A stretch of 34,815 nt of DNA, from assembly GCA_013151735.1 (NCBI GenBank), contig JAADHR010000062.1:1-34815 (forward strand), in the 5' to 3' direction. The position numbers and the translations under genes were made by a program. The DNA is from Calditrichota bacterium (GTDB lineage Bacteria; Zhuqueibacterota; JdFR-76; BMS3Abin05). The notes under the pieces are model-generated. The model was not told where the DNA came from. It made no database searches and saw only the letters and a program-made list of their open reading frames with translations. Shown here piece after piece: positions 1 through 34,815 of the stretch (position 1 is its first letter; each line of letters opens with the position of its first letter).

Positions 1-54
1 AAAAAAATCAGTTTTTTAGATTTATTATAATTCATTATTAAACCAGCTGTTAGA

Positions 55-79
55 TCAAACTCGCAACGACAGAGTTTGA
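55..79 (+). other. Small leader hairpin upstream of the M3 peptidase gene
   Basis: Positions 55-62 (TCAAACTC) and 72-79 (GAGTTTGA) form a perfect 8-bp stem with a 9-nt loop. It ends just before the AAGGAG ribosome binding site at 83-88. It may be an mRNA leader structure; it has no T tract, so it is not a typical terminator. No function can be assigned. Confidence 0.35.
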
Positions 80-94
80 AAAAAGGAGAAACTG

Positions 95-1981
95 ATGCGA
101 AAAAAAATCGTTCGAAGTCTTTTATTAATCATAGGAGTTACAATCATGGGACAGAGCCAGGCAATTTCCCAATACAAATCACGAGATGACGTCCCTTCCC
201 GGTACACGTGGAATTTGGCTGATTTGTACGCTTCCGATCAGGCATGGGAGCAGGCCAAAAAATCATTTGTGAAAAAGATGCAGGAAATTGATGCCTACAA
301 GGGACATCTTGGAGATTCTCCGCAAACTCTGCTAAAAGCACTGGACACTGTTTTTAATCTGCAAAAGGAGCTGGTCAAATTAAATAGTTATGCCAGTATG
401 AAATTTGATCTGGACACCCGGGATGCCAAAGCGATGGGGCTGAAACAGGAGATTGAATTGGTGAGCAATCAATTCTCGGCCAAAACATCCTTCTTGTCCC
501 CTGAAATTTTACAAATAGATCCCAAAAAGATTGACGAGTTCATTGCAAAAGAACCCGGCCTTAAAATCTACGCATTTTATCTGCATGATATTCAGCGCAT
601 GCGTCCCCACACGCTCAATCAGGCCGAGGAAAAAATTATCGCTGATGCCGGGCTCATGGCATCGGCGCCTTACAACGTGTACGGGGTTTTAAGCAATGCC
701 GATATGCCGTTTCCAACTATTACGTTGAGTACGGGTGAAAAGGTGCAATTGTCCCAATCCGCCTACACCCGGTATCGGGCCTCCACAATCAGGCAGGACC
801 GGAAATTGGTCTTCAACAAATTCTGGAAAACGTACGATGAGTACAAACGAACATTGGGGACCACGTTGAATGCGGAGGTTCAAAAGGATTTATTTTACGC
901 CCGGGTGCGAAAATACAACACCTGTCTCGAAGCGGCTCTGGATGAAAATAATATTCCCACAAGCGTTTATTATAATTTGATTAAGGATGTGAACGAGAAT
1001 TTGGGAACCCTGTATCGTTACCTGAAAATCAGAAAACGGATGCTGGGCGTGGACACACTCCGGTACTACGATATTTATCCGCCTCTGGTCTCGAAGGTAA
1101 AGTTGACGTATCCTATCGACGATGCGGAAAAATTGGTGCTTCAAGCCCTGAAGCCATTGGGCAATGAGTATTTGAACGCGCTAAAATACGGCTACAATCA
1201 CCGTTGGGTGGATGTGTTCCCCACACCGGGCAAACGCTCGGGAGCCTATTCCAACGGCTCGGTCTACGATGTACATCCGTTTATTTTGCTGAATTACAAC
1301 GGTGCTTACGACGATGTTTCCACACTGGCGCACGAATCCGGTCACACCATGCAGAGCTATTTGTCCAATAAATATCAGCCGTATCCGACTTCACAGTACC
1401 CCATTTTTGTAGCGGAAGTGGCTTCAACCTTTAACGAGGCGCTTCTTATGCACCATGTTTTGGATGAGACCAAAGATCCCAACGTGCGGCTGTCGCTTCT
1501 GGGAAATTTCCTCGAAAATATTCGCGGAACCGTATTTCGCCAAACCCAATTTGCTGAGTTCGAGCTAAAAATCCACGAAATGGTGGAAAAGGGTGAATCC
1601 CTGACGGGAGACAAATTAAACCAAATTTACGGTAAGATTCTAAAAAAATATTATGGCGTGGACAAGGGAGTCATGGCTATTAATCCCTTGTATTATGTGG
1701 AATGGGCTTACATTCCCCATTTCTATTACAATTTTTATGTGTACCAGTATGCCACGAGCTTTGTGGCGTCTCAGGCGTTGGTGACGAAGGTTCTTTCGGG
1801 AGATAAAGAAGCCGTTCAGCGCTATCTGACCTTTCTGAAATCCGGCGGGTCGGAATATCCGGTGAAAATGCTTCAGGATGCCGGGGTCGATTTAACCACG
1901 TCCGAACCGTTTGATTTGACCATGAAAACCATGAATCAGGTCATGGATGAGATCGAAGCGATTCTAAATCAAAAAAAGTAG
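95..1981 (+). CDS. pepF: Secreted oligoendopeptidase F-like metallopeptidase (M3 family)
   Basis: A 628-residue zinc metallopeptidase expected to cleave oligopeptides. The N-terminus (MRKKIVRSLLLIIGVTIMG, then QSQA) looks like a Sec signal peptide, so the enzyme is probably periplasmic or lipid-free secreted, unlike the cytosolic PepF of Firmicutes. The catalytic HEXXH motif is HESGH at residues 413-417. A third zinc ligand is likely Glu441 in FVAEVAS, the usual spacing for M3 enzymes. The remainder is the long alpha-helical M3 fold, and the length is typical of PepF (about 600 residues). The start is fixed by AAGGAG at 83-88 with good spacing to the ATG. The gene is followed after 59 bp by the aldolase gene on the same strand; no terminator was seen between them. 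Family assignment is firm; the exact substrate is unknown. Confidence 0.93.
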   Translation: MRKKIVRSLLLIIGVTIMGQSQAISQYKSRDDVPSRYTWNLADLYASDQAWEQAKKSFVKKMQEIDAYKGHLGDSPQTLLKALDTVFNLQKELVKLNSYASMKFDLDTRDAKAMGLKQEIELVSNQFSAKTSFLSPEILQIDPKKIDEFIAKEPGLKIYAFYLHDIQRMRPHTLNQAEEKIIADAGLMASAPYNVYGVLSNADMPFPTITLSTGEKVQLSQSAYTRYRASTIRQDRKLVFNKFWKTYDEYKRTLGTTLNAEVQKDLFYARVRKYNTCLEAALDENNIPTSVYYNLIKDVNENLGTLYRYLKIRKRMLGVDTLRYYDIYPPLVSKVKLTYPIDDAEKLVLQALKPLGNEYLNALKYGYNHRWVDVFPTPGKRSGAYSNGSVYDVHPFILLNYNGAYDDVSTLAHESGHTMQSYLSNKYQPYPTSQYPIFVAEVASTFNEALLMHHVLDETKDPNVRLSLLGNFLENIRGTVFRQTQFAEFELKIHEMVEKGESLTGDKLNQIYGKILKKYYGVDKGVMAINPLYYVEWAYIPHFYYNFYVYQYATSFVASQALVTKVLSGDKEAVQRYLTFLKSGGSEYPVKMLQDAGVDLTTSEPFDLTMKTMNQVMDEIEAILNQKK

Positions 1982-2040
1982 GCCGTGTTTACCGTTATTA
2001 AAAGAGATAGCGACAGATGAGTGGATTTTAGGGAGTGCGT

Positions 2041-2940
2041 ATGGCAGAATCTGTTTTAGAGACACTTTCCAATTTCGGAATTATTCCCGTTGTGAAGATC
2101 GAAGATGCCCGAAAGGCCCGTCCTCTGGCAGAAGCCTTGCGTGGAGCCGGGCTGCCCTGTGCGGAAATTACGTTTCGGACGGATGCGGCAGAAGAATCCA
2201 TTCGAAACATCAGCCGGAAAGTCCCGGATATGCTGGTAGGAGCCGGAACGGTTCTCACCACCGATCAGGCGGAACGTGCGATTTCGGCCGGGGCCAGGTT
2301 CATAGTGTCTCCGGGGCTGAATGAGGCGGTGGTTCGTTTTTGTCAGGAGAAAAATATTGCAGTGATGCCGGGTGTGGCAACCGCCACCGAAATTCAGCAG
2401 GCCCTGCGTCTGGGGCTTTCAACCCTGAAATTCTTCCCCGCCGAAGCCAGCGGGGGATTAAAAACACTTAAAGCCCTGGCACCTGTTTTTGGGGGTGTTA
2501 AATTTATTCCCACCGGCGGGGTAAACAGCGACACTATGCTGGCATATTTGCAGTCGGGGTTTGTAGCGGCTGTGGGGGGGAGCTGGATGGTCAAGTCGGA
2601 TCTGATTCGTGCCGGGCAATTTGAAGAGATTACCGCCCGTACCCGAGAGGCCATCAAAAAAATGCTCGGTTTTCGGTTAAAGAAGGTGGTTTTCAACGGG
2701 ACGGAAGATCTTCTGGAAAACCTGTCCCGGAAATTGCAAGGAGATTTCTTGGCCCTGTTTAATTTTTTGGAAGTCTCAAAAAAGGAGCAGCCGGAACGGC
2801 TTGTTGTGGGAACGCATTTCCCTGGCCGGGCCGCGTTTTTTCTGAAAAATTTGGGCCTGCGCAGTTATTTGGAAAATGGATTGATTTTTATTGAATCGCC
2901 GATTAAGAACCGGGAAATTGTACTTGAAACAATTGATTAG
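2041..2940 (+). CDS. eda: KDPG/KHG aldolase with a C-terminal VOC-like extension
   Basis: Class I aldolase that cleaves 2-keto-3-deoxy-6-phosphogluconate to pyruvate and glyceraldehyde-3-phosphate. The N-terminal 205 residues are a complete Eda barrel. They carry Glu42 and Arg46 (EITFR), the GAGTV motif, and the Schiff-base Lys130 in LKFFPAE, followed by PTGGV phosphate-binding residues. Residues about 208-299 are an extra domain that resembles half of a glyoxalase/VOC fold, a fusion known from some Clostridia and related bacteria (recalled, not searched). An in-frame GTG exists at 2035, but AGGGAG at 2030-2035 fits the ATG at 2041 better. The sugar kinase gene starts 14 bp downstream, so the two form an operon supplying the last two steps of a 2-keto-3-deoxygluconate pathway. 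Confidence 0.92.
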
Positions 2941-2954
2941 GAGCTGGGATACTT

Positions 2955-3980
2955 ATGCGGATCGTTACATTTGGTGAAGTGATGCTGCGATTAAAATCTC
3001 CGGGTTTCGAGCGGCTTTTTCAGTCCCCGGTGCTGGAGGCGACATTTGGCGGAGGAGAGGCCAATGTGGCTGTGGCACTGGCCGGTTTTGGTGAGGAGGT
3101 TTCCTTTGTAACAGCTCTGCCGGCCAACCCTGTGGCCGATGCGTGCCTCGCCCAGTTGCGGGGATTCGGTGTGGATACCCAATTTGTTCTGCGGTCCGGG
3201 GAACGAATGGGAATCTATTTTTTGGAAGGCGGTGCCAATCAGCGTCCCTCAAAAGTGATTTATGACCGGGCACATTCTGCCGTCTCTGACATTCAACCGG
3301 GCCAGGTGGACTGGAAGAAGGTTTTTCAAGGGGCGGGCTGGTTTCACATCACGGGAATCACTCCGGCAATCAGTGCATCTGCGGCGGAGGTTTCATTGGA
3401 AGCGGTTCAAACGGCTAAGGAATTGGGTCTTACGGTAAGCTGCGATTTCAATTTTCGCAAAAAACTCTGGAACTATGGCCGGTCGGCTCCGGAGGTTATG
3501 CGGGAACTGGTTCAATTTGTAGATGTGGGAATTGCCAACGAAGAGGATTGCCAGAAGTCACTGGGTATCTCTGTGAATGTGGATGTCACATCCGGGGAAC
3601 TGAAAGCAGAGGCGTACAAACACTTGGCAGAAAAGGTACTCGAAGAATTTCCAAATCTGAAGATGCAGGCCATTACGCTTCGCGAAAGCATCAGCGCCAG
3701 TCACAACCGGTGGTCGGCCGTTCTGCACACCCGAAGCGATTTTTTTGTGAGTCGAAAATACGACATCACGCACATCGTGGATCGCGTAGGGGGCGGCGAT
3801 TCCTTCGCAGCGGGGCTCATTTACGGACTGAATCATTTTTCTGCACCGGGAGAGGCCCTGGAATTTGCCGTAGCCGCATCCTGCCTTAAACATTCAATCC
3901 CCGGCGATTATAACCGGGTAAGTGTTTCGGAGGTTGAAACCCTGATGCGGGGAGACGCATCCGGCCGCGTGCAGCGGTAA
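2955..3980 (+). CDS. kdgK: PfkB-family sugar kinase, probable 2-keto-3-deoxygluconate kinase
   Basis: A 341-residue ribokinase/PfkB-family kinase expected to phosphorylate 2-keto-3-deoxygluconate using ATP, giving the KDPG that the neighbouring aldolase cleaves. The start [13 protein letters not shown] and the following [13 protein letters not shown] region are the N-terminal PfkB signature for substrate binding. The second PfkB signature is [12 protein letters not shown] near residue 275, containing the catalytic Asp. An insertion around residues 195-220 ([15 protein letters not shown]) is somewhat long. The specificity call rests on the adjacent eda gene; sequence alone would allow another sugar acid or a fructokinase-like substrate. 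It follows the aldolase by 14 bp and is clearly co-transcribed. Confidence 0.85.
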
Positions 3981-4046
3981 AAATAAAGATATATTTCAGT
4001 AATTTGAGGCAAAACCGTTTCAAAAAATGTGAGAGGGGTCTTTCTT

Positions 4047-5633
4047 ATGGCATGTGTTCTTAGTCCGAAGGCCAGAAAAATTGTTAGTTACATCGTGTTT
4101 TTTCTTGTGCTGCTTATTTTGATTGGAATTTTTTGGGGATGGTGGCACATGCGGGACCGCCACAGCGGTTATCGGCTCGATCTCAATTTGCCCGATCCGA
4201 GCGTACAGGTCCCGGTAAAGGTTTTTCAGGCCGGGGCAGCAGCTCTTCCGATTACGCCCAAAATCGAAGATACCTGGGTAGATGTGGATTCAAATGCAAA
4301 ATATCAACCCAAAAAGGGAGATCATTTCGTCGACAAAAACGGAAACGGCAGATTTGATGCCTACTGGTTGGCAGGCTTTAGCCATGCCCGGGCCGCAAAC
4401 GGCGTTCACGATGATCTCTGGGCACGCACCGTCGTTTTTGGAAATCAAGCCCTCAAGACGGCGGTTGTGGTGATTGATGCCATCGGTTTCATGATGGATG
4501 ATGTGATCGATGTTCGCCAGATGGTCCCGAAGGACTGGGGAATTGATCATGTGATTGTCATATCGACCCACGATCACGAAGCTCCTGACCTGATTGGAAT
4601 GTGGGGCGAGAAACCCACAAAGACCGGCGTTAATGCGGCCTATTTGGCCTTTGTGAAAAGGCAAATTGTTGCCTCTATTGACAGCGCCCGTTCAAGGATG
4701 GTGCCCGCCGCGATTCGAATGACAAAGATTCCCCACGTCCGCGATGAGCTGGTAAAAGATTCGCGTCCGCCTTATGTTTTTGATGATGACCTCTATGTGC
4801 TTCAATTCCTAAACAGGGACAGTCGTGAGCCGATTGCAACTCTGGTCAACTGGGCCAATCACCCGGAAGCACTGGAGAGCAAAAATTTGCTGGTTACCTC
4901 CGATTTCCCGAATTATGTGCGGGAAGGGATTGAAAAGGGTCTTGTTTACAATGGAAAGCTTATTCGCCAGGGAATTGGGGGCGTGGCCATTTACATTAAC
5001 GGTGCTATCGGCGGTTTAATGACCCCCATTCGGGCCAATCCGACCGATCCCTATCTGGGAAAATCATTTGAAAAACCCTCGTTTGAGAAGGCACGGGCTA
5101 TCGGCTACACCCTGGCCGAAAAGGTGCTGGACATCACGCAAAACGGGACATGGACGTTTAATGAAAATCCCGATTTGCATCTGTGGGTCAGAACGGTTTT
5201 TCTGCCGTTTGCAAACAAATACTTCAAATTGGGCAGCCTGTTTGGCGTGCTTAACCGCGGCATGTCCGGGTGGATGAAACTGCGTTCCGAAATTGATCTC
5301 CTTGTACTTGGGGACGCGTGGATTTTGACCATTCCCGGAGAGATTTATCCGGAGATCGTCAACGGCGGGGGGGTCAATCCTCCCGGGGCCGATTACAAAA
5401 TCAATCCAATCGAGGTTCCGGCCATTCGGGAATTTATGCACGGGAAAGTCAATTTGATTTGGGGATTGGCAAACGATGAGATCGGGTACATCATCCCAAA
5501 AAGCGAGTGGGATCGCTGGGATCATCCACCTTACTTGTACAATTCGAAAAAACCCCTTTACGGCGAAGTTAATTCACTTGGACCCAATACGGCACCGGAT
5601 CTTTACAAGGATATTCGGAGAATGCTGGAGTAA
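4047..5633 (+). CDS. Membrane-anchored neutral/alkaline ceramidase-like protein
   Basis: About 528 residues. A hydrophobic segment near residues 11-30 (VSYIVFFLVLLILIGIFWGW) anchors it, with the bulk outside the cytoplasm. The body resembles the N-terminal domain of neutral/alkaline non-lysosomal ceramidases: FQAGAAALPITP, then VHDDLWARTVVF, and the metal-binding-like ISTHDHEAPD. A later FPNYVREGIE region also fits that family. Members of this group hydrolyse amide bonds in ceramides, but many bacterial homologues are uncharacterised, so the substrate is not assigned. An in-frame GTG at 4029 is possible; GAGAGGGG at 4031-4038 favours the ATG at 4047. The next gene starts at or 12 bp after its stop codon, so the two are translationally linked. 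Confidence 0.7.
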   Translation: MACVLSPKARKIVSYIVFFLVLLILIGIFWGWWHMRDRHSGYRLDLNLPDPSVQVPVKVFQAGAAALPITPKIEDTWVDVDSNAKYQPKKGDHFVDKNGNGRFDAYWLAGFSHARAANGVHDDLWARTVVFGNQALKTAVVVIDAIGFMMDDVIDVRQMVPKDWGIDHVIVISTHDHEAPDLIGMWGEKPTKTGVNAAYLAFVKRQIVASIDSARSRMVPAAIRMTKIPHVRDELVKDSRPPYVFDDDLYVLQFLNRDSREPIATLVNWANHPEALESKNLLVTSDFPNYVREGIEKGLVYNGKLIRQGIGGVAIYINGAIGGLMTPIRANPTDPYLGKSFEKPSFEKARAIGYTLAEKVLDITQNGTWTFNENPDLHLWVRTVFLPFANKYFKLGSLFGVLNRGMSGWMKLRSEIDLLVLGDAWILTIPGEIYPEIVNGGGVNPPGADYKINPIEVPAIREFMHGKVNLIWGLANDEIGYIIPKSEWDRWDHPPYLYNSKKPLYGEVNSLGPNTAPDLYKDIRRMLE

Positions 5634-5644
5634 TGGAGGCGAAA

Positions 5645-6685
5645 ATGGTTACAGGTTTCAGCTATTTTGGGGTGCGAAATCCGGAATATGCGGTGATTGA
5701 TTTTAAACGAATGAAAAGCCACGGCGCCACAGCGGTTCTGCTGACGTTTGCGGAAGAAGATATGGAGTTTTATCCGGAGACGATGAAGGAGCTGGTGAGA
5801 CTGGCTCACGATGAAAATCTCCTGGTTTACATGAACCCCTGGGGTTTGGGCGGTGTGTTCGGAGGCGAAAGCTACTCCCGATTTATTACCCGAAATCCCG
5901 GCGATTTGCAGGTGGATGCCCAGGGACATCCCGTGCCGGCTGCCTGTTTTAACAGTCCCAAATTCAGGGCGTTTGTTAAAAAATGGGTGGAGGCGGTGGT
6001 CTTTTGCGGAGCCGATGTCATTTTATGGGATGAACCCCATTTTTATATGAGCCACTGGGATGAGGAGGGTTCGCCTGCGGCAGTGCCCAGGGAAACCTGC
6101 TATTGCCGCGCGTGCCAACAGAAATTTGAGGAGAAATACGGTTATCCGATGCCCCGGACCCGAACGGAAGATGTTCTGGATTTTCGGGAGGATTCCCTGA
6201 TTGGTTTTTTATCGGAAATGAGTCGTTTTGCCCGGGAAAAAGGCATGGAAAATGACGTATGCATGCTGCCGCCGTCTTTTCAACTGGACGACGGCATCCG
6301 GGACCCCGAAAAAGTGGCGCAAATTTCATCCGTAGATGTGCTGGCGACCGATCCCTACTGGGAATACGACGATCCGGAAGACCGGGTAAAAGACCGCTAT
6401 CTGAAGGATTCAAAAATCATAAAAACGCTGGCCGATACCTACAACAAGCAATCGGAGATGTGGATTAAGAATTTCAAGGTGAAAGCCGGAACGGAGCACT
6501 TTGTTAAGCTGGCCACAACGATTTCGGCTGAAGCCGGGGTCGATCGGATTTTAGCCTGGAGTTATCTGGGATCGGCCTACATGTCCTTTCTTCGAAGTGA
6601 CAATCCCTATTTGGTTTTTGATCTTCAGGGCGAGGCCTTTCAGAAATTGAACCGGCATTCGGAAAAAGTGAAGAATAGCGGGTGA
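5645..6685 (+). CDS. Unassigned TIM-barrel-like protein, possibly a glycoside hydrolase relative
   Basis: About 346 residues, no signal peptide. The alternating pattern (TAVLLTFAEEDMEFY, LLVYMNPWGLGGVFGG, ADVILWDEPHFYMSHWDEEG, VDVLATDPYWEY, RILAWSYLG) is that of a (beta/alpha)8 barrel. The conserved-looking WDEPHF sits where the catalytic acid of many glycoside hydrolase barrels lies. A cysteine group CYCRACQQKF near residue 155 could bind a metal; similar CxCxxCxxxF groups occur in hydrolase-like barrels. An ATG at 5633 overlaps the previous stop codon, but GGAGG at 5635-5639 points to the ATG at 5645. It belongs to the same operon as the ceramidase-like gene, so a shared substrate is plausible. 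No specific family could be named. Confidence 0.6.
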   Translation: MVTGFSYFGVRNPEYAVIDFKRMKSHGATAVLLTFAEEDMEFYPETMKELVRLAHDENLLVYMNPWGLGGVFGGESYSRFITRNPGDLQVDAQGHPVPAACFNSPKFRAFVKKWVEAVVFCGADVILWDEPHFYMSHWDEEGSPAAVPRETCYCRACQQKFEEKYGYPMPRTRTEDVLDFREDSLIGFLSEMSRFAREKGMENDVCMLPPSFQLDDGIRDPEKVAQISSVDVLATDPYWEYDDPEDRVKDRYLKDSKIIKTLADTYNKQSEMWIKNFKVKAGTEHFVKLATTISAEAGVDRILAWSYLGSAYMSFLRSDNPYLVFDLQGEAFQKLNRHSEKVKNSG

Positions 6686-6799
6686 CATTCACGGGAAATA
6701 GCGGCGTCGAGAAGACTCAGGAAAATGGACAACGGATTTCCATTTTTGTAGAAATAGAGGGAACATTTACTTGTGGCTGTCATATAAAGTAGTGAATTT

Positions 6800-7149
6800 G
6801 GGGGCGCTTTGGGTTCGACGGGATTGGAAAGAGACAAGAATGGCATACCGTGGTCTCCGGCACCACGTAAAATAGTCGGAAACAAAATATAAATGCAGAC
6901 TACAATTACGCATTGGCCGCTTAATTAGCGGTCACGTTCCCCTATCCGAGACCTGCATAGGGTAGGTGGAGCGTCGCATGTGCAGGTGCTCCTGGCAAAT
7001 TTCCGGGGTTGCCAGGTTAAGCTGACCGGATAGACTTGCGGCTCCCTTTGTCTGTTGAGGGCCCGCAAGCGACACTAATCAACAGACTATGTATGTAGAA
7101 ATTCTTGTCGGCTCTTTCTCGGACGCGGGTTCGATTCCCGCCGCCTCCA
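6800..7149 (+). ncRNA. ssrA: Transfer-messenger RNA (tmRNA)
   Basis: The 5' end GGGGGCG (6800-6806) pairs with CGCCTCC (7142-7148), forming the 7-bp acceptor stem; A7149 is the discriminator. The 5' part contains the conserved TTTGGGTTCGACGGGATT, and the 3' part has the T-arm GGTTCGATTCCC. The tag reading frame is at 6895-6921 and encodes ADYNYALAA followed by TAA; it is preceded by an A/T-rich AAAATATAAAT like that before the resume codon of other tmRNAs. The 3' CCA is not encoded (CTT follows the discriminator), so it must be added enzymatically. The RNA rescues stalled ribosomes with SmpB, which is not in this window. A terminator follows directly. Confidence 0.96.
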
Positions 7150-7156
7150 CTTATGG

Positions 7157-7191
7157 AAAAAGGTCTGAACATTGTGTTCAGGCCTTTTTTT
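7157..7191 (+). terminator. Rho-independent terminator of ssrA
   Basis: GGTCTGAACA (7162-7171) pairs with TGTTCAGGCC (7175-7184) across a 3-nt loop, with one G-T pair, followed by seven T residues at 7185-7191. The A run before the stem extends the pairing. It ends the tmRNA transcript. Confidence 0.92.
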
Positions 7192-7203
7192 GTTGCATGA
7201 AGG

Positions 7204-7220
7204 TGCACAAAAAAAGTGCA
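7204..7220. promoter_or_regulatory. NtrC-like enhancer palindrome upstream of the kinase/AAA+ regulator (site A)
   Basis: TGCAC (7204-7208), seven A residues, GTGCA (7216-7220). This is a perfect 17-bp palindromic arrangement matching the NtrC enhancer consensus TGCAC-N7-GTGCA. It lies 13 bp after the ssrA terminator and about 140 bp before the regulator start codon. Three more copies of the motif sit directly downstream of the regulator gene, so autoregulation is likely. A GTGCA half-site also occurs around 7338. Confidence 0.6.
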
Positions 7221-7362
7221 AATAAGTCTTGTTTTTCCCAATTTTTTTTAATACTATTTTTAAAAATGTTTCTATGTAAATTATTTCTACAAATTGTTCG
7301 ATATAGTTAAGGGCACTCCAAAAAGAGACTAATTTTGGTGCATAAAAAGTTGAGTGAGGATA

Positions 7363-10300
7363 ATGCTGATCGATAACAGGTATTTCGTGGAAAAGGCATT
7401 AGGGGAGGGTGGCAGCGGGAAGGTTTTTAAGGTGCTGGATAACATCTCTGGAGAAATTCTGGCCCTGAAACTTTTGAATCCGGATTTAATTTCCTCAGAC
7501 GAACTGGTTTTATTTGAGCGGGAATTTCTAAATCTCAAAAAGCTGTCGCATCCGAATATTATTCGTGTGTTTAATTTTGGCTTTGAAAAAAGCCGCCAGC
7601 CCTATTTTACCATGGATTTTGTCGAAGGTCCTGCCTTGATGGACCTGTTTTCTGAATCATTTGATCTCTCCTCCTTTGTTCGATATGCCACGCAAATCTG
7701 CCTGGCTCTGGATTATCTGCACAATCGCGGGATTATTCATCGTGACTTGAAACCCGCAAATATTTTGCTTCAGCCGAATAAAAATGATGAATTCCAGGCC
7801 TTACTCACTGATTTTGGTATGGCTGAAAATTTCCAGATATCAGACTTTGATCCGCGGGGCGGAAGCCATTTTTATGTTTCTCCGGAGGCTATCCGCGGTT
7901 GGAAAATAGACCCGCGTGCCGATTTGTATTCTCTTGGGGTGACGCTTTATGAAATTGCCACAGGGGAAAAACCCTTCACAGCTGAAACGCCCATTGAAGT
8001 TCTCAAACAGCACTTGCACAAAATTCCGGAAAATCCGACGGCAATCCGGAAAGATATTCCCTTTGAATTAAGTGAAATTATTTTCAAATTACTGGAGAAA
8101 AACCCGTCTGCCCGTTACAGCTCTGCCCTGGAGGTGGTTCAGGATCTATTGGAACTCTCTCCGGTTTCTATTCCCATTCCAAAATTACAGGCTTCTGCGC
8201 AGATTTGGGGAGGCGGATTTGTAGGGCGAAAGCCGGAACTCAAACGCCTGCGTCAGGTTCTTGAAACCAGCCGAAGTCAACAGAATCTCCATTTTGTACT
8301 GATTCACGGTGAGCGAGGCGTGGGCAAAACACGATTGCTGCAGGAGTTTTCCACACAGATTCAATTGGATGGCGGCAAGGTATTTTATCTGAATTCTTCC
8401 GATACCAGAGGGGTTCCCTACGGTCTGATTGTTGAACTCATTCGTCAAATTGGGGTTTCTGCTCCGGCCGGAATCGATCTGTCCGAGGATGAAGAAACCA
8501 TCTGGCATTTTATCCTGACGCACGGAAAAGGCCGAAAGATTCCTGAAATTTTTAAGGATAAGGCGCAGATTTTCGATGTTTTTGTTCGCTTGTTGGAAAA
8601 ATTTTCAACGGCCATTCGGCAACTGAAAAAAAATGATGGATTCTTGCCCCTTCTGGCCGTTCTGGACGATTTTCAGGAAGCATCGGAATCAATCCATCAC
8701 TTTATGCGCTACCTGATTTTTAACGGGACCTCCATTGAAATGCTTCTTGTGGGGCTGGTTTCCGGAGATGAAATTCGATTACAGGATTTTTATCAAAATT
8801 TTCAACCGGAAAAAACATTCCATCGGTTGGTGTTGAAGTCGTTTAATCATGTGGATTTTCAGACATTTCTCGAACAAAAAATGGCCAGAGTTAAAAACTT
8901 TGATTTGCTTTATAACGATTTATATGAACAAACCTCTGGCAACCCCTTGTTTTCTGAACATTTGCTTCAATATCTCATCGATAGGGAACTTCTGGTTCGA
9001 GAAAACGGATTCTGGGTCTGGAAGGGAATGAAACCAGGCGTTGGAATTCCTAATGCCATGTCAGACTTGTTGAAGTCTCGTTGGGAAAAACTCATACCCT
9101 CTGCCCGATCCATTTTGCAGGCTCTGGCTCTTCACGGAGAAGCCGTCCCCTTTGGGTTGCTTCAGAGCTTTTTTGAAGAAAAAAATGAGGCGTTTTTGGA
9201 GGGTGTGGATACCCTGTTGTCGGCGGGCCTTGTTCTCAGAGAAATTGTGGGCGAAGCCGTTCTGTTTCGATTGGCACAGCAGAGCTGGGCTGATTTTCTT
9301 AATGAGATTACCCCACCATCGGAGGCAAAAGCCATTCATGAGCGATGGATTGCCACCATTGAGGAACAGGGTGATGGATTGTCCAATGAATGGGCTGTAC
9401 GTTTGACCCACCATGCCCTCGAATGTCAAAATCGCGAAAAAGCAAAACAGTATCTGCCCATTGCCGCGGATTACGCGCGTTCCATGTTCGATATTCCCCA
9501 GGCTGTTCATTTTTATTCCGAATATTTGAAGCTCTTATCCGATGATGAATTTGAAATGCAGGAAAATGTGCTTGAGAAATTGGCCACACTTTATGAGCTT
9601 GGCGGGGAGTTTGAAAAAAGCCTGGATGTTATTCACAATGTGCTGGACGATCCGAATCGCTTTGATTTGACTAACGAAGCATTGTGGAAATGGAAGTTCC
9701 GGAATGTGGATATTCTTCAAAAAGTAGGCCGAGTAGATGATGTTTTCCGATTGTTAATAGATCAACAAAATGCATGGGAGTCTCTTTCCCCGGAATTGAA
9801 TGGGCGGGGGCACTATGAATTGGGATGGATTTACCGGTTAAAAGGTGATTTTGAAAAGGCCTATCACCAGTATGATATTGCTCTGGATCTGTTTAAAAAA
9901 GCAAAATCAGAAGCCAATTTGGGGTTTACCTATAATCGCATGGGGGTGACCTATCTTATTGAAAACAAATTGGATGAGGCGGAATCGGCCTTTCTGAAAA
10001 GCCTTGAGATATTTGACCGGATTACCCATTTTCGCGGAATGGCTCACGTTCACAATAATCTTGGAATTCTTTTCAGGCGAAAGGGTGATCTGAAACAAGC
10101 GAAAAGACATTATCAGAACTGCTTAAAAATCCGGCGAACCATAAAGGATGTCAGTTATCTTCCCCAGATCCTGAATAATCTGGCCAATGTACAATATTAT
10201 GAGGGGAACTGGAAGGACGCTTATAAGGCTTACAAGGAAGTCCTGAAAATTTCTCAAGGTCTGGGTTTGGAAGAAACAACCGCCGATGTTCTGGATAATC

Positions 10301-12576
10301 TGGGTATGCTGTTGTTTCATTTTGGCCAAATCGAAGAAGCCCTGATTTACGAAAAAAAATCCATTCAAACCGATTATCGGTTGGGGAATCTAAAAAACAT
10401 TGCCATGGCCATGGAACGAATGGGCGATATGTATGACGTAATCGAAAATTATCGACGGTCCCGCGCCTATTATCATCGAAGCCTCCGGATGCTTGAGAAG
10501 CTGAAAGCTGAGGAAGATACAGCCGAAGTCCTCTTGAAATTGGGGGCTCATTATTTAAAAGTAAACCAGAAAGAGAAGGCACTGGATTATCTGATCCAGG
10601 CGGAGGACATTTGCCAGATTTATCGTTTGGAGGAAGAACGGGCGCAGGTGGCTATTTATATCTTACAATACGCGCTTAAATACCATGATTATCAGCGCGG
10701 AGAGTATTATCGAAATTTTCTTATAAATAATTTATCCGTTTTTGCAGATCCGTTATGGCAGGGAATTGCCTATCGGCAGCTGGGTGACGCATGGAACAAA
10801 AAAGAACAGCTTACACAGGCACTGGAAAGCTACCAGAAATCTCTGGAAATTTTCATTCGTTTGGGTGCCGTTATCGAACAGGCGCGGACGCACAAGGCTC
10901 TTGCCTTAACGCATGCCATCAGGGATGATTTTGAGCAGGCCCAGGTTCACCTTAAAAAAGCGGTTCAACTGTTTGAAAAAATTCCTGCCCGCAGCGAACG
11001 GCTTCGCCTGATGAATCATTTGATCGAAACACAAGAGCACATCCTCGCCAATCTGCAACAGGGAACGGGGGGAGAAAGTCAAATAAACGCCCTCCAGCAG
11101 ACCAGTTTGATCGTTCATTCAATCTTCAATCTGGAAACCATGCTCCACAATATTATGAATACCGTCATTAATCTGCTGAAGGCGGACCGGGCCGCCATTC
11201 TTTTTCTGGACAAATCGAGCGGCGGTCTGGAGGTAAAGGTGAGCCGGGGCATGGAGGAAGCCACCATTGAAGATGCCATTCGGTTGAGTCAGTCGATTAT
11301 TGAGCGGGTGGAGAAAACGGGCAGTTCGGTACTTTCACGCAATACCATGGGAGATGACCGTTTCCGAAACAGCAAAAGTGTGCGAAATTTCCGAATCTTT
11401 TCGTTGATGTGCGTCCCGCTGAAACTGGAAGACCGCCTCATTGGCACGGTTTACATTGACAGTCGTAATCCCGATCGTATTTTCAGCTACAGGGATTTGG
11501 AGTTTCTGGAGAACATTTCCGATCTGGCGGCGGTAGCCATCAGCAACTCCGAATATTACGAGGAAGTGAAGCGCCGCAAAGATTCCCTTGAAAAAGATGT
11601 CAGAAACCTTCGCGAACTCATTAAACACACATTCCAATTCAATGATATGATTGGGACCAGTAAACCGATGCAGAAAATTTTTCAGGTGGTCTCAAAAATA
11701 TTGGATAAAAATGTGGATATTCTCCTCCGGGGGGAAAGCGGGACGGGAAAAGAAAAACTGGCGGGAATCATTCATTTCAACAGCAGTCGAAAAGATAAAC
11801 CGTTTGTAACGGTAAATTGTGCAGCAATTCCTCCCACATTGCTTGAAAGTGAATTGTTTGGAATCGAAAAACGCGTGGCCACGGGGGTGGATAAACACCT
11901 GGGTAAATTTGAACAGGCCGATGGAGGCACCATTTTTCTGGATGAAATTGGCGATATGAGCCTGGATACGCAGGCAAAGATTTTGCGTGTTATTCAGGAG
12001 CGGGAATTCCAGAGGATTGGGGGGACCAACACGGTAAAAGTTGATGTGAGAATTATTGCGGCAACGAATAAAAATCTGGAAGAGGCAATTCGAAACAAAA
12101 CCTTTCGCCAGGATTTGTACTACCGCCTGAATGTTTTGCCAATTGTCATTCCCCCTTTGCGGGAAAGAAAAGAAGATATTCCGCTGTTGGTGGAATATTT
12201 TGTAAAAAAATACGGTAATTCCGGAGATGTGGCAAAAATTACCGATGCGGCCATGAAGGCTCTTATTGATTACGATTGGCCTGGTAACGTTCGGGAATTG
12301 GAAAATGTTGTGCATCGCATGACGATATTTGCCGAAAATGGAAAAATTACGGTTAACGATTTGCCGGTCGAAATCCGTGCGAATAATAAGGTTCAGGCCC
12401 TTGTAAATTCCGGCAAAGGCAAAATGGCCCTGAAGGATTATGAGAGAACATTATTGATGGAGAGTCTGAGATTAAATGATTGGAATATCTCAAAAACCGC
12501 AAAGACTCTGGGTATTCATCGAAACACCCTCCACCGGAAGCTGAAAATCTATAAAATTGCAAAACCAAAATTGTAA
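7363..12576 (+). CDS. Giant multidomain regulator: Ser/Thr kinase - STAND ATPase - TPR array - GAF - AAA+ (sigma54-activator type) - Fis HTH
   Basis: 1737 residues (numbered from ATG 7363; GTG 7354 is an alternative, and the RBS GTGAGGA does not decide). Residues 1-265 are a Hanks-type kinase with GEGGSGKV, HRD at 126-128 and DFG at 150-152. From about 286 (FVGR) there is an AAA_16/STAND-like ATPase with Walker A GERGVGKT at 316-323. About 690-1240 is a TPR array. A GAF domain covers about 1244-1400. The AAA+ domain follows from 1426, with Walker A GESGTGKE at 1457 and Walker B IFLDEIGD around 1527. Its GAFTGA loop, used to contact sigma54, is replaced by RVATGV at 1504-1509. The HTH at about 1709-1728 has a recognition helix RNTLHRKLK, almost as in NtrC. 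It probably integrates phosphorylation and ligand signals and activates transcription, with the downstream repeat gene as target. Confidence 0.93.
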   Translation: MLIDNRYFVEKALGEGGSGKVFKVLDNISGEILALKLLNPDLISSDELVLFEREFLNLKKLSHPNIIRVFNFGFEKSRQPYFTMDFVEGPALMDLFSESFDLSSFVRYATQICLALDYLHNRGIIHRDLKPANILLQPNKNDEFQALLTDFGMAENFQISDFDPRGGSHFYVSPEAIRGWKIDPRADLYSLGVTLYEIATGEKPFTAETPIEVLKQHLHKIPENPTAIRKDIPFELSEIIFKLLEKNPSARYSSALEVVQDLLELSPVSIPIPKLQASAQIWGGGFVGRKPELKRLRQVLETSRSQQNLHFVLIHGERGVGKTRLLQEFSTQIQLDGGKVFYLNSSDTRGVPYGLIVELIRQIGVSAPAGIDLSEDEETIWHFILTHGKGRKIPEIFKDKAQIFDVFVRLLEKFSTAIRQLKKNDGFLPLLAVLDDFQEASESIHHFMRYLIFNGTSIEMLLVGLVSGDEIRLQDFYQNFQPEKTFHRLVLKSFNHVDFQTFLEQKMARVKNFDLLYNDLYEQTSGNPLFSEHLLQYLIDRELLVRENGFWVWKGMKPGVGIPNAMSDLLKSRWEKLIPSARSILQALALHGEAVPFGLLQSFFEEKNEAFLEGVDTLLSAGLVLREIVGEAVLFRLAQQSWADFLNEITPPSEAKAIHERWIATIEEQGDGLSNEWAVRLTHHALECQNREKAKQYLPIAADYARSMFDIPQAVHFYSEYLKLLSDDEFEMQENVLEKLATLYELGGEFEKSLDVIHNVLDDPNRFDLTNEALWKWKFRNVDILQKVGRVDDVFRLLIDQQNAWESLSPELNGRGHYELGWIYRLKGDFEKAYHQYDIALDLFKKAKSEANLGFTYNRMGVTYLIENKLDEAESAFLKSLEIFDRITHFRGMAHVHNNLGILFRRKGDLKQAKRHYQNCLKIRRTIKDVSYLPQILNNLANVQYYEGNWKDAYKAYKEVLKISQGLGLEETTADVLDNLGMLLFHFGQIEEALIYEKKSIQTDYRLGNLKNIAMAMERMGDMYDVIENYRRSRAYYHRSLRMLEKLKAEEDTAEVLLKLGAHYLKVNQKEKALDYLIQAEDICQIYRLEEERAQVAIYILQYALKYHDYQRGEYYRNFLINNLSVFADPLWQGIAYRQLGDAWNKKEQLTQALESYQKSLEIFIRLGAVIEQARTHKALALTHAIRDDFEQAQVHLKKAVQLFEKIPARSERLRLMNHLIETQEHILANLQQGTGGESQINALQQTSLIVHSIFNLETMLHNIMNTVINLLKADRAAILFLDKSSGGLEVKVSRGMEEATIEDAIRLSQSIIERVEKTGSSVLSRNTMGDDRFRNSKSVRNFRIFSLMCVPLKLEDRLIGTVYIDSRNPDRIFSYRDLEFLENISDLAAVAISNSEYYEEVKRRKDSLEKDVRNLRELIKHTFQFNDMIGTSKPMQKIFQVVSKILDKNVDILLRGESGTGKEKLAGIIHFNSSRKDKPFVTVNCAAIPPTLLESELFGIEKRVATGVDKHLGKFEQADGGTIFLDEIGDMSLDTQAKILRVIQEREFQRIGGTNTVKVDVRIIAATNKNLEEAIRNKTFRQDLYYRLNVLPIVIPPLRERKEDIPLLVEYFVKKYGNSGDVAKITDAAMKALIDYDWPGNVRELENVVHRMTIFAENGKITVNDLPVEIRANNKVQALVNSGKGKMALKDYERTLLMESLRLNDWNISKTAKTLGIHRNTLHRKLKIYKIAKPKL

Positions 12577-12577
12577 T

Positions 12578-12595
12578 TGCACCACTATTTGTGCA
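12578..12595. promoter_or_regulatory. NtrC-like enhancer palindrome (site B)
   Basis: TGCAC (12578-12582), an 8-nt spacer, GTGCA (12591-12595). It starts one base after the regulator's stop codon. The spacer is one base longer than the classical NtrC site. Its centre is about 280 bp upstream of the predicted start of transcription of the repeat gene, a distance typical of bacterial enhancers. Confidence 0.6.
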
Positions 12596-12644
12596 TTTTT
12601 GGGGGTGTGACTTAGGTGCTTAAAATACAAGATGAAACAAATAT

Positions 12645-12662
12645 TGCACAATTTTAAGTGCA
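12645..12662. promoter_or_regulatory. NtrC-like enhancer palindrome (site C)
   Basis: TGCACAATTTTAAGTGCA: the same half-sites as site B with the same 8-nt spacer, here A/T only. The spacing from site B is 67 bp. Confidence 0.6.
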
Positions 12663-12714
12663 CCCGGATAAGTTCTTGATATAAAATGTTTGATGTATAA
12701 TCCCTCTCTTTTTG

Positions 12715-12731
12715 TGCACCATTCTTGTGCA
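12715..12731. promoter_or_regulatory. NtrC-like enhancer palindrome (site D)
   Basis: TGCACCATTCTTGTGCA: same half-sites with a 7-nt spacer, the exact NtrC consensus arrangement. It lies about 145 bp upstream of the predicted transcription start of the repeat gene and is 70 bp from site C, so the sites are spaced by nearly the same distance. Confidence 0.65.
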
Positions 12732-12842
12732 ATATCCACTTTTATTGACAAAATACCGAAAATAATTAATGTCACGGGTCTTTATAACTTCATATATATC
12801 AATGGGTTGCATTTTGCGTATTCTTTCTACATTTAACAGGAA

Positions 12843-12858
12843 TGGTATTATAATTGCA
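12843..12858 (+). promoter_or_regulatory. Predicted -24/-12 (sigma54-type) promoter of the repeat-protein gene
   Basis: TGGTATTATAATTGCA contains the invariant GG and GC of sigma54 promoters at exactly 10 bp separation (TGG at 12843-12845, TTGCA at 12854-12858). The start would be near 12869, 38 bp before the ATG. The same stretch also contains TATAAT (12849-12854), with a weak -35 (TCTACA at 12826-12831) 17 bp away, so a sigma70 promoter is an alternative. That matters because the candidate activator lacks a standard GAFTGA loop. Confidence 0.55.
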
Positions 12859-12906
12859 GTAAGAAAATTGGATTATTGAAAAATTTAACCTGGGAGGAGG
12901 ATTGAC

Positions 12907-13341
12907 ATGCGTTCTTTTGTCAAAATCGCGGTGGTGGCTATTGTTGTGGCTATGGTGTTTGGATTGCCGTACACAGGTACGTTTGCAAACGAGCTCAACA
13001 ATGTTCCGGTGAGTAGCATTGCTCAGGGACCGAGAGATATTCCGGTTGGTGGGATTGCTCAGGGACCGAGAGACATTCCGGTTGGCGGGATTGCTCAAGG
13101 GCCGAGAGACATTCCGGTCGGTGGGATTGCTCAGGGACCAAGAGATATTCCGGTCGGTGGGATTGCTCAGGGACCGAGAGGGGCCGAGAGACATTCCGGT
13201 CGGTGGGATTGCTCAGGGACCGAGAGATATTCCGGTCGGTGGGATTGCTCAGGGACCGAGAGATATTCCGGTTGGTGGGATTGCTCAGGGACCGAGAGAC
13301 ATCCCGGTTGGCTAAACCCAAAAGTTGTATGCCTGTTTTAG
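12907..13341 (+). CDS. Secreted 12-residue tandem-repeat protein, frame shifted within the repeats
   Basis: The ATG at 12907 follows a strong GGGAGGAGG site. Residues 1-27 form a Sec-type signal peptide (hydrophobic VAIVVAMVFGLPY, likely cleavage after FA in GTFANE). After a short linker come repeats of GGIAQGPRDIPV. Four complete repeats are read, then a 10-nt insertion (about 13181-13190) shifts the frame. The remaining three repeats are then translated as an unrelated Cys/Trp-containing repeat (RWDCSGTERYSG) ending at 13341. Without the insertion the protein would have eight repeats, end in IPVG at 13312 with TAA at 13313-13315, and be 132 residues long. No known family was recognised. It is preceded by three NtrC-like sites and a -24/-12-like promoter, and followed by a terminator, so it is a single-gene transcript, probably under control of the giant regulator. 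Confidence 0.7.
   Translation: MRSFVKIAVVAIVVAMVFGLPYTGTFANELNNVPVSSIAQGPRDIPVGGIAQGPRDIPVGGIAQGPRDIPVGGIAQGPRDIPVGGIAQGPRGAERHSGRWDCSGTERYSGRWDCSGTERYSGWWDCSGTERHPGWLNPKVVCLF
13009..13306 (+). repeat. Eight tandem 36-bp coding repeats, the fifth with a 10-bp insertion
   Basis: Units at 13009, 13045, 13081, 13117, 13153 (46 bp), 13199, 13235 and 13271. Each encodes a 12-residue period, [G/S][G/S]IAQGPRDIPV. The units differ at only a few positions (GTT/GTC, GAT/GAC, CCG/CCA, CAG/CAA), mostly synonymous, which indicates selection on the peptide before the frame was disturbed. The first unit has SS in place of GG. The insertion in unit 5 is GGGCCGAGAG at about 13181-13190, an imperfect duplication of the neighbouring GGGACCGAGAG. 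Confidence 0.95.
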
Positions 13342-13407
13342 CCCTTAAGCCGCCCATTCATTTGTGAAGATAACAGCATTAAATGAAATGGAATTCTATA
13401 AGCTGAG

Positions 13408-13438
13408 GGGGTTGAGATTATTCTCAATCCCTTTTTTT
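13408..13438 (+). terminator. Terminator after the repeat-protein gene
   Basis: GGGGTTGAGA (13408-13417) pairs with TCTCAATCCC (13422-13431) over a 4-nt TTAT loop, followed by seven T residues (13432-13438). It separates the repeat gene from the two small genes that follow. Confidence 0.93.
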
Positions 13439-13461
13439 ATGTCTTGAAATGATGAAAAAAT

Positions 13462-13815
13462 ATGATAAATCCTTATAAAATTGAAAATAGGGTTGAATAT
13501 ATTTCCAAGCGGCTTTCGGCCTACATTACGGTTATTGCGTATGTGAGCTATGAAGGATATCAGGATATTCGCGAAGTCTTAATGGATATTTTTCGGCGTC
13601 TTGCGAAGGAACCCAAGTATTTTCGGGCGGTTTCTTTTGGCATTGTGGATATCATTCCGGAGAGTGACCTAAGCGATCTTATAAAATTTCGATTTTCCCT
13701 GGAAGATTTACCCAAAATCGTTGTTTACCGTTCTGGCGGAAGTTCTGTTTTCGAAGTGGATAAGATTGATTATCAAAAGATAAAAACGGCGATTGATCTT
13801 GCCCTGATTCGTTAA
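13462..13815 (+). CDS. Small thioredoxin-fold-like protein without CxxC
   Basis: 117 residues, no signal peptide, no cysteine. The order of strands and helices (ITVIAYVSYEGY, a long helix DIREVLMDIFRRLA, FGIVDIIPE, then LPKIVVYRSGG and a C-terminal helix) resembles a thioredoxin fold, with the cis-proline-like LPKIVVY in the expected place. The catalytic CxxC is absent, so a redox role is unlikely and a binding or chaperone-like role more plausible. The ribosome binding site is weak. It lies just after the terminator of the repeat gene and is followed by a similar protein on the same strand. The fold is inferred from pattern only; no specific function is proposed. Confidence 0.6.
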   Translation: MINPYKIENRVEYISKRLSAYITVIAYVSYEGYQDIREVLMDIFRRLAKEPKYFRAVSFGIVDIIPESDLSDLIKFRFSLEDLPKIVVYRSGGSSVFEVDKIDYQKIKTAIDLALIR

Positions 13816-13918
13816 GGTTTTTCGTGGTGGCGTGGATTCTTAATAGACAGACCCATTTGTAAGCTGAACAGAGAAACGGTTTTTTTGCGTGCGGCGGAAG
13901 AAACGGTGGGAGGTGAAT

Positions 13919-14275
13919 ATGTGGTGGAAAATCTCGAATGAAAAGCAATATCTCCAGCTCCGGATTCTTAATCAACCTAAAATCTTTATCTGGCTGCCGC
14001 CCTCATTTAATAAAAGTGAACAAAATGAGCTCAAACGGCTCGTCTCAAGTATTCATACAAAATACTATCCCTCCAATAAAATTATTATTTCTCTGGTAGA
14101 AGTCACCCGCGATCCCATGCTGCGGCAACTGCTTAACCGGATAAATCCCTCACAAAATGGGCCGCTTGTTACCGGATATCTCCCAAATGGTGCCACCTAT
14201 TTCAAATCGCATGAAATATCTGCAAAAATGCTTGAAAGCTTGATTCAGAAGCTGCTCACGATTTCCCATAATTAG
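13919..14275 (+). CDS. Second small thioredoxin-fold-like protein without CxxC
   Basis: 118 residues, no signal peptide. The architecture parallels the preceding gene: a strand PKIFIWLPPSF, a helix QNELKRLVSSIHTKY, a strand IIISLVEVTRD, then PLVTGYLPNG with a final strand and helix. No cysteines are present, so it cannot act as a thiol oxidoreductase. GGGAGGTG at 13908-13915 fixes the ATG at 13919; an upstream in-frame GTG at 13889 is less likely. The two proteins look like distant paralogues and probably act together, possibly with the secreted repeat protein or the regulator next door, but that link rests on position only. Confidence 0.6.
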   Translation: MWWKISNEKQYLQLRILNQPKIFIWLPPSFNKSEQNELKRLVSSIHTKYYPSNKIIISLVEVTRDPMLRQLLNRINPSQNGPLVTGYLPNGATYFKSHEISAKMLESLIQKLLTISHN

Positions 14276-14582
14276 CTGTATCCCGTGGCCCGAAAATTTG
14301 AAATCCACCCCAAGAATCCTGCCGGACAAGGGGAAGGTCCCCTGTTTTCTTCAATTAAATTTCGATAACAATTGGGCAGTAACCGTTTCCCCGCCCGCTG
14401 TTTTTTCATTGTAATTTTTTAAACTCGCCCCCAATGGAAACTCAATCCAATCCTTTAGGATCTATCCTCCGTCCTCCAAAAATAAATTTTGAACGTTTTG
14501 AATGGAGTGTTTGTATCCTCTATCAGATTCAGCAAAAAAAAGAACCAATGTAACGTCAAACGAAAATGAGGAGGTACAAGAA
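14276..14582. other. Intergenic region without a recognisable gene
   Basis: This 307-bp gap holds a weak 6-bp hairpin AGGGGA/TCCCCT (14329-14343) followed by GTTTTC, which may end the preceding transcript. It also holds overlapping small inverted repeats TCCTTTAGGA (14451-14460) and AGGATCTATCCT (14457-14468), a possible operator for the following gene. The strong GAGGAGGT (14568-14575) serves the ATG at 14583. An open frame extends upstream to 14502 but has no ribosome binding site. Confidence 0.5.
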
Positions 14583-15059
14583 ATGAAAAAGGCCGTCGGT
14601 ATTTTCATCATGCTGGTCGTATTTGCGGTGGGCTCTGTGTTCGCTCAGGGCTTTCCAAAAGAAGCGGAGAATCTGCTTAATCCAACCCAAAAGGCGAAAA
14701 TCGAAAAGCTTCGTACAGATTTTCAGAAGCAAAAGATTGAATTGAATGCAAAAATTCGAGTGGCTCAATTGGACTTAAGGGAAATGCTTCGCAGCTCACG
14801 CGTCCCTGACCTCTCGAAAATTGACAAAAAACAGGCAGAAATTTCCCGACTCAAGAATCAAATGGCGACGCTGCGACTGCACCATCTGATTGCCGTTCGT
14901 AAAGTTCTCACGGATGAACAATGGCAGAAAATCCAGCAATTTCGGGGATCAATGATGAAACGCAACATGCGCGATCGGATGGGCAAAAAAATGCACCATG
15001 GGATGAGACCCCCTATGCGAGAGAGATGTTTTGAACGCCCGGGATTCAAAAGACCTTAG
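14583..15059 (+). CDS. Spy/CpxP-like periplasmic protein
   Basis: 158 residues. A clear signal peptide (MKKAVGIFIMLVVFAVGSVFA, cleavage before QGF) is followed by a mostly helical, charged domain. The sequence LTDEQWQKIQQF matches the LTxxQ-type motif of Spy/CpxP/ZraP proteins, and the tail is rich in Met, Arg and His (MKRNMRDRMGKKMHHG). Members of this family are periplasmic chaperones or metal/stress sensors. The start at 14583 is set by GAGGAGGT. It lies just before an ECF sigma/anti-sigma/RseB-like cluster, so it is a likely effector or sensor of that envelope-stress response, although a strong terminator separates it from the sigma gene. A metal-binding role is possible from the His/Met tail, not shown. 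Confidence 0.75.
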   Translation: MKKAVGIFIMLVVFAVGSVFAQGFPKEAENLLNPTQKAKIEKLRTDFQKQKIELNAKIRVAQLDLREMLRSSRVPDLSKIDKKQAEISRLKNQMATLRLHHLIAVRKVLTDEQWQKIQQFRGSMMKRNMRDRMGKKMHHGMRPPMRERCFERPGFKRP

Positions 15060-15121
15060 GATTTTCAAACGTCTACAAAAAACCGGTAGAGCCATAAAAA
15101 TAGTGTGCGGCACAGGTAATT

Positions 15122-15158
15122 GGCCGGGGGCAGACGTATTTGCCGCCGGCCGATTTTT
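15122..15158 (+). terminator. Terminator after the Spy-like gene
   Basis: GGCCGGGGGCA (15122-15132) pairs with TGCCGCCGGCC (15141-15151) with one mismatch around an 8-nt loop, followed by GATTTTT. Strong GC stem with a short T tract. Confidence 0.8.
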
Positions 15159-15178
15159 AAAAATGAATTGGAATAAAC

Positions 15179-15207
15179 TTGACAATGCCGGAATCGCGTA
15201 TTTTATT
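15179..15207 (+). promoter_or_regulatory. Predicted promoter of the ECF sigma factor operon
   Basis: TTGACA at 15179-15184, a 17-bp spacer, and TTTATT at 15202-15207 (four of six matches to TATAAT). It lies about 100 bp before the sigma factor gene. It resembles a housekeeping promoter more than a typical ECF promoter, so autoregulation is not evident from it. Confidence 0.45.
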
Positions 15208-15305
15208 TAAACGGACTGTCTTTTGTCAGAGTGAACAATGCCGGTAAATTATAACTGAAATCCGCGTTGAGCGGATCATAACCTCTGTTTCCATATCTGT
15301 GAAAA

Positions 15306-15944
15306 ATGCAGAAAATGGAACATCCATTAAGCGGATTAGGATCGAATGATTTGTTGCAGAGCGTGAAAACGAAAGAAGATATCCCTGTTTCTGATGAAGA
15401 ATTGATGTCTCGATTTCAGGCAGGCGAGCGGGCTGCTTTTAATCGGCTTGTGGATCGGTATCGCAGCCGGGCGGTCTCGGTAGCCTTTCAATATGTGCAT
15501 AATCTGGAGGAGGCCAAGGATGTAACCCAGGATGCCTTTGTAAAGGTATTTCAAGCGGCGGATTCCTTTCGGGCGGGGGAGAAATTTTCACCCTGGTTTT
15601 TCAAAATTCTTGTTAATCAGGCTATTAATGTTTACCGCCGAAAGAAGGTTGTTCATTTTTTTTCATTATTTCAGAATGAATCGGATGATGAGCGAAATAG
15701 TTTAATTGATACGCTTGAGGCGCAGGATTCGTCGGAAAATACGGTTAATGAAACAAAAGAGGTGGTTTGGAAAGGCATCGAAAAACTTCCGGAAAAATTG
15801 AGACACATTGTGGTTTTACGCGATATAGAGGGGTTTTCAGAAGAGGAAACCAGTAAAATTCTGAACGTTCCACTGGGAACGGTTAAATCCCGGCTTTTCC
15901 ATGCGCGAAAAAAATTGCGAAAACACATAGAAAGAATTCTTTGA
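15306..15944 (+). CDS. ECF-subfamily RNA polymerase sigma factor (RpoE-like)
   Basis: 212 residues. Region 2 spans about residues 30-98, with the typical FNRLVDRYRSRAVSVAFQYV and the core-binding DVTQDAFVKVFQA. Region 4 spans about 155-208, with LPEKLRHIVVLRDIEGFSEEE and the helix-turn-helix LNVPLGTVKSRLFHARKKLR. Length and order are standard for ECF sigma factors. An N-terminal extension of about 28 residues is longer than usual; a second ATG at 15315 is an alternative start, and no clear ribosome binding site decides. The anti-sigma-like gene overlaps or follows directly, and an RseB-like gene comes third, so this is an RpoE/RseA/RseB-type envelope-stress operon. Confidence 0.95.
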   Translation: MQKMEHPLSGLGSNDLLQSVKTKEDIPVSDEELMSRFQAGERAAFNRLVDRYRSRAVSVAFQYVHNLEEAKDVTQDAFVKVFQAADSFRAGEKFSPWFFKILVNQAINVYRRKKVVHFFSLFQNESDDERNSLIDTLEAQDSSENTVNETKEVVWKGIEKLPEKLRHIVVLRDIEGFSEEETSKILNVPLGTVKSRLFHARKKLRKHIERIL

Positions 15945-15952
15945 AAGGACAA

Positions 15953-16486
15953 ATGCGAATGAAATCGCTTTGCAAGAATACGCAACGTGTGTTAATGGCC
16001 TTTGATGGTGATGTTCATCGCCTTCTGAAACAGCATCCGGAAATGGCGAATCATTTAAAAAAGTGTCCTGTTTGCCGGTCAGAAGCCGGCAGGATCAGAC
16101 GCCAGTCGGTGCTGCTACGCGGTCAGCGGCTTCAGATTGAGGATAAAGCGTTCTGGGCGGATTTCGAAAGAGGCTTGTATCGCAAGTTGCAGAATCCACA
16201 AAAAGGCTCATTTTTTAGGAGAATTCAATTGGCTCTGAGCCGCATTGTCCGAGGATTTCTGTTCCAGCCAGCCTATCGTTTTGGATTGGCTGTTGCCGTT
16301 CTTTTTCTCGTTTCCTATTGGGGGTATTCTTCTTTTACGGCACACAAGGCCGCCGTTATCGACCCCTATGATTATTTGTATGAAAGCTATCAGGAGGCTT
16401 CCGACCGTAACCCGGTTTTCCAATCCTTCTCCGATCCGGCGGACGAACTGATTGAGTTTGCCGATATGTCAGGGGAGGGAAGATGA
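15953..16486 (+). CDS. Anti-sigma-factor-like membrane protein with N-terminal zinc site
   Basis: About 177 residues. Residues 40-60 hold a zinc-binding anti-sigma-like motif HLKKCPVC (H-x3-C-x2-C), as in ZAS-domain anti-sigma factors, though the surrounding helices are divergent. A single transmembrane segment lies near residues 114-130 (FGLAVAVLFLVSYWGYSS), leaving a short acidic periplasmic part. This is the topology expected for RseA-like proteins that hold the sigma factor at the membrane. AAGGA at 15945-15949 serves either ATG 15953 or 15959. It starts a few bases after the sigma gene stop, and its own stop overlaps the start of the RseB-like gene (ATGA), so the three are translationally coupled. 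Confidence 0.75.
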   Translation: MRMKSLCKNTQRVLMAFDGDVHRLLKQHPEMANHLKKCPVCRSEAGRIRRQSVLLRGQRLQIEDKAFWADFERGLYRKLQNPQKGSFFRRIQLALSRIVRGFLFQPAYRFGLAVAVLFLVSYWGYSSFTAHKAAVIDPYDYLYESYQEASDRNPVFQSFSDPADELIEFADMSGEGR

Positions 16487-17595
16487 GAAGACGGTTGAGA
16501 ATTGCAGGGTTGCTTTTTACTCTTCTGAGCATTTTCAGCGGAACCCTTTTCGCAAAAAACGACCTGCAGACCGCTTTTGAAAAGGTGAAACGGGGGTACG
16601 AAACAGTTCGCTATCATGCTATTGTAATGGATACGATGGCCGTTTCACACCGAATGGGGCAACATCGTTCACCGGATAAACTCCGGTATCGAATAGAAAA
16701 ATGGGAGGTCTGGTACGACGGCCCCGATCGACTGCGGCTTGTGCGGTTTCCGGGACGCCATGCACGAAAACTCATTATCATAAAAAATGGTAAAACATTT
16801 TACACAAAAATTCGCGATTTCTGGGTAGCTCGACCCGTTCCGCAAAGAGAAAAGGATCGTATTCGAGAATTCCCGATACGCGTGAGAGGAAAATCTTACC
16901 TAAAACTGGTCGAAAAGAACTACACGATCCAATTAAGGCCCGATGGGACACTTGCTAATCGCGCTGCCGATATTCTTTCAATCCTTCCGAACTATCCGGG
17001 AAGATTAATCTGGAAAATCTGGCTGGATGCCCGGACGGGAATTATCCTTCGCCAGGTACAACAAATTGAAACCCCACGCGGACTCAAAACAATTAAGGCA
17101 AAACGAGTGATTGCCATTGATTTTCCGAAAAGTTTTCAGGATTCCCTGTTTGTTGTTTCCGGGAGAGTGGTTGAAAAGAAGGGCGCCATGGGGTGGCGAA
17201 GAAAAAGGCACTTTAAGGGGATGGGAAGCGTATTTCGCCGCCTGGAAAATCTGGCAAAAGCGGCTCCGTATCCAATTTATCTGCCGCGCCCGCTGCCCAA
17301 GGGTTTTGCTTTTATTGAGGGGCGCTTCACCCGGCACCACAACATGGCGATGATCCAATCTCACTTCAGCGACGGTATGATTGATTTTTCGATCTTTCAA
17401 ATTGAGGCATCAAATCACATGGCGAAGCGATTTTTGGATCGGATGCGGCGGCACCACCCGCCGGAAAATCGGCGGCCCCCGATGGAGGTCATTCCGTTTG
17501 AACGGGATGGATTCACCTTTCTGATTATGGGAAATGTCCCGGCTCCCTGGCTTCAAAGGCTGACGCGCCGTTTGCAGCCGTTGCCCAAAAAGTAA
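16483..17595 (+). CDS. RseB/MucB-like periplasmic regulator of sigma factor activity
   Basis: 370 residues with a signal peptide (RIAGLLFTLLSIFSGTLFA). The N-terminal part (to about residue 215) looks like the lipoprotein-carrier/MucB-RseB fold, with repeated strands in YRIEKWEVWYDGPDRLRLV and RKLIIIKNGKTFYTK. The C-terminal part (about 255-370) has the APYPIYLPRPLPKGFAF and FTFLIMGNVPAPWLQRL patterns seen at the RseB C-terminal domain. Family members bind the periplasmic part of the anti-sigma factor and shield it from proteolysis, sensing lipids or misfolded lipoproteins. The gene overlaps the anti-sigma-like gene by 4 bp. The assignment relies on both pattern and context; an outer-membrane lipoprotein-sorting function is a possible alternative. 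Confidence 0.72.
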   Translation: MRRRLRIAGLLFTLLSIFSGTLFAKNDLQTAFEKVKRGYETVRYHAIVMDTMAVSHRMGQHRSPDKLRYRIEKWEVWYDGPDRLRLVRFPGRHARKLIIIKNGKTFYTKIRDFWVARPVPQREKDRIREFPIRVRGKSYLKLVEKNYTIQLRPDGTLANRAADILSILPNYPGRLIWKIWLDARTGIILRQVQQIETPRGLKTIKAKRVIAIDFPKSFQDSLFVVSGRVVEKKGAMGWRRKRHFKGMGSVFRRLENLAKAAPYPIYLPRPLPKGFAFIEGRFTRHHNMAMIQSHFSDGMIDFSIFQIEASNHMAKRFLDRMRRHHPPENRRPPMEVIPFERDGFTFLIMGNVPAPWLQRLTRRLQPLPKK

Positions 17596-17798
17596 GGTCG
17601 GTCGGAATATCGCCGTCTTACCCTTCATGTGCCTTCCCTATTTTCCTCATTTACCGGATCCTATTCCAGATTCGAAAATCCCTGAGAATCCGGGTTTATT
17701 TTGATATTGTAGTCCAGTTAAAAATGTCTTATATTTTTAAAGATGAATTAGATACTGCAATACGGCCCGGCGTGTTTTTTGTTGAGATGAGGTCCTAA

Positions 17799-19151
17799 AT
17801 GCCCAAAAATCTGGATGTTTGCATCCATCATCCTGATCGGTACACAACCCGGCATTGCTATTATTGTCACAAGCCCGTTTGCAAAGACTGCCAGATGGTT
17901 TTGTCGCATCACATTTTTTGCAGCAAAACATGCTGGTACCGATTTTTATTGATGGAATTCTGGGGACATCTAAAACTCAAAATCAAGCAAGGAACTCCCC
18001 GGTTCTTCTCAAACAGCGCCTTTCCTTTTGGGGTGTTGGCTATCCTGCTGTTGGCGGTTCTCTTCTGGCAAAATCATCAGCTTTTTCAGAAAATCGATCG
18101 GCTGGAAAAGCACGTGTCCCGGTTGATCGCAGAAAAGCACACTTCTAATCTGTCCCGCTCGGAAGCGGGACATCTGATCATCCGGAAACCGTCCCCGGGA
18201 ACGACCCTTTTTTCCAATAAGATTACCGTCAGCGGAATGGCAGACGACGGTTCTATCATTCTTTTGGAACAAGGGGGTAAACTGATGGCAGTTACGCTTG
18301 CGGATCAGGGAACTTTCACGTTTAAGAGAGTTCCCCTCTCCAGAAAGAATTCCCGTCTTCGGGTAAAGGAAATCACGTCACGCGGGAGAGTTCGGGCGGT
18401 TGAGGATTTGGATCTGCATTTTGCTCCGCCAGATCTTCTTTTCCGTTCCAGACCCATCCGAAAAGGAAATCCACATCAGAAAAAAATAGCCCTTACCTTT
18501 GATGGGGGGTCATCGAACAATATTACGGACAGGATTTTGGACATTCTTCACGAAAAAGAGGTGCACTGCACCCTGTTTCTTACGGGGGAATTCATCCAAC
18601 GGTTTCCCGAAACGGTTCGGCGAATGGTTCGGGAAGGACATGAAATCGGAAATCATACCTTCCATCATCCGCATCTGACCACGTACGTCCGCAATCGGCG
18701 CCACGAAACGCTGCCGGGGCTGACCAAAGAACGATTTCAAAATGAATTGAAACAAACGGCAGAGATATTTAAAGCGGTCACCGGCCGGAAAATGGCCCCC
18801 TTCTGGCGGGCACCTTACGGGGAGTCAAATTCTGAAATCCGGCGGTGGGCGGCTGAATTGGGCTATCGTGAGGTGGATTGGACCATTGGCAGAGACCAAA
18901 AGGAAAATATGGACACGCGCGACTGGGTGGCCCAACCCGGGGATCCCGGATATCAAAGCGGTGAGGCCATTAAACAGAAAATTTTAAAATTTGCTTCCGA
19001 ACCCGGCGGACGGGCAAATGGAGCCATTGTTTTAATGCACCTGGCGAGTTACCGAAAACAGGACTTTCCCTACGAAAAACTCCCGGAAATTATTGATTCG
19101 TTGCGCGCAAAGGGCTACGAATTGGTGCCGGTGCGAAACCTTCTAAAATAA
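17799..19151 (+). CDS. Membrane-anchored NodB-type polysaccharide deacetylase with N-terminal zinc finger
   Basis: 450 residues. Residues 8-45 form a B-box-like zinc finger (C8, H11, C20, C23, C28, C31, H37/H38, C41, C45). A transmembrane helix lies at about 70-86 (FPFGVLAILLLAVLFW), then a short coiled coil, a beta-rich domain (about 125-215), and the NodB domain from about 230. NodB motif 1 is TFDGG (Asp235), with Gly in place of the usual second Asp. Motif 2 is HTFHH (zinc ligands His286 and His290), and RAPYGE gives motif 3. LMHLASY is like motif 5. The enzyme is expected to remove N- or O-acetyl groups from cell-wall or surface polysaccharide outside the membrane, with the finger in the cytoplasm. 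No ribosome binding site clearly marks the start. Confidence 0.85.
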   Translation: MPKNLDVCIHHPDRYTTRHCYYCHKPVCKDCQMVLSHHIFCSKTCWYRFLLMEFWGHLKLKIKQGTPRFFSNSAFPFGVLAILLLAVLFWQNHQLFQKIDRLEKHVSRLIAEKHTSNLSRSEAGHLIIRKPSPGTTLFSNKITVSGMADDGSIILLEQGGKLMAVTLADQGTFTFKRVPLSRKNSRLRVKEITSRGRVRAVEDLDLHFAPPDLLFRSRPIRKGNPHQKKIALTFDGGSSNNITDRILDILHEKEVHCTLFLTGEFIQRFPETVRRMVREGHEIGNHTFHHPHLTTYVRNRRHETLPGLTKERFQNELKQTAEIFKAVTGRKMAPFWRAPYGESNSEIRRWAAELGYREVDWTIGRDQKENMDTRDWVAQPGDPGYQSGEAIKQKILKFASEPGGRANGAIVLMHLASYRKQDFPYEKLPEIIDSLRAKGYELVPVRNLLK

Positions 19152-19165
19152 AAAAGGGAACAACC

Positions 19166-20671
19166 ATGAGCGAAAAATCATTTTTATGGGACTATTTTGT
19201 GGGCCCGATGGGTGAAAATACGGGACTTTTGTTGGAGCTGCTTACGGAAGGGCTGGAGCATCACCGAAAGTGGCGGAAGGAACGGTATCCGGAAGATGAT
19301 GCCTCCGGTTTTGCGTCGGGTAGACCGGCAGATCTCTCTGAGAGCCGGAATCGCGAAGAGCTTCGTTCGGCCTGGGCCGAATTCATGAAACGAATGGATC
19401 AAAATCTCCCCTTTCCATCCGTACGTTATGCCGCGCAAATGCTGAAAGATCCTTCTCTTCCTGCAATTTTAGCCTATTTTTACACATTGCTGAGCAATCC
19501 CAACAATCACGCTTACGAGGGGGGCCCGGTGACCACGCAAATGGAAATGGAGGTGGTTGAACAGCTTCTGGCGATGGTTGGTTTTGAGAAGGGATGGGGC
19601 CACTTGACCAGCGGCGGGTCTCTGGCAAACATGGAGGCGCTCTGGGCCGTCCGGGACGCGCGGAAGCCCGGAAAATTGATTTTTACAAAGGGGTCGCATT
19701 ACTCGTGGAAGCGCATTGCGTCGATCCTAAAAGTCGATGCCATTGCAGAATTGCCGGTTGATGCCCACTACAGAATGGACCTGGATGCCCTCAAAAGGGA
19801 ATTGGGTTCGGGCCCCGTGATGATGGTGATGGCAAACCTCGGGACAACCGGGATTGGTGCCGTCGATCCTCTGGATGAAATCCTGGAGCTTCGCGATCGA
19901 TATGGATTTCATCTCCACGTGGATGCGGCTTACGGCGGCTATTACCGGTCGCTTATTCTGGATCGGGATAATCGGTTGAAACCATTCGACGAAAGCGAAA
20001 TGGCCGTTTCTGACTATGTTTACCGGCAGTTGGCCCGTTTGGGGGAAGCCGATTCCATTACAATTGATCCCCACAAACACGGGCTGGTTGGGTATGGTGC
20101 GGGATCGGTACTTTTTAAGGACGAAGCCTTGCGCCAGGTTATTTTAAACACGGCCCCCTACACCTACCATGTTACCGATAAACCCAATATCGGCATGTTT
20201 ACCCTGGAAGGGTCGCGTCCGGGAGCGGCCGCCGCGGCCGTTTGGTTGACCCATCGCCTCATCCCGTTGAATGAAAGTGGCTTCGGGGAGATCCTGACGC
20301 GTTGCCACAACACGGCCCGCTCGCTGTACGATGCCTTATTGGAAATGGAGTCTTTTCAGCCCGTTTGTCAACCCGACCTGGATTTACTTGGGTTCTACCG
20401 TGTGGGCAAAAATCCCCGTTCGCTGGCATCACTCAATGAGGCCACAGAGAAGGTGTACCGCTATCTGTCGGTTGAAAATCCGGCTGCCCCTTTTATTCTG
20501 TCAAAATTTGTCATTGATCCGGAAACGGCCGTCAAAATTCTCCCCGGTGTGGCAAGGGATGCCGATCATTTTACGGTTATGCGGGGAGTGTTCATGAAGC
20601 ACTGGATGCAGATGGGCGAAAAACCCACGTATCTGGATCGATTGATTGCCGTTCTGGAAGATATCGAGTAG
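19166..20671 (+). CDS. PLP-dependent group II amino acid decarboxylase
   Basis: 501 residues. Conserved features of the group II decarboxylase family are present: the PLP phosphate-binding region TSGGSLANMEAL near residue 150, HVDAAYGG (Asp253, pairs with the pyridine nitrogen), and the Schiff-base lysine Lys304 in DPHKHG. Family members decarboxylate glutamate, aspartate, tyrosine, tryptophan or DOPA. The HVDAA followed by YGG and the DPHKHG context (not DPHKW) resemble archaeal/bacterial tyrosine/aspartate-type decarboxylases, but the substrate cannot be fixed from sequence alone. It follows the deacetylase gene by 14 bp, with a GGGAA ribosome binding site, so the two share a transcript. 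Confidence 0.88.
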   Translation: MSEKSFLWDYFVGPMGENTGLLLELLTEGLEHHRKWRKERYPEDDASGFASGRPADLSESRNREELRSAWAEFMKRMDQNLPFPSVRYAAQMLKDPSLPAILAYFYTLLSNPNNHAYEGGPVTTQMEMEVVEQLLAMVGFEKGWGHLTSGGSLANMEALWAVRDARKPGKLIFTKGSHYSWKRIASILKVDAIAELPVDAHYRMDLDALKRELGSGPVMMVMANLGTTGIGAVDPLDEILELRDRYGFHLHVDAAYGGYYRSLILDRDNRLKPFDESEMAVSDYVYRQLARLGEADSITIDPHKHGLVGYGAGSVLFKDEALRQVILNTAPYTYHVTDKPNIGMFTLEGSRPGAAAAAVWLTHRLIPLNESGFGEILTRCHNTARSLYDALLEMESFQPVCQPDLDLLGFYRVGKNPRSLASLNEATEKVYRYLSVENPAAPFILSKFVIDPETAVKILPGVARDADHFTVMRGVFMKHWMQMGEKPTYLDRLIAVLEDIE

Positions 20672-20778
20672 CGGTGTAAAGAAGGTCAGCAGGCCAAAAG
20701 GCGGAGATTACCGGGGTTCAGAGAATTATGAGCCGGAAAAGCGTGATTTTAAGAGAACGGTTACGGGCCGGATGTAAA

Positions 20779-21210
20779 CTATTTTCGTACGGCCTGAAAG
20801 GTTCCGCTGTTCAATATGCCGGGATATCCGCTGTACACCCATTTCCCGCTGAACCGTTGGGGATGATATTCTCCAAAAAGATCGACATTGTTGTCTATTT
20901 GGTTGGGATTGAGATTGATTGAAATCTTGCCATTCTGAACCCTCCCGCTGAGAATGCCGGAACCCGTTTGAGGCCCCAACCGCGGGATGCTACCGTTTTT
21001 TTGCAGATTCCATTTTCCGGAAATCCGAATTGAATCCGTGAATGAAAACGAAAGCCAGCCGGTAACAACCGTTCTGCCGGTCGAGTCAAATCCTGTATAG
21101 TGAAAACTCCCGGCTGGAATGCTCGGAAGAAGCGGTTCTTTTGTGGATTGTTGGCAGCTTGCCAAAAGAAGGAATCCGGTTAAAAGAAGGCCGATAGATG
21201 TAAGTCTCAT
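20779..21210 (-). CDS. Small lipoprotein, function unknown
   Basis: About 143 residues from the ATG preceded by GGGAG. The signal peptide MRLTSIGLLLTGFLLLASCQ ends in a lipobox (LASC), so it is a lipoprotein. The mature part is beta-rich with many Gly and polar residues (GKWNLQKNGSIPR, GSGILSGRVQNGKISINL, RFSGKWVYSGYPG), like a small beta-barrel or lipocalin-like fold. An upstream in-frame start would add 22 residues but would bury the signal peptide. It lies downstream of the KamA-family gene on the same strand, separated by a strong hairpin. No family recognised. Confidence 0.75.
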   Translation of the reverse strand: MRLTSIGLLLTGFLLLASCQQSTKEPLLPSIPAGSFHYTGFDSTGRTVVTGWLSFSFTDSIRISGKWNLQKNGSIPRLGPQTGSGILSGRVQNGKISINLNPNQIDNNVDLFGEYHPQRFSGKWVYSGYPGILNSGTFQAVRK

Positions 21211-21288
21211 TTTGAGTGCTCCCGATTTGGTGGCAGGAATAAGCAGATCATCTCTTTGTTGATTAAATGGGTTCAATGCTTCTTTTGT

Positions 21289-21320
21289 TCCAAACCCCGC
21301 GGTCTGCTGCGGGGTTTGGA
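21289..21320 (-). other. Strong intergenic hairpin without T tract
   Basis: TCCAAACCCCGC (21289-21300) pairs perfectly with GCGGGGTTTGGA (21309-21320), a 12-bp stem with an 8-nt loop. Neither strand has a T run after it, so it is not a standard intrinsic terminator. It may separate the transcript of the KamA-family gene from the lipoprotein gene or act as an mRNA stabiliser. Confidence 0.5.
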
Positions 21321-21384
21321 CACTGAAATCCGTGCAGGGGTGTGTTTTAACAGAACAGGCCGTTACGGCAAAAAAAACGGAGCG

Positions 21385-22533
21385 TCAGAACCCGGGGTCC
21401 CAATCGCCATGAGCAGCTGCCAAAAAAGGATTGGGCAGGGTGTATTCGTCAATGGCTTCGGTGTAGTCGTCGAACCAATAGGCCTTTGGATTGCTGCGAA
21501 AAACGAGGAAACGTCCCCTGTTTTCCGGATCTGCGGCACGGTGATATCGAAAATAAACGTACCCATTGGTTTTTCCCACAATTTCAATTTTCCCCGAAAA
21601 ATGCGACATCACCAAACGAGCCCGTTTGGCCAGACCGGATCCCATCATTTTTGCCTTTTCGAAAATCTCCAGTGCTTCTTCCACGGGAATTGCAAAGGGT
21701 TTGTTCCCAAGGGTGGGACGCCCCTGAAAAACATAATAGGGCGGCACTCCGATGAATGACAGCTGATCCATCAATTCAGCCAAAATACCCGGATCGTCAT
21801 TAATTCCGCGCAGCAGGGGCGTTTGATTGGCAATGATGGCTCCTGCCTTTTGTAGTTTGAAAATGGCCTTTATCGAGGGTTCGGTTAATTCGTTTGGGTG
21901 ATTGTAGTGGGTCATAATGTAGATTTTTTTTCTCGGGGTACTGTAGGCAGAAATCATTCTGATCAACGATGCATCATTCAGAATCCGGTAGGGATTGAAT
22001 GCCGGGATTTTGGTTCCAATGCGAATGATTTGAATATGATTCATTTGCCGGAGGCTGCGGATAATCGCCTCTAATTTTCGGGTTGAAAGCAGCAAGGGAT
22101 CTCCTCCGGTAAGGAGTACATTATTGATTTCAGTGTGGCGGGCAATGTAGTTCAAAGCCTCTGAAAGATCTCTTGCAACCTCGTCGTTTTCATTTAAAAA
22201 CAGGCGCTTCCGAAAACAGAAACGGCAATACCCACCGCATACGTTCGTGACCAGCAGCAAGGCCGTGTGGGTATATTTGTGCTCCAGGCCTGGAGCAACC
22301 GTATACGTACTTTCATTTGAGGCGTCTAATTCGCCCCATTCCTTTAACTCTTCTGGGTCCGGAATAATAATCCGTTTGATGGGATCGTCGGGGTCATTCC
22401 AATTAATCAGTGACAGGTAATACTCATTTGCTCGGAATGCAAACTTTTGACTTACTTTTTGTAACTTGGCGCGTTTTTCCAAATTAAGGGATTGAATTTG
22501 CTCGATCTTTGTAACATATTTTGGATTAGGCAA
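21385..22533 (-). CDS. KamA-family radical SAM protein (lysine 2,3-aminomutase-like)
   Basis: 382 residues. The radical SAM cluster motif is CGGYCRFCF (CxxxCxxC). The region LLTGGDPLLLS is the typical SAM-binding GGD motif of KamA proteins, and TPLLRGINDDP matches the aminomutase segment that carries a substrate-binding Asp. The lysine 2,3-aminomutase VDAPGGGGK segment, with the second substrate Asp, is missing; instead the protein has VMSHFSGKIEIVG, so free lysine may not be its substrate. The family binds PLP and SAM. Translation probably starts with TTG at 22533, with AAAGGAG 9 bases upstream; no suitable ATG was seen nearby. The preceding gene (BCP) ends in its own terminator, so this is a separate transcription unit. 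Confidence 0.85.
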   Translation of the reverse strand: MPNPKYVTKIEQIQSLNLEKRAKLQKVSQKFAFRANEYYLSLINWNDPDDPIKRIIIPDPEELKEWGELDASNESTYTVAPGLEHKYTHTALLLVTNVCGGYCRFCFRKRLFLNENDEVARDLSEALNYIARHTEINNVLLTGGDPLLLSTRKLEAIIRSLRQMNHIQIIRIGTKIPAFNPYRILNDASLIRMISAYSTPRKKIYIMTHYNHPNELTEPSIKAIFKLQKAGAIIANQTPLLRGINDDPGILAELMDQLSFIGVPPYYVFQGRPTLGNKPFAIPVEEALEIFEKAKMMGSGLAKRARLVMSHFSGKIEIVGKTNGYVYFRYHRAADPENRGRFLVFRSNPKAYWFDDYTEAIDEYTLPNPFLAAAHGDWDPGF

Positions 22534-22635
22534 TCAAATCAGCTCCTTTCAATTGGTTTGGGTTTTGCGGATCATTGAAACGATTGTTTATACTTTCGGG
22601 GAAGACAAAAAATTAAATTTACTTTAAATTATATT

Positions 22636-22673
22636 AAAAAAATCAGATTATTTCAACTAAATCTGATTTTTTT
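22636..22673. terminator. Terminator between the peroxiredoxin and KamA-family genes
   Basis: AATCAGATT (22641-22649) and AATCTGATT (22660-22668) form a 9-bp stem with A residues before and T residues after, so it reads as a terminator in both directions. Here it ends the minus-strand peroxiredoxin transcript. Confidence 0.8.
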
Positions 22674-22732
22674 GAGGGGCTGCAGAAGGCTTCACCAGAG
22701 CATTATTCGCGTACAGATAAAAGGGTCTTTCC

Positions 22733-23218
22733 TCAGAGCTTTTGCAGGCTTTTGATCTTTCGCAGAACATCTTCGGCATGGCCTTTAACCTTAACCTTTG
22801 GCCATGTATAAGCGATTGTCCCCTTTGGATCGATTAAAAATGTGCTTCGAACCACGCCGTAGTATTCCCGGCCGGCCATCTTTTTTAGCTGCCAGACCCC
22901 GTAGGTTTCAAGAACGGAGCGGGTTCCATCGCTCAAAAGGCGAAGTTTAAGGTCTTTTTTTGTGATGAATTTCAGGTGGCTTTGCGGCGAGTCGGGACTC
23001 ACGCCCAAAATTTCGGCATTCACGGCCTTAAATTCGTCCAGGTGCGCCGTAAAATCCAGAGCCTCTGTCGTACAGCCGGTTGTGTTATCCTTTGGATAAA
23101 AATAGAGTACCACCCATTTCCCCCGATAGTTGTGCAAACACACTTCCTCTTTGTTCTGATCGGGTAAGCAAAAATCCGGTGCTTTTTGGCCGATGGAAAG
23201 TTTGGGATCTGATGCCAT
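22733..23218 (-). CDS. bcp: BCP-type thioredoxin-dependent peroxiredoxin
   Basis: 161 residues, cytosolic. It reduces hydroperoxides. The peroxidatic Cys is in YPKDNTTGCTTEALDF, the typical PxxxTxxC motif. The usual resolving cysteine five residues further on (GCTxxAC in Escherichia coli BCP) is replaced by Leu/Asp, so it would work as a 1-Cys type or use one of the other cysteines at the N-terminus (FCLP, EVCL). Length and IGQKAPDF start are standard for the family. The adjacent gene upstream (DUF2156) is on the same strand, with 42 bp between, so co-transcription is likely. Confidence 0.92.
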   Translation of the reverse strand: MASDPKLSIGQKAPDFCLPDQNKEEVCLHNYRGKWVVLYFYPKDNTTGCTTEALDFTAHLDEFKAVNAEILGVSPDSPQSHLKFITKKDLKLRLLSDGTRSVLETYGVWQLKKMAGREYYGVVRSTFLIDPKGTIAYTWPKVKVKGHAEDVLRKIKSLQKL

Positions 23219-23260
23219 GTGTTTCTCCTTTTTTAATTCCTTAAATCCATTGAATCAAAA

Positions 23261-24169
23261 TCAATTGCAGCGGTTGTCATGGTTTCCTCGATTCACGTTT
23301 TCTGTTTCGCCAGGCTCGCGGTAGACCCGGTACTTTTTGACGAAGCCTATCGGGTAATAGCTTAATTTGGCCTGCCGGAGCCCTTTGTCTCCCAGGTCTT
23401 GTTCGCGGTTGATAAATTCGTATTGCTCGGGAAGAAGAGCGGCGAAGGATTGATTGATAAATTGATACAGCCCTTTGAACCCCGGAACGGCTTTTTCAAA
23501 ATGAATCACATAGGTCTTTCCGCCCGGCAGTTCTTCTCCCAGTGTGTACCCCACGGGCCGATTCTCAATGTAGAAAATGGCGCCGCAGAGCTGAAGCGTT
23601 TCCATTTCTTCCAGAGCCTCCCGGGCCGGCTCACAATCTGTTCCGCGACCCCGTTGATTGCACCATTCTTTTAGGACGCGTAGCGCGTCGTCTGTATACT
23701 CGTTTAGCAGCGGCCGAATGTCGCAGGTGTGACTGAGCTTAAAATTTTTGATGAGATTTCGTTTTTTGCTGAATTTTCGACCCGAAAGCGTTGCCAGGGT
23801 CTCCCGCGAATAGAGGTAATCGAAATTATCCCGATCTTCCCGGATAAAATAGCCGGCTTTTTGAAGGTCTTTTGCCTGCTGTTCGGAAGCTAATTTCAGG
23901 CTATGAAAAGTATTAAAAAGCTCCTCGAGAATGTCCGGATCGGGAATTTCTGTGGGGAGTACAAAAAAGGGTTTTCCGTCGTCGTTGCCGGCAAGCACAA
24001 ATAACCCTTCTTTGATTTTGGAAATCTTGTAATTGTGGGTGTGGCGGAACAGGTAAATATTTGCAAATGTGAATTCAGAAATACCTGACTGCACCTGCCT
24101 GAAATAAGCGTGAAGTACAGCATGATCGTCAAGTGTTATTTTCGAAAATTCCGGGTACTGGGTTATCAT
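23261..24169 (-). CDS. DUF2156 family protein (phosphatidylglycerol lysyltransferase C-terminal-like)
   Basis: 302 residues, no signal or membrane segments. The protein matches the stand-alone DUF2156 pattern: the start FSKITLDDHAVLHAYF, the ISEFTFANIYLFR motif, and later the acyl-aminoacyl transferase-like ENRPVGYTLGEEL and YVIHFEKAVPGFKGLYQFIN, ending with DLGDKGLRQAKLSYYP. The fold is two GNAT-like domains, as in the catalytic half of MprF/LysX proteins, but without a membrane part. Such proteins are often annotated as possible aminoacyl-tRNA-dependent transferases; the substrate is unknown. Confidence 0.82.
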   Translation of the reverse strand: MITQYPEFSKITLDDHAVLHAYFRQVQSGISEFTFANIYLFRHTHNYKISKIKEGLFVLAGNDDGKPFFVLPTEIPDPDILEELFNTFHSLKLASEQQAKDLQKAGYFIREDRDNFDYLYSRETLATLSGRKFSKKRNLIKNFKLSHTCDIRPLLNEYTDDALRVLKEWCNQRGRGTDCEPAREALEEMETLQLCGAIFYIENRPVGYTLGEELPGGKTYVIHFEKAVPGFKGLYQFINQSFAALLPEQYEFINREQDLGDKGLRQAKLSYYPIGFVKKYRVYREPGETENVNRGNHDNRCN

Positions 24170-24264
24170 CGGTTTTTGTTTTTTTCTCTGTTAAATTAGA
24201 ATTGTTATTATTTTAGTTCTTAAAATAAAAAATTTGAATTTAAAATGCTACAAAATTTTCAAAT

Positions 24265-24289
24265 AAAAAAGGCGGGCTCAAAGCCCGCC
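24265..24289 (-). terminator. Terminator of the first VIT-vWA gene
   Basis: On the minus strand, GGCGGGCT/AGCCCGCC (24271-24278 with 24282-24289) forms an 8-bp GC-rich stem with a 3-nt loop, followed by six T residues (24265-24270). It lies 28 bp after the stop codon of the VIT-vWA gene that ends at 24317. Confidence 0.9.
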
Positions 24290-24316
24290 TTGCGATAATT
24301 GCTTATTTTTGCGCCA

Positions 24317-26398
24317 TTAGCGAATGATTAAAATTTTTGTACTGAGGATTTCAGCCCCCACTTTCATTTTTACCAGGTACACCCCGGAACTGACCAGATG
24401 TCCCCATTGATCCCTGCCATTCCAGATGGCTTCATAGTGTCCCGGCTGGTAGGTTGCCTGAACCAGTACCAGGATGAGCCGTCCCGTTACATCATAAATA
24501 CGAATCTCAACCGGATAGCTGGATTTTGCGCCCGAAATTTTAAACACCACGTGCGTAAAAGATTGGCCGTTTTCCGGCATAAATGGATTGGGGTAGCTGT
24601 TCAGCAACTGGAATTGTTCAGGCGGGGAATTATTTTCAGTCAAGTTTTGTTCCACTTCAGTGCCAGGCGGATTATTCGGCTGCGTTTGCTGAAAGCTGGT
24701 GTATTTGGTTACAATCCCGTAGAGAATACTCAGGCGAATGATTTCCTTTTTGTATTCCTGGCCCTGATTGCTGTTTTCACCCACGATATCAATCAAAGCC
24801 AGCAAATAGTCGATTTTCTTTTTGGCCCACATTTTCGGGATAAAAAGATTTTTGGTGGAATCCCCCGAAAAGGTCACATCGTAATTGAATGTGAGGGAAT
24901 CCTTAACCCCGCGGCCGCTCAAAGTGACGGTAGCCGCCCCGGGGGTTTTGTAGCGACCCAACAGTACCAACTGCTCCCCCACAAAAATATCCGGAATCCG
25001 CACCGGATAAACCTCGTAAACATCCCCGCCATTAAAAGCCACCGAAATGTTCTGAAGCAGCGGGTTTTGAATCTTATTGTAAAATGCAGCAATTCGATCC
25101 CGCACATCTCCCTGATCCATTACATATTGTGCCAGGCCGTCGTTTTGTTCCGCCAGGGACGTCAACAGGTAGCGTTCCACATCGGCTCCCACACCAAATA
25201 CGAACAAGCGCACATTTTTGGTGTTGGCGGCCTTTACATCGTCCAGGATTTGCTGGGAATCCGTTGTTCCTACTGTGGCCACGCCATCCGTCAGAAAAAT
25301 AATAATATTTTCCGTTGTGTCCGGCATGGATTGATTGAGCGCTTTAAGCAGGGCCTCATGAATGTTGGTGCCTCCACCCGGTTGAATAGCATTTACAAAA
25401 TCCACCCCGCTGTTAATATTGTTTTGAGTGGCGGGAACCAACTCTTGCCGAAATTCAGATGTTCCATCACTAAACGAAATAATATTGAAATGATCGGCCT
25501 CGTTCAAGTGCCTCAGACAGTAAGAGGCCGCATCTTTGGCCTGCTGCATTTTTACCCATTTCATGCTGCCCGATTTGTCAATCACAAAGGTGAAATATTT
25601 GTCAAGAATTTCCCCTTGCGATGTCTCCGGGTTGGGTTCCGCCAGCATTAAAAAGTAGCCGTCACTGGTGTCAGGCTTCATGCTCAATAAAAACACACCC
25701 AATTCCTTTTGCGACACTTTGTAGGTAAACGCTAAATCTTCATTCGGGCTGAAGGAGGTTGCCGAATAAAAAAGCGACGCAAGCGTGTCTCCCACCTCCA
25801 ATGATTGAGGGGTAAAATTCTCTAAGTTTACATCCACCAGGGTTCGTTGGGAATGAATGGTCACGGAGAATGCCAGGGAATCGAGCGGATGTTTTTCAAA
25901 ATTGCCCAGATCCAGCGGATAATCATATTGCATTTTTCCGGAATTATAGCTGAGGAGTTCCATGTAGGTGAGATGAACCACCAATTCCGAATCCGGAGGC
26001 AGTGTATCCAGAAATGTAAAAAAGAAGGGACTTTTTCCAAAGTAATCCAAATAGGTATAGTCGGGATAGCCTCCCGGATTGGTGGCCGTCGTGTCCATGG
26101 GCTGCCCCACAATTTGGGCCGTAAAATGTTTCCCGTTCATGTCCCAGTTGAAACCGGTTACCACGGCCTTCAACGGCATGGGGAATCCGTATTTCATAAC
26201 CACAGAATCACCCGTGGTGTTTTTAAACGTTTGGCGCGCAACCGTAATAGCCACCTGATTATTTACTTCAACTGAGACTTCCACGCGCGTGGGCGTCAGG
26301 TAGGTTTTGGATTGATTCATCACCTTAATAAGACCGCCGGCCTGTGCGAATGCCGGAATCATCCAAATCGCAATCAAAATGAATAATAACCGTTTCAT
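24317..26398 (-). CDS. Secreted VIT-vWA domain protein with C-terminal FlgD-like/T9SS-type sorting module
   Basis: About 693 residues. A signal peptide (MKRLLFILIAIWMIPAFAQA) is followed by a VIT domain (about 25-180, as in inter-alpha-trypsin inhibitor heavy chains), then a vWA domain with MIDAS motif DKSGS near residue 272 and FLTDGVATVG later. The last 90 residues (LLNSYPNPF, then IYDVTGRLI, WNGRDQWG and SSGVYLVKM) are a FlgD-like Ig fold of the type used as a C-terminal secretion signal in T9SS bacteria. The ATG is fixed by GGGAGAG 5-6 bp upstream. Such proteins bind ligands via a metal at the vWA site, probably at the cell surface. The next gene upstream is a clear paralogue; both lie in the same orientation about 160 bp apart. 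Confidence 0.9.
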   Translation of the reverse strand: MKRLLFILIAIWMIPAFAQAGGLIKVMNQSKTYLTPTRVEVSVEVNNQVAITVARQTFKNTTGDSVVMKYGFPMPLKAVVTGFNWDMNGKHFTAQIVGQPMDTTATNPGGYPDYTYLDYFGKSPFFFTFLDTLPPDSELVVHLTYMELLSYNSGKMQYDYPLDLGNFEKHPLDSLAFSVTIHSQRTLVDVNLENFTPQSLEVGDTLASLFYSATSFSPNEDLAFTYKVSQKELGVFLLSMKPDTSDGYFLMLAEPNPETSQGEILDKYFTFVIDKSGSMKWVKMQQAKDAASYCLRHLNEADHFNIISFSDGTSEFRQELVPATQNNINSGVDFVNAIQPGGGTNIHEALLKALNQSMPDTTENIIIFLTDGVATVGTTDSQQILDDVKAANTKNVRLFVFGVGADVERYLLTSLAEQNDGLAQYVMDQGDVRDRIAAFYNKIQNPLLQNISVAFNGGDVYEVYPVRIPDIFVGEQLVLLGRYKTPGAATVTLSGRGVKDSLTFNYDVTFSGDSTKNLFIPKMWAKKKIDYLLALIDIVGENSNQGQEYKKEIIRLSILYGIVTKYTSFQQTQPNNPPGTEVEQNLTENNSPPEQFQLLNSYPNPFMPENGQSFTHVVFKISGAKSSYPVEIRIYDVTGRLILVLVQATYQPGHYEAIWNGRDQWGHLVSSGVYLVKMKVGAEILSTKILIIR

Positions 26399-26557
26399 GG
26401 CACTCTCCCTGATTTTTGGTTTTTCATGATACATTCCCCTGATAGAATGAATCGGAGTTAAACCCCCATTGTGATTTGTTCAAGTCAAATAAATCGATAA
26501 AATTTCCTCCATTTTATTTTTGGTTGACGCTAATGACCTGCGGCAATATGAACAAAA

Positions 26558-28654
26558 TTATTTCAACAAAATAAGCTTTCGGGATTGATGAAATGGGCCT
26601 GCATCTAAAACCACCAGATAAACACCGCTGGCCACTTCTATTCCGGAATGGTCCGTGCCATTCCAGACGATGCGGTACAGTCCCGGTTTTTGGAGCTTGT
26701 GGACCAGCACTTTTATCAGCTTTCCGGTTAAATCGTAAATCTTCAGAGAAACGGAAATCGCCTGGCTTCCCTCCGGAATGACGTAACTGATTTGCGTGCT
26801 TTGATTAAACGGATTGGGATAATTCTGCAGTAAGGCAAACCGGTTCGGAAGGGATGCGGTTTTTTGTCCGGAAATCCCCGTGCCCGGCGGATTGTTTGGG
26901 TTCGAAATAAAGGCCGTGTAGGGGGTCAGAATGCCGTAGCGAAGACTTAAATCGATCACCTGATCGACCAATTCCTCCTTTTCTCCATAGATCTGAATTT
27001 GCCCCATCAGGTAATTAATTTTCTTTTGGGCCCATAACCGCGGCACGAAGCGGTCGCCGCCGGACGTGTCGGGGAAGAAAGCCGTCTGGCTCAAGCGCAG
27101 AGAATCCGATTTGATTTTTCCTCGGAGGGTGACTGTAAATTGCCCGCCGTTCCGGTAACGCCCCAGTTCCAGGACCTGGCTTCCCCAAAAGAGATCCGGC
27201 AGTGTTTTGGGGTACCAATCCCAGCATTGAAGCCCCTCGATGGAAATCTTAAGATTTGTTAAAACCGGTTTGCTTATTCTTTCGAAGAGATGTCTCACAA
27301 CCAGGGCAATGCTGTCATCGGCCGTGATAAATGTGGGATAACCGCCGTTTCCATACGCCAGATCCGCCAGAAGGGCTCTGCTGACCTCGTCTCCCACACC
27401 AAATGTGAAGAGATGGGCATCCGCCGTGTTCCGGTCCTGCGCATGTTCGACGATTTTAGCGATGTTCATTTCGCCCCAGGTGGGGTAGCCGTCCGTCAGA
27501 AAAACAATGGTATTCAGTGTGGAATCACCAAAGGATTGACCGAGGGCTGTTTTCAGTGCCAGATCGATGTTTGTCAAGCCCACGGCGTACAATTGGAAAA
27601 CAAATGTGCGGGCGGCGGAAATGTTTTCCGGAGTGGCCGGTACCAGGTCGGAATGAAAGGGCACCACATTGGTACCAAATGAAATGATATTAAAGCGATC
27701 TTTCGGCCGGAGGTGATCCAGAAAATCATTCATGGCTTCTTTTAGCTGTGACAGGCGTTCGCCCTCCATGCTTCCCGAAACATCCGCAACAAACACGATG
27801 TTTTTGGGAATGATTTCATCCGGAGCCAGGCTGTCGGGAGGGGTGATCCAGAGCACGTAAAAGGAATCCATCCCGAACGAGTCGGAGGGAACCGGTTTGT
27901 ACGTCAACACATTGACCTGAAAGCCCTGGCGAACGGTTTCAAATTTCAGAATAAAATCCCGGTCCGGGTAGAAATTCTCATCTCCAAAAACGACTGTGTA
28001 GTGCTTATCGGACAGTTTCTCAATTTTTATCGCTGTTGATCCTTCGTGCGATGGCGAGCGAAACATTTTGTATGAAAATTGACTTTGGGCGTCAATAGAC
28101 AAACTAACCCGCTCCAGGGGTTTGGGAGAAAGGGCCGTGGTGTTCAGGAAGAATTTGTAGGTGACCGCGCCGAAATCATAGGACAAAAGTTCCGTGTAAG
28201 TAATTTCAAAGCGAATGTCCGAGTTGGGGTCCACCGGTGCAATGCGGAGCCGAAACAGGTTGTTTCCCAGATGTTCCAGTAATGCCGGATCCAGGAGCCG
28301 TCGAACTTCCCGTTCGTATTCCTGAACCGCTTGCTGTCGCTCCCGAATGGCTGCTTCGTAGCGTTTTCCATTGTACCAGTAGACCAACCGGGTCACAACG
28401 GCCTTTTCCGGAAGAGGAAACACAAAAAATGCTTCCACGCGCCAGTTCATATCATTGTGAAATATTTCATCCATGTGGGTGGAGGCAATTTGATCCCGAA
28501 TGGTTGTGGTGACGTCGACGGATTTAATCCAGACTTTTTGGTAGGTTTCGGTTGAATGAAAACGCTTTACGAAGAGGACGCCCACAGCAGAGACTTCCGA
28601 TACTGTTCCCAAAAGGAACAATAAGGCCAGAAAGCCAATTACGTGTTTTTTCAT
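26558..28654 (-). CDS. Second secreted VIT-vWA domain protein with C-terminal FlgD-like/T9SS-type module
   Basis: 698 residues. Same architecture as its neighbour: signal peptide (VIGFLALLFLLGTVSEVSA), VIT domain (about 25-200, with the EAFFVFPLPEKAVVTRL pattern), vWA domain with MIDAS DVSGSM near residue 290 and IVFLTDGYPTWGE, and a C-terminal FlgD-like module (LLQNYPNPFN, IYDLTGKLI, WNGTDHSG, ASGVYLVVLD). It also has a longer, Arg/Glu-rich segment after the VIT core (RERQQAVQEYEREVRR), typical of VIT domains. The paralogues diverge strongly outside motifs, so the duplication is old. It likely acts at the outer surface. T9SS genes themselves are not in the window. Confidence 0.9.
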   Translation of the reverse strand: MKKHVIGFLALLFLLGTVSEVSAVGVLFVKRFHSTETYQKVWIKSVDVTTTIRDQIASTHMDEIFHNDMNWRVEAFFVFPLPEKAVVTRLVYWYNGKRYEAAIRERQQAVQEYEREVRRLLDPALLEHLGNNLFRLRIAPVDPNSDIRFEITYTELLSYDFGAVTYKFFLNTTALSPKPLERVSLSIDAQSQFSYKMFRSPSHEGSTAIKIEKLSDKHYTVVFGDENFYPDRDFILKFETVRQGFQVNVLTYKPVPSDSFGMDSFYVLWITPPDSLAPDEIIPKNIVFVADVSGSMEGERLSQLKEAMNDFLDHLRPKDRFNIISFGTNVVPFHSDLVPATPENISAARTFVFQLYAVGLTNIDLALKTALGQSFGDSTLNTIVFLTDGYPTWGEMNIAKIVEHAQDRNTADAHLFTFGVGDEVSRALLADLAYGNGGYPTFITADDSIALVVRHLFERISKPVLTNLKISIEGLQCWDWYPKTLPDLFWGSQVLELGRYRNGGQFTVTLRGKIKSDSLRLSQTAFFPDTSGGDRFVPRLWAQKKINYLMGQIQIYGEKEELVDQVIDLSLRYGILTPYTAFISNPNNPPGTGISGQKTASLPNRFALLQNYPNPFNQSTQISYVIPEGSQAISVSLKIYDLTGKLIKVLVHKLQKPGLYRIVWNGTDHSGIEVASGVYLVVLDAGPFHQSRKLILLK

Positions 28655-28946
28655 AATGCACCCCGCTAATATTTTGTTCTGAATCGGTTGGAAAGAAGGA
28701 GTGATTGATAAATCAAAGAACGTCCGGAGTCATTAGACAGGTACGCAAGAATTAAACCATTCTTTCTTCAGAGGGGAATTATTATTAACAATTAAATATA
28801 TTTAAATTTTAGGCATTATTCAAGAAATTCTTGTAAACTGTCTAACCTGCATTATGTGCAAATTTTTGTCAAAAAGACCTGAAGTCACGAAGGTTATGCC
28901 CATTAAAATTGGCGACCCTTGACCAATCAGAAAATTTCAATTGCTT
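28655..28946. other. Intergenic region between the VIT-vWA gene and the cytochrome operon
   Basis: This A/T-rich 292-bp stretch holds no supported gene. An imperfect long-range pair TTAGACAG (about 28733) and CTGTCTAA (about 28838) was noticed but its spacing is about 100 bp. No terminator for the cytochrome operon was seen here. Confidence 0.4.
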
Positions 28947-29699
28947 CTATCTTGGGGATAGCTTTTTTAGAGATGTGTCCATTTGTTCGATCTGTTCAAT
29001 AATAGCATCCAGGTCGAAGCGATGCCATTCCAGTTTGGCCGAATAGAGATAAGATTGCGCCTGTTGCAAATAAAGCGCGTTGGATGATCCTTTCTTTGGG
29101 TGATAAAGCTTCGTATCCGCTTTCAGAAGCGATTTGCTTTCTCTAAGCAGAAGCAAAACCGCTTTTGCCTTTTGCGGAATATAAGGAAAGAGGCCGGCCC
29201 TGTCGTTATGGCATCTCATACAAACATTTGCAATATCGCCCGGATTTAGAACGGTTGTTACCATTGACCCGTGGCACGTTACACAGTTGGGCCCCTTACC
29301 CGTTACTTCAAGTTTCTTGAAATGATAGCTCTGAGTAAATTTGTAAAACTCAGCTCCGTGGCAACTCCCGCAGGTGGATGGGATGTTTTTGTAGTAAACC
29401 TTGCTTTTTGAATTACTCGAACTTAAAACACCCCGGTGTGCAGTGGTTTTATCTTTGGCTTCAGGATTGCCGCCGTGACATTTATCGCATGTGACGCCGT
29501 GTTTCTGATGGATTGAACCCGTCCAACTGTGCGACTTCACTCCAATAAAATTACTGGTCGGAAGTTTTGAATGACAACTTACGCAACTATTTTTTGTCGT
29601 TTTGCTTTCAGAAGAATAACTGACGGACGACATGAAAAAAGGACCGCCAAACAGGCTGAGCAAAAGGATAACTCTCAAAATGGATTTCGTCGTTAACAT
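28947..29699 (-). CDS. Pentaheme c-type cytochrome
   Basis: 250 residues with an N-terminal signal peptide or anchor (ILRVILLLSLFGGPFF). Five CxxCH heme motifs are visible: CVSCH, CDKCH, CGSCH, CVTCH and CMRCH. The C-terminal 70 residues are helical and lack heme motifs. The start is set by AGAGGT before ATG. It is the last gene of the Rieske/cytochrome b operon, 8 bp after the cytochrome b gene, so it is probably a periplasmic redox partner of that complex. The motif order resembles the other pentaheme protein of the operon (SIHQ..G..C..CHGGNP in both), so they look like paralogues. Confidence 0.9.
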   Translation of the reverse strand: MLTTKSILRVILLLSLFGGPFFMSSVSYSSESKTTKNSCVSCHSKLPTSNFIGVKSHSWTGSIHQKHGVTCDKCHGGNPEAKDKTTAHRGVLSSSNSKSKVYYKNIPSTCGSCHGAEFYKFTQSYHFKKLEVTGKGPNCVTCHGSMVTTVLNPGDIANVCMRCHNDRAGLFPYIPQKAKAVLLLLRESKSLLKADTKLYHPKKGSSNALYLQQAQSYLYSAKLEWHRFDLDAIIEQIEQMDTSLKKLSPR

Positions 29700-29707
29700 A
29701 TTTACCT

Positions 29708-30946
29708 CTACTTTTTTTCCTTATTATAAAGATGCAACAGGACATACGAAATACTCCAGGCGGCCAGGCTGGCACCCACAGTGTAGATTATCATTCGTGT
29801 GGGGGTAATGTTCAGCACATCAATATAGCCTGCAGCGGCGAGCATGCTGAGGAAAACGCCGCCCCCAATTCCAAATGACGTCATAAATGGCCGATGAAGA
29901 GGATTTTCGATGTAGTTTTGGGGTTTCTTTACCCGGTCAAGAAATGGAATGAGAGCAAAGACAAGAATAGTTAAGCCGGGGAAGATAACCCCGCCAATCG
30001 TTTCGGGTGTAAATTTGCCACCCAAAATGGAAAATGCCAGATCCCCCGGAAGCAATTTCAGGCATCCGTACACAACCAGAAAGTACCAGTCCGGCCGCAT
30101 AACGGGCGTTCCCGGGGAAGGCGGTCCGTAATCTTCGATCGGATTCAGGGGGATATACGTTGCGATCAGGACAACCACAAATAATAAAAAGAAAAAGAAG
30201 GCGATACTAATTAGCATTTGTTCGGGCCAGATGGGTATTCCGATGAGCTGTTTTCCGCCTTCGGATTCCTTCCTGCCCTTATTGGCAAGGGGTTCCGTGT
30301 GTTTCTGTTTGATCAGTATGATCATATGCAATCCGATGAGACCCAAGAGCAGTATGGGGATCAGCATAACGTGCATGAAAAAAAACCGGGGTACCGTGTA
30401 GGGAGAAGGAAAATCCCCGGCGAATAGAAGCCTGGATATCCAGTTGCCAATCCACGGTACAGACTTCGCAATGTAATAGGCAATGGATGTGGCCGTAACC
30501 GAAAAATTGCTGTAGGGCAACAGGTAGCCGGTAAACGCTGCAAACATGGCCAACGCCCAGAGTCCCAGACCGATAAGCCAGTTGATTTCCCGTGGCTTTC
30601 TGTAGGCAGACGTAAAATAAATTCTCATTAAGTGTGCCAATATGGCCGCAATCATTATCATCGCCGACCAATGGTGGATGCGCCGTATGATCATGCCCAT
30701 GGGCAGCAGATCCGTCCTGACCACACTTGCATAAGCGGATGGAACCATGGCGCCAAACAAGGATACCATTTTTGAAGAGGGTTCATAGAGAAATCCCAGG
30801 AAGATCCCCGTTATGACAAGCGTAATAAATGAAAATAATGCGATCTCTCCGAATAAAAATGTGGGGTGTGTCGGAAATGTTTTTGTCAGGAACTTCGCGT
30901 TGAATTTCTTAAGTTCCAGTCTTTCATCAAGCCATTTAAGGATCAT
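29708..30946 (-). CDS. Cytochrome b (b/b6-type, fused N- and C-terminal halves)
   Basis: 412 residues, multi-pass membrane protein. The two pairs of heme-b histidines are visible in RRIHHWSAMIMIAAILAHLMRIYF and HVMLIPILLLGLIGLHMIILI. The Qo-site motif reads PDWYF (normally PEWY). The Asp variant is known from low-potential, menaquinone-using bc complexes, so quinone type menaquinone is inferred. The length matches a full cytochrome b rather than the split b6/subunit IV. It lies 18 bp after the Rieske gene, in one operon with two pentaheme cytochromes, and together they form a quinol:cytochrome c oxidoreductase. Confidence 0.93.
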   Translation of the reverse strand: MILKWLDERLELKKFNAKFLTKTFPTHPTFLFGEIALFSFITLVITGIFLGFLYEPSSKMVSLFGAMVPSAYASVVRTDLLPMGMIIRRIHHWSAMIMIAAILAHLMRIYFTSAYRKPREINWLIGLGLWALAMFAAFTGYLLPYSNFSVTATSIAYYIAKSVPWIGNWISRLLFAGDFPSPYTVPRFFFMHVMLIPILLLGLIGLHMIILIKQKHTEPLANKGRKESEGGKQLIGIPIWPEQMLISIAFFFFLLFVVVLIATYIPLNPIEDYGPPSPGTPVMRPDWYFLVVYGCLKLLPGDLAFSILGGKFTPETIGGVIFPGLTILVFALIPFLDRVKKPQNYIENPLHRPFMTSFGIGGGVFLSMLAAAGYIDVLNITPTRMIIYTVGASLAAWSISYVLLHLYNKEKK

Positions 30947-30964
30947 TTTGAAACCTTTGCCTCC

Positions 30965-31582
30965 TTATACCTGTGGCCCGATCGGCCCGGTAAAATCACT
31001 TGTAAATACCATTGTTCCGTCATCCTGTATTTTGATCCCGATCTGTGCGAGTGGAATGGGTGCAGGCCCGGCAACCACCTTTGCACCGCTTGTGGGATCG
31101 AATATGCTGTTGTGACAAAAGCATTCGGTGTAAGATGTCTCCGGGAGTTTTTTGTTTTTGACCCAGGAAACAATACAGCCAAGATGGGTGCAGATGGCAC
31201 TGTAGGCCACAACACCTCGGTCCGTGAGATCAATGTGAGTGGGTTTCTTGTATTCTTTTTCTTCCAGTTTGATCAGCTGAACCAGGTTTGCAGGGTTTGA
31301 TGTTTTGCCTTCGGGGTAGGCCAACACCGCATCCCCAATTTGTAATGATGAAAAATCCACATAAGATCCCGTGTGTTCGCCTTTTGCATAGATGAGTTTG
31401 TCTCCCTGTTTTATGGTGGATACGTAGCCACCACCCCCCTTTTTGGATGGGGATAAAATTTTGAGCAAGGATAAAAGAGAAACAAATACCGCCCCGATAG
31501 AAGCCAGGATGACGCCAATCGTGAATTTTCTTCGCGTTATTCCCTTCTTTTCCTGGTTGTCGGTGGTTTTTTGATCTACCAT
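30965..31582 (-). CDS. Rieske iron-sulfur protein
   Basis: 205 residues. An N-terminal twin-arginine-like motif (ITRRKFTIG) precedes the single transmembrane helix (about 22-42). The [2Fe-2S] site is formed by CTHLGC and CFCHNS, which contain the two Cys, two His ligands and the two disulfide cysteines; the second box has Phe and Asn where mitochondrial-type proteins have Pro and Gly. GPAPIPL downstream is the usual proline loop. It oxidises quinol at the Qo site together with cytochrome b. The start overlaps the preceding small membrane protein by 7 bp, with GGAGGAGG as ribosome binding site. Confidence 0.95.
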   Translation of the reverse strand: MVDQKTTDNQEKKGITRRKFTIGVILASIGAVFVSLLSLLKILSPSKKGGGGYVSTIKQGDKLIYAKGEHTGSYVDFSSLQIGDAVLAYPEGKTSNPANLVQLIKLEEKEYKKPTHIDLTDRGVVAYSAICTHLGCIVSWVKNKKLPETSYTECFCHNSIFDPTSGAKVVAGPAPIPLAQIGIKIQDDGTMVFTSDFTGPIGPQV

Positions 31583-31839
31583 AACATTTCCTCCTCCCGA
31601 TCCTCTGATACTTCCCGGAATGGTATAAAATATCTTGCAAACAAGACAATATTAATTCCTGCAATTAGAAATTCAAAAGATAAAAGGGTCCCCAATAAAT
31701 AATTACTTCCCTTTCCGGAAACCAAAAGATAAGCGAATACGATGGCAACCCCGGCCATAATAAGGGAAAGGATTATAATTGCGGCCATTGCAGCCGGAGA
31801 AAAGGAGGCCCTTCTTTCGTGTAGAATTCTAAAACTCAT
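31576..31839 (-). CDS. Small membrane protein of the cytochrome bc operon
   Basis: 87 residues, with two transmembrane segments (AAMAAIIILSLIMAGVAIVF and a second near residues 47-66) and an acidic C-terminal tail (VSEDREEEMLW). No recognised family. An upstream start would add 14 residues; the ATG at 31839 overlaps the end region of the pentaheme gene and has GGAAAAAG upstream. It sits between the upstream pentaheme and Rieske genes and is probably a small accessory subunit of the quinol-oxidising complex. That role is inferred from position only. Confidence 0.7.
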   Translation of the reverse strand: MSFRILHERRASFSPAAMAAIIILSLIMAGVAIVFAYLLVSGKGSNYLLGTLLSFEFLIAGINIVLFARYFIPFREVSEDREEEMLW

Positions 31840-31840
31840 G

Positions 31841-32572
31841 TTACTTTTTCCTTTCCAGAACAAAATAAATAAGGTAGGCAATGATTAACAAAACCAAAAT
31901 GGCTCCAAATGCGATAAAACCTATCTGAAAAGAACCGAGTTCTTCCGGAAATTCAGCCAGCAGCGGAGGCTTCCCACTGGTTTTTTCGCTGGCTATTTTT
32001 ATCTTTATCTTGGAAAGCGTAATGATCGTCGTTTTGGTTACACTCATCGGGTCAATCTGATCGAATCCCTCCGTGTTTTTGTGGCAACTCTCACATGCCT
32101 TTGGAACGGATGGCATGGAATTATTGTGGGCATTGTGACAGGTTACGCACGACGGCCCGCCCTTATTTTCAAGATACGCTTTGCCCATGATGCTGTTTTT
32201 ATATCGCTTGACGGATTCACTATGGCATTGGGCGCACATATCAAACATATCCTGCCCTGTGGGAACACCGGAAAACCCATCGGCTGGTGACATCGCAAGA
32301 GCCTGAACAGCCGAACGCCGCTCATCCGTTAAATCTTTTATATTTCCAAGTTTCACGTCCGGATTCCCGCCATGGCAATCTTCACACATTATTCCATTCT
32401 GCTGATGGATTGAACCCTTCCATTCCAAAGCGGGTTTTGCAAGATCGCCGCCAAGAAACGTATGGCATGTAATACAGGCATTTTGTTCATTTGGATTGGC
32501 GTTTCCTTTTTGGATGGGAAAACTTAGCAGTAATACTGCAATGAATAAGAAACGATATCTGTGTCTGATCAT
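31841..32572 (-). CDS. Membrane-anchored pentaheme c-type cytochrome
   Basis: 243 residues with signal peptide (FLFIAVLLLSFPIQKGNA). Five CxxCH motifs are visible: CITCH, CEDCH, CAQCH, CVTCH and CESCH. A C-terminal transmembrane helix (about 215-236, FIAFGAILVLLIIAYLIYFV) anchors it to the membrane, so the hemes face the periplasm. First gene of the operon, followed by the small membrane protein, Rieske, cytochrome b and the second pentaheme protein. The arrangement (multiheme c plus Rieske/b) is that of alternative bc-type complexes in anaerobic, metal- or acceptor-respiring bacteria; it probably passes electrons from the quinol-oxidising core to periplasmic acceptors. Confidence 0.92.
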   Translation of the reverse strand: MIRHRYRFLFIAVLLLSFPIQKGNANPNEQNACITCHTFLGGDLAKPALEWKGSIHQQNGIMCEDCHGGNPDVKLGNIKDLTDERRSAVQALAMSPADGFSGVPTGQDMFDMCAQCHSESVKRYKNSIMGKAYLENKGGPSCVTCHNAHNNSMPSVPKACESCHKNTEGFDQIDPMSVTKTTIITLSKIKIKIASEKTSGKPPLLAEFPEELGSFQIGFIAFGAILVLLIIAYLIYFVLERKK

Positions 32573-32648
32573 TTTTCCGTTTTTCCCTTTGTCAAAATGA
32601 TATGAAGATGAGTGGAATGTTGCTAATACAACAGGCTAATTTAGTAGC

Positions 32649-32677
32649 AGTATAACAATTTCTATAATAATAATCAA
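32649..32677 (-). promoter_or_regulatory. Predicted promoter of the cytochrome bc/multiheme operon
   Basis: On the minus strand: TTGATT (32672-32677), a 17-bp spacer, TATACT (32649-32654). It lies 77 bp upstream of the first gene. Five of six bases match the -10 and four of six the -35 consensus. Confidence 0.5.
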
Positions 32678-32969
32678 TATTAATTTTGCATTTGAAATTT
32701 TTTTTGAAAGTTAGTTCGGAAATTTCAAATCCAACAAAAGGCCGTTCCCATCGGTTTCTTAATAAAGTCGTCCTGAGCAAAAATGATTTTAGTTAAAGAA
32801 AGCTTTGAAAAAATCAAAATTTCTGACACAGGCAATGGCCCGTAACAAAATAAGATCAACAATTTGTGATAAAAATTAATTTGCCATTAATACGGGATCG
32901 CTTTGCAATCAATTGAAAAATAGGCTTTTACACAATATTTCTCTGTAATTGACTCTCCCCGCCTTCTCT

Positions 32970-32986
32970 CTCCCTTAAAAAGGGAG
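32970..32986. repeat. Possible dispersed intergenic hairpin element
   Basis: CTCCCTT and AAGGGAG pair in a 7-bp stem with an AAA loop, within a pyrimidine/purine-biased stretch (32955-33003). This composition is typical of short dispersed intergenic elements in many genomes, but only one copy is present in the window, so it cannot be confirmed here. Confidence 0.3.
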
Positions 32987-33071
32987 GAGGAGCGAGGGGG
33001 TGGGTTGAAAAAAAAGTTAAATAATAAAATCCGATTTTTTCAAAGCTTTCTTAAAAAACTTGAAAAATTTC

Positions 33072-33100
33072 TTGACAACTTGAAAAATGTTTCGTATATT
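33072..33100 (+). promoter_or_regulatory. Strong housekeeping-type promoter
   Basis: TTGACA at 33072-33077, a 17-bp spacer, TATATT at 33095-33100 (5 of 6 matches). This is the best -35/-10 pair in the window. Transcription would start near 33107, just before or within the palindrome at 33111-33126. Confidence 0.8.
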
Positions 33101-33110
33101 AACTTTGCAA

Positions 33111-33126
33111 TACAAAGTACTTTGTA
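33111..33126. promoter_or_regulatory. Perfect 16-bp palindrome, probable operator
   Basis: TACAAAGTACTTTGTA is a perfect palindrome located at the expected transcription start. A winged-helix regulator is encoded in the same operon (33737-34042), so it is the likely binding protein, acting as an autorepressor. Confidence 0.65.
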
Positions 33127-33144
33127 AAAAATAGAGGAGGTGTT

Positions 33145-33756
33145 ATGAAATCTGAACAAGCTGTTGAGGACATTCAATTTATTAGAGAGATGATCGAAAA
33201 GACGAAAAAATCCACCGTGATTTACGGGGACTATTTTATTACGTGGGGGGTTCTTATTATTCTGGCTCTTCTGGGGAATTATGTCCTCGCTTACTTGAAA
33301 GAGTTTCAGCTAATCTGGGCAAACTGGGTGGTTTTTATGGGAGTCGGGATAGTCTATTCGATTATTTACCCGATAAAGAAAAAAAATAAAATGCACATTC
33401 GCACGTACGCCGGTAAAACATTAGCCAACCTCTGGACGGCTTGCGGGGTGGCGTTCATTTTAACGGGATTTGTTTTTCCCCTGAGTGGTCTCTACTCCTA
33501 CAAACTCATTCCGGTACTTATTTCAACAATAGCCGGTGTGGGAACATTTGTTACCGGAAGTATCTACGATTGGTCGATTTTCAAATGGAGCGGTTCGTTT
33601 TGGTGGATAGGGGCTGTTGTTATGATTTTTCTGCCCAGTCAGTATTACGGATTGCTTTTAATCCTTTTGATTGGCGTCGGGTACCTTTTACCCGGCATTC
33701 AGCTGAACCGGCACTATGGTGAAAGTGGAGGTGCCCATGCCTCGACAAACAAATGA
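33145..33756 (+). CDS. Polytopic membrane protein of unknown function
   Basis: 203 residues. A charged N-terminal region (to about residue 25) is followed by five to six hydrophobic segments (FITWGVLIILALLGNYVL, LIWANWVVFMGVGIVYSI, NLWTACGVAFILTGFV and further ones up to residue 188). The start is set by GAGGAGG (33133-33139). No family could be named. Its end overlaps the start of the winged-helix regulator by 20 bp, so the proteins are made together; the pair may be a membrane sensor or transport-related protein with its regulator. Confidence 0.72.
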   Translation: MKSEQAVEDIQFIREMIEKTKKSTVIYGDYFITWGVLIILALLGNYVLAYLKEFQLIWANWVVFMGVGIVYSIIYPIKKKNKMHIRTYAGKTLANLWTACGVAFILTGFVFPLSGLYSYKLIPVLISTIAGVGTFVTGSIYDWSIFKWSGSFWWIGAVVMIFLPSQYYGLLLILLIGVGYLLPGIQLNRHYGESGGAHASTNK

Positions 33757-34042
33757 ACCCCTGGATCCGATGATTCACTCTCCGGTGCGATTGGCCATTT
33801 TATCGATTTTAATTTCCGTTGAGAGCGCGGATTTTACATATTTGAAAGAAACAATCCATGTAACGGACGGCAATTTAAGCACGCATCTTTCCAAACTGGA
33901 GGGAGCCGGACTCATTTCTGTGGAGAAATCATTTCGGGGCAAAAAGCCGCACACCACATTTTCAATTACACCGGAGGGAAGAGCGCGTTTCGAAAAATAT
34001 GTCAAAGCTCTTGAAAAAATGATTTATCCTGCGAACAAATAA
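33737..34042 (+). CDS. Winged-helix transcriptional regulator
   Basis: 101 residues, covering a single winged-helix domain: VRLAILSILISVESADFTYL, the recognition helix region VTDGNLSTHLSKLEGAGLI and the wing VEKSFRGKKPHTTFSITPEG. The pattern matches the HTH_34/ArsR-MarR-like 'transcriptional regulator' group. No metal-binding cysteines are visible. The ATG at 33737 is fixed by GGAGGTG at 33727-33733; an ATG at 33716 is less likely. It overlaps the membrane protein gene by 20 bp, and the palindrome at 33111-33126 is its probable operator. Confidence 0.88.
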   Translation: MPRQTNEPLDPMIHSPVRLAILSILISVESADFTYLKETIHVTDGNLSTHLSKLEGAGLISVEKSFRGKKPHTTFSITPEGRARFEKYVKALEKMIYPANK

Positions 34043-34087
34043 TGGTAAGAACAAAAATCGAATGACAAAAATTGGAGGATACACATC

Positions 34088-34813
34088 ATGAAACGAAAGC
34101 ACACTTTCTGGACTCTTCTAATCCTGTTTGTATTTTCAAGCCTGATCTTGTCAGCCGGTAGTGTGAAAGCAGAAAAACCGAAAAAAGCCGGGGGACTGGG
34201 CTATTTTATGGTGGGCGCGGCCACAATCGATTTGTCCGATTTAAACGCGGCTCTTCATGCGGCCGGATACCCAAAATTGTCCGACCGATTTCTTTCGATG
34301 GGCGGCGGCGGACTGGCCTTTATAAACCGGTTGATTATCGGGGGTGAGGGCAGCGGTTTGAGTGAGGCCAGTGTAACGGCCAACGGAAACAGAATTACCC
34401 TGACCGGCGGTTACGGGATGTTTGAAATGGGTTACCTGCTTTTTTCTGCGCAAAAGGGGGGCCTTTACCCCCTGTTGGGAATTGGGGGCGGCGGATTGAA
34501 TCTGAATCTTGCAGAAGAAAATCAATCCGTAAAATTTAGTGAAATTCTGAACACACCGAAGGGAAGCGTACAGCTCAGTTCGGGAGCATTTCTGATCAAT
34601 TTGGGGCTGGGCGGCCATTATTTTTTGAGGTCCGCAGATCGAAAGGGTGAAGCCAGTGGCTTTCTGGTGGGATTTCGGCTGGGTTATGTGCTGGCACTCA
34701 CCAGCAAGAATTGGGAGCTGCAAAACGGAACAGTGTTGGATGCACCCAAAACAACATTTTCCGGCCCCTATTTTCAATTAACGATTGGCGGTGGCGGACA
34801 GCAGTTTCGCTGA
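34088..34813 (+). CDS. Secreted Gly-rich, probable outer-membrane beta-barrel protein
   Basis: 241 residues with a signal peptide (FWTLLILFVFSSLILSAGSVKA). The mature part is Gly-rich with alternating strands (GGLGYFMVGAATIDL, SMGGGGLAFINRLIIGGEG, GGYGMFEMGYLLFS, LYPLLGIGGGGLNLNL, GFLVGFRLGYVLAL) and an aromatic-containing final strand (GPYFQLTIGGGG), which fits an outer-membrane beta-barrel. TTGGAGG provides the ribosome binding site. It follows the winged-helix regulator by 45 bp and may be part of the same transcript. The gene is complete, ending just before the window end. No family named. Confidence 0.7.
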   Translation: MKRKHTFWTLLILFVFSSLILSAGSVKAEKPKKAGGLGYFMVGAATIDLSDLNAALHAAGYPKLSDRFLSMGGGGLAFINRLIIGGEGSGLSEASVTANGNRITLTGGYGMFEMGYLLFSAQKGGLYPLLGIGGGGLNLNLAEENQSVKFSEILNTPKGSVQLSSGAFLINLGLGGHYFLRSADRKGEASGFLVGFRLGYVLALTSKNWELQNGTVLDAPKTTFSGPYFQLTIGGGGQQFR

Positions 34814-34815
34814 TC

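What the first reader, a model, noticed from the sequence alone, without database searches (positions are those of the whole stretch)
12907..13341. Secreted tandem-repeat protein of 12-residue units GGIAQGPRDIPV
Eight almost identical repeats with mainly synonymous differences follow a Sec signal peptide. The protein has a 'GG' before each IAQGPRDIPV block, so the repeats could be released as identical small peptides, or form a regular solenoid or adhesive fibre. No known family was recognised. The dedicated enhancer-type promoter suggests tightly controlled, strong expression (GGGAGGAGG ribosome binding site).
Basis: partly seen in the sequence, partly recalled or inferred. Interest (0 to 1): 0.7.

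Follow-up and report, generated by a model that had tools for sequence, protein, structure and literature searches.

The report
Secreted repeat-peptide precursor beside its regulator
A little-known bacterium carries a gene for a secreted protein built from copies of one short peptide, next to the giant regulator that very probably controls it; related species keep the gene pair but change the peptide, as expected if the protein is chopped into small peptides that act as signals or effectors.

Summary
The repeat gene is real, but "eight repeats in one protein" is only partly right. The ancestral stop, shared with the sister species, is TAA at 13313-13315.

Comparison with three genomes changes the picture. 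The gene is one half of a cassette: a 1740-aa regulator (kinase, AAA_16, TPR, GAF, sigma-54 AAA+, Fis HTH), then three palindromes about 67 bp apart, a -24/-12 promoter, a Sec-type signal peptide with peptide repeats, and a terminator. In this genome all four TGCAC-N7/8-GTGCA palindromes lie in the cassette. The sister has three copies of SGPVDIPVG. Another family of the order has five copies of ADPLDTPMG with linkers of uneven length and no GG. Another phylum has the same regulator followed by a different, non-repetitive small protein with a signal peptide.

Best reading: a precursor cut into nonapeptides, under direct control of its neighbour. It works like the multi-copy pheromone propeptides of Bacillales RRNPPA systems but is not a member. 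Cleavage, export and sensing are inferred. Solenoid, fibre and GG-processing are not supported.

The parts
7204..7220 (.). Palindrome TGCACAAAAAAAGTGCA 134 bp upstream of the regulator (probable autoregulatory site)
   Evidence: one of only four matches in the 3.95 Mb genome, all in this cassette. The same motif lies upstream of the regulator in G001 (L034:3687) and G004 (L048:1310).
7354..12576 (+). 1740-aa regulator: Ser/Thr kinase, AAA_16, TPR array, GAF, sigma-54 AAA+ and Fis-type HTH domains
   Evidence: Pfam. Orthologues in G001 (71% identity), G004 (36%, split over two contigs) and G217 (another phylum, same architecture). GAFTGA loop reads RVATGV.
12578..12595 (.). Regulator-site palindrome 1, TGCACCACTATTTGTGCA
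   Evidence: conserved in G001.
12645..12662 (.). Regulator-site palindrome 2, TGCACAATTTTAAGTGCA
   Evidence: present with one mismatch in G001 and G004.
12715..12731 (.). Regulator-site palindrome 3, TGCACCATTCTTGTGCA, 128 bp upstream of the promoter
   Evidence: at 127 bp in G001 and 134 bp in G004.
12843..12858 (+). Sigma-54-type -24/-12 promoter TGGTATTATAATTGCA; overlaps a sigma-70-like TCTACA-17-TATAAT (12826-12854)
   Evidence: Conserved in G001; in G004 TGGTATGGTTGTTGCC and in G217 TGGCATATCAATTGCT, where the TATAAT is absent.
12892..12939 (+). Ribosome-binding site and first 11 codons, nearly identical at DNA level between the two species
   Evidence: 47 of 48 bases identical and 12 of 12 third positions in codons 1-12, against 50% for synonymous codons of the regulator.
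12907..12987 (+). Sec-type signal peptide, predicted cleavage TFA|NE
   Evidence: Sequence inspection; equivalents AFA|SG in G001 and VFA|AD in G004. SignalP not available.
13018..13186 (+). Repeat units in the start-codon frame: four intact 12-residue units (core QGPRDIPVG) and the start of unit 5
13099..13262 (+). 82-bp tandem duplication (13099-13180 and 13181-13262, one mismatch) that breaks the reading frame
13187..13315 (+). Repeat units 6-8 in frame +1, ending in DIPVG and the ancestral stop TAA 13313-13315 shared with the sister
13405..13440 (+). Intrinsic terminator directly after the repeat gene
   Evidence: -21.2 kcal/mol, z -5.4; also in G001 (z -5.3).
13462..13815 (+). 117-aa thioredoxin-fold protein without CxxC, next gene; relation to the cassette unproven
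   Evidence: 69% identical in G001, absent elsewhere at E 0.001; Foldseek to thioredoxins at E 1e-4 from a model of pLDDT 64.
13889..14275 (+). 128-aa protein of unknown fold, conserved next to the previous gene in G001; relation unproven
   Evidence: 59% identity; model too poor for fold search.

Best explanation
The gene encodes a Sec-exported precursor of a short peptide. The adjacent regulator binds the TGCAC-N7/8-GTGCA palindromes before its own gene and before the peptide gene, and switches on a strong single-gene transcript. After signal-peptide removal, proteases cut the array at the linkers and release several copies of one nonapeptide: here QGPRDIPVG (perhaps with GIA in front), SGPVDIPVG in the sister, ADPLDTPMG in G004. 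The most likely role is a signal, possibly re-imported and read by the regulator's TPR half in a positive loop; a secreted effector is the alternative. Shown by sequence: cassette, coding repeats, conserved core with changing linkers, dedicated palindromes, terminator. Inferred: export, direct regulator binding, cutting. Speculative: sensing by the TPR half.
For: Coding: only synonymous differences between units. Orthologues: G001 encodes MRSFVKVAVVAVSVALALGTIQLTAFA|SGPVDIPVG-GIM-SGPVDIPVG-GIA-SGPVDIPVG*; G004 encodes signal peptide | ADPLDTPMG x5 with linkers TSSKATYTTT, TNAT, TNAT, TATIA, right after the regulator. Core PxDxPxG is invariant across the three species. Core similarity beats shuffles of the same letters (p 0.0006-0.0014 in register, 0.002-0.017 over all registers). 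Signal-peptidase sites would free the first core exactly in G001 and G004, and arrays in G000 and G001 end exactly at the core's final Gly. This fits a unit that is released, not folded. Control: four genome matches of the palindrome, all in the cassette. I defined it from the peptide promoter, and it then turned up upstream of the regulator in three genomes. Spacing is 67/70, 67/69 and about 65/68 bp in G000, G001 and G004. The sensor half diverges faster than the output half between congeners (TPR 64% against GAF 89% and AAA+ 83%), as the peptide does. Oligopeptide-binding proteins (PF00496) occur in G000, G001 and G004.
Against: No expression, export, protease or peptide data. The window copy is frameshifted as assembled. 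No dedicated protease, permease or modifying enzyme lies beside it. G217 keeps the regulator but its small secreted protein is not repetitive, and no PF00496 match was found there, so re-import is not general. The regulator's RVATGV loop departs from GAFTGA; single changes at the central Phe mostly abolish sigma-54 activation (PMC3162934), although GVATGV in Desulfovibrio DVUA0100 is predicted to be active (PMC4641369). Only three genomes carry the repeat gene.
Confidence: 0.5

Rival explanations
1. The peptide is an effector (antimicrobial, surface-active or chelating peptide) released in bulk; the regulator responds to some other cue through its kinase, GAF or TPR parts and the peptide is not sensed by the producer.
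For: Strong ribosome-binding site, terminator and single-gene transcript suit bulk production; multiple sensor domains in the regulator; G217 pairs the same regulator with an unrelated small secreted protein.
Against: No immunity, exporter or maturation gene beside it. The core is neither cationic nor amphipathic and has no Cys or His (inspection).
Confidence: 0.25
2. The intact secreted repeat protein is a structural or adhesive component (fibre, matrix, periplasmic linker).
For: Tandem repeats with P, G and D are common in extracellular structural proteins (general knowledge); strong regulated expression suggested by the ribosome-binding site and terminator.
Against: Only three units (33 mature residues) in G001; linkers of 4, 4, 5 and 10 residues in G004 destroy any period; no anchoring or sorting domain.
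Confidence: 0.12
3. In this genome the gene is a real frameshifted copy making a 144-aa chimeric protein or a dead gene; the cassette is decaying here. (This can be true alongside the best explanation for the family.)
For: The assembled contig shows an 82-bp out-of-frame duplication; the ORF stays open to 13341.
Against: Units 6-8 keep the ancestral frame with synonymous changes only and the stop shared with G001. Repeats of 36 bp are a classic place for short-read assembly errors.
Confidence: 0.3
4. The transcript acts mainly as RNA (a regulatory leader), the peptide being incidental.
For: 47 of 48 bases identical around the ribosome-binding site and first 11 codons, with 12 of 12 third positions of codons 1-12 kept.
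Against: Repeats vary only synonymously; the peptide core is kept in G004 although the DNA has diverged; no Rfam match; leader fold not significant (z -1.2 and -0.8).
Confidence: 0.05

Closest known systems
RRNPPA quorum-sensing systems of Bacillales (Rap, NprR, PlcR, AimR) with multi-copy propeptides (PMC9765709, PMC10075063)
   Same: TPR-containing regulator with the Sec-exported propeptide gene immediately downstream; up to six copies of the mature peptide per propeptide; mature peptides of 5-10 residues (last point from general knowledge).
   Different: Receptor is 1740 aa with kinase, AAA_16, GAF, sigma-54 AAA+ and Fis HTH domains instead of 250-500 aa; operator palindromes and a -24/-12 promoter; host lies outside Firmicutes (inferred); peptide binding not shown.
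Sigma-54 enhancer-binding proteins of the GAF / NifA-NorR-FhlA type (PMC3162934, PMC4641369)
   Same: GAF, AAA+ and Fis-HTH output module, palindromic upstream sites 128 bp from the promoter, -24/-12 promoter.
   Different: Extra N-terminal kinase, AAA_16 and TPR sensor half; loop RVATGV instead of GAFTGA in this genus, GAFTGA in G217.
Yeast alpha-factor precursor and animal polyneuropeptide precursors (from general knowledge)
   Same: Signal peptide followed by identical short peptides separated by variable cleavable linkers.
   Different: No dibasic (KEX2-type) sites; bacterial; processing enzyme unknown.
Double-glycine (C39 peptidase) peptides (from general knowledge)
   Same: A GG occurs before the repeat block in two species.
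   Different: Signal peptide is Sec-type, no leader with GG at its end, GG absent in G004, no C39 transporter next to the gene.

Membership tests
RRNPPA peptide quorum-sensing system | Propeptide gene directly adjacent to a gene for a TPR protein | tested here: met
   same order in G000, G001 and G004.
RRNPPA peptide quorum-sensing system | Small propeptide with Sec signal peptide | tested here: inconclusive
   Signal peptides clear by inspection in three species; no SignalP; the window copy is 144 aa and frameshifted.
RRNPPA peptide quorum-sensing system | Receptor of about 250-500 aa with N-terminal HTH or phosphatase part and C-terminal TPR | tested here: not met
   1740 aa; TPR central and Fis HTH C-terminal.
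RRNPPA peptide quorum-sensing system | Found in Firmicutes, nearly all in Bacilli | tested here: inconclusive
   Nearest named relative is bacterium BMS3Bbin03, unclassified Bacteria; the phylum was not named by the tools, and assignment outside Firmicutes rests on gene content (inference).
RRNPPA peptide quorum-sensing system | Mature peptide re-imported by Opp and bound by the TPR domain | not testable with these tools
   PF00496 proteins exist in G000, G001 and G004 but not G217; binding needs experiment.
Sigma-54 enhancer-binding protein | Sigma54_activat AAA+ domain with Fis-type HTH | tested here: met
   PF00158 at 5.8e-69 and PF02954 at 1.8e-11.
Sigma-54 enhancer-binding protein | GAFTGA sigma-contact loop | tested here: not met
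   RVATGV in G000 and G001, GAFTGA in G217; GVATGV in DVUA0100 is predicted functional (PMC4641369).
Sigma-54 enhancer-binding protein | Target promoter with GG-N10-GC (-24/-12) element | tested here: met
   Present in all four cassettes; overlaps a sigma-70-like element in G000 and G001 (for G000; G001 by reading).
Double-glycine leader peptide | Leader ending in GG and cut by a C39 transporter | tested here: not met
   Sec-type signal peptide; GG absent in G004.
Surface fibre or solenoid repeat protein | Many repeats of fixed period, often with an anchoring domain | tested here: not met
   Three units in G001, irregular linkers in G004, no domains.

The most novel reading that the evidence does not exclude
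This is a self-contained peptide-signalling circuit of a new kind: a sigma-54-family regulator with a STAND/TPR sensor half drives its own gene and a precursor that yields several copies of a nonapeptide, which returns to the cell and activates the regulator. Species differ in peptide and sensor together, and a cousin in another phylum uses the same regulator type with a different palindrome and a different small secreted protein.
Probability: 0.28. Interest if true: 0.85.

Novelty: new variant of a known kind. Interest (0 to 1): 0.6.

Why it matters
Peptide pheromones with a dedicated cytoplasmic TPR regulator are known from Firmicutes. A cassette of the same logic in an uncultivated lineage, wired to a sigma-54-type activator and with precisely placed operator sites, would extend repeat-type peptide precursors to new phyla. 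It also gives a directly testable ligand (QGPRDIPVG, SGPVDIPVG or ADPLDTPMG), receptor and promoter for each species.

Tried and rejected
Family searches of the repeat protein and both downstream proteins (Pfam, NCBIfam) gave nothing above cut-off. A pattern for IPVGGxxxGPxxIPVG over GTDB r220 contigs found only the sister BMS3Bbin03, and none in viral contigs. The G004 peptide against 388 genomes gave only noise: I read seven of the eight weak hits and none is a secreted repeat protein. Regulator relatives in G388 and G389 have no clear peptide gene downstream; in G389 a TrkH-like transporter follows (not searched exhaustively in G388). Two TGCAC palindromes 68 bp apart in G004:C90 suggested a second target, but no -24/-12 element or peptide gene was found there. 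A leader hairpin that would hide the ribosome-binding site is not better than shuffled sequence. The 128-aa neighbour gave a model too poor to place. A possible tail similarity (LVDxxxxFF) between the G004 and G217 small proteins is weak (p 0.04) and not used. An Rfam scan found only the tmRNA. Paper searches found no description of this cassette.

Full report
What is there. The ORF at 12907 begins with a strong ribosome-binding site and a Sec-type signal peptide and runs into a 36-bp tandem array. The seven comparable units differ only at synonymous sites in this frame (7 of 7 distinct changes; about 0.28 of random changes would be synonymous, so chance is 1-2 in 10,000), and at no synonymous site in the other frames. 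The array is therefore coding. However, unit 5 is 46 bp long because 13099-13180 is duplicated out of frame at 13181-13262. The printed ORF thus carries four intact units and then about 50 residues of out-of-frame repeat; the coordinate 13341 is the end of that shifted frame. Units 6-8 continue in frame +1 to TAA at 13313-13315. The sister species has the same final codons GTT GGC TAA, so that is the ancestral end. Whether the shift is an assembly error or a mutation cannot be decided here: the window's genome is a 225-contig assembly and only this copy exists in it.

Relatives. In G004, from another family of the same order, the regulator is split between two contig ends (C297 and C152; that they are one gene is inferred from the match positions). 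Directly after its 3' end lies a 109-aa protein: signal peptide | ADPLDTPMG TSSKATYTTT ADPLDTPMG TNAT ADPLDTPMG TNAT ADPLDTPMG TATIA ADPLDTPMG and a 17-residue tail. The shared core is nine residues, x-[GD]-P-x-D-[IT]-P-[VM]-G; it is more similar than shuffles allow. The signal-peptidase site lies directly before the first core in G001 and G004, and arrays in G000 and G001 end exactly with the core. Linkers differ in sequence and length. That is the pattern of a precursor from which a fixed unit is cut, not of a folded solenoid.

The regulator and its sites. The gene upstream (7354-12576) has kinase, AAA_16, TPR, GAF, Sigma54_activat and HTH_8 domains. Between it and the repeat gene lie three palindromes TGCAC-N7/8-GTGCA at 12578, 12645 and 12715, and one lies 134 bp before the regulator (7204). 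In the 3.95 Mb genome these four are the only matches (control pattern: two). I derived the motif from the peptide promoter; it then turned up upstream of the regulator in G000, G001 and G004, which makes direct control of both genes by the regulator the natural reading. The three peptide-side sites keep their spacing: 67 and 70 bp in G000, 67 and 69 in G001, about 65 and 68 in G004. The first G004 site, at about 626, is degenerate and read from sequence; the other two have one mismatch each. The -24/-12 element lies 127-134 bp after the third site. In G217, a genome from another phylum, the regulator with the same architecture is followed by different palindromes (TGTAAATTAAAGTTTACA and GTGTAAACAATAGTTTACAC), a near-consensus TGGCATATCAATTGCT promoter, and a small signal-peptide protein that is not repetitive. 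Its HTH recognition region (LSRQALIKK) differs from that of the three order members (HRNTLxR), matching the change of palindrome. The cassette logic is thus probably older than the repeat peptide.

A caution on sigma-54. The sigma-contact loop is RVATGV in G000 and G001 and canonical GAFTGA in G217; all other activators seen in the fetched loci have GAFTGA or close variants. PMC3162934 reports that changes at the central Phe or Thr usually abolish sigma-54 activation. PMC4641369 predicts that GVATGV in Desulfovibrio DVUA0100 remains active. In G000 the -24/-12 element overlaps TCTACA-17-TATAAT, so a sigma-70 promoter cannot be excluded in this genus.

Transcript and neighbours. A strong terminator follows the repeat gene in both congeners (z -5.4 and -5.3), so the transcript is probably single-gene. 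The next two genes are conserved in G001 only; the first has a thioredoxin fold without CxxC by a moderate model. Their link to the cassette is not established; in G004 an S49-type peptidase (by inspection) follows instead.

How it most likely works. The regulator, when active, binds the three sites and fires the peptide promoter; the precursor is exported by Sec, the signal peptide is removed, and linkers are trimmed to give a nonapeptide. By analogy with RRNPPA systems, in which TPR receptors sit next to Sec-exported propeptides with up to six peptide copies (PMC9765709), the peptide may return through an oligopeptide permease and bind the TPR region. PF00496 proteins exist in G000, G001 and G004, and the sensor half of the regulator diverges faster than the output half. 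These last facts are compatible, not decisive: TPR regions often evolve fast, and G217 shows no PF00496 match. The effector reading remains open.

Membership. It is not an RRNPPA system: receptor size and domain order fail the definition, and the host group very probably does too. It is a sigma-54-family activator by domains, with a non-canonical loop in this genus. It is not a double-glycine peptide and not a recognisable surface fibre.

Verdict. Observation partly confirmed, interpretation partly supported. A well-supported regulatory cassette for a secreted repeat-peptide precursor, with an inferred peptide-release mechanism and an open signalling question.

Noticed in passing
window 12892-12939 and L034:9383-9430: Around the ribosome-binding site and first 11 codons of the repeat gene the two species share 47 of 48 bases, and all 12 third positions of codons 1-12, while synonymous sites in the regulator are only 50% identical. 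RNA-level constraint is likely; no significant fold found.
   Followed up: partly
L095:5772-6014 and 6078-6314 (G217): Small signal-peptide protein after the regulator homologue, followed by a 78-aa protein consisting of little more than a Fis-type HTH (PF02954).
   Followed up: partly
L120:5054-5139 (G004:C90): Two exact TGCAC-N8-GTGCA palindromes 68 bp apart upstream of an 82-aa membrane protein on the minus strand; possible second target of the regulator.
   Followed up: partly
window 7354-12576, loop about residues 1503-1515: Sigma-contact loop RVATGV instead of GAFTGA, conserved in the congener.
   Followed up: partly
window 6800-7152: tmRNA gene (tag ADYNYALAA) directly upstream of the cassette.
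   Followed up: no
window 14502-17595: Metal_resist/CpxP-like small protein, ECF sigma factor, a probable anti-sigma factor and a 370-aa secreted protein in a row: likely an envelope-stress operon next door.
   Followed up: no
window 24317-26434 and 26558-28654 (minus strand): Two consecutive VIT plus VWA domain secreted proteins with a C-terminal FlgD-Ig/sorting-like tail (YPNPF motif).
   Followed up: no
window 28947-32572 (minus strand): Cluster of CxxCH cytochromes, cytochrome b and a Rieske protein: a bc-type respiratory complex.
   Followed up: no
window 13462-13815: Thioredoxin-fold protein lacking the CxxC active site, genus-specific in the genomes searched.
   Followed up: partly
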